This document shows positions 1 to 64,000 of a stretch of 64,000 nucleotides of DNA, piece after piece. The stretch is from Heterodera schachtii. Lineage: Eukaryota; Nematoda; Chromadorea; Rhabditida; Heteroderidae. The stretch is taken from positions 438,290-502,289 of the forward strand of contig SIJG01000095.1 of assembly GCA_023374025.1 (NCBI GenBank), written 5' to 3'. Under the pieces are notes generated by a model. That model saw only the letters and a list, made by a program, of their open reading frames with translations, ran no database searches and was not told the origin of the DNA. Within the stretch, counting starts at the first letter, position 1; every line of letters starts with the position of its first letter. Both the position numbers and the translations under genes were made by a program.

Positions 1-40
1 TTGCTTTATTCTTTATCCATTTTGGTTTAAAAAAGAATAA

Positions 41-166
41 AAGGCGGTTTTTTACGATTCTGTGTTGCATTCAGTGGTTATCGGGGTCATTGGTCACAAA
101 TATGACATCTATTACGAGCAATTCCTAAACCCAGACCCGAATTCGAAGAAAAAATCGAATGTTTAA
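41..166 (+). CDS. Candidate 3'-terminal exon of a gene entering from the left edge (partial)
   Basis: This island is clearly richer in G+C than its surroundings and reads open in one frame after a TAA at 38-40, ending at a TAA at 164-166. The product contains segments such as SVVIGVIGHKYDIYYEQF and NPDPNSKKKSNV, with a balanced amino-acid mix unlike the F/I/L/K/N-only frames of the AT-rich flanks. The upstream acceptor would be the AG at 42-43 or lie outside the window; no good TTTCAG is visible, so the exon start is uncertain. An AATAAA about 60 nt after the stop fits a 3' end. I do not recognise the family. It could instead be a chance frame or a pseudogene remnant. Confidence 0.3.
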   Translation, partial: KAVFYDSVLHSVVIGVIGHKYDIYYEQFLNPDPNSKKKSNV

Positions 167-226
167 ATTTTTAGAAATTTGGATTTATGGCTAACTCCAT
201 AAAACACTTTTTATGAATATAATTTA

Positions 227-232
227 AATAAA
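227..232 (+). terminator. Candidate poly(A) signal AATAAA
   Basis: AATAAA sits about 60 nt past the stop of the left-edge exon candidate, a normal distance for a nematode 3' UTR. AATAAA is frequent by chance in this composition, so it only has weight together with that exon. Confidence 0.2.
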
Positions 233-2001
233 GTGAAAAAATTACAAATTTAAACTTGTTGTTGATGAATATCATAGATTAGATTATAAACTGATGTCAC
301 ATTCGTGATCAGCTATCACGATATTCTCTTTGATAAATTCTTTTTTTCGATTTTATTAAATTCTGTTCGTTTTTTGATTTTCAAAAAATTTCCAATTATT
401 TTTAATTGAATGCAATCCTATCCCCACAATTATATATATATTTTGTGAATATGAAAGTAAAATAATTAATTACTTTTTATCATTGAATTATATTTATTCT
501 TTTATAAATAAAAATTAATGTTTAACATGGTTTTGAATATGTAAATAATTTGGTTAAATTGTTACTTTAAATTTTAATAATTTGATTGTATCTTTAATAT
601 TTTAATAACCATTGTTTATTCATCAGCTTTCTTAATTTCTTTTATTATATAAGAATGTATATTTTTGAATTAAATTTTTTCCGCCTCAAAAAGCGTTTTA
701 TTCTGATCATAATTTGCTTTTTACAAATTTTTCTATTGAAAAAAAAAAATTTGAAAATTATAAATTATTAAAATCACTGCGTTTTTGGGCCTCTGTAATT
801 TACGGATTAGATATTTCTAAGCCCAGCCCTGTTATAGTACCAGTTTTGAAAATTCATTCAAATAATACTACAAAAATTTAGTTTAAAATATTATAACAAA
901 TTCTTTAATTACTATTAAATAATTTATATTTTATCTCGTCTTGGGTCTATTTTTTTGAATTTTCATTTGAGCTATTTTTAGAATCTATCGTATTATTTTT
1001 GTTTATTATTTTTATACAGATATTACTTTGGTTATTAGTGTTAATATATATATTTATTTTTAAAGTTATTTCGTTGTGTGGCTGTTATTTTTTAATTTGA
1101 TTAATTCATGTAAAGGTTTTTGTGGATTTAAAATAATTTTTTTATATATTTTTTTTAATTTATAAAGGATTTTTTTACTATAAAGATAAAAAATTTGACT
1201 TACTTTTTCTGTTCGTAATGCTAAAAATAATAAACTTAACAATATTTTTACAATAAAATTTATTTTACATAAAATGTTTATATTATATTTAGACAAACAA
1301 ATCAAATATACAATTAAATACATATAAAGAAAAATTATTTTAAAATATTCCGACCGACAAAATCTTTAGTTGAATTTCATTTTTTTTAATAAAATTATTT
1401 TCAAAATTTTAAACAATTTTTTGATATGTAAGCTTATCAATTAAATAAATTTTGAATAAATGTCTATCCCTTTCAAAGCCAATGAGCTGCTTAATTATTA
1501 GTCGTTAAATTCTTTTCTTTGGTTAATTGCATATGTTATATATTTTTGAGAAAAAAAAACAAAATCATTAATGTAGGCTCATTTATTACTATTATTTTAG
1601 AAAGTTGCTAAAATATTTTATTTTGATTTAAATAAAGTTATAATATTTTCTTTTTTTACGGAATCAAAAAATTCATTACAATTTCTTTTTTTTATTAAAT
1701 TTTTTATTTTATTACAATATTGTGAATAAATAAATTTGCATCAAATGCAAATTTGACAAAATAATAAATTCTGAAAAGCTATTAAAATTATTTAACTTCA
1801 TTGACTAACTTTGCTAATTTCATTAAATTTTTATAAATTATTAGCATTTTCATTCTATTTCTTTGGTGAATTTATTTTTTTGTTATTTTGACAATTAAAA
1901 CATTTAACTTGAAAATACAAAAATTATAAGACAATTCCGTTTGTTTGCCTTATAAATTTAATTCAAATTATTTTAATTTTCAAAATTTTAACATAAATAA
2001 A
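233..2001. other. AT-rich stretch without recognisable gene
   Basis: Only low-complexity frames rich in F, I, K, L and N are present, including an 85-codon minus-strand frame that I regard as chance. A short GC-richer fragment near 778-835 contains a minus-strand CAGGGCTGG that also begins the ATTACGG block near 34467. Confidence 0.5.
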
Positions 2002-2003
2002 AT

Positions 2004-2617
2004 CTGAAATAATTCCTGCTAATGTATCATTTTATGCTGAACAAAAAAGTCTTTTACACCAATTTGATCAGATCACTCCTTCATAGTGATCGGGACACCC
2101 CAAAATACACTCAAAAGAAATTTTCGGAAAAAAATTCTTAGGGGGTTGGAAAAATTTTTCTAGTGAAGATGAGTAAGCCAAATGAAAAGAGCACAAAATT
2201 CTCTACCGAATTTCCTTTTGAATGATGTGGCTATGACTTGTATATAAAAAGGTTGTACTTGGTTTATAAATTATACACTTCAAAAATGATCAATTTTTGA
2301 TCATTTTCCCTTGAAATACGGTAAAAATAGTAATTTTTTATAATCATCTAAATTAAACCAAGTATAACTTTTTATGTACTAGTCATAGCCACATCATTAA
2401 AAAGGAAATTCGGTAGAGAATTTTGTGCTCTTTTCATTTGGCTTACTCATTTTCACTAGAAAAAATTTTCCAATCCCCTAGGAATTTTTTTCTAAAATTT
2501 CCCCAATTTTGAGTGTATTATGGGGTGTCCAAATCACTAGGAAGGAGTGATCAGACCAAGTTGGTGTAAAAGACTTTTTTATTCAGCATCAAATGATACA
2601 TTAGCAGGAATTATTTT
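2004..2617. mobile_element. Fold-back (long inverted repeat) element, MITE-like
   Basis: Two arms of about 260-280 bp run in opposite orientation around a loop of roughly 80 nt (about 2268-2345). The left arm begins AATAATTCCTGCTAATGTAT and the right arm ends with its reverse complement. Matching pairs can be followed inward through AAGTCTTTTACACCAA / TTGGTGTAAAAGACTT, TGAGTAAGCC / GGCTTACTCA, CCGAATTTCC / GGAAATTCGG and TACTTGGTTTA / TAAACCAAGTA. The arms differ by scattered substitutions, so the insertion is not recent. No coding frame lies inside. A non-autonomous DNA transposon is the likeliest nature; the superfamily is unknown. Confidence 0.75.
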
Positions 2618-2885
2618 GATTTTTAAGAGCCTTTTGAAATAGTTTTTTAAATGTGTTCAAAGACTTTTTTCCGCCATGATTTTGACCATCTCACACTTCG
2701 TTGACCATATATATCACATTCATTCTATTTTTGATCCGGAATTTTTTGGTGCGGATATAAAGCCAATATATTTGACTAATAAATACACAATCAATTGCCT
2801 CAATGCTTCATTAAATTAAAGGTTTATAAACCAATATATAAAAGTTGCATGTTTGTTTAAAGACTTTTTTTCCACCAGTGTATCT
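2618..2885. repeat. Sequence bounded by AAAGACTTTTTTCC motifs, next to the fold-back element
   Basis: CAAAGACTTTTTTCCGCC near 2658 and TTAAAGACTTTTTTTCCACC near 2858 are near copies, and both resemble the AAAGACTTTTTTATTC stretch in the right arm of the neighbouring fold-back element. The block may be a second related non-autonomous element or a decayed end of the first one. Confidence 0.35.
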
Positions 2886-3269
2886 CTAATTATTTTTTTT
2901 ATTGCATAGGAAATAAAAACAATTAATTAATTTTTTTCAGTGAAAGATATTTATATATTTTAAATTTCAAAAAAAAATTTCGTATTCAAATAATTTACTT
3001 TTCACTTTTTTTAATCTTTGCTTAAATTTATTAATTCTATTAGAGTAAATTTTTTATGTATTTTTTTAATGGATTCTTTTGATGTTTTTAAGAACATAAA
3101 TGTTTAAAAATTATTCATTTTTTTAATGACTTTCTGCAGACGAAATTTTTAAATTAAATTTTTATTAGCTTAATTTTAAGGAGAAGTGAAAAGATGCCGG
3201 ATTAATATTTAATAAAATCATAAATGAAAAATATTATTAAAGTTAAATTTACTCGCATTTTAACTGTAT

Positions 3270-3630
3270 TCTATCTTGTAGTGGTTTTACGAAACTTGCC
3301 AAAAAATTTCATGTTTTTTTTTTTGCCAAAATTCGTTTTGGTTCTTTTTTGGCAAAACTTGTTGTTAAATTTGTCCGACGGCGCATAAATCCACTTAAAA
3401 TGTTCACAAAAATTGGAATTTTCAAAAATTTTGCCCTCGGTGCATATCATCACAAAAAAAGTTGCTACTTTCCTGTTTTGAAGGCACACCCCATTTAAAA
3501 AATACAACGGGTGTTCAATATGAATAGATTTATTTTGGTGGCATAAAAGCAACAATTTCCAGCAAAATTTCCTCAAATGCATCAAAGAAAACATATTAAA
3601 AAGGTTTTGGTTGAAAATATTCATGAATAA
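3270..3630. other. Island of higher sequence complexity, unassigned
   Basis: A stretch of less biased sequence contains a 117-codon minus-strand frame. The predicted protein has no signal peptide or known motif, and its composition (F, K, N, C-rich) could arise from an old repeat. I see no inverted ends. It may be a decayed transposon fragment or a pseudogene. Confidence 0.25.
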
Positions 3631-6600
3631 ATAGAAATTGTAAGAATTTAAAAAGATTTGATATGATCTATTTTATGATGAATTTTATAATCTAAAAATT
3701 TTCGTTAAATTGAAAAATAAATCAAAAAAAAAATCTTTTACAAATTGAAACTGGCATTTTAAGTGAAAAAACCTTAATAATTAAGCAAAATTATTTAAAA
3801 AAACAATAACATGCCCAAAAATTTTCAAATATAAAACAAAAAATTTAGAGAATATTTAGGTGTTTATTATTTTTTTCATTACATTATTAGAATTTATTTA
3901 ATACATTAAATTTTTAATGGTCCGAGTTATACACATGTCTTCAAATTTTTAACTTTTTAATTTTGAAACGCTTTTTTTGAAAATTAAAAAAAATTTTTTA
4001 AAGTATTGTTTAAAAGAATAAACGAAAGTAAGTAATAAAAACAAACCCAAAATGTCACTAATATTAAATTATTAATCATTAAAGGCATTTTTAATCATTT
4101 TAAATTTCTCATTATTCTCTTCAATCGTTTAAATGTAATATTGAGAGATGCTGTAAATATAAAAATTTTAAAAATACTTTTTCCATCTTTTGTAATTTAA
4201 TAAATCTTTTTCTTATTTTCGAGTTTAAATTTTTTTATTATTTTCAAATGTCTTAATTTTTGAAACAATTTCTAATTCTTTCGATTAATTTTTTAATGTT
4301 CTTGCCGAGATTCTCTTCATTTTTGCGATCGTTGCTCTCCTTTTGTTGAATTTTTATATGCATATCTAATTATATAAAAATATCCATCTTTTTCAAAGTC
4401 AATGGCTCTATCTATTATTAGTTATTAAAGGTAGGATGTGAAGTTAGGTTTTGGTTTTTATCTAGGATTTTCTGGTAGATTTAGTTCAAGTAAAACATGA
4501 AACAGATTATTAATATATTTGTTATGTTTATAAATTAGTAATTTATTCCTTCAACAATGAAAATTGAAAATGATTTCCAATTATACCTTATTATGAGTTA
4601 ATTAGAAGTATTTAATAAAATTATATGTAAAAGCAAATTGAGTAGTTTTAACTTTTATGATATTTTTATCTTATTTAAAAATTTTATTAATTTTAATAGA
4701 ATTTTTCTTTTTTAGAATATTTTTTTTCTGATATTTAATTTAATAAGTAATTTTTTACTATTTTTAATATATTTATATTTTCTTTGTGATCGTCATTCGC
4801 CCACAATTTTTAATTATATTTGTATAATATTATTCAAAAAAAAATCATTTTCATATTACGGGCAAATTTGATTCTTTATTTCGCCATTTTTCTTTTATCT
4901 TTTAAATGAAATAATTTTATAAATTTGATGTGTCAAATCGAATTTGAATATTTTTTTTAAATCGTTAAAATATTCCATTTTTCCCACGCCGGCGGAACGT
5001 TTTAAAGTTTTTTAAATTTTGTTAATTTCTAAAATTTCTTTATGAATGCGTAAAAATCCAAAACAATCGAAGTTTCAAGCATGAGAATCTTTAATTAATT
5101 TAAAGGAGAAATTAAAAAAAACCATGCTTAGCATTTAAGGTTTTGCTTTATGACAATTTTTATTTATACCAAAAATATTTTTATTTTCTAAACTCTTTGC
5201 CTTTGGTTAGTTATCTATTTAAAAAAAGTTATTTATGCTTATATTAATTTTATTTTACTTTTTCATACAATTAAATTGCTCATTTTTCAGAGACTTTTTG
5301 GTTGTTCACACGATTTTATTGCTCTTTCTGATAAATTTTTCATTTTGTATTGTTTAAAAATTTATTTATATTATATTTTATATTTCAATTTTGTTTGCCA
5401 AAACTTGCTATCACAATACGATATTATTAGGAATTTTTATTTTGATTTTAAATATATATTAATTAGTTTATTATTTGTTTTTAATAATTTTATTTCGTTA
5501 TTATTCTTTATTAAAAAGCAAACTCTTTTTAATACTTTAAATGAAAATCAATTTTTCATTAAAAATTTTTTTGTTTATTATTACTAATATTTTTTATTTA
5601 TATTTCTTCACTTTGTATTGTATTAGAAATTCTTTTTAGAATTTTTTCGTTTATTTCTCAGTTTTACTGTAGTTTGCTTGAAATCATTCTCTCTTTTCCA
5701 TTAAATTGAGCTAGATTTTCTTTCATTTATTTAGAATAAATGTCCATCACTTTATTTAAATTTTTATGTTCATTCAGTATCTACTAATTTCTTCAAAAAA
5801 GTAGCACGTTAAAATAAAATGCTTAACTTAACAATTAGGCTCTAATTACTTATATAAATTCAAAAAATGTTGTTTTGTCTCGATTAGCTAAAATATTCAT
5901 TTAATTAATGCGATAAATTTTCACTTTGCTTATTCATTAGTCACTATTTTTTGTTCATTTCTATTCTTGCAGATCCATCTGATAATAATCCGATCACTCG
6001 TGGTTAATTGTTTAAAAACTTTATATTATTGTTTCAGTTTCATCGGATAAAATATATTATTCTCATTATAATGTTGTTTTTAATACAAGAATTATCAAAT
6101 TTTTAGATTTAATGTCTGTTCTTTAAATAGAATCACTTAAAAACAAAGTGTTTAATTTTTTTTTCTATTTGTGTTTTATATCTTAACAAAATTAGAAAAT
6201 TGTTTTTTCTACAGAATTATACGAAAATTTTTTTGAATTTATTAAAATATGTCAAAAATTATAATAATGAACGCATTAATTAATATCAGATTTTTTTTTG
6301 TTGATAATATTCATTTATTAATATTAATTCATATTTTTAAAGCATTTAATACATTTATTTTTTTATTTTTTTGTCGTTTTCGCGTTTAATTTATAGTTAT
6401 AATTAATAACAAAAGTTTTAAAATTTCAAATAAATTTTATTTGATACAATAATCCGATAAATAAGCAGTTTCCTTTTAATTTAAATTACTCAAATGTCTA
6501 ATTTTATAAGAAACTAAAATTTATCATACTTCATCGGGCAAACGTTTATCATGTTGTTCATTTTTTGAGTTATTTTTATTTTTTGATTATAAAATTTAAA

Positions 6601-8084
6601 TTAGAAACTTTTGTTTCCTTTTTTTTTTGCTTTTGCTATTTTTGATCTAATTTTTTCGGTTATTTTTAATTAACAATTAAAAAAAATTGAATAAAAATTT
6701 ATAATAACAAAATTAATTTATGATAAGATTGATAATTTCAATTTTTTTAACGTAGCGCTGGTTTATACCTTTATATGAAAATTCTTTTTAACAATTTTCT
6801 ACCACATTTTCAGCAGTTCGTTGGATTCATTTTGCATATTAATATTTCTGTATTTTATACACTAATTTAATGTTTAGAGTTAATAAATCCTTTTATTTAT
6901 TTTTTATAATGGGCAATTATAATAATTGTTTTATTACTTACTAGTCATGTCCTTCCTTATCCATAAATATAAAAACTAAAAAATTAATTTGAAAATTATT
7001 TAATTATGTTTAGATGAATATACAATTTATGCTCTGTTTATTGAAGTAGGTATGAAATAATAAACGGTTGATATATAATCAGAAGTTTAATATAAATTTG
7101 AATAATAAATTAATTGCTTTAATCTTATTTTTTATTAGAGTAATTACAGAATATAAAAATTAAAAATAAATTTTTTTTTGTTTTAAATTTGTTTCATTTT
7201 ATTTTTTACATATTAAATCATTTGTAATTTATTTAAATCATTTTATTTATTTAATTTTTTACAGATATTTAAGGTACTTAATGATATGCGAGAAATTACA
7301 CTGAATATTTATTCTGTTGAATTTTTATTAGCATTTTCATTGGTTTTAGCTAGAATATTAATATTTTTTTATCTTAAATTTATTTGTAAAATCTTTTTTC
7401 GCTTTAATTAATATCAATTAAATTTTATTTATTGATCTGATATAATTTCATTTTTAGACATAATGATTAAATTATTGTTTGTAATTTTCTTTTGAAATTC
7501 TTCCTTCGAAATAAAAACCTGAAAAATAATTTTTAATTATGTTTTTTTCATTTTTTAAGTTCTAATTGCAATTACTCCGAGTTTGATTTTGTTAAAGATA
7601 TTTATTCATTAATATTTTGAAAAATTTATTAAGTTTCAAAAAATCTATGCATTAGCATGTGTAATTGAATTAAAGTATTTATAATGGAATTTTTCATTAA
7701 TTATAAACTTAATGAAATTTTTTCAATTTTTAATTAATCTCTTATTCATTTTTAACTACTTTTTCGTAATGATTTTCAGTTGACAAATTTTTTTGTTCAA
7801 TTTAAATCTCCTTTTGTCCTCTTTTAATTACACGTGGCCCTTACATAGGCATAAGGTTTTTGAAATCTTTTTTTAAAGTAAAAAAAAAAAAAATCAACTT
7901 GAAAAATACAAAATTTCAATTAAATAAAATAATCATGGTTACAACATTTAAAACATTTTAATTACAATTACTAATTAGCTTCTTCATTTTTTTAATTTAT
8001 TGAAAGTCAATGAACTTTATTTTTATCATTGTAAATTTCTTTATGAAGTTTTTTATTTCAATTTAATGTATGTGCGAGCGTAAT
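3631..8084. other. AT-rich stretch without recognisable gene
   Basis: I see long T- and A-rich runs and only low-complexity frames (for example a 103-codon plus-strand frame near 5.28-5.59 kb made almost only of F, I, L, Y, K and N). Short GC-richer dots near 4.28-4.34, 4.78 and 4.98 kb are too small to interpret. Confidence 0.5.
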
Positions 8085-8090
8085 TCGGGA

Positions 8091-8110
8091 GCGGTGCCGA
8101 CAGGCACCGC
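8091..8110. repeat. GC-rich hairpin of the GGCACCGCC family
   Basis: A perfect 8-bp stem, GCGGTGCC / GGCACCGC, encloses a GACA loop in otherwise AT-rich DNA. It is followed by CGTGGAAATTTTTGAAATTT, similar in layout to the copy near 31.5 kb. It probably marks a small dispersed repeat. Confidence 0.6.
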
Positions 8111-9394
8111 CGTGGAAATTTTTGAAATTTTTGCTCTGTTTCTTAACAACTTTGCCCAAAAATGACAATAATATTGAATAAATATTCAATTTTTTTTCAA
8201 ACATAATGAATTAATAGTTATTAATTATTGCGCAATATTTTAAGGGTTTTATTTACTTTTAATTTTAATTTTCTATTGGTTCTTATTTCATTGGGTCCGA
8301 CTTTTTTTTGTTTAAATTAATAATATTATCAAGAAATCATCCCAAAAAATTGAACAATTAGGAAAGGGTTAGTCTAAATTAATTCTCATTATAAAAAGGG
8401 ATCATTTAATTTGTATTATTTATTTATCACTTTCATAATAGAAATCTCTTTTTTCAACTTTGTGAATCTTATTTTATTTTAGTTTGTTTTTGATTTTATT
8501 TTATTTTTGCATCACTTAATGTATTTTTAATATATTGTGGTTACTCAATAAATAAATAAAATAATAAAATAAAAAAGTCCATTTGTTTTCTATTTAAATG
8601 CATTTGCATTTTGTTTATTCTGCAATGATTTTTGGCGCTTTTTTTCATGAAAGGCTCATAAACTGAGGATTAACGACCTTTTACAATCTTAGTTTTAATA
8701 ATTATTTTATTTTTCAGGAATATATTTGTATATTTTTTTGTTTTTATCAATTCGTTATTTCGTTTTTGTTTTATTTGTTCTTATCTCTAAAAATTTATTT
8801 ATTTTTTATTTCAAAGCAAAACAAATATTTTTATTAATTTAACTTTGTCATTTTATAATTAGAAAAAACATCTTTTTATTAGATTGACTTTTTCAATTTT
8901 ACTTGTCTAATGCGCGCTTCAATTCTTCTTTGTAGATGAATTACACATTTTTCTACTGTTTATAAGAATGTTATATTTTAATATTTATATATTTATTAAA
9001 AATTGTGCATTTTATTTTATAATTTATTTATGATTTTATTTTATTTTTTCTAAAGTTTATAAAAAATTGTGCATTTGATTTTATAATTACTAAAATTGTT
9101 ATGAAAAAATATTTTATTTATTATTTTAATGTCTTATAATTACTAAAATAATGTTATTAAAAATATTTTTTTATGATTTTAATTTAATATTTCATTTCGC
9201 TCCAAGTTTAAATATTAATTTAATTAATTTCTTTATATTTTTCATTAGAATTATAATAAACTTTATTATTTTCAACTATCTGTTTCATTTAAAATAAGAT
9301 TTATATTTTCATTCCATTTTTAAGTATTTTTACTTTATTAATTAATTTGAAAAAAAATTGTTTTTAAGATATTTGTTTAAATTAGTTTAATTTT
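8111..9394. other. AT-rich stretch without recognisable gene
   Basis: No frame with normal amino-acid composition and no RNA gene was seen. Confidence 0.5.
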
Positions 9395-10112
9395 TGAAAA
9401 TTTTGTTAAATAATTTTTAAATTTTAAAAATAAAGTTCTCTTGATTTTTGAAAAGAAACATATCATTTTTCGTTATTTACTTTGTGAAAATTATTCTTCT
9501 ATTTTATTTTTTACAATTGCAACATTTTTTATATTAATAAGAAAAGATTTTTTTAGCAAAAATATTAAAAAGTTGATTAATATTAGTATTTTTTGTTAAT
9601 TTGTAAATTGTATATTATTTCCTAAAATTATATTTTATAAAAGAATTTACTAAATGATCATATAATAAATATTGTTAATGTATTGATTTTGTAAGTTTCT
9701 TGTTGCGTTGTACCGGAATTTATTTATATAAAAATTGTATTATTCTTTAATATTTTAATATATTTTAAGCATTTTGTTCAACAAGTTTTTCATTCATTTC
9801 ATAAACATTTTAATTATCTTTTTAAATTAATTTTGCCATAATAAAAAAGTAGCTTTAAGGAAATTATATTCTGCTTAATTATAAGAATAATTGAGTTTTA
9901 ATTGTTTGTTGTTTTTTACATATTTTATATAATTCTCTCGCTTGCTCCAATTAGTTCATTCTTTATTAAATTTCGGATAAATTTTATTAGTAGATTTAAA
10001 TGTTCATGATCTTTTGTTTGAGATTTCAAAATCAATTTTCAAATTTGCTTGATTGTCTTAAGCTTTTGTTTCAGTGCACATTTCTGACCAATAATTTATA
10101 GACAATTTTAAA
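9395..10112. repeat. Direct repeat of about 0.7 kb, copy 1
   Basis: This block is almost identical to a second block about 2.0 kb downstream. Shared landmarks include AAAGTTCTCTTGATTTTTG, TTGCGTTGTACCGGAATTTA and GTTTCAGTGCACATTTCTGA. The copies differ by small indels and substitutions, more at the right end than in the middle. No coding frame is evident. Confidence 0.85.
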
Positions 10113-11399
10113 TTTTTTCAAATTCATTTTACGAACTTTTTAACCCATTGGAAAAGTAATTCGAATGGTCGCACCCTTTTTTCATTGTTTTTTTTGAGTA
10201 TATTTCGCACTGAAATGATTTTTGACTTTCAAAAAAATAAATTTGCAATAGATAAATTTTTTGTTATTTGTAATATTTTTAAAATTCGTTTCATTAATCT
10301 ATTTAAAAAAATTATTATTAAAATAATAAATTAATAAAAACCATTTCTGTAAAACTTTTTTCTTCTTTAAAAAAAATAACAACAAAGACTACAAGTTCAT
10401 ATGCTTTGGTTTTCTCAAAATCAAGTTTTTGGTAAATTTGCCTAAATTTTAATTTATTTATTAATTTTAAAATTGTAACAAAATTTATGAAAAGGATAGT
10501 TGTTTGTGATATTGACATGATTACGTTCCGAATTGCAATAATTCTCAAATTATTTACATGTTTTTAAAATATAATTTTTCGTTTTTTTTATAAAATTTCA
10601 TATTTTAAAATGTTCGATTTAGATTTTTTAAAATATTTTTGCTTTGATTCATCAACAATGTTTAAATTATTTCTTTTATTTTAATTCAAATGTTACTATA
10701 TATTTTTTTGTTAAATAAAGTAAATTTTCGCATAATTTAAGTCAATTGCCGAATAAGTTTTTTGAATTTTTCTATTTAAATATTCCTTTCATTTTTTGTA
10801 TTTGAAATTTCTTAGATTTTCATGCAAATAAATCAACAAAAAAGAATTTAAAAAATAATAAAATAAATTTTCTTTTTTATAAAATTGACAAAAAGTTAAG
10901 AATAATGAATTAAATTCATTTAATTTTCAACAAATTAACAAAACCAAAGGAAAAAATGGGGAAATAATAATACATTTAAGAAAATTTTATATTTCGAATA
11001 AATAAATAAATAAACACTTTAATAATATTGAAAATTAGTTAAAAGAAACAATTTAAGTTAAATAGTTTTGTATCTAAAATCCATTAAACTAAAAATCAAA
11101 ATTTACCGAATTTTTGACCTTTTACTTCAAGTTTTTAAAAAAGTTTGAACATTCTTTTCTTGTTTTTAGCATGCAGATTAGGTTTGTAAATTATTTCTAA
11201 TTTTAAAATATTAAAATTTTTAAGAGTTCCATTTTGTCAATAAATTTTTTTTGACATCAATTAAAATTGACTTATTTTGGATAAAAGCATAATATTTTGT
11301 CGTATATAAAATTTAATTTGTTTTAATTTTTTTTAAACATTTAATTATTTATAAGTTACTACTTTTTCAATAAAATTACTTTGTTTATTTGTTTAATAA
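10113..11399. other. AT-rich spacer between the two 0.7-kb direct repeats
   Basis: A 76-codon minus-strand frame near 10.32-10.55 kb is low-complexity and I do not treat it as a gene. Nothing else was recognised. Confidence 0.5.
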
Positions 11400-12131
11400 C
11401 TTTTTGACATTTTGTTAAATAAATTATTTATTTTAAAAATAAAGTTCTCTTGATTTTTGAAAAGAAACATCTCATTTTTCGTTATTTACTTTGTGAAAAT
11501 TATTCTTCTATTTTATTTTTTACAATTGCAACATTTTTTATATTAATAAGAAAAGATTTTTTTAGCAAAAATATTAAAAAGTTGATTAATATTAGTATTT
11601 TTTGTTAATTTGTAAATTGTATATTATTTCCTAAAATTATATTTTATAAAAGAATTTACTAAATGATCATATAATAAATATTGTTAATGTATTGATTTTG
11701 TAAGTTTCTTGTTGCGTTGTACCGGAATTTATTTATATAAAAATTGTATTATTCTTTAATATTTTAATATATTTTAAGCATTTTGTTCAACAAGTTTTTC
11801 ATTCATTTCATAAACATTTTAATTATCTTTTTAAATTAATTTTGCCATAATAAAAAAGTAGCTTTAAGGAAATTATATTCTGCTAAAATATAAGAATAAT
11901 TGAGTTTAATTGTTTGTTATTTTTTTATTATTTTTTATTATTTTATTATAATTCTCTCGCTTGCTCCAATAGTTCATTCTTTAATAATTTTGGAAAAATT
12001 TTATTAGTAGATTTAAGTGTTCATGATCTTTTGTTTGGGATTTCATAATCAATTTTCAAATTTTCTTGATTGTCTTAAGCTTTTGTTTCAGTGCACATTT
12101 CTGACTAATAATTTATAGATAATTTATAATA
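11400..12131. repeat. Direct repeat of about 0.7 kb, copy 2
   Basis: Second copy of the block at 9.4-10.1 kb, in the same orientation. The first roughly 480 bp are nearly identical. Past about 11.88 kb short indels accumulate, as around the TTATTTTTTATTATTTT stretch. Confidence 0.85.
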
Positions 12132-12224
12132 TTTGATTATATATCATTTCGACATTTTATTTGTTTATTTTTGTATTTCGACATTTTTCAAATGTTTTGG
12201 TGGCAATGTTAAAGAATTTCGGTC

Positions 12225-12530
12225 CCTAATTTAACGTTTTTATAATGAGTTTTTAGGTTTTTGTCCCAGAAAAGAGCCTTTTTGGAAAACGACTTTTTGT
12301 TCGGGTCCGGGGTTCCGTATTTGGTAAACCGAGTTTAGATTAGATTCGTAATCCACAGACAGAATACTTCCGGCAACTGATTTTGAGCCCAAAAAAATTT
12401 AATTATGGACCGCAATTCTGTACCATTGCCAAATTGACATTGTCTTCAGCTTTCAAAAAATTAAATAAAAAACTAAAAACAGTTGCCAAAACCCTCGTCT
12501 GATTATCGCACGTGAAGAACAATTCTTTAA
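12225..12530. repeat. Unclassified GC-richer fragment, probably an old repeat
   Basis: A stretch around GGGTCCGGGGTTCCG, TTGGTAAACCGAG and CGTAATCCACAGACAG is much less AT-biased than its flanks and has no continuous reading frame on either strand. It looks like a decayed interspersed repeat; the family was not identified. Confidence 0.3.
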
Positions 12531-14114
12531 GTTTAATTCAAATTTATCTTTTTTTAAATTTTTCCCATTATAGAAAATTACAAAATAACGAATTGACATA
12601 ATGCATTTTTGCTTTATTTTTTCATAAATATTTCATATAATACTATGAATTTTATCCTTTTTTTTTTGTTTTGCTAAACTACTTTGGTATTTCATGTTAA
12701 AAATAATAATTTTTATTCTAACAAAAATTTAAAATTCATATTTAAAATTCATGGAAATTATTTAACATGCTAATATTTTAAATTTATAATAATTCATTTT
12801 GTTAAAAATTATTTCTTTCACAATTGACTCTCTCTGATTAAAAAAACTTTATTTTTTAAATTCAAATTTAAGAAAAATCTCTTTTTATGAAAATTTCGCG
12901 TGTTGGCACTGGTATTTTTTGATAATTTTTCTCAAATTATCTTTAACTATTATTTTGTAAAATTTTTAATTTCTTGTCCAAAGGAAAGATAAAATATTCA
13001 ACATCCCTCGATTTGCTTTTCCTCCAGTTTTTATTACATAAGTTTAAAATAATTTATAATTATTTTTATGCTTATTTTTGTATTAATATTTATTGTATTT
13101 TTCACTTTTTCTAAAATTATCAACTAATGTTTGGGATAATTAGTTAGAAGAAGCTCGGTTTACCGTTGTTTACTTTTGCATTTGTTCTTATATTTTTTTA
13201 ATAACTTATAAATATTTTATTATTTTTAAAAATATAGTTATATGTCTTATTTTCTTGATGATTTGATTCCATGTTGTCGCATTGTTTTCGGTGGATGCTT
13301 TAATTGTTCTTTCAGAAAACATTTTTTTTTATTTTCATTTTGAAAATACATTCTTCTATTTTTATGAGTTTCTCATACATTTGAAATATTATTTAATATG
13401 TTTATTTATTTTTGTTTAAATTAGTTAAACAAAAACTAAAATTTGAATTGAATTATATATATTTTGCGTGCTATTTTTTAAATTGATTTATAAATAATAT
13501 ATCTTTTTAAATTTATTATTATTTTATTAAATGTTTTTTAAATTTTAATTTTTAGCATTAAAATCAAGAAAAAAATAATTAATGATTAAGTTTATAAATT
13601 ACTTTTAATTTAATTAAAGAATTATCAAATATTTTTTTAAATTACAGCTAATATAAATATGTAAGTAAAAATTTTTTTCTTAGAATTTGCCTTGAAACTT
13701 TGCGACATGTAAACTCTTTTATCGGGAACGGGGCAGTTCATAAATTTTTTGACTTATCCAATTATTCCGTTCACAAGTAAATTTACCAGCAAAATTTTAA
13801 AATAATTTTATATGAAAAAGATTGGTTTAAAAAAATCATTAATTTATTATTTCTATTCATGATTACACAGAATCTCCTTTGCAATCATTTGATTCTGCTG
13901 CTTGATAGCTGATTCATATGATTCAATAATGTCGTGATATTATTACTTCGTTTTTTAGGCACAAAAATTGCAAAATAAGAATTAAAAAGGCACTAAAATA
14001 GGAAAATAAAATTTTTTATTTTTTTAATAAAATAAATCTAGAGGTTGTTTTTTTTCAATAGCCATTCTATGTGATAGAATTTTAATAAAGATTTAAAACA
14101 TTTAATCATATGCT
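12531..14114. other. AT-rich stretch without recognisable gene
   Basis: Only AT-rich low-complexity sequence, with one GC-richer dot near 13.70-13.74 kb (TCGGGAACGGGGCAGTT) that is too short to assign. Confidence 0.45.
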
Positions 14115-14961
14115 ATCCTTTTTTTGCTAGCTAAATTATGAACATATATAGAAATTTATAAAAAAAAGAAATAAATTAATTTACCCATTTTACAATTTCA
14201 CACTTGAAATAATTTTTATTTTATTTTAAAATATTTCCATTTCACAAAATATTTAAATTACATTACTCGATGAGAAAAATAATTTTGTTTTTCAGTGTCT
14301 TTTTTTGTTTTGATATTTGTTTTAATTTATTAATTAATGAAATTTGTATGTTTTTGTATTTGTTTAATTAAATTAATTTTAAAAAAATATTACACTTTTA
14401 TTTTAATTTAATGCTGTGACGGGTAGAATAAATATATTAAGCCATGTCCTGCAGTCGAAATGGTAATGCTCTTGGTGTTGTTTAAATTATTAATTTTTTT
14501 CATTGTTTTGAACGAATTTTTATGTCTGAAAAATTGTTATTTAAATAATTTATATTAATGATGTGAATGTTTAAAATTGCCAGCAATTTTAAATAAATTT
14601 AAAGATGTATATTTTATTTTGAATATTTTTTCTCCGTGCATACGAAGATGCTTTTTTGGCTAACTCCCCCTTATTTTGCTTCTGAACTTCCGTTTTTATT
14701 TTAGTTTTTCTCTTTTTATTTTTACATATTTTTTAAATTTATCTTCAGGAAATTAATTTCATGGCCATTCCGCCATTTATATTGGAAGACTAATTGATTT
14801 ATTCATTAACTATAAATGATTATTTTTATTAATAGTATATTTTTGGCATAAAAATTATTTAGAATTAATAATTATGCATTGCCCGAATTTTTATTTTATT
14901 ATATTTTTAACCTGATCACGAATTTATCTTTATTTATAATCAGAACATTACTTATCTTATT
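14115..14961. repeat. Older, diverged partial copy at the left end of the 3.74-kb tandem array
   Basis: Its order of landmarks matches the end of each 3.74-kb unit (TTAAGCCATGTCCTG, CGAAATG, CTTATTTTGCTTCTGAACTTC, AATAATTATGC), but with many substitutions and indels. Its first 350 bp also match an internal segment of the unit that starts near 15.27 kb (GCTAGCTAAATTATGAACAT). Confidence 0.6.
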
Positions 14962-17900
14962 TTTTTATAAATAAAAAATTATTTTTTCAGTCCTTATTTT
15001 ATCAAAAATAATTTTTAAACTTTTAAATTATGAAAGAATAAAATTGTTTATTTATTAGTTTTTTTATTCTTATCATCTTTCTTTTTCCAATTTATCTTGT
15101 TATTTATTAATGATGTAAATATTTATTTATTGGCATTTTATAAATATATCTAAAAGAAGTCTTCTTTTCTCGTTTTTGTTACATACTTGTAAATTTTAAT
15201 GAGAATAAATTTTTGAACTAAATATTAAAATTTTGTTATATTATCTAATAAATATTTTTATAATGTATTTCTTTTTTTGCTAGCTAAATTATGAACATAT
15301 ATAGGAATTTATAAAAAAAAAGAAATTAATTAATTTACCCATTTTAAAATTTCACACTTGAAATAATTTTTATTTATTTTAAAATATTTCCATTTCACAA
15401 AATATTTAAATTAAATTACTCGATGAGAAAAATAATTTGTTTTTCAGTGTCTTTTTTTGGTTTGATATTTGTTTTAATTTATTAATTAATGAAATTTGTA
15501 TGTTTTTGTATTTGTTTAATTAATTTATTTAAAGAAGATTTACTTTTTTAATTTAATATGTGACGGGTAGAATAAATATATTAAGCCATGTCCTGCAGTT
15601 TGAGGTTTTATGCTTTAAAATTTTATTATAATAATAACTTTTTTCATTTTTTAAAATATGCTCTATTTAAAGTCAATTGTTTTTTTTTTAATTTTTCAAT
15701 TAATCTAAAAGCATTTGTTTAAAAAAATTTGAATATAGATTCATTCTGTATTCTGATTAGTATTTATTATCCTTATTTATTAATTTATCTTATTTTTTAG
15801 TGATACAACGAATAATTTGTTTTTTATTAATAATTATTAGTAATTTTATAATTTTTATTTTTTGCTATATTTTGATAATTATCAATTTCTCAATTATTGT
15901 ATACCCATTTAAATCTCGTTTTTACATTGTTTTCTTCCAATTTCTTTTAATTTATTTGGTTATGTATTACAAAGCCCCTGTTTTTGGGTTTTTTATGACC
16001 TAAAACCTACCTTTTTTGGTGATTTTTAGAGCCTAATAATTGCACCCCTAATGGTTTTATAGTTATTTAAGTAATGATTAAAATTTCAAAACGCGAAATT
16101 GAAGAAAAAATAGGGGCGAAGCGACAAAAACGCCCCTATTTTCTAGGCGAAAAAATCTGTCTTGAAAAATACAAAGTTCCAGTTACGGATCAAAAATAAC
16201 GGGAAACACTGGACTAAAAAGGCAAATGGAATTATGTTCACCAAAAATGTTAAATTGAATTATTCTTAACTTTATAAACCTACAAAGAAAAATTCGATCT
16301 TAGGTATTTTTTTGGATATAAAAAACCAAAAACTATTTTATATTAATATTAGTTCTAATATTTCTTATATAATCTTTGCTTTCTTTTTTATTTTTTTGAT
16401 TTAGCTGGCTATTTGATCTATTTTATCAAAAATATTTAAAAGTTTTAAATTATAGACGAATAATTGTTCATTTAGTTTTTTTTTCACTTTTATATGATTG
16501 TATTTATTGGAATTGATTGAAAAAACGGAATTTTGGGGACTTGTCGTGTAAATTCGCATAATCAATTAATTAAAAAATTAAATGTTGAATTGATAGAATT
16601 TAATTTAATGTTTTTGTTAAATATATATTGAAGCTCTGCTTCCATTTGTCATCTTTTTAAATAGTTTTCTCTGATACTTATTTTCTTATATATTTTTTAA
16701 ATTAAGTAATAATTTCAAGATATTTTAATAATTTGTGGATGTATTAGTCACCATTATGCATGCTTTAATAAGGTAATAATATTTATTAATTTTATATTAT
16801 AAATATTTAAAAAAATAAAATCGAAGAATTTTCTTTTCATTGTCGAATTGCTTTTTTGTTCAATACATTTTTCAAATAATTTTCTTACCCTTTTCGAGTT
16901 GCTTTAACGTTTTATTGCACTCATATAAATTGGTTGCATACGATTGAATTTGCGGCTCCAAGACGACAATTTTGATTTGAAATATTTATTCATGATGGTT
17001 TGTTATTGTTTGTCTTCTTGGATCAAGTGCATTTCTTATTACTTATCGGTTTTTAGTAAATATAATTTTGTTATATTTTATCTTTTTAATATTTTTTAGA
17101 AATAAAATGAACACTAATTATTAATTCATAGTTTTTTAGAATTTTATTATTTTCTTTACAATTTAAATATTAGAGCAAGGTTTTTAAGTGTTAAATACAG
17201 AATTAGGTACTAAATAGTTCCCAAAAAAGTGAAAAATAGGTGTTAAAATGCGCAAAAATACACAAAAAATTTTTTTTACAAATCCCCCAAAATTGCTCCT
17301 AATTTATTTTTTTTAATATCTCTCATAGGTATAATATATTTTTTTGGGGATTAAAAAATTCAGTAGAAATTTTTTTTTATTAAAGTTTTTATTTTAATCA
17401 TTTTGCTTTTTTACTCTTCCTTTTACTACAATAATTTTCGCTTCCGGTTCCTCCTTAAGATTTTTTCGTTTTCCCAATACACACACAGAACAGCAAATTA
17501 CTTTTTATAAATTAAAAAATTTTCAAACACAGCAAATAAATAGAGAATGTTAAGAAATTTACCAATAAAAAAAATTCATTTTTTTTTTGTGGCGTAAAGT
17601 GAAAAAGTACCATCGCTTAATGGTTTATTAAAGATACAAATTTTAATTTTGGCGCAAATTTAGTTAATAATATTTTCTCGAAAATTCTTTTGTATTATAT
17701 TTATGTTCAAAAAATGTGAATTTATTTTGGTTTGATTAGTAGACAAAAATTAATTTGGGTAAATATATAAAAATATTGCATTTTCTTAATTTCAATTTTT
17801 CTTGTTCAGTTGATCACTAAGTTCCTGGCTGCGGCGGTTGAATTGTGCATCTGTTTTCTCACTTTTTCACTATTATCAGTTAATGTTGAATATAATTAGC

Positions 17901-18699
17901 ACATCAATTCTTTTTTGTAAATTTTAGATCCTTTTTTAGGTTTAATTTTATTTAAATTTATTCTATGGTTTTAATAATTTATTCATCACATTAATATTTT
18001 ATATCTATTTTAATTCCACCATAAATTTATTTGCATTATAACATTTTTATTAGATGCATTGTTTAGTTAAATTTGACAAATAAAAACTAATTTAAGAAAT
18101 AATGTAAGAAATAAAAAACAATTTTTATAAATTGGATAAGTACTCCGGCAAATTATATGATATTTGATTTTACATTTAATTTTTTTTTAATTTGAATTTT
18201 TTTCAGTTTTGAAATTGTTTTTCAATGTCTTTTTTTTGTTATTTTTTATTCTTTATAATTCTATGAATTTTTATATGTTTTTGTTTTTTTAATTAATTTA
18301 ATTTAAAAAAAATATTACACTTCTATTTTGGTTTAATGCTGACAGCAGAATAAATGTATTAAGCCATGTCCTGTAGACGAAATGATAAAGCTTCTGCGTT
18401 GATTAAATTTTTAAATTTTTAAATGTATTTTTATGTCTGGAAAATTGTTATTTAAATAAATATATTAATGATGTGAATATTTATCTTTACTTGCAATTTT
18501 AAATAAATTTAAAGATGTATAATATTTTATTTTGCTTATCTTTTTGGCTCCCCCCCGCCCCTTATTTTGCTTCTGAACTTCCAACCGTTTTTATTTATTT
18601 TTTCTCTTTTTACCTTAACTATAAATAATTTTTTTTAATAGTAGATTTTTGGCAAGTAAATTAATTAGAAATAATAATTATGCTATTGACTTATTATTT
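14962..18699. repeat. 3.74-kb tandem repeat, unit 1
   Basis: The next 3.74 kb repeats this block with a constant offset of 3738 bp and, by eye, differences only in homopolymer lengths near the end. Inside are a 67-codon hydrophobic plus-strand frame (15800-16003), a GC-rich hairpin, and a 30-codon frame behind a TTGTTCAG acceptor-like site (17810-17899). None has a recognisable product and I do not call them genes. Identity this high means either a very recent duplication or two assembled copies of one locus. Confidence 0.9.
16107..16142. repeat. Hairpin with 12-bp stem, AAAATAGGGGCG / CGCCCCTATTTT
   Basis: A perfect 12-bp inverted repeat with a 12-nt loop lies in a locally GC-richer stretch of about 200 bp. 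It may be the end or core of a small transposable element that was duplicated with the 3.74-kb unit. Confidence 0.6.
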
Positions 18700-21600
18700 T
18701 TTTTATAAATAAAAAATTATTTTTTCAGTCCTTATTTTATCAAAAATAATTTTTAAACTTTTAAATTATGAAAGAATAAAATTGTTTATTTATTAGTTTT
18801 TTTATTCTTATCATCTTTCTTTTTCCAATTTATCTTGTTATTTATTAATGATGTAAATATTTATTTATTGGCATTTTATAAATATATCTAAAAGAAGTCT
18901 TCTTTTCTCGTTTTTGTTACATACTTGTAAATTTTAATGAGAATAAATTTTTGAACTAAATATTAAAATTTTGTTATATTATCTAATAAATATTTTTATA
19001 ATGTATTTCTTTTTTTGCTAGCTAAATTATGAACATATATAGGAATTTATAAAAAAAAAGAAATTAATTAATTTACCCATTTTAAAATTTCACACTTGAA
19101 ATAATTTTTATTTATTTTAAAATATTTCCATTTCACAAAATATTTAAATTAAATTACTCGATGAGAAAAATAATTTGTTTTTCAGTGTCTTTTTTTGGTT
19201 TGATATTTGTTTTAATTTATTAATTAATGAAATTTGTATGTTTTTGTATTTGTTTAATTAATTTATTTAAAGAAGATTTACTTTTTTAATTTAATATGTG
19301 ACGGGTAGAATAAATATATTAAGCCATGTCCTGCAGTTTGAGGTTTTATGCTTTAAAATTTTATTATAATAATAACTTTTTTCATTTTTTAAAATATGCT
19401 CTATTTAAAGTCAATTGTTTTTTTTTTAATTTTTCAATTAATCTAAAAGCATTTGTTTAAAAAAATTTGAATATAGATTCATTCTGTATTCTGATTAGTA
19501 TTTATTATCCTTATTTATTAATTTATCTTATTTTTTAGTGATACAACGAATAATTTGTTTTTTATTAATAATTATTAGTAATTTTATAATTTTTATTTTT
19601 TGCTATATTTTGATAATTATCAATTTCTCAATTATTGTATACCCATTTAAATCTCGTTTTTACATTGTTTTCTTCCAATTTCTTTTAATTTATTTGGTTA
19701 TGTATTACAAAGCCCCTGTTTTTGGGTTTTTTATGACCTAAAACCTACCTTTTTTGGTGATTTTTAGAGCCTAATAATTGCACCCCTAATGGTTTTATAG
19801 TTATTTAAGTAATGATTAAAATTTCAAAACGCGAAATTGAAGAAAAAATAGGGGCGAAGCGACAAAAACGCCCCTATTTTCTAGGCGAAAAAATCTGTCT
19901 TGAAAAATACAAAGTTCCAGTTACGGATCAAAAATAACGGGAAACACTGGACTAAAAAGGCAAATGGAATTATGTTCACCAAAAATGTTAAATTGAATTA
20001 TTCTTAACTTTATAAACCTACAAAGAAAAATTCGATCTTAGGTATTTTTTTGGATATAAAAAACCAAAAACTATTTTATATTAATATTAGTTCTAATATT
20101 TCTTATATAATCTTTGCTTTCTTTTTTATTTTTTTGATTTAGCTGGCTATTTGATCTATTTTATCAAAAATATTTAAAAGTTTTAAATTATAGACGAATA
20201 ATTGTTCATTTAGTTTTTTTTTCACTTTTATATGATTGTATTTATTGGAATTGATTGAAAAAACGGAATTTTGGGGACTTGTCGTGTAAATTCGCATAAT
20301 CAATTAATTAAAAAATTAAATGTTGAATTGATAGAATTTAATTTAATGTTTTTGTTAAATATATATTGAAGCTCTGCTTCCATTTGTCATCTTTTTAAAT
20401 AGTTTTCTCTGATACTTATTTTCTTATATATTTTTTAAATTAAGTAATAATTTCAAGATATTTTAATAATTTGTGGATGTATTAGTCACCATTATGCATG
20501 CTTTAATAAGGTAATAATATTTATTAATTTTATATTATAAATATTTAAAAAAATAAAATCGAAGAATTTTCTTTTCATTGTCGAATTGCTTTTTTGTTCA
20601 ATACATTTTTCAAATAATTTTCTTACCCTTTTCGAGTTGCTTTAACGTTTTATTGCACTCATATAAATTGGTTGCATACGATTGAATTTGCGGCTCCAAG
20701 ACGACAATTTTGATTTGAAATATTTATTCATGATGGTTTGTTATTGTTTGTCTTCTTGGATCAAGTGCATTTCTTATTACTTATCGGTTTTTAGTAAATA
20801 TAATTTTGTTATATTTTATCTTTTTAATATTTTTTAGAAATAAAATGAACACTAATTATTAATTCATAGTTTTTTAGAATTTTATTATTTTCTTTACAAT
20901 TTAAATATTAGAGCAAGGTTTTTAAGTGTTAAATACAGAATTAGGTACTAAATAGTTCCCAAAAAAGTGAAAAATAGGTGTTAAAATGCGCAAAAATACA
21001 CAAAAAATTTTTTTTACAAATCCCCCAAAATTGCTCCTAATTTATTTTTTTTAATATCTCTCATAGGTATAATATATTTTTTTGGGGATTAAAAAATTCA
21101 GTAGAAATTTTTTTTTATTAAAGTTTTTATTTTAATCATTTTGCTTTTTTACTCTTCCTTTTACTACAATAATTTTCGCTTCCGGTTCCTCCTTAAGATT
21201 TTTTCGTTTTCCCAATACACACACAGAACAGCAAATTACTTTTTATAAATTAAAAAATTTTCAAACACAGCAAATAAATAGAGAATGTTAAGAAATTTAC
21301 CAATAAAAAAAATTCATTTTTTTTTTGTGGCGTAAAGTGAAAAAGTACCATCGCTTAATGGTTTATTAAAGATACAAATTTTAATTTTGGCGCAAATTTA
21401 GTTAATAATATTTTCTCGAAAATTCTTTTGTATTATATTTATGTTCAAAAAATGTGAATTTATTTTGGTTTGATTAGTAGACAAAAATTAATTTGGGTAA
21501 ATATATAAAAATATTGCATTTTCTTAATTTCAATTTTTCTTGTTCAGTTGATCACTAAGTTCCTGGCTGCGGCGGTTGAATTGTGCATCTGTTTTCTCAC

Positions 21601-22437
21601 TTTTTCACTATTATCAGTTAATGTTGAATATAATTAGCACATCAATTCTTTTTTGTAAATTTTAGATCCTTTTTTAGGTTTAATTTTATTTAAATTTATT
21701 CTATGGTTTTAATAATTTATTCATCACATTAATATTTTATATCTATTTTAATTCCACCATAAATTTATTTGCATTATAACATTTTTATTAGATGCATTGT
21801 TTAGTTAAATTTGACAAATAAAAACTAATTTAAGAAATAATGTAAGAAATAAAAAACAATTTTTATAAATTGGATAAGTACTCCGGCAAATTATATGATA
21901 TTTGATTTTACATTTAATTTTTTTTAATTTGAATTTTTTTCAGTTTTGAAATTGTTTTTCAATGTCTTTTTTTTGTTATTTTTTATTCTTTATAATTCTA
22001 TGAATTTTTATATGTTTTTGTTTTTTTAATTAATTTAATTTAAAAAAAATATTACACTTCTATTTTGGTTTAATGCTGACAGCAGAATAAATGTATTAAG
22101 CCATGTCCTGTAGACGAAATGATAAAGCTTCTGCGTTGATTAAATTTTTAAATTTTTAAATGTATTTTTATGTCTGGAAAATTGTTATTTAAATAAATAT
22201 ATTAATGATGTGAATATTTATCTTTACTTGCAATTTTAAATAAATTTAAAGATGTATAATATTTTATTTTGCTTATCTTTTTGGCTCCCCCCCCGCCCCT
22301 TATTTTGCTTCTGAACTTCCAACCGTTTTTATTTATTTTTTCTCTTTTTACCTTAACTATAAATAATTTTTTTTTAATAGTAGATTTTTGGCAAGTAAAT
22401 TAATTAGAAATAATAATTATGCTATTGACTTATTATT
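18700..22437. repeat. 3.74-kb tandem repeat, unit 2
   Basis: Near-perfect second copy of the preceding 3.74 kb. The same 67-codon frame recurs at 19538-19741 with an identical product, and the TTGTTCAG-preceded frame recurs at 21548-21637. Differences are confined to a few T, C or A runs, such as the C run near 22.29 kb. Confidence 0.9.
19845..19880. repeat. Second copy of the 12-bp-stem hairpin
   Basis: Identical to the hairpin 3738 bp upstream. It was carried by the tandem duplication and is not an independent insertion. Confidence 0.6.
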
Positions 22438-22715
22438 TTTTTTATAAATAAAAAGATTATTTTTTCAAGACTTATTTTATCAAAAATGATTTTTAAACTT
22501 TTAAATTATGAACGAATAATTGTTTATTTATTAGTTTTTTTCATTCTTATCTTCTTATTTTTTCCTATTTATTTTGTTATTTATATATGATATATAAATT
22601 TTTTTTAAATTTATTGGCATTTTATAAATATATTTAAAAAAAGTCGTTTTTTCTCGTTTTTGTTACTTGTAAATTTTAATGAGAATAAATTTTTGAACGA
22701 AATATTAAAGTTCAA
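22438..22715. repeat. Diverged partial third copy closing the 3.74-kb array
   Basis: It resembles the first 280 bp of the unit (TTTATCAAAAATGATTTTTA, TTAATGAGAATAAATTTTTG) with substitutions such as CAAGACTTATT for CAGTCCTTATT. Similarity fades after about 22.71 kb. The diverged outer copies and identical inner copies fit repeated unequal exchange. Confidence 0.65.
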
Positions 22716-23544
22716 ATCATTAAATGGGTTAAAATGATCTGAAATGAAAAAGATTTTTTTTGTTAAATTTTTAGAATTTAAAGTAAAAAGAGAAAAAAGT
22801 ATTAGTAAATTTTGTTTAATTAAGAAAAATAATGATTTTCTTGGAATGTGTCAATTTTATAAATCTTTATTTTCATACTGTTATTATTACTTAAGATAAA
22901 ATATTTTTTGTTAATGAATATTTCTATTTACTTGGAATTGAACATTGCAATTTTAAAAATAATAATGTATTTTAATTATAGTTATATTAATAAAACCAAG
23001 AAATATATTTTAAAATTTGCTTCGAGAACCAAGAACTTTTCCTTCAACTCAATACCATTTTAAAATTTACATAGAAAATTTTTATGAAAAATTGACCAAT
23101 TTCATTTTATTTTTAATGGTACGGAACATTCAAAAAGATGATCTTTTTTCGTCATTCTTTAGTTTATCTTTATTTATTATTAATTTCTTTTTTTTTATTA
23201 AATGTCATTTCATTTTAATTTTTTTTTATCATTTATCGCTCTTTTTTTGTCAACTTCTCGCGGCGGTTACGCTTATCTCACCACAAATTAAAAACCTTAC
23301 ATTCTTTATTTTGTTTATTTTTTGACTTTTTAAAAAGCTATTTAATTCTTTTTTCGTAGTTGTCAGAATGACTTGAAATAATTTTGAGCAAAATCTTTTT
23401 AATTACAATTGCTATTCTCTATTAATAATGATATTTTATTATTTTTATAGTGTCTTTTTTGTGCCATTCTTAAGTGATCACTTAGCTATGAATTATTAAG
23501 CTGAAATAAGAAAAAAATGTTAGAAAAAGGGGTGCCGACCATTG
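22716..23544. other. AT-rich stretch, one doubtful frame
   Basis: A 102-codon plus-strand frame (about 23.02-23.33 kb) starts at a non-ATG codon and becomes almost pure F, L, I and S. I do not support it as a gene. GTGCCGACCATTGGGGTCAC near 23.53 kb begins a dispersed repeat. Confidence 0.4.
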
Positions 23545-23800
23545 GGGTCACTTTTAATGTGTTAAAAATTTATTAAAAAATAATTTTGAAAATAAATTAA
23601 AAATTATCAACAATTTTTTAAAATTTGATTTTTATTTATTATTTCTAATTATTATTGGATTGGAAATTTAAAATAATTTTGCAGAATGTTTTTTTTTTAA
23701 ATTTAAATAATTTTTAATATGAAAAGATATGTCCATTTTACATTATTTAAATTTTTTCTTACATTTCCATCGCGCTGGCTGAACACTTTTCCGCAGCGAT
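23545..23800. repeat. Dispersed repeat, copy 1 (CGCGCTGGCTGA family)
   Basis: GTCACTTTTAATGTGTTAAA, then AATTTTGAAAATAAATTAAA, ending near CATCGCGCTGGCTGAACA, recurs in the same order near 32.4-32.6 kb. The copies have diverged by many indels. Confidence 0.6.
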
Positions 23801-26032
23801 TATAAAGAAATTACCGAATCATTTGGGAATATAAAAAGAATTTTGAAATTTTGATGCAATCAGTCAACAAAATAAATAAATATTTAAATTAATATAAAAT
23901 ACTAGTAAAAAAAATATACTTATATTTCGTTATTTTTGAAGAAAAATAATTTAAATATAAAAAAAATAATATCTACACAACGATTATTTTATCTATTTAA
24001 TTATCTTTTGAATAATTAAATATAGATCAATATGAAAATTTGTATTCTAAATTCTTTAAATTACATTTGAACAAAATTTAATATAAATAAATTTCTGCGC
24101 AAATATATTTTTAACTAATATGTCTTATAAAGTCTTCACTTGACTAATGCTTAAAAACCCAATAGTCATATTTAAGGGTGTAAAATGACAAAATTTTTTC
24201 AAAAAAGTAAACTAACAGTATTGAGATAAATTATTTAAAAAAATTCTTGTCAAGAAAGTAAATAAATACATTCCCTATTAATCAATCATTTTAAAGTATT
24301 TCTGTTCTTATAATTAAAAATAAATTCATTTTTTCATTTATTTACAAATGATTATAAAAATATGTAAAATTTTTCAAAAAATATATATAAAAAACCACTT
24401 ATATATATATATATTTTGGTTTTTCATGAATTAAACTCTTTTAGTATTAAAAATTTTTGAAAATTTGAACTCTATAATTGAAAATTTTTTTGTAAATATT
24501 CTTATTTTTTGGAAAAATATATAATAATATACTATTTGTATCGAAAATAAAATTTTAAAACTATATTATTATTTATGAATGTTTTTTTATGCTTTAAAAA
24601 TTCAAAATAATGTTTTCTTTCTTACACAATTGGCTCTCTCTTCTTGTCCACTGGAATTGTATGTATTGGTGAAGGGTTGGGTTGTTTACCCTTTGAATAT
24701 AATTTGAATAACAATTTTATTCATTTTTTCTAATTTATATTAAAAATTACAATATAATAATTATCAATTTTTTAATTTTATATATTCATTATTAGTATTA
24801 AATTGATAAATTGAAAAGCATTTAATATCGTTATTTATTTTTCTTGTCATTTTTCGCTCCGATTTAATACGTTCACATCATCCTTGAATAAAAGTTTAAT
24901 TTTAAATTAAAAATAATCTGTTACTATCATATTAAAAATACAATATTTTATTACTGTTCAATTATGCATTAAATAGTTTTTTTCTCTTTTATTATATATT
25001 ATTAGTAATAAAATTTACGGATTGAAAAATTCAAAACAATTCTTTTTTATTAAATTTTTTGTTTTATTAATTTTTCTCACTCTTATTACTCTTCCTTATA
25101 TTAAGATATACTCCTGAATTGTTTTGCAAGCGATGTGAAGTATTGCACGGCCTGTATAATTGTTTGAAATAAATAAATTACTATAAATTTTAATAATTCT
25201 TTTTCTAAATTTTATATTGTGTTACAACATATTTTAATATTATATTTTTTGGATAATTTTTATTTATGTTTTTATATTATTTTATTATTTACGCCTTTTG
25301 GTTGAAATTTTATTTGTTTTTAAATATTATAATTTTGATTTATAAGGAATGCAAGAAATAAATATCTAAATACACTTAAAAGTGCCATAAAATTTTTAAA
25401 ATAAAATTTGTGATAAAGTATTTAATAAATGATTTAAAGCGCATTTAATTTTATACAAAAATCCTTATTGTGTTTTAATATATATTAATGAAATATTCAA
25501 TTCTAATTTTTTAAATTTATTTAAAATATGTTTGGGCTTTGGTAAAATTTAATGAGCCATTCCTTGTTTAATGAACTTATTTTCTAATTAATAAGACTTA
25601 TCTAATTAGTTTATAATTGCGAATTGTTTTTCCATCTTAAGTATATTGAGGGATAAAGAAAAATTTATTTGTTCATTAGAAAATTTTTGAATTAAAAATT
25701 CATTTAATTTTTTTATTAAAAATAATTTCAAATTGATTAATTTATCAATTTTAATGACTCTTATCAAAAAATATTTTTTATTTAAATTGCCAGTTATTTA
25801 TACTTGCTTTTTTGAGCTAAATTTTTTATATAAATTATTTTCATAATTTTTTCTTTTTTATTTAAATAAAAATATGAAAAAAATCCTGATTAATAATCTC
25901 GATGATATGCATTCTCAGTGACAGTTTTCTGCTGTGGATGCGCCCACGCTTTTTCTATTTTTAGTGTTAATTATTTTTATTTTGTATTTAAAAATTCTAA
26001 ATATTTTATTAAACTATTTTATCTCACTTCAG
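23801..26032. other. AT-rich stretch without a supported gene
   Basis: Short GC-richer dots occur near 24.62-24.70 and 25.09-25.16 kb. A 77-codon frame from 25918 crosses a CTCACTTCAG acceptor-like site and is probably not translated as such. No RNA gene was seen. Confidence 0.4.
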
Positions 26033-26114
26033 CATTAAAGATCGGCTTAATCAAAACGGGATTGAGCAAAACAAAGACATTTCGGATGACTTTGTTAATA
26101 TTTCAACACCTTAA
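26033..26114 (+). CDS. Candidate terminal exon, function unknown
   Basis: A good nematode-type splice acceptor (ATCTCACTTCAG) is followed at once by a frame of normal composition that ends in TAA. The residues include IKDRLNQNGIEQNKDISDD and FVNISTP. A matching upstream exon was not found with confidence; the GC-richer sequence at 25.90-25.96 kb is the nearest possibility, but it also reads open on the minus strand. The frame is only 26 codons long, so chance is not excluded. No family recognised. Confidence 0.25.
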
Positions 26115-29100
26115 TTTCGTCTTTTGGTTGAATACTATTGCCTTAAAATAATCAATTCAGTTCATTTTGGTGCCATCAATGTTTTTTACTGTAACCATCA
26201 AATTGCTGCTTGTTTTTTTTTTCAATTTTCGGCTATATTTTAGAAAAGAAAAAAATAATTGATTTTATTACTTATAACAATGTCTTTTACAATGTTTATT
26301 AAATAATATCACATTGTGATATTTTTATCTTACTTTAATAGTTTTTGAAATTGTATTTTTTGGCATTATTTAGCAATAAGGCTTTTTTAAGCCATTACTC
26401 ATAGGAAATGGGCTTAAGATTATTTGAAAATATTTTAAGAATATTTTTGATAATTTTTGTAAAAAAATATCTTAAAATAAATATCCCAATAATAAAATTT
26501 TTATTTAATTGCCCGTTATATTTGCTAAATTTTTGGCAATTTTATTTTTACTGCGTCTCCCAATTAAAACATTAATTTATTTCTGAAAAGTTTAAAATTT
26601 TAGCTAATAGTTATTTATTAATTTTTCTAAACAAATGAAAAAAATTTCCTTATTTTTCAATATTTTATTTAAATAAACATCAATAAAATCTATTAAATGT
26701 TTCATCTTATGCTATGTGATTAAATTCTTTAGTTTGTTTTAATTATTTATTTTTGAATTATTTATTTAAAAAAGTTTTTTTTATTTTTAATATGTATTTA
26801 TGAAATTAAATACTTGAAAAGCTTTGACCAATTTTAACGTTTTTTGGATGGTTTTAAAAACAAAATTAAAATTTTATATATAGAGCATTAATAGAAATTA
26901 AATATTTTTAGTTAAATTGCCGTATTGTAATTTAATTTTTTGGTTTTTGATTTTCCGTTTTTTTTATTATATATTTTTTAACATACACATCACTCTTATC
27001 GCTTTAACCCAAGTGATTTGAAATTTTTTACGTTTTTTTTAATTTCACGTTAGTATTATTCATTTTTATACCTTTTCTTTTACTTTGTTTTTCTTGATAT
27101 AATTTGATTCTTGGTTAATTGTATACAGATTTTATATTACTAATTTTCATTTTCATCTGATAAGAGCATTGTCTCATTATAATTATTTTTTAATTAAACC
27201 AAAGTCTTCTTGAAAATTCGACACCGCGAGAAATTTTTTTTCATTTCAAGAAAATGCGACACCACTTACCCACCCATGCAAATTTGTTTTGGTACAAATT
27301 CTCATTTACCAGGCGCAGTTTCGAAACAAATACCAATATTCATATTTTAAAAATCTAAGTTTGGTGTCGTAAATCATTTATATTATTTTTTCCTTACTAG
27401 TTTTTATTCAATAAATTACCTCACATTTGATTATTGTTACTTATGATATGTTTGATTTTTCATTGGAATTTTTTATATTTAATTTTTTTCCTTAAATTTA
27501 TTAAATAAATTTTTATGAAGGTTTCAATTAATTTTTTGCCGTTCTTGGGTTAGATATTTTATTTGTTTTTTCTCGTTGCAAGACAGACGGTTGCAGTAGA
27601 GGCGAATGTCAATTTAATTTTTAATTATTTTGTACCTTAATTAGTTATACTTGAGAATTTGTTATTCTCTCGCTTTTATTAGTAAAGTTTAATACTTTTT
27701 TTAAATTTAAATTAATTCAAGAATTTTTTATTTTATTTTCTTCAGACTTTTTATAGTCTTGTTGATTTTGGGATAGAAAATCAAAAGTTTATGTGTAAAT
27801 TTAAATGTCTTTAATATTGAAAAATGTGAATTCGTTCAAAGGCTAAATTTAATTTTATTTTATTAGTGTTCCTGATTCCATAGTTCTTCAGTTTTTACAA
27901 ACATTTTACTAATGAAAATTGTTTAACGCTCATTTTTATAGAGTATTTTAAAATTATTATTTCCCAAAAAGATGGATGATTCAAAAGTTCTTTGGAAAAT
28001 TATAAAAAATGTTTTTTCAAATTTTTACAAAAATACATTCATTTTGAATTTTTCTTAGTAATTTAATTTTTTTTTGTTTGAAAAAATTAAAACAACTTTT
28101 CTGTGTACAAAATAAGGCAATAAAATTTCAAGGAATAAAATACACACAAAATTCAATATATCGCCATAAATTTAAAAACTTGTGAGCCTTTTGGTAGCAG
28201 TTTTACATAAAAAGCCATTTAAAATATTATAAATATATATTTTCTTTATGAGAAACTCAAAAATATTTTTATAATAATTGAGAAAATTATTTTAAAATGT
28301 ATTCTTTAGTTATTTAAAAATTTTTAAGTCAATATATTTATATTTTGATAAGTTCCCTTGTATAACTTTTCAATCAAACTGAAAAAAAAACTTAATATAT
28401 ATAAATTTTATTTGTGAAATATTTGTTTTTCCGTTGATGTCTAAAACTAAATTTATACTAATTTTCAAAATACATTAATAATATCTCGTTTTTTTATAGC
28501 CCTTATGTAATATAAAATCAAATATTAATATTTTTTGAATAATATTTTATAAGGGTCTAATTAATTTATTTTATCTCTATTATAAATTAAAATCTTATAT
28601 TTTTTTATATTCATATATATTTTTTACAATTGTCATTATTATTGTGTTTATTAATTTTTTCGACTTTACAAATTCATTGATATTGTATTTCTATTATCTT
28701 TCTTGGTAATTTTAATATTAGATGGAATTAATGTTTAGGGAAAATCAAGACATTTTATAATTTAATACTATTTGTTTTATGTGATTTGATAATTAATTTT
28801 CCTTTCAATATTAACTTATCCAGAAAAAAAAACTTTAGTTCTTTATTTAAGTTTATGCCTTATATCGCATAAATAAGGTTTTAAATTAATTTTTATTTAT
28901 TTTGCGTTTAATATTTGATATTTTTAAGGAACTATTGAGAATATGTAAGATAAAATTTTTTAATTAAATTTGCCTTATTCACTATTTTTATTATGAATTT
29001 ATTGCATTAAATAAAAATATTAATATTAATATATTATTCGTTTTTTAATATTATTTGTGTCTGAAAAATTTATAGTTTTAAATTTTTTTGAAAAGATTGA

Positions 29101-31482
29101 ACTCTTTTTTCTTGTCAATTATATCCATATTTCAGCATGTAACCATATTTTATTCATATTTCTTAAATTTTTCGTCCGTATTATAATTTTCTTTTTTCTG
29201 TTTTTGACTTTATTTATTTGACAGTAATATTTTATTCTATCACTTTGTAAAGATTAATTATTTTTGTTTGCTAAGCCTTACATAATGTAGAAGCTGTGCG
29301 TAGATAATTTAATTTTTATTTCTTTTTTAAATAAATTTTTTCTTTTTCATTTTTTTTCTTATTCATTTTATTTTATATTTCAAATTAATTTTGAGTTTTT
29401 TTTAAAATTTATATAGGTTATTTTTATTTTATACCAAAAATAAATATAAATATTAATATTTGTTTTTGAATTTATTTTTTATTATTATATATAAACATCT
29501 CATTCTCGCCTTCCACTCTAGTTGTCGCTAAGTGCGTTGTCAGGTCGTTTTTTATTTTTATAATTAGTAATTTTTTCATATTTGTTTAATAACATCTTCT
29601 TACAAATTGTTGGTTAATAGATTCAATCGATAAATTTATAAATATCCTTTTAATATTTTTTTGTATAAAAAACTTCAATTTTAATAAAATTATATTTTTT
29701 TAAAACAAAATTTTTTGTTTTCATTATAAGTTTTTTAAATCTATTTTATTTTTTTATTTTATTAATTATTATTGACGATTAAACCAGTTGTATGTTTCTA
29801 TATAATGTTTACCTTTGTTTTTTTAATTGTTTTTTCAGAAATATGTAGATTTTGATTTTCTTTATAAATAAATCATAATTTTGTGTATAAAATAATAACT
29901 TTTATTTTTCATTAAATTATTTTGTACAATTAGTTGAATTTTGACCATTTTTTGATTAATCCTCACCGTTGTAATTTTCTTGAAACAAATTTTATTTTTC
30001 TTTTATTTTACAAGATTATTTTTATTTGTGGAAATCTTATTTTCAATAACTGGAAATCTATTAGTTCTTGTTTCATTTGATTCGAATGGTCTTCATTTTT
30101 TATTATTACTTATTATAATTTATTCAAAATCTCATTTGAAAAATAATTATAATAATAATAATATTAATGCGAAATAATTAAATTTGTATTATCTTTTACT
30201 TTTTGAACATTTTCGATAATAATTTTTCTGAAAAAATTAACCTTTTTTAAATTTGCATAATAATATAAAACAATATTAGGGCTATCGAATGATACAAAGT
30301 ATTAAAAATTTTGTTGCTTTTAATCAAAGATATATCAAAAAATATTTTCATTTAATGGTTTTTTGACTAACCCCATAAACAGTAGAGACCAACGACAAAT
30401 TAATTATCACACAGCCATTAATAGGGTGAAAAACATTGAAAAAGTAAAATTGTGGCATCTATTATTATTCATTTACTGTAATTACAAGTGGTGCTAGTGC
30501 GTTTCCTAAAAGCGCCATTGGAAATTTTTTGAAAATAAAAAACGAACAGGATTTAATAAAATTGAAAAAAAGAATATCAACGGTTATATTCAGGAATAAT
30601 AAAAAGAACATCAAAATATAAAAAATAAAAAATGAATGGAGCTCACTGTGTTGTTCATACATACACAAGAAATTATAATTTGAACAAATAAAATTTGAAA
30701 ATTATAAAAAGCAAACATTTTACTTTATTTACGGTCAATTGACTATGAAATTTAATTATGAAATTATTTGAAAAACTACTAATTTTGCCTTTTAATGGCA
30801 AAGGAATAAGCAAACATTCATAAAAAAAAATTTATAATTAGAAATTCGATGGAATTATTTTATTTTAAATTTAAAATAAAATACAAGATTTATAATAACG
30901 AAATAGGAAATACAAAATTATGCCAAAAGAAAAACAATTTGTATCAGACAAAAGCAAAGTGCAAATGCAAATAAAAACAGGGAATTATTAAATAATAATA
31001 AAAGATGAAAAAATGTAATTCTTTTTCTTATAAATTAAAACCATAAAAAGAAACTTAAACAATTTATTAAAAATCAAAATAAATATTTTTTCAATTAGCC
31101 AAAATTATGCGAATAAATGGATGGACACAAAAAATGATATAATAAAATATTATTGTATAAATTAGCGATTTTTTAAAGAATAAATATTTAAGAAATCTAA
31201 TATAATTAATTCTTTTATTTCCTCTGCAATAAATACATCATTAATTATAATAAAAAATTATTTTAATTAATACAACGAACTGAAAATTTTATGAATTTGA
31301 AAAATTCAATCTTGCAATCTATAAAATTTGAATATGGATTCAAAATTATATAACAGATTTTAAAAAAAATTGGAACTTTAAAAGTTTTAAAGTAACAAAA
31401 GTTTAAGTGTTTCAAAAAATAATTAATAAATATTACAAAATATATCTTTGTATTTGGGCAAAATGTAACAACCGAGGTGTTT
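26115..31482. other. AT-rich stretch without recognisable gene
   Basis: Several frames of 65-96 codons exist but are made of F, I, L, K and N. Slightly GC-richer spots lie near 27.20-27.37 kb (ATTCGACACC facing GGTGTCGTAAAT, possibly a very small TIR element), 27.55-27.61, 29.50-29.55 and 30.36-30.53 kb. None supports a gene call. Confidence 0.45.
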
Positions 31483-31500
31483 GGTCTGCCAATAGGCACC
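31483..31500. repeat. Degenerate GC-rich hairpin of the GGCACCGCC family
   Basis: GGTCTGCC and GGCACC pair with a 2-nt bulge around AATA. The following GCCGGGGATTGAAAATTTG resembles the sequence after the hairpin at 8.1 kb, which supports one dispersed family. Confidence 0.45.
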
Positions 31501-32404
31501 GCCGGGGATTGAAAATTTGAGAGCAATTTCTTAATAAATTCAAACTTTGACATATTTTGACAACAGGTGAAAGGCGATAATGAAATATATTTTTAAATTA
31601 TTTTTAATAAAGAATCACTTCAATAGTATTTTAAATTATTATTTATTGTATTTTTTTCAAGTTCATAAACTAATATATATATATAAATAAACGAAAAATC
31701 ATTAAAAGTTAATTAGACAATATAAAATTGAAGCTAGAGAAAGAATAAAAATATTTAGAAAATTTGCAAAATTTTAGCTAATTAAATCACAATAATTGAT
31801 TGGCATAAAGTTATTTTCATAAATCTATTTACCATTTATTGTATAAAAAAATTCAAAAATTAAGAAATGTATTAATAAATAAATAAAAATAATAATAAAA
31901 ATTCAACTTCGTGTTTGTTAATAATATAATGTTACAATAATTTCTCAAAGATAAATAATCGGAGAATTTTTTAAAAAATTATATAAAATTATTAAGACTT
32001 AATATAAATAAAAATTTATTCCACCAACAATCCGTGAGTTCATAACCTTTAACCGAGGCGAGAATTAAATAAATGATGAATAATAAAAAAACATTTAAAT
32101 GAAATAATTTTAATTTTTATTAATTCTTTAAATTCAGTGCTATTCTAATAAAAATGTAAAAATATAAATTCCATAACTTGATAAATCTATTTAAAAATTT
32201 TTTTCTTTTTTTTTAATAATAAATATGAAATATTCGAATATGAAAAATGCGTGATTTGAACGCTTCTAAAAAATGCAGACCATCGTGGGAATTTAAGAAA
32301 AGGGTATGAAATTAAGGAAAAAAATTTTTACATAAAAAAATAGTTTTTAAATATTTTTATTTTAGTAGAAATTTGGTAATTATCCAAAAAAAATTAGTAT
32401 GACA
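31501..32404. other. AT-rich stretch without recognisable gene
   Basis: Nothing beyond low-complexity AT-rich sequence was recognised. Confidence 0.5.
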
Positions 32405-32590
32405 TTGTCACTTTTAATGGGTTAAAAATTAATTAAAAAATGATTTTGAAAATAAATTAAAATTATCAAGAATATTTCAAAAATTTGAATATCATTTTTT
32501 AATTATTATTCTATTATGTATTTATTGAATAAAATTTAAAATAATTTGCAGAATAAATTTTCGATTGCGCTGGCTGAGATTTCTCTGCAT
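32405..32590. repeat. Dispersed repeat, copy 2 (CGCGCTGGCTGA family)
   Basis: Same succession of motifs as the copy near 23.55-23.80 kb, ending at GATTGCGCTGGCTGAGATTT. It is shorter through deletions. Confidence 0.6.
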
Positions 32591-33059
32591 TTTCTCATGT
32601 TATACTTTTTTATAAACCCAATTTATTAGATATTTTTCTTTATTATAATTAATACCAGGCCGAACAGTTTGTTTTTCTCAATTATTATTTTGTTTATATT
32701 TTTTAGATCTTTTAGATTATGTTAAGTTTAAGTGCATTCTTTATTAGTCATATTTGTAACTGAATTCTGTAATATTTATCTATATGCCAAAAATATTTTG
32801 CCAGTTTTATTTATGTCCACCACAAAAAAAAAGGATAATATTAGAATTTTTTATCATTTAATATTACCAAAATTTAATAAATAATATGATTGTAATTAAA
32901 ACTTCTTTGTAATTTCTCTTTTTTTTAAATTCTAAATTCGGCCCTATTTGCTTTTCCATATGAATAAAAAAAATTTTTTGATTTTATATTTCAATGATTT
33001 TAGATGTTTTTATATCATAATGATATTTTTTGGTTTTGTTTTTAGGGTCCACTGCGTTT

Positions 33060-33081
33060 TGGCGTTCGCGTTTCGACGCCA
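33060..33081. repeat. Short GC-rich hairpin TGGCGT / ACGCCA
   Basis: A 6-bp inverted repeat with a 10-nt loop sits inside a GC-richer spot within a 98-codon frame (32948-33244) that I do not support as a gene. It resembles the other GC-rich hairpins but shares no clear flanking sequence. Confidence 0.35.
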
Positions 33082-33344
33082 GCATGTTTTTGGCTATAAC
33101 TATTTTCTTTGTCAACCAAATCCGACATTTTTAATATCATTCGAAAGCTTGCCATGTTTTAGCAAATCGATAAGTGAAAAAAAAATTAAGTATAAGCTTG
33201 GTATTTCGAATTCAGATTTGGCGAATAAAATAATTTTACAATAATTTTATATTTTTTTCAAATAAAAAATAATATTTTAAACATTCAGGAAAAATAATCA
33301 ATAATAAAATAAAAATATATATATTTTCGAAAAATCATTTTTAT

Positions 33345-33596
33345 ACACTAACGCTGCTTGCTTAAGCCACAGTCAGAAAATGTCGTAGAACGTTAAATAC
33401 AGAGAAATGATGAATGTATTGCCAATATTGAAAAGTGGAGCTGCACAAGTAAAATTCACCAAAAAATAAAAAATAATAATGAACTAATTGATAATGATGA
33501 AAATAATAAAATAAAAATTTTAACACATTAAGAATTTCAAAAATTTAAATAATTAAATCCGCTTGTTATGCCTTAAGCAAGCTGTATAAACCATAA
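33345..33596. mobile_element. Small terminal-inverted-repeat element (MITE candidate)
   Basis: GCTGCTTGCTTAAG near 33352 faces CTTAAGCAAGCTG near 33573. Outside these, TATACA and TGTATA continue the symmetry. The roughly 0.25-kb interior is AT-rich and non-coding. Target duplication is unclear because the flanks are A/T-rich. Confidence 0.4.
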
Positions 33597-34203
33597 TTTA
33601 TTCAATTTTCTAATTTTTAATGATTCTTTTTATTTGCATACAATAAAAATGAAATCTATTAAATTATAAATAAAAAATAAATGTCCGAAAAAAATGACGA
33701 AAAAAAAGCAGAGAGAAGTCGAGAAAACGATATAGCGTAAATTAAGAGAATTGAAGAACCAAATAAACAACTAAAACCTTTACAGTTTATTATGAAAATA
33801 TTTGTAAATAAATAAAAAAAAATAAATAAAAAAAATTAACAGACATGAAGTTTATTTCAATATAATTGAAAAATGTTAAGTTAGTTTTTGTAATTCAAAT
33901 ATTAAAAAAAACTAAAAATCTAACCGAAAAAATAAATTAACAACTTATTTATTAAAATATATTTCTTAGTGTTGTTATGTATCTACAATTAAATTTAAAA
34001 AAATAACAATAATATGAAAATAAATGCTTTAAAAATTGATATTTTCCAAAAACTCTTTTAATTAAATTTTTTAATTGAACAAAATTACCAGAAAAATATA
34101 TAAAAATTAAAACGCTGCTGCTTCATTAAAACGATATCATAATTACTAAGAGATAAATTAAATTTTTAATTCAAAAATATAGGAAAATTTAAACTAAATA
34201 AAA

Positions 34204-34248
34204 ATGTGTGAAACAACAGCCATAACATCCAAATCAAGCCATCGAGAT
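34204..34248 (+). CDS. Very short candidate first exon
   Basis: An ATG after four A residues opens a frame of normal composition (MCETTAITSKSSHRD) that runs into GATGTAAAATT, which could be a splice donor, before a TGA 12 nt later. Fifteen codons are too few to be sure. No partner exon was found before the retroelement. Confidence 0.15.
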
Positions 34249-34479
34249 GTAAAATTATTTTGAAAACCAATTTATTCTAATAGTAATAATCATATTATAA
34301 ACAATTTGAAAAACAATAAATTTATTCAAAAACTTTTTTTTGATCACCTAAATTGTGTTATTCTAATAAATATAAGAATAAATAATAATTCTATATAAAA
34401 AATTTTTTCTAAATGAGAAAAAATAAAAAAATCAAGGAATATACGAAAAATAGGCGCATCATAACCAGGGCTGGACGTA

Positions 34480-34589
34480 ATTACGGATTACGGATGACGG
34501 ATTACGGAAATTAAGGCCTTTTTGGAGTTACTGATTACGGATTACGGGTTACGGATTTTTGGGATTATTCCGTAATTTTGATCCGTAAT
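34480..34589. repeat. Heptamer array of ATTACGG with inverted CCGTAAT copies
   Basis: Seven direct ATTACGG-like units (two perfect neighbours, then ATGACGG, ATTACGG and, after a gap, ATTACGG, ATTACGG, GTTACGG) are followed by two inverted CCGTAAT units. The block starts after CAGGGCTGGACGTA. It can fold back on itself and may be the end of a small transposon. Confidence 0.7.
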
Positions 34590-34752
34590 TGGCTTTTTTA
34601 GATTATTTTTCGAGACGATTTCTTGTAAAATTATTTTTTATAAAATGAATTTTTTTTTCAATTTTTATTAAAAGGCTACCAATATTTCAGAAATGCCGAA
34701 AAAATTGGCTATTTTTAACAAAATTCGTTAAAAATTCTGAAATTTTTTCCTC

Positions 34753-34775
34753 GGCGGCGCTTATCAAACACCGCC
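34753..34775. repeat. GC-rich hairpin, GGCGG / CCGCC
   Basis: A 5-bp stem with a long loop lies in a locally GC-rich patch. It is probably a degraded member of the GGCACCGCC-type family. Confidence 0.35.
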
Positions 34776-34878
34776 CGTCCCAAAAGCTCCTAATTATTTT
34801 TAAATATTAGCTCCTAATCTTAATCATTTTTAGACAAAATCTTTTAACAAATTGCATAATAATTTTCGAATTTTTCCC

Positions 34879-34900
34879 GGCGGCGCCTTTCGGCGTCGCC
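34879..34900. repeat. Strong GC-rich hairpin, about 10-bp stem
   Basis: GGCGGCGCC pairs with GGCGTCGCC (one G-T pair) around a TTTC loop, right before a long C run. It is the most stable of the GC-rich hairpins in the window. Confidence 0.55.
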
Positions 34901-34903
34901 TGA

Positions 34904-34927
34904 CCCCCCCCCCCCCCCCCCCCCCCC
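34904..34927. repeat. C24 homopolymer tract
   Basis: Twenty-four consecutive C residues are followed by further C-rich sequence. Such runs are error-prone in sequencing, and the G-rich complementary strand could stall polymerases. It lies 50 bp left of the LTR. Confidence 0.9.
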
Positions 34928-35598
34928 GCCCCTCCCCCCCTAAAAATTCAAAAAGAATGAATTTTTTACGACACAAATGTCGAAATTCTCGTAAAATCAA
35001 AAATTTGATTTTAGCATTAAAATGATGTAAAAGGGGGTGATAAGGGGATGGTGTGACTGATCGATTTCCCTCCCGTGTTTGTTTGTTTTTTAATCCCTTC
35101 TCCGCCCGTTCCACATCCTGTTCCTCCCCAAATTTCCCTCCGCCGCAAATTGCCCAACTTTTTTCCTCCGCAATCGCGACTGTGCGAAATTGGCCGCCCA
35201 TTTTTTCCCCCAATAAAAAATCGTTTGTTCGCCAATTTTGCCCCCTCCAAAGTACTTTGCTCCCCCAATTTGTAGTGATCGGCCCATTTTAATTGTAAAT
35301 TTAACAATTTCACTTTTGGCCCCATTTTTTATCTCTTTCCCTATTCCATATTTAAATGGCCCCCAAATCACTCCCAATTCACATTCACTTCGCTTCTACG
35401 GGCAATCAATGCCTATCCCTTTGCCCGTTCTTTCTCTCTCTCTCTCTCCCTTTGCCCATGCCTTGGACCATTTTTGCCCATTCTTTTCCTGGTCCCTTTC
35501 TCTGTCCAATTGTGATACAGTACCCCTCCTGGTCCCTCATTGGCATCCCCCGGTTTCTCTCTTTGGCACTGTCCCGGGTTTTCTCGCATTTCTGTGAT

Positions 35599-35696
35599 TG
35601 TCCCCCCGGTGACGGCCCCTCTTTCTGTGATCAATCCCAATTTCTGTGATGACCATTTGTCCATTAATTGTGATCATTTGTCCCCCCGGTGATGGC
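35599..35696 (+). promoter_or_regulatory. Direct repeats in U3, possible promoter elements
   Basis: TGTCCCCCCGGTGACGGC and TGTCCCCCCGGTGATGGC are repeated 80 bp apart, about 140 and 60 bp upstream of SL1, with several TTTCTGTGAT copies around them. Repeated motifs in this position are typical of LTR enhancers. The nearer copy sits where a proximal sequence element would lie if the SL1-like sequence were transcribed like an SL RNA gene. That reading is inference. Confidence 0.4.
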
Positions 35697-35739
35697 ACAT
35701 TTCATTTTTATTTTTTGTATTTTTCACATTTAAATATGC

Positions 35740-35761
35740 GGTTTAATTACCCAAGTTTGAG
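35740..35761 (+). promoter_or_regulatory. Perfect nematode SL1 spliced-leader sequence inside the 5' LTR
   Basis: All 22 bases of the conserved nematode SL1 leader are present in sense orientation (starting GGTTTAATTACCC, ending GTTTGAG). A chance match of 22 bases is not credible. The bases after it are AGTTGAG and not the GTAAC-type donor of a functional SL RNA, although a GT lies one base further on. ATTTAAATATGC precedes it as a TATA-like stretch. It probably marks the 5' end of the element's RNA, either by transcription start or through an SL1 captured from a trans-spliced transcript or an SL RNA gene. Confidence 0.9.
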
Positions 35762-35768
35762 AGTTGAG

Positions 35769-35774
35769 AATAAA
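35769..35774 (+). terminator. LTR poly(A) signal AATAAA (5' copy)
   Basis: It lies seven bases after the SL1 sequence. In the 5' LTR it must be bypassed or be too close to the RNA start to work; its counterpart in the 3' LTR would end the transcript. Confidence 0.6.
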
Positions 35775-35872
35775 TATTTTTTTGAAATTGTGTTTGTGAT
35801 CGTCCATTGCGCCCCGACCCACCAACCGAGCCCGACCATCCCCTGACCGGACCCCGTGGCACTACCTTGTGC

Positions 35873-35897
35873 AAATTTTTGTGGAGGTTCCTCCACA
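35873..35897 (+). promoter_or_regulatory. Sm-like AAATTTTTG followed by terminal perfect hairpin at the LTR end
   Basis: AAATTTTTG is followed directly by TGTGGAGGTTCCTCCACA, an 8-bp perfect inverted repeat that ends exactly at the LTR boundary. Nematode SL RNAs carry, after the 22-nt leader, an Sm site of this kind and a 3' stem-loop. The same order is seen here, with about 110 nt between leader and Sm-like site. The hairpin could also simply be an integrase or reverse-transcription feature of the LTR end. Confidence 0.5.
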
Positions 35898-35899
35898 AG

Positions 35900-35918
35900 T
35901 GGCGCTCCTGGGTGGATT
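35900..35918 (+). promoter_or_regulatory. Primer binding site for minus-strand synthesis
   Basis: TGGCGCTCCTGGGTGGATT starts two bases after the LTR. It begins with TGG, the complement of a tRNA CCA end. Its reverse complement fits a tRNA 3' end: T-loop AAT, T-stem CCACC, acceptor CAGGAGC, discriminator G, CCA. A discriminator G fits for example tRNA-Asn or some tRNA-Arg; the isotype is not settled. Confidence 0.8.
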
Positions 35919-35985
35919 CTTCTTCCGCCAGCAACAGCAACAGCAACCGGTGACAAAGGGGGGTGGGAAGCATTCAGAAAGTGGA

Positions 35986-36260
35986 TAAGTTCGTGCTCTC
36001 CGTGGCCGGACTTAGACACATAGAAAGGGAAGGGGGGAAGGAAAATTTGGGCTTTGTTGGGCACTGTTCGGTCTCCGTGCCAACAGTGACTCGACCAATT
36101 ACAGTTCGGTCTCCGTGCCAACTGTGATTTGACTTTGGGGGTTGTAAGCGTAGGTCTTAGGAATAACTGCCTGGTCTCCGTGCCGGTAGTTGTTCAGTTA
36201 CTGGGCGACCTCCGTGTCCCCAGTGACAAAGTACTGCTTGCTCTCCGTGGCAGCAGTACT
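35986..36260 (+). promoter_or_regulatory. Six consecutive leader stem-loops with a conserved CTCCGTG loop
   Basis: The stem-loops lie at 35986-36014, 36062-36088, 36101-36125, 36165-36191, 36197-36227 and 36230-36260. Each shows CTCCGTG in the loop (from 35998, 36073, 36111, 36176, 36210 and 36243). The stems are all different yet paired: TAAGTTCG/CGGACTTA, CACTGTT/AACAGTG, ACAGTT/AACTGT, AACTGCC/GGTAGTT, GTTACTGGG/CCCAGTGAC and AGTACTGC/GCAGTACT, with a few G-U pairs. That is strong covariation for RNA structure. The position between primer site and gag suits a packaging or dimerisation signal read by the Gag zinc knuckles, or a translation element. The function is inferred. Confidence 0.8.
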
Positions 36261-36403
36261 TCGTCGGCGCAGACAAGTCAAACGGCCGACAACGACAAAC
36301 TGCTCGAACGAAAAGCAGTGGCAAACAAAGCGCAGCGAAACGCAAACTGAACAGCAGCAGCAGAACAACTGAACAGCGCCAAACCCACAGCAAACAACCC
36401 ACA

Positions 36404-39400
36404 ATGGCAAGCCTGATCCAGAAGGGCATCACATTCACACTCAAAGCGCTGGATAGTGCCAGAACGACCACGGCACTTTCACTACATCCAGACGCCGACC
36501 TCTCAAACTGGGAAAATGCAGTCAAATTGGAGTCTCAATGCACTCGCGTCATCAGAGAAGTCCAAACAATGGAAGCACAACTGGACAATCTCCGCGATCT
36601 CTCCAACAATTGGATTGACCTGCTAAACCGCCTCGAAGGATCAGAAAAGGACAAAGGCGAAAAGGAATACATCAAATTCGACACGCATGAAAAAATTGCC
36701 GAACGCCATGACGCAGCCACAACCAAACTCCGGGATCTGAGGGATCTCGAAACTAAACTCAGTGCCGATGCCAAACTGTGCCGAGGCAGAGCAGAAAGAG
36801 AAGCGAGGGCGGATCAGCAGGCAAATCCACCACCACAAACAGCAACGCCACCAATGGCAGCTCCGACATTCACGGCACCGCTCTATCAATTCCAGCCAAT
36901 CCAGCTGGACAAATTCTTCGGCCAAAAGCAAAAGTGGCCTGAATTCTACGAGTCCTTCAAATCGGCTATCGGCAGCCAATCAATCAGCAAAGCACAGAAG
37001 CTGAACTTGCTCCGCAATCTTCTGGGCGGAGAAGCGCGGGAACTCATTGCTGGGTTCCGCCTGGAGGACCAAAACTACGAGACGGTCCTCCAGCTGCTGA
37101 AGGACACTTACGGCGCCCCTGAAGAGCACATCAGGGCGCTACACTTTGAGCTCGCCAATCTCAAGACGTGCCGAAGTCTCCGAGACACAAAAGACTTTCT
37201 GCTTCAGCTCGAACGACTGACAAGAGAGCTGAACAACGCCGGAGAGGACATCGAGGGACCGCAGGTGTTCCTCATGTTGGAGAAAAAGCTGACTCCAGCA
37301 TTCCTACGCAACATCCTCAACAAAAAGGGAGAGGATCCGGCAAATTGGACAACAACAAAATTCCGGGACGTGCTTAACGAAGCAGTCCGCAAGGAAGTCC
37401 AAATTCAAGAGGTGATGGGTGAGTACGGACACCACCATCAGCCACTCAATCGGCCAGCAAGGCCGCAAGCACATCAGGCTCAGAGAGCACGCATTCCGAC
37501 AGCAAATTTCCGGAACAGAAATGCATCTCCTGCCAATCGGGAACGCACCTTCATGTCCTCAACAATTGAGGAGGTTCAGCAGCGAATGAACCACAGGCCG
37601 CAACTGCGGAAGTCCCAACAGAAGGGACCAAGGCCAACTCAAGCGCCTTACAACGTGCCAATCCGGAATGACACAGCACAAGCAGGGTCAAGGAATCCGC
37701 CTTCACCCTGCATCTTCTGCAATGGCACTCACTGGAATGAGAAATGCCAGAAACTCAGTACCGTTCAGCAACGGTCAGCCTTTATTCGAGAAAAAGGCTT
37801 GTGCTTCAAGTGCTTGAAAGCAAATCATCGGGCAAACGAATGCCCCCGGCCAGCGAAATGCTACAAATGCAAACGGTCGCACCCACCAGCACTTTGCCAC
37901 GAAGGCAACAACGCAATGGCACAACATGCAGCCGCCGTCGTTACCGAACGACCCCAAGGCGAAAGTGGATCAGAATCCACGAATCAAACAGCACAACTGT
38001 GCAACGCTGTCCAAAGCAAGGACACGCGAGCGCTGTTAATGACAGCGAGGGCCACGATTTACAATCCGGCACAACCATGCCTCAGCATGAGAGCAACAGT
38101 GTTCATAGACCCGGGAAGCCACCGGTCATTCGTCTCATGCAACACAGCCAAACAGTTGGAACTGACCAACCTTGGAACGGAGGAATGCTTCCTCACGAGC
38201 TTTGGCGAGCAAGAGCCAAAGAGATACGTAAGCGACCGCGTCGCTATCGGCTTTCTGTGTCCCGACGGGGACCGATTCATCTTCAACCTGAACGCACTGA
38301 AGTTCTTGTTGAACAAATTGCCAGTCCTGCAACTCAATGCAATGGACAACATGCAGCTTCAACAGAAGAAGCTTTACATACCCCATGAGTCGAGACAGCC
38401 CGACGTCATGCTGGGTATGGACGTGTGGCACGAACTGCAGGTGCAGCCAGTCGAACGACTGCCAAGCGGCTTCACGATTTGTCAATCGAAAATTGGCAAA
38501 ATCATCAGCGGATCCGGACGGATTGAACTCAGTCAACCGTCCAACGTCACATTCGTCGTCACAGTGACGGACGAAAATGTCTTCACCACAGAGGAAGACT
38601 TGAAAGCCGACGATGAACTCAACAAGTTCTACGGCTTAAACATCATCGGCATGGATGATTCATCATCACCGATCGACCACGACGAAGTCATGAAAAACTT
38701 CAAGCGAAATCTGTCGTTCGTCAACGACCGATACCAAATCGCATTGCCGTGGAATGACAAAGTGGCACAGTTGCCAACGAATTATCATCAGGCAAAAGCA
38801 CGGCTAATAAGCCTCGTCCGAAAGCTGCGGACAATCAACTTGGTCAACGAGTACCAAGTCATCTTGGATGAACAACTGCAGAATGGCATCATCGAAATGG
38901 CCAATCCAGACCATTCCTGCGGACCAGTGCATTATCTGCCACACAGGGCAGTAATCCGCACCGACAAAGCCACAACGAAGATTCGGATCGTGATGGATGC
39001 CTCAGCAAAGCCCAAGTCCACTCCATCGGCACCATCACTCAATGAGTGCCTGCACACAGGTCCGTTACTGCTCAAGGACTTGACCGGCATTCTGCTCCGC
39101 TTCCGTCAAATGGAAAAAGTCGTACTTGCCGACATTGAAAAGGCATTCCTGCAACTGGGAGTCCGAGAGCAAGACAGAGACGCCACGCGATTCCTTTGGT
39201 TGGCAAATCCAAAGGAGGCAAATCTCGACCAACTCAGAAGAGAAGACATCCACATTCTCCGGTTCTGCCGAGTCAGCTTCGGCTTGACCGTGTCGCCCTT
39301 TCTTCTAAATGCCACAATACGTGAACACATGGCACTCTACGACACAGATGTGGCACAACGGATAAGCAACAATCTCTACGTGGACAACATCATGATGGAA

Positions 39401-41005
39401 GTGAAGCCGGGCGAAAACATCCGAGAAATTGCCACAGAGGCAAAAAACATCTTCGAGTCCGCCGGCATGCGGATTCGTGAATTCTACGGGAGCCACATCG
39501 AAGAGCTGAAAGAGCTCGACTCCTCAGACCTGGCCAACGAATTGGAAGACACAAAAGTGTTGGGCATCAAGTGGAAGCCAAAACCCGACCAACTCATTTT
39601 CTCCATGCCACACTTCGACAGCCCAATCACCAAGCGAAACATCCTTTCGCACATTGCCAAAGTGTATGACCCACTGGGGCTCATTTCACCGGCACTTCTG
39701 CCAGCAAAACACTTCCTTCAAATCGTCCAAAACGCAAACTACAAATGGGACGACCCTTTGGCAGAGGATTTGAAATTGATGTGGACAAAACTGATGCATG
39801 CGTGGAACGGATTTGGATTCAACTCACGCGTCGAATTCCCACGCCGAATCATTGCTGGAATAAGCGAAGAGTTCCACTGCTTTTGTGATGCCAGCAAATC
39901 TGGCCTTGGCATCGCGTTGTACCTGGTCGCAGAAACGCATTACAACAAACGGGAAAGCAATTTGATCTTCGGCAAAAGCCACGTGAAGCCACTCAAGGTC
40001 GCAGATCACGATGCGACCATACCCAAATTGGAGCTCCAGGCGCTCACTTTGGGAGTCAAGGCTACCAAGTTCGTCCAAACACAGCTCAACTTTGCCGACA
40101 GCCAAGTCATTTTGTGGACGGACAGCCAATGCTCGATTGAGCGGTTGAAGGAAAATCGCACGCACGACAGATTCGTAGCCAATCGGCTAAAAAAGATAAG
40201 AGAGGCGAACTTCAAAGTCCGACACATCCGAACAGCTGAGAATCCAGCTGACATCGCCTCACGCGGCACAGACCCGCAAAGCCTCCAAGCATCATTGCTT
40301 TGGCGATTTGGGCCAGTCTGGCTCACCAAAACGCACAAGTGGCCAGAAACGAACGTCACTTACACTCCCGGAGAAGAAACACGGGAAGTGACTGAGCCAC
40401 CAATCGTCGAGTGGAGTGCAACAGTCCAAGAAGAGCAAAAGTTCATTCCGTCAATCCAATTTGAACGGTTTTCAAATTGGAACCGGCTAAAGGCGGCAGC
40501 CGCCTATGCCACTCGCTTCAGCTTTGGCACTTCTTCAAAAAAGAAATGCCGCTCCTGCGAACAATTCGCTTCTACATCAGCAAGAAAGACAAATTGGACT
40601 GCTAACGGCAAACGAATTGGAAAATGCCGAAACATGGATTTTGTTGGAAACCCAACGGCTTCACTCGCCCACAGAAACAGTCACCAACAACCTGAAGTTG
40701 TTCAGCTCGAGCTCCATCGAGCCACTGAGATGCCAAGGGCGATTGGAAAACGCCGATCTGCCCAACGAAAGCAAGCACCCGACCTTTTTGCCGGCGGAAG
40801 CCTGGATCACCAAGCTCATCGTTATCCACTACGATCGAGCTCTGAAGCACTGCGGCCCACGGACGCTTCTCTCAAAACTCCGAGAGAAGTATTGGATACC
40901 AAAAGGCCGACAGACAGTCCAGCACATCCTCAACTCCAACAAATTTGGATGCTTGAGATGCAGACGGGAGAGACTCAAGCCATACGCTTACCCGGACGCT
41001 CCTGA
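36404..41005 (+). CDS. Gag-Pol first frame: capsid, zinc knuckles, protease, RT, RNase H
   Basis: The frame is 1533 codons with a good start context (CCCACAATGG). Residues 1-160 are helical and charged. About 165-245 is a DUF1759-like capsid block ([19 protein letters not shown]). Three CCHC knuckles lie at about 436-498 (CIFC, CFKC, CYKC). The protease has [11 protein letters not shown] near 569, so Pro replaces the usual Ser/Thr after the catalytic Asp. RT carries LADIEKAF (Asp about 910) and YVDN (about 992-995) in place of YVDD. RNase H shows [20 protein letters not shown] and NPADIASRG (about 1162-1283). Homology stops near residue 1370; the remaining 160 codons are the wrong frame running under integrase. 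Integrase is reached only through a +1 frame change. Family-level identity is firm; activity is not known. Confidence 0.93.
40491..40610 (+). other. Zone of the +1 frame change between RNase H and integrase
   Basis: The second frame opens at 40491, just after a TAA at 40488-40490, and the first frame loses BEL/Pao-like sequence near 40520-40545. An A6 run (40537-40542) and a C-T-rich stretch lie here. The change needs one base skipped (+1). It could be programmed frameshifting or a single-base insertion. The duplications elsewhere in the window show homopolymer length differences, so an assembly error in the A6 run is also possible. Confidence 0.6.
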
Positions 41006-44000
41006 CTTGCCAAAGGAGCGAGTCACGGAAACCCGCCCATTCAATCATGCCGGAGTTGACTACTTCGGACCGCTGAAAGTCAAGCAAGGCGCCACAACTG
41101 TGAAAGTGTATGTGGCACTTTTCACATGCCTCGTCATCAGAGCGATTCATCTCGAGGTAGCCGAGGACTACTCAGCTGAAGCATTTCTGAGAGCCTTCCG
41201 GCGATTTGCCGCACGGCGCGGCATCCCAAGTTTGATGATGTCCGACCAAGGGACGAATTTCATCGCCGGCGCCAAGACGATCCAAGAACATTGGACATCG
41301 CAATTGTTCCCAAATGAAATCCGAGAACATTTGGCACACCAAGGAGTCACATGGCTCTTCAACACGGCACACGCACCTTGGCGAGGTGGTGCCTGGGAAC
41401 GACTTGTTGGCATAACCAAAAATGCCTTACGACGAAGCATCGGTCGAAATCTCCTCACGTGGGAGGAATTCTGCACACTCACCGTTGAGATTGAAACGAT
41501 CGTCAATTATCGGCCATTGACATTCGAGTCGGACCGTGAACCGAGCCCCGTCATTCGACCAATCGATTTTCTGATTCCGTACTGGCCTGCGGAAACGAAT
41601 TTCCCAGTGATTGATGTGGATCCAGAGGATCCTGAGTACACGCCAACTCCAAACAAGCTGACGGAAATGCTGCATAAAACGGACGCAAAACTCACCCGTT
41701 TTTGGGACCTGTGGAGATCAGAATATCTCCTATCGCTGCGCGAACGGCCAAGTCTAAACCAAAGCCACGGAGCACACATGCCCCAAGAAGGGGATGTGGT
41801 GTTGGTCGAGGAGGACGGCACTCCTCGATCCGTCTGGGCAACGGCCCGAATTCTTAAGCTTCAGAGGGGACGAGACGGGGAAACTCGTTCAGCCCTCATT
41901 TTGCTTAACGGAAAAGAAAAATGGAGGGCAACAAACCAACTTTTTCCAATGGAAGTTCAATCCGAAATTCCAGAGACTCAACTCATCGCATTCATCATGG
42001 ACATCGACATGGACACAGTTTCACTGCCCGGAAGCGAAGATGAAGCCTCAGAGCAACCGGCACCCAGATTTAAAATTCCAAAGAAGCGCCGCGCCTTCTT
42101 GCGACCGATCGGTCAACAGCACAGCCCTTTGCAAGGGCCACGTCGAAAAAAGATGGAACTCGGCGACTCCGGACTCCGCAAACTCTTTGCGGCAATCAGC
42201 GAAGAGCAAGGCGGCAGCAAGGCCACGACAAACGCGATAACGGAGAGCCGCGAAATGGAAAAGGCCCCGGAGCACATCAGAAAGGAGCACGACAAGGAAA
42301 TGGCCAGAAAACAAAGAGAAAAAGTTCAACGAATTCCAACGGAGGAAATCAGGCGGAAATTGGCCGCCCTCCCACACATCACGGTTTCTTCGGAGGATGC
42401 CGAAACACAGAAAAAAGAGCGAAAGGAAAACGAAGAGCGTCGCAAAAGCAAGCAGCAATCCACAAGCGAAGGATGGAAACAACTCGCCAAGCAACGGGAT
42501 TCCGACTTGATGGATCAGCCTGATGAACCAGCCTTGGAACGACGAAAGGCTACTAAAGAATCGGTAAAAGAAAGAGAAGCGGAACGGCGTCAAATTGAAC
42601 GGATGAAAAGCATCATACAAATGAAGAAGCGTGCAAAACCGCTGAAGTTTCCCACCGAAGGGGAAACCTTGCTGAACTACGTGCAGCGGTTTTACGACAA
42701 GGATAATTGGGTGTTATCCTGGAAAAGCCGACGTATTCTGGACGAGCTCCATGACCTGGAAAACGAAGGACGTTGGTTCTTGTACCACGCAGCAAATGGC
42801 GCTCAACTCACTATATCAAGAACGTTCGACGGGACACGACCATTTGCCGCATTTCGATATGTGGAAGAAGGACACCTCGTGGATCTGACTCCAAGCCAAG
42901 TCCTCTTCCGCCAGGCAATCCCGGACGAGCCAGAAGAGAGTCCAGCGAGCAACAAAAAAGTGGAGGAGAAGGCGGAAAAACCGGCACGCAACGACAAACG
43001 AACGACTCCGGCCACTCGGAGAGTGGAGGAGTACTGCACGGCGGAGATGAAGCCGAACAGCTACTGCTACGACATATTCGAGCCGTGCGACGCGACGCAC
43101 GAAACGTGTGCCAAGTCGGCTACGTACAGCGCCCTTGCCGAAAACAGGCACAAGCTCGAAGAGTTCAACAACTGCCATGCCAGCTGCCTCTTTGAGGCCC
43201 TCATCTTCAGCTGGTTGACAAGGAACACAAATCTGCCTGGCAACGAAGTGTCAACACTGCACGAAGAGCTGATCAAGCCCACCTCAGAATTGGAAGAGGT
43301 GGCCCAACAATTCCACGACGAGCAGATCGTGAAGAACAAACGCGGACTTGGCAAGGACCAGCAAGTGATGAAAGTCATTGAAATCTGGAGAAATTCCTGC
43401 GATCGCTTCGGAGAGCTGTTCAACAAACCAGCGATGCAGCAGATCAAATTCCGGCCAATCCTGACTGAGCGAAATGGCCAGTATGACCAATGGATCAACC
43501 GCCAAAATACGCGAGTGGCAGAATTGTTCTCCAAAATGCGAACAAAGGTTCAGCATCCGACCTACTTGAGCTACAACTGCACAACGGTGATCGTCGGCGA
43601 TAACGTGGCGGAGCTCTTCACCCCACTATTTGCTGACGCCAAATGGTTCACGCATTTCCCAGCGGACACATGCCGACTGATCCCAGGGCCGAACGTCAAG
43701 CACATCATCATGGGATACCAAGCCACGGACGAAAACATGGCGGCGCAGTTGGCGCCGATGATCCACAAACTGGCCAAAACGGAAATCCAAACGACTTTGA
43801 TCATTGGCAAGGAGGACAACGCCAAATGGATCATGAACAAGAAGCACCTCTTTGATGTTTGCCGCCAGCTGAAAGCTGGATTCATCGTGTTCAATCGCGA
43901 GATGGGAGAAGCACGACGAATCTCAGAGCGGATAAAACAACGAATGGAAGAGCCTATGGAAATCGACAACGAAACAGTGCCTTCCACTTCAAGCGCTGCC

Positions 44001-46373
44001 TCAAGCAGCCGAGCATCCAGGGCCTCCATGGCCTCAAGTAGTGTCATCACACTGATGCTGCTAAGTCTTCTTGGTCTTCTTCTTGTGCCATCCGTCTCTG
44101 CAGCTCCGCTGCGAATACACCGAGCAAGCCTGTCGCTAACGGCACAAAATTACTTGAAGGCAATGCATAACTACTACAACACACTCACAACGGCAAACTC
44201 AACTGATACCACGACAGCTACGACTTTGCCATGGACAAGCACATCAAATTGGCCAATTTCGACTTTGCCGACACTCACAACGACGATGGCCACACGTACA
44301 ACACCACCATGGACCACGACGACGACTCAGCGAACAACCCTTGCAACGAGAGCAAGGGCACGAATCCAGTACGTCACCAGGGCGAGAACGCAGACCACGG
44401 AAGAGCCAACAACACGCCCCAGGCCCGTCAAATCATCCAAACGAGACCTCGGGACCAACAGAGAAGGCCATGACGCCTTCTGGTGCTCAGATCGCGGAAG
44501 CACGATTTGGGAACTCAAGGGCACCGAAAATTCACCTTTTTGCCGTCCCCCGCCGTCACTCACTGCTCAATGGCACAACCTGGCAATTGAGCTCTTCGCA
44601 AAAGTCATCAAGCCCGAGCAGATCACCTTTGCATGGCATTGCTCCGTAAAGCGCACTACGGAGCGCTATTATACCAACCTTTTGGCCGATAAGTTCGTCA
44701 CCATCGAGAAGGAGTTTCCACCGGTCAACAAGCGGATCTGCAAGCAAATGGCCATTCACCAGGAATGTCCATTCGCCAAGTCTGAAATGGCGAACCACGA
44801 AGGACAGCTATGGTCAACGAACGACGAGTTGGAAGTCAACTTTCCCGGACCAATCGCCGGACTTTTCAAAGGCGAACAAAGCAGCACGGCGACCAACTGC
44901 TTTACTCAACCAGCGACTCTGTTCGTCAAACGGCACAACTTGCAAATGCTCTCGCCGGTCCATCAAGTTCAAAACTGCCAATACGCCATGGAATTCTGCC
45001 AGCTGCCCGACAACACGACTCTGATTTGGAAATCAACCTGCAATGGCAATGAATGCAAAACATGCGACTACGAGAAGGCGGAAATCATCAACGGAAAATT
45101 CACTGCGGCCTACGGCGAATCAATGGCAACTTGGATCTCCGAGGATCACCAAAAGGCACTGACGTTCGCCAAAAACGCGCCAGAACTCATCGCCTGCGAT
45201 GGCACACGCATCGTCATGTCCGAACAGAATTTCGGTATCGCCAAGGATCAGTACGACGACATTGTCAGCACCACAACAAGATGGAAAAGAGGCATCCGTC
45301 CAGAGCAGCTCGCATCGCAGCTCTCGGCATCACAGGTGGCAACAAGCGTTGCGTTGAACCAGCTCTACACAAGGGAATGCCAGAGAAACACGAGAGCAGC
45401 CAACCCAACTCTCCAGGCCAGACGCTTACTACGACAACCAAACGTCCAAGCGCGATGGATCGGAGAAACGACAATGGAAGTGTTTCCATGCGTCAATGTT
45501 TCGCTCCAGGACATCTCCTACCGGCCAATGAACGAATGCCGTGTCTACATCCCAGTGACTGTGCACTTCCCCGACAGAGCCATAGCAGCATTCCTGGATC
45601 CCGAATTGCGCATCATTTCTTTGACGGCGCAATTGGCAAGCTGCAACAATCACCGTTTCCATCATCTTCAACTGCGAAGCAACCCGAACATTTGGCTACT
45701 GATCGACTCACGAACCGGGATTGCACGCCAAATGCCAAAGGACTACACCCATGAGCTGTACGAAACGACACTCAACCAGTCCAACAGCAACATCGAGCTT
45801 CACCCTCTGATCTTCCATGCTTGGCAGCTGGACAACGAATCAGACGCGACACGTTTCCCACACATCAACGAGTTCGTCAACTTGGAGCAGTTCAAGGAAA
45901 AGTTGGAACAACACATCACGGCGAGAACCGAGGCGTTAGGTGCCCTAAAAGGTGGCATCGAAGGACTGACCATGCGCTGGCTGAAAAGCATGATCGACGA
46001 AGTCATCACGTGGTGGATCCGAATCGCCTGTGTCTACTCAACCTTCTTGTTCCTGCGCGACATCTTTCTCCCATGCGCACTCGCCTACTTGTTCAACCCT
46101 GTTCGGGTCACACTTCTCAGTTTAATGGGAGTTCGACGTCAGCCGCTTCAACCAATGCTCGGCAAAACGCTACGACAGGAGGAAATGCCGCTTCGAGAAG
46201 TTCTCCGATCACCACAGCCACGCACTTCACCGCACCGTTCTCTGTCACCCGTCCACCTGGACGTGATCGCTCGCAATGCCCGTTACCAACAAACTCGAGC
46301 GCAAAGCGATGCAAATCTGGCAGAAGACGACACCCCGTTCGGACGACGGACGCGACGAAGAGAGGAGCACTGA
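40506..46373 (+). CDS. Second frame: integrase, uncharacterised region, envelope-like glycoprotein
   Basis: The frame is 1955 codons long and its first ATG is probably not a real start. H2C2 zinc region about 109-152 ([12 protein letters not shown]). Integrase core D185 (VDYFGP), D247 (SDQGTNF) and E298 (GGAWERLVG). A DUF5641-like tail lies at about 399-484 ([13 protein letters not shown]). Residues 485-1174 match nothing I know: a K/E/R-rich probable coiled coil (about 525-708), a compact block (709-805), a Cys-rich stretch and an alpha/beta-looking block (about 1020-1150). A signal peptide follows at 1175-1199, then a Ser/Thr-rich stretch, ectodomain, TM segment (about 1830-1866) and a basic tail. 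Integrase and envelope share one frame with no stop, which is unusual for an element with env. Confidence 0.9.
44028..46373 (+). CDS. Envelope-like glycoprotein, possibly started at its own ATG (781 codons)
   Basis: An in-frame ATG in CCATGG context opens directly into a classic signal peptide: MASSS, a Leu-rich core and VSA/APL as likely cleavage site. Next comes a Thr/Ser/Pro-rich mucin-like segment, then a Cys-containing ectodomain with several N-X-S/T sites (for example NSTD, NTTL, NVSL, NESD). RWKRG about 418 residues in is a furin-type site that would split it into two subunits. A transmembrane stretch near the C-terminus is followed by a roughly 90-residue Arg-rich tail. Architecture supports a membrane-fusion protein of viral type. 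I cannot place it among known lineages (phlebovirus-like, gB-like and chuvirus-like have all been found in BEL/Pao elements). It lies in the same frame as integrase, so a spliced or trans-spliced mRNA would be needed for separate expression. Confidence 0.7.
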   Translation: MASSSVITLMLLSLLGLLLVPSVSAAPLRIHRASLSLTAQNYLKAMHNYYNTLTTANSTDTTTATTLPWTSTSNWPISTLPTLTTTMATRTTPPWTTTTTQRTTLATRARARIQYVTRARTQTTEEPTTRPRPVKSSKRDLGTNREGHDAFWCSDRGSTIWELKGTENSPFCRPPPSLTAQWHNLAIELFAKVIKPEQITFAWHCSVKRTTERYYTNLLADKFVTIEKEFPPVNKRICKQMAIHQECPFAKSEMANHEGQLWSTNDELEVNFPGPIAGLFKGEQSSTATNCFTQPATLFVKRHNLQMLSPVHQVQNCQYAMEFCQLPDNTTLIWKSTCNGNECKTCDYEKAEIINGKFTAAYGESMATWISEDHQKALTFAKNAPELIACDGTRIVMSEQNFGIAKDQYDDIVSTTTRWKRGIRPEQLASQLSASQVATSVALNQLYTRECQRNTRAANPTLQARRLLRQPNVQARWIGETTMEVFPCVNVSLQDISYRPMNECRVYIPVTVHFPDRAIAAFLDPELRIISLTAQLASCNNHRFHHLQLRSNPNIWLLIDSRTGIARQMPKDYTHELYETTLNQSNSNIELHPLIFHAWQLDNESDATRFPHINEFVNLEQFKEKLEQHITARTEALGALKGGIEGLTMRWLKSMIDEVITWWIRIACVYSTFLFLRDIFLPCALAYLFNPVRVTLLSLMGVRRQPLQPMLGKTLRQEEMPLREVLRSPQPRTSPHRSLSPVHLDVIARNARYQQTRAQSDANLAEDDTPFGRRTRRREEH

Positions 46374-46466
46374 GAACCACGAGGATCAAGGAACAGATGA
46401 GCCCACCGAGAAGGAACAGATGAGCCCCCACGAGAACGAATGATGGATGAGCCCTTGCCTCGGGAA
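46374..46466 (+). repeat. 3' untranslated tract with three GATGAGCCC repeats; weak polypurine tract
   Basis: GAACAGATGAGCCC occurs at 46391 and 46414, and GGATGAGCCC at 46445. The bases next to the LTR (TTGCCTCGGGAA) make a poor polypurine tract for plus-strand priming; a better purine run (GAGAAGGAACAGA) is 45 bp upstream. The repeats may have displaced the tract, or priming may occur upstream. Confidence 0.6.
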
Positions 46467-47232
46467 TGTCGAAATTCTCGTAAAATCAAAAATTTGATTT
46501 TAGCATTAAAATGATGTAAAAGGGGGTGATAAGGGGATGGTGTGACTGATCGATTTCCCTCCCGTGTTTGTTTGTTTTTTAATCCCTTCTCCGCCCGTTC
46601 CACATCCTGTTCCTCCCCAAATTTCCCTCCGCCGCAAATTGCCCAACTTTTTTCCTCCGCAATCGCAACTGTGCGAAACTGGCCGCCCATTTTCTCCCCC
46701 AATAAAAAATCGTTTGTTCGCCAATTGTGCCCCCTCCAAAGTACTTTGCTCCCCCAATTTGTAGTGATCGGCCCATTTTAATTGTAAATTTAACAATTTC
46801 ACTTTTGGCCCCATTTTTTATCTCTTTCCCTATTCCATATTTAAATGGCCCCCAAATCACTCCCAATTCACATTCACTTCGCTTCTATGGGCAATCAATG
46901 CCTATCCCTTTGCCCGTTCTCTCTCTCTCTCTCTCTCTCTCCCTTTGCCCATGCCTTGGATCACTTCTGCCCATTCGTTTCCTGGTCCCTTTCTCTGTCC
47001 AATTGTGATACAGTACCCATCCTGGTCCCTCATTGGCATTCCCCGGTTTCTCTCTTTGGCACTGTCCCGGTGAATCCCGCATTTCTGTGATTGTCCCCCC
47101 GGTGACGGCCCCTCTTTCTGTGATCAATTCCAATTTCTGTGATGACCATTTGTCCATTAATTGTGATCATTTGTCCCCCCGGTGATGGCACATTTCATTT
47201 TTATTTTTTGTATTTTTCACATTTAAATATGT

Positions 47233-47253
47233 GGTTTAATTACCCAGTTTGAG
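47233..47253 (+). promoter_or_regulatory. SL1 sequence in the 3' LTR, one A deleted
   Basis: Same position as in the 5' LTR, but CCCAAG has become CCCAG, leaving 21 of 22 bases. The upstream base before GG is T where the 5' copy has C. The loss probably happened after integration, or reflects a sequencing slip. Confidence 0.85.
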
Positions 47254-47260
47254 AGTTGAG

Positions 47261-47266
47261 AATAAA
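47261..47266 (+). terminator. LTR poly(A) signal AATAAA (3' copy)
   Basis: Placed as in the 5' LTR, seven bases after the SL1-like sequence. The full-length RNA would end shortly after it, giving an R region of only about 50-60 nt if RNA starts at SL1. Confidence 0.65.
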
Positions 47267-47364
47267 TATTTTTTGAAATTGTGTTTGTGATCGTCCATTG
47301 CGCCCCGACCCACCAACCGAGCCCGACCATCCCCTGACCGGACCCAAGTGGCACTACCTTGTGC

Positions 47365-47389
47365 AAATTTTTGTGGAGGTTCCTCCACA
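47365..47389 (+). promoter_or_regulatory. Sm-like site and terminal hairpin, 3' LTR copy
   Basis: AAATTTTTG and the 18-base perfect inverted repeat are unchanged from the 5' LTR, although the bases just before them differ (GACCCAAGTGG for GACCCCGTGG). Confidence 0.5.
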
Positions 47390-47778
47390 CTTATTATTTC
47401 CTGATTAGAATTAAGGTACATTTGCTTCATGAGTCGCAAGACTGTTCATTTTTGCTAAAAAAGTTTACAAAACTTTTATGCCTTTTTGGTTATTTTGAAA
47501 AAAAATTATTTTGACATATTCTAATATAAAATTTTTAATATTTATTTTACAACGAATGCTAATTGGTTTTCTGGTTAATTCATATATAATTGATTATTCA
47601 AATATCCAATTGATGTTAATGTAATTTTTTTTCATCTCAATTAAAATTGTTTACACATATTTTCACCCGATTAAAATTATCAATCTATTCGAATTAATGT
47701 TTTGTTTATAAAGTTAAAACATTAAATATAGATTTCATAATTTTATTTCTTTTAAGATGATTTCATTATTTAATAAAA

Positions 47779-49190
47779 TTAATCGCTGCGCGCGATGACT
47801 TGGACATTCGGCCGTTGCCCAGGCCGCTGAAGCACAGAAAAGAGTGGCGTCCACTGCAAATGTCCACACTGATTAATTACCATGCCACATTTCCGAAGAC
47901 CAACCCGAATCATTCGTCGGTAACAAATATGTTTAAAAAAATTTTTCTTAAAATAAATTTTGTCTATACTTTTTAATTAAAAATTTACATTAATTTTTAA
48001 TTCAATTTATTTAATTTTTAATTTCATATTTAAAAAAAAAACAAATTTAATCAAACTATTATTACTTTTATCGTGCATCCGGGGGTGTTGTCTTACAATT
48101 AGACCTTCATTGAGTCAATTTTGGTTGACAGACATTTGTATAGTTTTTAAATTGTCAGGTCGAGTAAAAAAATTATTATTAATTAAAGCATTCATTAATA
48201 ATAAAAATATAATTTAAAATATTTTTTTTCCAAATTGTTTGCAAAAATCCTCTAATTTAGGAAGTAAACTGTTTAAAAATATTTAAAATTTTTGATTTTT
48301 TTACAATCCTTTCTTTAATTTAGGCCCTGCTGCACCATTACAGCCGTGGCCATTACTTTCGCCACGTACATTTTTCCGCTATTTTATTCCGTTTGTCCAC
48401 TGCCACCTTTGCGCCGCAATTTTTGACCGTACAGTGATCAGTAAATAATAAATAAATTTAAATTTATTTGAATTACATTTTAAAATTTAAAATTTTAATT
48501 CAAATTTAAAATTAAATAAAATATTTATTTAACATTAATTTTTCATTCTGTCAAAATTACTATTGTTATGACATTATTGTATTTTTTAATGTGATTTAAA
48601 TTTGAAAAAATTCAAAATATTTTAGAAAAAATTTATTTAGTTATTAAAGTCTCCATTGATTAAAAAAAAAAACTAATTTTTATTAGATTAATGGCCCAGT
48701 TTTGCTGTGTCTGTTCAATTGCAAAGGTGTCAAATCTGTCACTTGGATTCAAAATGTGTTCACTGTGGCCTAAATTGTGCACATTGTGTCAGATCATTGG
48801 CACTGGCGTTGTTCTGCTGACCTACGAACACAAAAAATTTTTAAATTTATTTTGAGATTTAATTCATAAAATAAAATTCATTTCTAATAAATTTATTTGT
48901 CCATTGTAAGGCCAAAAAACCCAAAATTTTTGCACAAAAAACGACAGAGAAACATATTCCCATGCCATGTTGTAAGAGTGGAAATAATATAGATGGTACC
49001 CCATTTTTAATAAATATTTTTGGGTTTTAAAAAGTCGTGTATGCATGTTTCATGAGCTTATATGGGTCACTGATCACGAATCTAACATTCACCAGGTTCG
49101 TATTGACTCGGTACACTCGCTCGTCACAACGACCGGCAGCACAACGCAAATGGCAAATGCAAATTGTCTTCAGCCATTTAATTTTATTAG
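47779..49190 (-). other. Exon-like GC-richer islands in unit A (candidate gene or pseudogene)
   Basis: Five islands at about 47784-47930, 48070-48150, 48325-48440, 48690-48830 and 49033-49180 stand out from 80% AT DNA. On the minus strand they read as normally composed protein: a 44-codon ATG frame at 47913-47779 (MIRVGLRKCGMVINQCGH), a Cys/Lys-rich segment (CTVKNCGAKVAVDKRNK) running into AAAGTAATG, a segment behind ACAATTTAG (HSEHILNPSDRFDTFAIEQ), and YRVNTNLVNVRFVISD at the right. Some islands are also open on the plus strand, so strand and joins are not settled. No family is recognised. The two units carry them unchanged. Confidence 0.3.
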
Positions 49191-50515
49191 AAATAAATGT
49201 TTTTATTATTTTTTTAAATATGAGATCATCATATGCTTAAATTAAATAAAATCATTAGTGTCTTATAATAATTAAATTGAGTAAAATATTTTTTAAATAA
49301 TTAATGTATCTTTGCTTTGTAGAATTTTCAACTTACAATTATTTAATGATAATTATGTGCACTTATCCAATTAAAATTTATAAGAAATTAGATTAATGTT
49401 TCGTTGACTAAAAAATATTAATAAATTTTTAGTTAAAGTACCAAATTAGAATTTTATGTTATTTAAGGTTTAATTTCTATTAACTAAAGACGAATATATA
49501 ACATTTTGTATATTATTTCGTTATATGTGCTTTTTAGTTATTTTCTTTAAATTTTCTTACTATTATGTATTAGTATTTTGATAATAACAATTCTCTTTTA
49601 TGCTTGAATGAAGTTTCTTTTAAATAAATGTTCGTTCAATTAAATTGTTTAATATTCGTTTTAATTACCCGTTAATATTTTTATTCTATTTTTATTTCAT
49701 TGATTCATTTAAAGAACTTTTATGATTCATAAATTATTTGTTTTATAAATATATCTTTTAATTTTTCCTTTTTTGTTCTGTTTTAAATATTGTCTGATCA
49801 ACAAGATTTCGCTATGTGTAAAAATTTTAATTTTTTGTCAATTAAATTAATAATATAATAAATATTTATGAATTTCTTTGATAAAAACACAAGTTCAGTA
49901 CAGCACCGCCTTTAGAACTTAAATTATTCCTGGCGTTTTAATTTTCATTATTAATGTTCTATTTTAATTTGATCTCAATTAAATTTAAAAATTATTCAAA
50001 TATATATTTTTGTATATTGTTTTGTTACGAAATAAGAAATAATTTTTTTTCCCTTTAAATTAGTAGAAATTTTTTAAATTTATTATGTATATAATTATTG
50101 ATTTTTAATATTGTATTAATTAATGAAAACTTTAATTATTTGAGTACTTTATTGTCTTGTATCTAGTCAGATATCATCATCATTCGGGGCTAATTCTTTC
50201 ATTTTAAAATATAATTATTTCTTTTATTCTTTCATTTTAAAATATAATTATTTCTTTTATTCTTTATAATTAATTTTTGTGTCTTTAATTGCTATTAATT
50301 TATTTTTTCAATAATTGTTTATAAAAATATAAAATGTTTATTTAATTATTTGAAAACTTTTTTTCTTGCATATAGTCAGCTGTTTTTTTGCTCAGGAATT
50401 ATGACTACTTAAAAAAATATTTTAAACATAATGATAATTTATTTCCTAGTGGCCAATTTTAATTGTAAAAATACAATAATGTTTAAGTGATTGATATTGC
50501 AATTAGCGTTTTTAA

Positions 50516-50635
50516 TTAACTTGCTTCCCATGTAAACTTTGGACCATTTTTAGTCACTTTATAATATAAGGTGAACATTTTTTTGCCTCGAGCTCGTCGC
50601 CTTAGTCTGTTGCGTCTTTGTTTCGAGGTGCACAT
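50516..50635 (-). CDS. Small basic frame in unit A, 39 codons, possible exon
   Basis: ATG to TAA on the minus strand with an Arg/Lys-rich first half (MCTSKQRRNRLRRRARGKKM) and a balanced second half (FTLYYKVTKNGPKFTWEAS). The block is identical in unit B although nearby sequence in this half of the units differs by several percent, which hints at constraint. It could be a small exon rather than a whole gene. No known family. Confidence 0.3.
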   Translation of the reverse strand: MCTSKQRRNRLRRRARGKKMFTLYYKVTKNGPKFTWEAS

Positions 50636-52272
50636 TATTTTAGATTATTTTTTGTTTTTAAGATAGATAAAAAAATTTATAGATATTTTTTATACTTTTT
50701 TAGTAATTAGTTTATTATTTACTATATCTAAAATTACTTAAATAAATGCAAAGCCTTTTTGTTCTTGATATTATTTTTATTTATAATTTTAGCTGTTTTT
50801 TACAGAAAATAATAGAATTCCTTTTTTTTATCTTTTCTTTCTTCTTTTCTTGAACGCTTCCACGCACTTAGTTCCGCAACAACTTGTAGTTTGAAATTTT
50901 TTTTTGATTTTATATATTTATAATCTTCTTTTATCAATTATATATAATATATTTTTATTTTTGCAAATTAGTAAATTATATTTTTTTTATTATTTTCATT
51001 TTATTTTGTGAGGGTTTCGTTTCTCATCATCTTCTTTCATTATATTGCTTGTTCAAGTTCCATTTACTATTTTTCCTAATATAATAAATTGTTACATTTT
51101 TAATTATAATTAAACCATAAGGTAAACATTAATTAATTAAAATTTAATTATATACAAGTTATTTTTAAAGAGTACAATATATAATTTATTTTTAAAGCGT
51201 ACACCCACGGTTTTATTAATTTCATATTTTGATAAAATATTTTATTAATAGAAAAGTAAATCAATATTTTAATTAGCGTTTGCTTGAATATTATGCAGTT
51301 TATAATTTTTATTTTCTCCATTTTTTCTTTTACTTTCATCGGCAATCGCGCTACAAATATTTTGAAAAATATTTATATAATTTTAACTAAAACATTTACA
51401 TTTTTCAGTTTTTATTATTTATTTCAGTATGTTTTAGTTTATTTCTTATGTTTTTTCACAATAAAAAGAAAAATTAATTTATTTTATAGGACATATTCTT
51501 ATTATATGAATTTGTCAAATATTTATAGGTTAAAAATCATATTTTGTCATATTATCTCCTGGCTACATACCTTACATTGGTTTTCCATCACGAATTTTGA
51601 ATTTACATTTTAACAAAACTATTATATTTTTTCGTATTTAGGGCGTTTTAGCTCAAATATTTTCATAATTTTTCACTTTTTTAGCACCTAAAATCTCTAT
51701 TACTCATTATATTGTTCATGTTTGGTAGTATTAAGCTTATTTGACAAATTTCCAACTTACAATTATTACTTAAATTATTTTTTAGTATTAAAAAATTTTG
51801 TAACAAATTTTGTTTTTTTATTTGAAAACAATTATTTTGATCACACATGTTATTTAAAATTTTTTATTTTTTCTTCAATTTGTTTATAGGTTATTTTTCA
51901 CTATATAAAAATTTTTGGTTATTTCTGATTAGAATTAAGGTACATTGCTTCATGAGTCGCAAGACTGTTATTTTCTAAAAATTAAAAACTTTATGCCTTT
52001 TTATTTCAAAAAAAAATTTTGACATATTCTATATAATTATTTTTTACAACGAAGTAATTGGTTTTCTGGTTAATTCATATATAATTGATTATTCAAATAT
52101 CCAATTGATGTTAATGTAATTTTTTTTCATCTCAATTAAAATTGTTTACACATATTTTCACCCGATTAAAATTATCAATCTATTCGAATTAATGTTTGTT
52201 TATAAAGTTAAAACATTAAATATAGATTTCATAATTTTATTTCTTTTAAGATGATTTCATTATTTAATAAAA

Positions 52273-53680
52273 TTAATCGCTGCGCGCGATGACTTGGACA
52301 TTCGGCCGTTGCCCAGGCCGCTGAAGCACAGAAAAGAGTGGCGTCCACTGCAAATGTCCACACTGATTAATTACCATGCCACATTTCCGAAGACCAACCC
52401 GAATCATTCGTCGGTAACAAATATGTTTAAAAAAATTTTTCTTAAAATAAATTTTGTCTATACTTTTTAATTAAAAATTTACATTAATTTTTAATTCAAT
52501 TTATTTAATTTTTAATTTCATATTTAAAAAAAAACAAATTTAATCAAACTATTATTACTTTTATCGTGCATCCGGGGGTGTTGTCTTACAATTAGACCTT
52601 CATTGAGTCAATTTTGGTTGACAGACATTTGTATAGTTTTTAAATTGTCAGGTCGAGTAAAAAATTATTATTAATTAAAGCATTCATTAATAATAAAAAT
52701 ATAATTTAAAATATTTTTTTTCCAAATTGTTTGCAAAAATCCTCTAATTTAGGAAGTAAACTGTTTAAAAATATTTAAAATTTTTGATTTTTTTACAATC
52801 CTTTCTTTAATTTAGGCCCTGCTGCACCATTACAGCCGTGGCCATTACTTTCGCCACGTACATTTTTCCGCTATTTTATTCCGTTTGTCCACTGCCACCT
52901 TTGCGCCGCAATTTTTGACCGTACAGTGATCAGTAAATAATAAATAAATTTAAATTTATTTGAATTACATTTTAAAATTTAAAATTTTAATTCAAATTTA
53001 AAATTAAATAAAATATTTATTTAACATTAATTTTTCATTCTGTCAAAATTACTATTGTTATGACATTATTGTATTTTTTAATGTGATTTAAATTTGAAAA
53101 AATTCAAAATATTTTAGAAAAAATTTATTTAGTTATTAAAGTCTCCATTGATTAAAAAAAAACTAATTTTTATTAGATTAATGGCCCAGTTTTGCTGTGT
53201 CTGTTCAATTGCAAAGGTGTCAAATCTGTCACTTGGATTCAAAATGTGTTCACTGTGGCCTAAATTGTGCACATTGTGTCAGATCATTGGCACTGGCGTT
53301 GTTCTGCTGACCTACGAACACAAAAAATTTTTAAATTTATTTTGAGATTTAATTCATAAAATAAAATTCATTTCTAATAAATTTATTTGTCCATTGTAAG
53401 GCCAAAAAACCCAAAATTTTTGCACAAAAAACGACAGAGAAACATATTCCCATGCCATGTTGTAAGAGTGGAAATAATATAGATGGTACCCCATTTTTAA
53501 TAAATATTTTTGGGTTTTAAAAAGTCGTGTATGCATGTTTCATGAGCTTATATGGGTCACTGATCACGAATCTAACATTCACCAGGTTCGTATTGACTCG
53601 GTACACTCGCTCGTCACAACGACCGGCAGCACAACGCAAATGGCAAATGCAAATTGTCTTCAGCCATTTAATTTTATTAG
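52273..53680 (-). other. Exon-like islands in unit B
   Basis: The same five islands as in unit A, with identical readings. The only changes I noticed in this interval are homopolymer lengths in the AT-rich spacers, such as 8 against 9 A residues near 52.53 kb. Confidence 0.3.
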
Positions 53681-55009
53681 AAATAAATGTTTTTATTATT
53701 TTTTTTAAATATGAGATCATCATATGCTTAAATTAAATAAAATCATTAGTGTCTTATAATAATTAAATTGAGTAAAATATTTTTTAAATAATTAATGTAT
53801 CTTTGCTTTGTAGAATTTTCAACTTACAATTATTTAATGATAATTATGTGCACTTATCCAATTAAAATTTATAAGAAATTAGATTAATGTTTCGTTGACT
53901 AAAAAATATTAATAAATTTTTTAGTTAAAGTACCAAATTAGAATTTTATGTTATTTAAGGTTTAATTTCTATTAACTAAAGACGAATATATAACATTTTG
54001 TATATTATTTCGTTATATGTGCTTTTTAGTTATTTTCTTTAAATTTTCTTACTATTATGTATTAGTATTTTTGATAATAACAATTCTCTTTTATGCTTGA
54101 ATGAAGTTTCTTTTAAATAAATGTTCGTTCAATTAAATTGTTTAATATTCGTTTTAATTATCCGTTAATATTTTTATTCTATTTTTATTTCAGTGATTCA
54201 TTTAAAGAACTTTTATGATTCATAAATTATTTGTTTTATAAATATTTCTTTTAATTTTTCCTTTTTTGTTCTGTTTTAAATATTGTCTGATAAACAAGAT
54301 TTCGCAGTATGTAAAAATTTCAATTTTTCGTCAATTAAATGTGTAATATAATAAATATTTATGAATTTCTTTGATAAAAACTCAAGTTTAGTACAGCACC
54401 GCCTCTAGAACCTAAATTATTCCTGGCGTTTTAATTTTCATTATCCATGTTCTATTTTAATTTGATCTCAATTAAATTTAAAAATTATTTAAATATATAT
54501 TTTTAGTATATTGTTTTGTTACAAAATAAGAAATAATTTTTTTTTCCTTTAAATTAGTAGAAATTTTTTAAATTTATTAAGGGTATAATTATTGGTTTTT
54601 AAAATTGTATTAATTAATGAAAACTTTAATTATTTGAGTACTTTATTGTCTTGTATCTAGTCAGATATCATCATCATTCGGGGCTAATTCTTTCATTTTA
54701 AAATATAATTATTTCTTTTATTCTTTCATTTTAAAATATAATTATTTCTTTTATTCTTTATAATTAATTTTTTGTGTCTTTAATTGCTATTAATTTATTT
54801 TTTCAATAATTGTTTATAAAAATATAAAATGTTTATTTAATTATTTGAAAACTTTTTTTCTTGCATATAGTCAGCTGTTTTTTTGCTCAGGAATTATGAC
54901 TACTTAAAAAATATTTTAAACATAATGATAATTTATTTCCTAGTGGCCAATTTTAATTGTAAAAATACAATAATGTTTAAGTGATTGATATTGCAATTAG
55001 CGTTTTTAA

Positions 55010-55129
55010 TTAACTTGCTTCCCATGTAAACTTTGGACCATTTTTAGTCACTTTATAATATAAGGTGAACATTTTTTTGCCTCGAGCTCGTCGCCTTAGT
55101 CTGTTGCGTCTTTGTTTCGAGGTGCACAT
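55010..55129 (-). CDS. Small basic frame in unit B, 39 codons, possible exon
   Basis: Identical copy of the small basic frame in unit A, 4494 bp away. Conservation within a diverging half of the duplication is the only support for function. Confidence 0.3.
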   Translation of the reverse strand: MCTSKQRRNRLRRRARGKKMFTLYYKVTKNGPKFTWEAS

Positions 55130-56407
55130 TATTTTAGATTATTTTTTGTTTTTAAGATAGATAAAAAAATTTATAGATATTTTTTATACTTTTTTAGTAA
55201 TTAGTTTATTATTTACTATATCTAAAATTACTTAAATTAATGCAAAGTCTTTTTGTTCTTGATATTATTTTTATTTATAATTTTAGCTGTTTTTTACAGA
55301 AAATAACAGAATTCCTTTTTTTTTATCTTTTCTTTCTTCTTTTCATGAACGCTTCCACGCACTTATTTTCGCGACAACTTGTAGTTTGAAAATTTTTTTT
55401 TGATTTTATATATTTATAATCTTCTTTTATCAATTATATATATTATATTTTTATTTTTTGCAAATTAGTAAATTATATTTTTTTTTATTATTTTCAATTT
55501 TTTTTTTGTGAGAGTTTCGTTTCTCACCATCTTCTTGCATTATATTGCTTGTTCAAATTCAATTTACTATTTTTTGTAATATAATAAATTGTTACATTTT
55601 TAATTATGATTAAACTATAAGGTAAAGATTAATTAATTAAAATTTAATTATATACAACTTATTTTTAAAAAGTTCAATATAAAATTTATTTTTAAAGAGC
55701 ACACCCACGGTTTTATTAATTTCATATTTTGATAAAATATTTTATTAATAGAAAAGTAAATCAATATTTTGGTTAGCGTTTGCTTGGATATTATGCAGTT
55801 TATAATTTTCATTTTCTCCATTTTTTCTTTTACTTTCATCAGTAATCGCGCTGCAAATATTTTGAAAAATATTTATATAATTTTTAACTAAAACTCTTAC
55901 ATTTTTGAGTTTTTATTATATATTTCTGTATGATTTAATTTATTTCTTATGTTTTTTCACAATAAAAAGAAAAATTAATTTATTTTATAGGATATATTCT
56001 TATTATATGAATTTGTCAAATATTTATAGGTTAAAAATCATATTTTGTCATATTATCTCCTGGCTACATACCTTACATTGGTTTTCCATCATGAATTTTT
56101 AATTTACAATTTAATAAAACTATTATGTTTTATCGTATTTAGGGCGTTTTAGCTCAAATATTTTTATAATTTTTCACCTTTTTGGCACCTAAAATCTCTA
56201 TTACTTATTAAATTGTTTATGTTTGGTAGTATTAAGCTTATTTGACAAATTTTCAACGTACAATTATTACTTAAATTATTTTTTTAGTATCAAAAAATTT
56301 TATAACCAAATTTGTTTTTTTATTTGAAAACAATTATTTTGATCACAAATGTCATTTAAAATTTTTTATTTTTTCTCCAATTTGTTTATATGTTATTTTT
56401 CACTATA

Positions 56408-57480
56408 TAAAGAAAATTGTTTTTATTAATTTTATCTATATTTTTTTATGATAAAAACATATTTACAAGTTTTATATTTATTCCTTTAACTCATGTCCAT
56501 TACGGCTGAATAATCAACCGTATCCCATAATGACAAATGGTTTAAAAAAAATAAATATTTATAAATATTATAAAATTTATTGTAATAGTTTTCTTATATT
56601 TTTTTCAACATTACAAGATCAAATATTATTATATGCTTAGTTTTCTCCTAGTTTATGTTCTTTCTAATGAGTCAAACAAAACGATTTTAAAAATTTTGAA
56701 TAAATTATGAATATATTCAATTATACTTATTAATCAGAGTGAAGGAAAAAATTTTTTTTTTTCTATTTGATATGGTGTATTACTACAAAATTTATACATT
56801 TGATTTATTAATTTTCTTCATATTAACTTAATCTTCGATAAAGATTAAATTTCGTATTTCCTTGATTAAGCCATTTTTATTGTTTTTTTATATCCTCAGA
56901 AACGAAAAAGAATAAAATGCTAATTAATTGTTGTTTGGGTGGTGAAGTCCTTTTTAAATATTATTAATAGTTTTTATTGGTTAAATAATTATATTTTAAT
57001 TATTCCCTTGTTGGTACTTACCGTTATTTGATTTAAAAAATCCCAGAAAATTTTAATTTTGTTTGAATTGTTTTATCGCAGTTTTTTGTTATAAGCAACA
57101 TAAATTAATTTTTTATTGTAGAATAAACCTCTACCAATAAAGTAATTATATCTCTTTTAAATGACATCTTTTCAAAAATTTATAAAAGATTTGATAAACC
57201 TTTTTGACCACAACTTCTTTGAAACTCAACGAAATTTTTTGAAAATTTACAGAAAAATAGAGGACACTATAGGCTATCAAAAGATACCAAGATTGTTTAA
57301 TTTGAATGCTTCTTGAAGAAGTTCTTGTTTATAAATTTATCTAATTAATCATATCGTCAGTCTTTTTTTATGGTTGTGTGAACTGAAACAGAGCCAGATA
57401 TATTGTTAATTATTAGATTATTATTTAATTGTTAATTAACAACTAAATTTAAATAATTAAAATCATTCTTTTCTGATCAC
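56408..57480. other. AT-rich stretch without recognisable gene
   Basis: No frame of normal composition. A short GC-richer spot near 56.49-56.54 kb (CATGTCCATTACGGCTGAA) is isolated. Confidence 0.45.
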
Positions 57481-57869
57481 CCCTCACCCCTACTTTTGAC
57501 ACTTCGCCCACACCCATCTTCTGACACTTCGCCCACACCTATACTTTTGACACTTCGCCTACACCCATACTTTTGACACTTCGCCCACACCCATACTTTT
57601 GACACTTCGCCCACACCCATACTTTTGTCACTTCGCCCACACCCATACTTTTGTCACTTCGCCCACACCCATACTTTTGTCACTTCGCCCACACCCATAC
57701 TTTTGTCACTTCGCCCACACCCATACTTTTGACACTTCGCCCACACCCATACTTTTGACACTTCGCCCACACCTATACTTTTGACACTTCGCCTACACCC
57801 ATACTTTTGACACTTCGCCCACACCCATACTTTTGACACTTCGCCCACACCCATACTTTTGACACTTCG
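57481..57869. repeat. 26-bp minisatellite, about 15 copies
   Basis: The unit is CCCACACCCATACTTTTG plus ACACTTCG. Variants are TCACTTCG for ACACTTCG in a run of four central copies, CCTACACC for CCCACACC, and CACCTATAC for CACCCATAC. The same two variant copies (one with CCTATAC followed by one with GCCTACACC) occur near both ends, which points to block duplication inside the array. The other strand is G-rich (GGGTGTGGGCG). Open frames through it on both strands are a consequence of the repeat. Confidence 0.95.
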
Positions 57870-57932
57870 TCACAGCACCGAATTCAGCAAGAGAGTGATA
57901 GAAGAGAGTCAGAGAGACCGACGAGTTAAGAT

Positions 57933-57961
57933 AAAGAGAAGAAAAGAGAGGGAAAGGGAGG

Positions 57962-57992
<31 letters not shown>
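57933..57992 (+). repeat. 60-nt pure purine (GA-rich) tract
   Basis: Only A and G occur over 60 bases, with runs of GAGAGAGA, flanked by further purine-rich sequence on both sides (57884-58037). Such tracts can form triplexes. It begins about 60 bp after the minisatellite. Confidence 0.9.
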
Positions 57993-58037
57993 CAGGAAGG
58001 CAGATAAACACAAAGATATAAAAGGAGAAAAAATATT

Positions 58038-59288
58038 TTAAAAATTATGGGGATCGAAATTTTTTAAAAAATTGGAAAATCCAAAAAAAATTTAAGGAAA
58101 CTTCATTATCATTAATAACATAATAATAAAATTTGTTGTGTTATAGCATTTTCTTAAAAAAAGATAAAATAATGGAAAACTCAGAATTTTGAACTAATTA
58201 ATTTATTACAAATAAAATGAATTTAAGTTTATATTACCTTTAATTATTTGAATAAATCAGTTTTTCATTGCATAAATTTTGGCAAAATTTATTTCTCTTA
58301 TCTATTCTCGTCAGCAATTTGTCAAATTTCTTTTTATAATAAATATTTTAAAATTAATAAATTTTTGTATATTTTTAATGTGATGGCTTCGTCATTTGCC
58401 GCAAAACGGGTTGTTCGTAATATTCTAGTTTTTATTATATCTTTTAAGAAATCTAATTTTATTTACATTTTTCTGAACATTTAAAACAAATCTACATATT
58501 TATGCTTTGTATATATTTACGTATTAAATAAGTCGAAAACTATAATTTTTCCTTTATTTTAATTTTATGAACTATTAGTCATCATGCATATTTAAATCAA
58601 TTCATCTCCAAATTTTTGGTCTTGGACATATTAATTTTATTTATATTTTACTGAAAAGATATTCAACAACTATCTATATATATTTTGCAAATATTTTGTA
58701 TATTTGTATATATTTTATGTGTTAAAAATTACTTTATCTTGAGAAGGAATATGATGCATCAATGGCAATCAGTGGCAATTGGTCGTTTCTGTCAAAAATT
58801 TATATGATACTAAATAATTTGTTAACCACTTTTATTAATTATTTAAGAATTTATTATTATTATTCATTTTGTATATAATAAATTTTAAATGTAGATGCGC
58901 AGCTCATTTGATCATTGCCGATTTAAATATATATATTAAAAAGTAATTTATATCTTTGAATATTTAAAAATCTTAATATCTAGTAAAGTATAAAAAAATA
59001 TATTTTAATTTTATTCTTTTAATATACTAAAAATTATTATTAATACATCATTTATCATTTTCTTTCTAAGTTTTAAAGAATATTCGCAATGTTTGTCGAT
59101 ATTTATTGTTTACTTAGATTTCAAATTATTTTAAATATTAATTTATATATATATTGTATTGGTTGAAACTATCACTCAAGCCTTATATTACACAACTTAA
59201 ATAGTGCTCATTATTCCACTTTTAAATTTTTGGTAATGAATCAATTTTTATATTAAAAATTGTTCCTTTCAATTTGTTTTTCTTCAAC
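58038..59288. other. AT-rich stretch with one doubtful tiny exon
   Basis: Around 58383-58416 an ATG opens MASSFAAKRVVR before a GTAATA that could be a donor. It is too short to call. Otherwise only low-complexity sequence is present. Confidence 0.3.
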
Positions 59289-59294
59289 TTTCAG

Positions 59295-59390
59295 ATTATG
59301 GCCATTGTTCCCGGCTCCAGGGATAACAATCGAGTTTTATTTTGGCGTTATTTAATTGCAATTAGTTTTAAATTGCTGTTGGTGATCTGA
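59295..59390 (+). CDS. Candidate exon behind a strong splice or trans-splice acceptor
   Basis: CTTCAACTTTCAG, close to the nematode acceptor consensus, is followed after three bases by ATGGCC. An acceptor that close to an ATG is what a spliced-leader-accepting first exon looks like. The frame reads MAIVPGSRDNNRVLFWRYL and continues 11 codons to a TGA; a GTGATC near the end could be a donor. Normal composition and the acceptor make it the best host exon candidate in the right part of the window. No family recognised. Confidence 0.35.
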   Translation: MMAIVPGSRDNNRVLFWRYLIAISFKLLLVI

Positions 59391-59839
59391 AAATTAGTAA
59401 TTTTTATTTATTTATATATTCTTAAATTATTTAATCATTCGACTGAAGAAAAAGGTATTAGGTATAACAAAAGCAAAAAATTCTTGATTTTTTCGTTAAC
59501 TTATTTATACTTTGTTATTACTTAATGCTTAATTTTATAGTTATTTCATAAGAATCTGTTCGTTTCTATCACTAATTGGTAATTTATAAAAATGCAAACA
59601 AATCTTTTTATTATTTCATATTTAACATAAAATTCGAGAATTATATTTCGAGAATTTTTGTAAATTTTTTCATTTTTTTGATATAAATTTTTTATTATCA
59701 ATGTATAAATATTCTTTTAACTATAGCTAGACAGTATGACGATTTTTTAAATGTCATTTTGCCCAGATATATGAAAAAATTTTTGTTATTTATAACCAAC
59801 AGATTAATTGAAACTTTTTTATTTATTTTTAAGGGTTAG

Positions 59840-60594
59840 TGGTATAAATTCTTGAACCACACGCAATTTGTATTTCGTTTGCTCCGGCTTGTTAAGGATC
59901 AAAAAGCAATATTAAATATATAAGATAATCTTTTTGTTACATCATTTATGTTTTGCTGCTTTAATTTATTCGCTTTTCTTTTTAAGTTTATATGTAAAAT
60001 ACTTTTGAATAGACTAAAGAATAAATTAATTTTTGATAAGCATTTTTCGTAGTAAGCATGGCCGCTTCGCAGTTAGGGTTCTCGCTTTTATAAATTGCCA
60101 CAAACACATATGTTAATTCTTCGTTTTTTGTCTTAGGATTTTAAATTTGGGTTTGTTTTGCTGTAATCTATTAAAAAAATTTAAATTAATAAAAAATTTT
60201 ATCGCTATTTGATTATTAATTTTCTTTTATCAATAATTCATATTAATTTTCTATGCAGCATATATATGTTTTTATTAATAGCATTTCTAACATTCATTAA
60301 TTTTCCTATTTCATATGATGTGCCGTTGTGTTATGCCCAAAGTCGAACAATTATATTCTTATTAAACAATCGTAAAAAAAGCTTTTATTAATTTTTAATT
60401 ATAGCAAAGAGTTTAAATTGTACAATTTTTTCTGTTTAATAGTTTCTTCGGCAGACGATTTTCTTTTTTAGCTAAAAATAAAACGAAAAAGCTGGTGAAC
60501 AGTAAAAAGCCTTAATATAATACAAAAAAATTCTTTTTTAATTTTCCATCTACACCAAGCCGAATTCCAGACCGTCTCTTAAAATTACGCAAGT
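59840..60594 (+). other. Further exon-like islands downstream of the 59.3-kb candidate
   Basis: GC-richer spots read as plausible protein on the plus strand: 59840-59923 (WYKFLNHTQFVFRLLRLVKD), 60060-60116 (HGRFAVRVLAFINCHKHIC), 60303-60391 (SYDVPLCYAQSRTIIF) and 60556-60594 (TKPNSRPSLKITQ before GTAAAT). They may be later exons of one gene beginning at 59.3 kb. Acceptors are weak and the joins are not determined, so this is a pointer and not a gene model. Confidence 0.2.
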
Positions 60595-62566
60595 AAATTG
60601 ATAAATTTTGTTTTGTTATAAAGTTTTGTTTTAAAATATTGTATTTGATTTTTTTCTAATTAGGTTAATTTTTTAATTATTTTTTTTTATTAAATAATAT
60701 TTTCTAATTGTGATTGCCTTAACAAATTCTTTTATTTTTAAAATATTTTTGTCAATTTTTTCAGATAGTGCTCTATTTTAGAAAATTTTGGTAAAAAAAT
60801 ATAATGAATTATTAAAAAAAGATAATTTAATTCTTTTTTTTCATAAAACTGATTTTTGTTTATCAAATTTTGCTTTATTTATGCGTTAGTTTTTTAAAGA
60901 TGTTTGAAATTTTAATATATTTTCATTTATTTTTTTCGATTTTTACTAAAGGGAATTATGCAAATTACGATGTCCATTTATGGCGGAAGTTGTGATTTTG
61001 TTTTTAAAAATATTTTATCTATTCCGAGTTTTTTTTTCTTACAAAACTTTACCCTTTCTTTTAATAATGAAAAAAAATTTTAAATTTGTTTATTAGTTAG
61101 AATCAGTTAAGTTTTACATTTCAGCATCTTGATTATTAATTAGACATTTTGAAAACTCATTTGGTCGATTTTTTTTTTTTGCATTTTATGCCTTTTATGT
61201 TTATCTAACAAATTCGTTATATAAATGCTATTTTTGACTGCTAATTTTTATTATTTTTTAAAATTGCATTTTAAATTTTTAATTAATTAATTTCAATTTA
61301 TTTGAGAATTTTTTATTTAATATTATGTGCTTAAAATATACACACTTTTCTTATTTTATTAAAATTCTGAAATCATATCCTTTAAATTTAAATTTATTTT
61401 ATTAGCTTAATTTACTTATAAAGTATTAAGAAAAATATAATTAAATTTCTTTTAATTTTTTAATATAATGTTTTATATTATTTCATACTAAATAAATTTA
61501 TAATAATAAAAATTCCATGTCAATTTTTGTCACGTCAATTTTAAATCTTGTATTTAATAATTAAATGCCTTCACATTTGGTTAGTGTAATATATTTTGCT
61601 ATTAACTACTTATTTAGTCGATCGCTTTTAACTCCTTGTCAAGTATTGATGACAGTAGTTTTTTTTTCAATTTTAATTTTTCGTTAATTTTTTTTTACTA
61701 AAATAACGCATAATCTTTGTATTTGGCATTTTAACAATTTAAGTCATTTTATCAAAAACCAACATTAAGTATTTAAAAATTTATGTTTATTCCTCTTAAG
61801 AATTCAGCATTTTTAGTAATTTAATATAAATCAAAAGCACTTTTATCCATATTTTTTGGTTTTATTATATTCTTGCATAATCTCTCGTATTTTTCGTAAA
61901 CATTTCCAACCGTAAATTTATTTAATAAATAAATCCAAAGTGTTTTTATGGTTTATTTTTAATTTAGATACATATTTAAAAGTACTATAAGTTTATTTTA
62001 TGCTGTTATTTCGTATTTATTCTCAATGTTTTTTAATTTATAATTCAGAATATTAACAAAATTAAATAATGTTAGTTATATAAAGAATAAATTTTTATTC
62101 TCTTGTTCATCCTTTTTTGTAATGGAACTCACAATCAGTCCAGACTTCAATTAAGTTACATTTTTGAAACCTGAATTAAATAAAATTTTATTTAAACATA
62201 CCAAGTGAGAGGAGCATCTAATCTTTCTAGACTTTCAGTTTTCTCTCAAATAAAAACAGTTGCTCTTTGATTTAAAATTGTTTTTTTTTTAATGAATTGC
62301 ACCTTTTTAAACCTTACTTAATTCTTTGATTTGGCCACATATACAATGCGACAAGAGAAAAATGTTTTTCACATAAATTAATTCAGTTTATGAATACTAT
62401 CTGTTTTCTTTGCAATTTATTAAATATTTTTTTTATTTCTAATATATTATTATATTGAGTCTTTATATAATATCGTTACATATTTGACATTAATCATCTT
62501 CTTTGAATATTTATATTATAACATTTAGCTTTTCATATAAATAAAATTTTGAAATTAAAAAAATAA
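60595..62566. other. AT-rich stretch without recognisable gene
   Basis: One short frame near 62.12 kb (MELTISPDFN) and scattered GC-richer dots, none convincing. Confidence 0.45.
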
Positions 62567-62776
62567 ATGATTCATTTAATTTTTCTTGTAAAAATAAAAT
62601 TAGTGGTTACTTTGTCGGTGGTATTATTATTTAATTATACATTTGCTGACTGTGAAAATAAAAATCTCTTCATTTATATAATTTTCATAATTGTGTTAAT
62701 TGGATTATTTGGTCAAATTTTTATATATCTCTTTGATATTGTGTTAATATTGATAGAAGAAAATATAATTTATTAA
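62567..62776 (+). CDS. Possible small membrane or secreted frame, 69 codons
   Basis: ATG to TAA. The N-terminus looks like a signal peptide: a Lys pair, then LVVTLSVVLLFNYTFA before DCENKN. A second hydrophobic segment of about 25 residues follows. It could be a first exon of a secreted or membrane protein. Hydrophobic frames are easy to obtain in AT-rich DNA, so support is weak. Confidence 0.2.
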   Translation: MIHLIFLVKIKLVVTLSVVLLFNYTFADCENKNLFIYIIFIIVLIGLFGQIFIYLFDIVLILIEENIIY

Positions 62777-63522
62777 TAAATTTTCAAACTATTTAATATA
62801 TTAATTTAATTTGCGACTCATCGCCATGAGAAATAGCAATATTTTAAAATAAAATTCCGCGTCATAATGCTCAGAATAAGTGTTATAAAAAAATGTTACA
62901 TTTTTTTAGCTTCTCAACATTATGTTATAAAAAAAGTTGCGTATATATATAGTCGTTAATTCTATTATATGGCTGTATTATTTTTGTGATTTTTATTTAT
63001 CCATTTTTATAATTGTTAGATATAATAATAATACCTAATAATTTTTCTAAGTCATTTACAAAGTTGTTTGTTCATTATTTATTTAAATGTCTTAAAATAA
63101 TAATTTTATTAATTATTTATTTTCTTTACATGAGTAACAGCATATTACAAAATATATTATGTCAATTATTTTGATTAATGGTTGAAATTTTTCAAAAGCC
63201 AAGAATGATTATTCCTTTTTGAAAAGGCTTAAATGTCTCTTTAATTAAAAAATTAAAATCACGCACGGGAAAGAGGCAATTTTTTTTAAAAAGCCTTTCA
63301 TTAAATTTTTAGTTTAAAAAAATCCACGTTAAGAATACTTTATATTTTTGAAGGGATTCGCGGCTCATTAGATTAAATTATTTACTTTTAAATTAACACA
63401 ATGCGTTTATATTTATTATTCACTTAGTATAATGTTTTGTGTTTTAAATCTCAACAAATTATTGTAGGTACATATAAATTTTGTTTTCATTTAAATGAAC
63501 AATTTAAAAAAGGTTGGTCTTG

Positions 63523-63714
63523 TTAATTTGCGATATGTATAAATAATATGATTAGTTGAGAAAAGCACACATTTATTAAATACTTTTGTTTACAGTGCGT
63601 ACATATTACTGGCTTTTTGGGGGGTTTTAAAAAATATTTTTGAGATTTTTTGATAATTTTTATTTCCGAATAATTAAGTTGGCCATTCTCACCCATTAAT
63701 AAAGTAGGAAACAT
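63523..63714 (-). CDS. Possible small frame with CxxC motif, 63 codons
   Basis: The minus-strand ATG lies two bases after an AATCTAAG acceptor-like site. The first 40 residues have normal composition (MFPTLLMGENGQLNYSE) and include KPPKKPVICTHCKQKY with a CxxC pair. The C-terminal part is hydrophobic and may already be intron. No family recognised. Confidence 0.25.
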   Translation of the reverse strand: MFPTLLMGENGQLNYSEIKIIKKSQKYFLKPPKKPVICTHCKQKYLINVCFSQLIILFIHIAN

Positions 63715-64000
63715 GGCTTAGATTAAAATATTTTACTTTTAAATAACATAATGCATTTTCTATTTATTATTCAATTTAAATAATTTTTCAGCTTCTTATT
63801 AACTCTCTTGACACTGGCTTACCAAATCTTGACATTTTTCGAAATGAAATGAAGTTAACTGTTCATATCTTGTCAATAAATTTGGTTTTTGAAAGAAATG
63901 GTTGTTATATTTAAATTTTATTTATATAAACTTTATCAATTATACTTATTGTTTGATGAATATTTATTATTTCTGTGTTATTTCTTTAATTGACGTGATT

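Follow-up and report, generated by a model that had tools for sequence, protein, structure and literature searches.

Positions 35740–35761 (+) of the window, by which we mean the whole 64,000-nucleotide stretch of DNA analyzed, hold the nematode spliced leader SL1 inside the 5′ LTR of a retrotransposon. The locus raises the question of how a host RNA-processing tag came to lie within an LTR, and what it does there. The answer that we favor, and consider probable rather than assured, is that SL1 entered as a spliced exon, came to form the 5′-terminal 22 nt of R, and now enables elements to swap LTR modules.

The SL1-bearing element of the window

The element has the layout of BEL/Pao retrotransposons, with two LTRs bounded by TG...CA and a putative primer-binding site 3′ of the 5′ LTR. 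The 5′ LTR (34978–35897 (+), 920 bp) and the 3′ LTR (46467–47389 (+), 923 bp) are direct repeats that align over 34976–35897 and 46465–47389 with 97.1% identity, and the primer-binding-site-like sequence TGGCGCTCCTGGGTGGA lies after the 5′ LTR at 35900–35916 (+). A gag-pol ORF (36404–41005 (+)) with Pfam matches to DUF1759, RVT_1, and Peptidase_A17 overlaps a second long ORF (40506–46373 (+)), which matches DUF5641 and, slightly below cut-off (23.8 bits vs. 25.5), Integrase_H2C2; the 3′ part of this second ORF has no Pfam match. The presence of DUF1759, RVT_1, Peptidase_A17, and DUF5641, all Pao-type domains, supports the BEL/Pao assignment. No 4-bp match was found between the flanks of the window element (CAAA/CTTA) or, as a target-site duplication, between those of its relative C9; the 4-bp flanks of the relatives C19, C24, C39, and C76 match, and the duplication of the window element was possibly lost through later rearrangement. 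The unmatched flanks of the window element count against the explanation that we favor.

Other repeats lie nearby. A tandem 4.5-kb duplication (47394–51909 and 51919–56411, 96.9% identity) begins 5 bp past the 3′ LTR, and the window also contains a 4.0-kb repeat in overlapping tandem (14950–18970 and 18689–22712, 99.0% identity) and a minisatellite with a period of ~52 bp (57481–57869). An Rfam scan of the window at gathering thresholds gave no matches.

The SL1 of the 5′ LTR is complete (22/22, sense) and is the sole match with three or fewer substitutions in the window. With 0.01 matches expected there (dinucleotide shuffles) and reversed controls giving none genome-wide, a chance match was rejected; we regard its probability as negligible. 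The copy in the 3′ LTR (47233–47253 (+)) has 21 of the 22 bases and differs from SL1 by a one-base deletion, with no substitution. The 664 nt between 35740 and the gag start codon at 36404 hold no ATG, where dinucleotide frequencies predict 5.7 and base composition 9.9, and an ATG lies at 35736–35738, 2 nt before SL1. In all these points, namely the two copies of SL1, the ATG-free leader, and the ATG just upstream, the observations of a first-pass annotation of this DNA were correct.

On either side of SL1 are two candidate signals. TGTATT at 35716–35721 (+), −24 from SL1, is a possible TATA-like motif, and AATAAA at 35769–35774 (+), which starts 7 nt 3′ of SL1, is probably a poly(A) signal inside R. 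With the U3/R border placed at SL1, the U3 of the 5′ LTR would extend over 34978–35739 (+).

SL1 copies across the genome

A search of the 178.5-Mb genome (356 contigs) found 204 exact copies of SL1 and none of the reversed control pattern. SL1 RNA genes, recognized as GGTTT + 17 nt + GTACTTGGC, account for 44 of the 204, and because all 44 carry the same leader, the 22-mer in the window is the host's own. About 160 SL1s are therefore not SL RNA genes (the surroundings were examined for part of them). At 75 sites SL1 is followed by AATAAA, in all cases at a spacing of 5–13 nt in a search that permitted 0–30 nt, with none in the reversed control. A further 28 SL1 sites have a non-A base and ATAAA within 15 nt (at least one of them, C55, is LINE-like), and some others read SL1 + ATAAAA. 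The possibility that the window copy is a lone oddity was rejected, given SL1 at the same LTR place in genome matches, the 204 exact SL1s, and the 75 with AATAAA. A scan of IMG/VR for SL1 + AATAAA returned no stretches.

A search with the last 12 nt of SL1 gave 110 matches, 100 of them listed; among the matches listed, 20 sites without an exact SL1 were read, of which 13 keep all but the first base (one with an additional change) and 7 are more altered, indicating that the first base of SL1 is variable among sites. Family copies without SL1, which according to the first-pass annotation would speak against its reading, were not encountered among the copies examined, since SL1 is present at each of the 28 sites catalogued for the R-U5 group of the window, exactly in 23 and with one small change in 5. 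One further relative, L012, is broken inside SL1.

The LTRs that carry SL1 are diverse. The fetched loci contain 119 SL1 sites (≤3 edits), comprising 80 with AATAAA close by, 11 SL RNA genes, and 28 others. The 80 AATAAA sites and 13 sites picked by eye from the 28 others made up a set of 93 LTR-type sites, which fell into 15 U3 groups and 14 R-U5 groups in a rough clustering (BLAST of 120 nt on each side, single linkage). Similarity to the window proteins was found near sites of the U3 groups labeled U3, U6, U10, U12, and U14, in addition to the window's own U1; the remaining U3 groups showed no such similarity in the short flanks compared. At L068:3–803, an AAA_12 helicase piece with a zinc knuckle lies 0.4–1.2 kb before the SL1 of a U2-type LTR, and L050:2035–3021 (−) contains an envelope-like piece with a weak, sub-cut-off match to a Monjiviricetes fusion glycoprotein.

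Not every Pao element is associated with the leader. With a limit of 12 kb in place of the 1-kb distance rule of the Brugia malayi study, 12 of 109 peptidase-A17 loci have a same-strand SL1 (from a 131-site list, which is incomplete), on both sides in 8, and one has an SL1 on the opposite strand. Two more A17 loci (C118:391713 and C147:186399) are flanked by SL1-suffix sites, and the site read at each is without the first G. Because only these 12 + 2 loci are associated, on the incomplete list, SL1 is not known from at least 95 of the 109. This applies to most Pao copies of the genome and counts against the explanation that we favor.

LINE-like copies are also headed by SL1. The label "LINE-like" reflects layout and reading by eye, because Pfam gave no families for three LINE-like ORF pieces. 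At four of the seven loci searched, Rfam identified a U6 snRNA (RF00026) directly upstream of SL1 and a LINE-like ORF (L042:1385–1488 (+), L034:1525–1629 (−), L086:1080–1189 (+), and L031:1531–1623 (−)). U6-L1 chimeras are known in mammals, and by analogy these loci resemble U6-LINE template-jump chimeras. The existence of SL1-headed LINE-like copies thus indicates that SL1-headed RNAs do get reverse transcribed here. By eye, L131 has the U6-SL1-LINE-like arrangement too, with ~20 nt between. Elsewhere, at L041 (~1430–1500 (+)) and just upstream of the SL1 of L075 (−), a small-RNA-like stretch with a 3′ hairpin directly precedes the SL1 of LINE-like copies; it was likened by eye to the 3′ end of SL RNA or SmY and gave no Rfam match at the gathering threshold.

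The U3/R border and exchange of LTR modules

Several features of these LTRs suggest that SL1 is the 5′ end of R. Over 30 representatives, which are not fully independent, the observed and expected numbers of ATG were 104 and 182.5 in the 400 nt upstream of SL1, 8 and 49.9 from SL1 to +70, and 5 and 23.8 from +70 to +150. ATG depletion begins at SL1, which indirectly places the leader at the expected start of R. With one representative per U3 group, TGTATT occurs at −39 to −16 in 6 of the 15 groups (8 occurrences) and three times over all 15 groups at −400 to −41; it is missing at −39 to −16 in the other 9 groups, which counts against our explanation. Directly before SL1, C14:280884 is without 27 nt and C6:3571984 without 19 nt present in their sisters. 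The U3 side of the junction slides and the SL1 side stays fixed, an indirect sign that SL1 may start R.

Inverted repeats were sought in 26-nt windows at the U3 end. At p ≤ 0.05 (mononucleotide shuffles) they were found in 8 of 26 representatives, in one case not abutting SL1, whereas three control windows yielded 2, 1, and 2 of 26 (5/78 in total); the excess over controls of inverted repeats abutting SL1 is only suggestive. The repeats abutting SL1 differ in sequence across several U3 groups (e.g., GCGCTCATTTATATGAGCGC and TTTGCTCATTTATATGGGCAAA). The proposal of the first-pass annotation that the RNA begins at SL1 gains indirect support from the ATG depletion, the upstream TGTATT, and the fixed SL1 side of the junction. 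That annotation also suggested that the element may gain in cap type or translation; were transcription just to initiate at SL1, its RNA would have a cap other than that of SL RNA.

SL1 is also a point at which LTRs change partners. The window LTR has 43 genome matches, 12 of which begin at its base 765 or 766, base 765 being the first of SL1; because they begin there, these 12 share R-U5 and not U3. In ten elements with a primer-binding site, the first 1,200 bp inside the element are 95–98% identical over 99–100% (with the exception of C4, 44–45% covered), and in the same ten elements the U3s (350 bp) range from 95% identical down to no BLAST match and the R-U5s from 74 to 99%. The window-type U3 and a second U3 type are each paired with the agctgag, ctgagag, and gtccc R types. 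C49:832544 and C49:836761 agree at 397/400 positions in U3 and at 116/196 in R-U5. C28 is 97% identical to the window upstream, but downstream it is 84% identical to the window and 93–94% identical to C12 and C19; C127 and C325 are 56% identical upstream and 97% downstream. Identity profiles show that the shift falls at SL1 in the C49, C28, and C127 pairs. Unrelated U3s and different R-U5s, joined at SL1 in several combinations among near-identical leaders, are recombinants.

Breakpoints inside U3 occur as well, in C9 and C39. Given these, exchange is not confined to SL1, a further point against our explanation. C19 and C76 have the same chimeric LTR at both ends, 100% identical, with 4-bp flanks that match by eye, as expected if the chimera predates insertion. 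At C49 the downstream LTR is truncated, so the pair is not tied to one insertion; as the R-U5s of its two copies also differ, recombination in DNA is possible there.

Origin of the leader and relation to known systems

At LTR-type sites, unlike SL RNA genes, SL1 is not continued by the GTACTTGG... of SL RNA. What is present is an exact SL exon without the SL RNA intron, as in a retrocopy of a trans-spliced RNA. The first-pass annotation had proposed capture either from a trans-spliced RNA or from an SL RNA gene. The exact exon gives indirect support to the former. The alternative in which an SL RNA gene was captured along with its promoter, SL1 starting the gene just as it appears to start R, is disfavored because only the 22-nt exon is present, and reverse transcription of a trans-spliced RNA gives the exon only. 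A block found upstream of 9 of the 11 SL RNA genes read was not found when one representative of each U3 group was compared, only scattered 7-mers of the SL RNA upstream regions being shared, and we consider capture of the gene very improbable.

Possible relics of repeated trans-splicing are found at the 3′ end of the leader. SL1 holds two AGs, which end at bases 16 and 22. Re-trans-splicing at the internal AG (AG16) would leave SL1 + TTTGAG, and re-splicing at the terminal AG (AG22) would leave no trace. A search made without the first G found SL1 + TTTGAG at 17 genome sites, all 17 of which were read; by eye, 14 are LTR-type and 3 LINE-like (C1, C55, and C323), and the LTR-type sites span at least 8 R types, most of them with TTTGAG-free sisters. 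In C106, TTTGAG is present twice. The first 13 nt of SL1, used as a query, matched 84 times, at 75 exact SL1s (9 with TTTGAG), 8 near-SL1s that differ by one or two substitutions or by an indel of a single base, and 1 unrelated sequence; no multi-base insertion other than TTTGAG was found among these 83 SL1-like sites, in a search blind to changes in the prefix. SL1 is repeated in tandem in C20 and C5, and in degraded form in C10. Two points count against re-splicing and with it our explanation: TTTGAG may possibly have arisen by slippage between the two AGs, and CCCAAG in SL1 agrees poorly with the typical 3′ splice site of nematodes.

In the explanation that we favor, host SL1 would have been joined to the RNA of an ancestral element by trans-splicing, and reverse transcription would then have locked the exact exon into the U3/R border. 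Element RNA would now begin at SL1, either by transcription start at the first G or by re-splicing. In ordinary retroviral reverse transcription, strong-stop DNA terminates in the complement of the first bases of the RNA, and it has to anneal to the R that lies 3′ on the template. Minus-strand strong-stop DNA ending in the SL1 complement could prime on the SL1 of another element's 3′ LTR, with 22 bases at the primer end able to pair, and the outcome would be a U3 from the acceptor joined at SL1 to an R-U5 from the donor. The recombinants of this account are seen; its RNA start site, cap, and strand transfer are what we infer. A broader proposal, which we put forward tentatively and would stop short of calling probable, is that SL1 is a common R element through which the families of one genome share and recombine a single stock of U3 and R-U5 modules. 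Were this the case, any SL1-headed LTR retrotransposon could hand strong-stop DNA to any other, and the shared sequence would be hard for the host to change without losing trans-splicing.

SL1 might instead be kept only as a DNA start-site (promoter) element, with no trans-splicing today and with the TTTGAG repeats due to slippage. Initiation at SL1 fits the upstream TGTATT of 6 of the 15 U3 groups and the depletion of ATG from SL1 onward, and the position of TTTGAG between two AGs is one that slippage could generate. However, TTTGAG is the only multi-base insertion in the 83 SL1-like sites and recurs across at least 8 R types and LINE-like 5′ ends, tandem SL1s occur, and the arrival of an exact exon is left unexplained; we find this explanation rather unlikely. 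The chimeras themselves could have formed through recombination or gene conversion between integrated DNA copies, and not through strand transfer in reverse transcription. The two LTR-like copies at C49, with the same U3 and different R-U5s, are not what simple reverse transcription gives, and the breakpoints inside U3 point the same way. Set against this are the insertions C19 and C76, chimeric and fully identical at both ends with flanks that match by eye, and the fact that unrelated R-U5 groups have little beyond SL1 in common, and we judge DNA recombination to be an improbable source of the chimeras.

If the leader did enter as an exon and become part of R, a tag of host RNA processing would now serve both as a structural component of retrotransposon replication and as a promoter-trading point. 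This would account for the excess of SL1 over SL RNA genes here (204 vs. 44) and perhaps for that in Heterodera glycines (180 vs. 22; PMC6362198). It also calls for caution, in that a read ending in SL1 alone is no proof of trans-splicing where elements encode SL1. In the open-licence PMC literature, with subscription papers such as the early Ascaris Tas work outside this scope, we found no report of SL1 at the start of R, of LTR relics, or of exchange at SL1. That SL1 adjoins Pao elements is already known from Brugia malayi; the R position proposed here, the recurrence in many LTR types, and the module exchange appear to be new. The recurrence, the exchange at SL1, and the putative relics also go beyond the first-pass annotation.

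Half of the integral SL1s of Brugia malayi (60 of 120) have a PAO element within 1 kb, and the authors conclude that expressed elements acquired leaders, which then entered the genome along with them (PMC7181701). As there, SL1 lies here in sense near Pao-type elements, sometimes on both sides, in the window and at 12 of 109 A17 loci (12 kb). Unlike here, the available part of that account does not place SL1 in R or the LTR, and it mentions neither the spacing of a poly(A) signal nor relics nor an exchange of modules (PMC7181701). Brugia malayi is a filarial worm, whereas the genome studied here is tylenchid-like. In Heterodera glycines, according to the sections available, SL1 occurs at 180 loci, only 22 of them near an Sm motif; roughly one in three trans-spliced genes overlaps a repeat, LINE/CR1 being the most frequent of those annotated, and the most used leader is HgSL3, not SL1 (PMC6362198). 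The surplus of SL1 copies resembles that found here and is not linked to LTRs in those sections (PMC6362198).

For Cer1 of C. elegans, the accessible text describes a spliced 2.4-kb RNA found with SL1 and an 8-kb RNA not trans-spliced at that site (PMC3315495). Cer1 resembles the window element in being a nematode LTR element with an SL1-bearing RNA (predicted in the present case), and differs in being Gypsy/Ty3-related and in that SL1 in the LTR is not described in that text (PMC3315495). The dinoflagellate retrogenes DinoRL, as presented in the excerpts available, are host retrogenes and, unlike the elements here, involve no LTR and no strand transfer; they share the relic logic of the SL1 + TTTGAG proposal, with a relic leader that is without its first part and a new leader spliced inside the old (PMC12014239).
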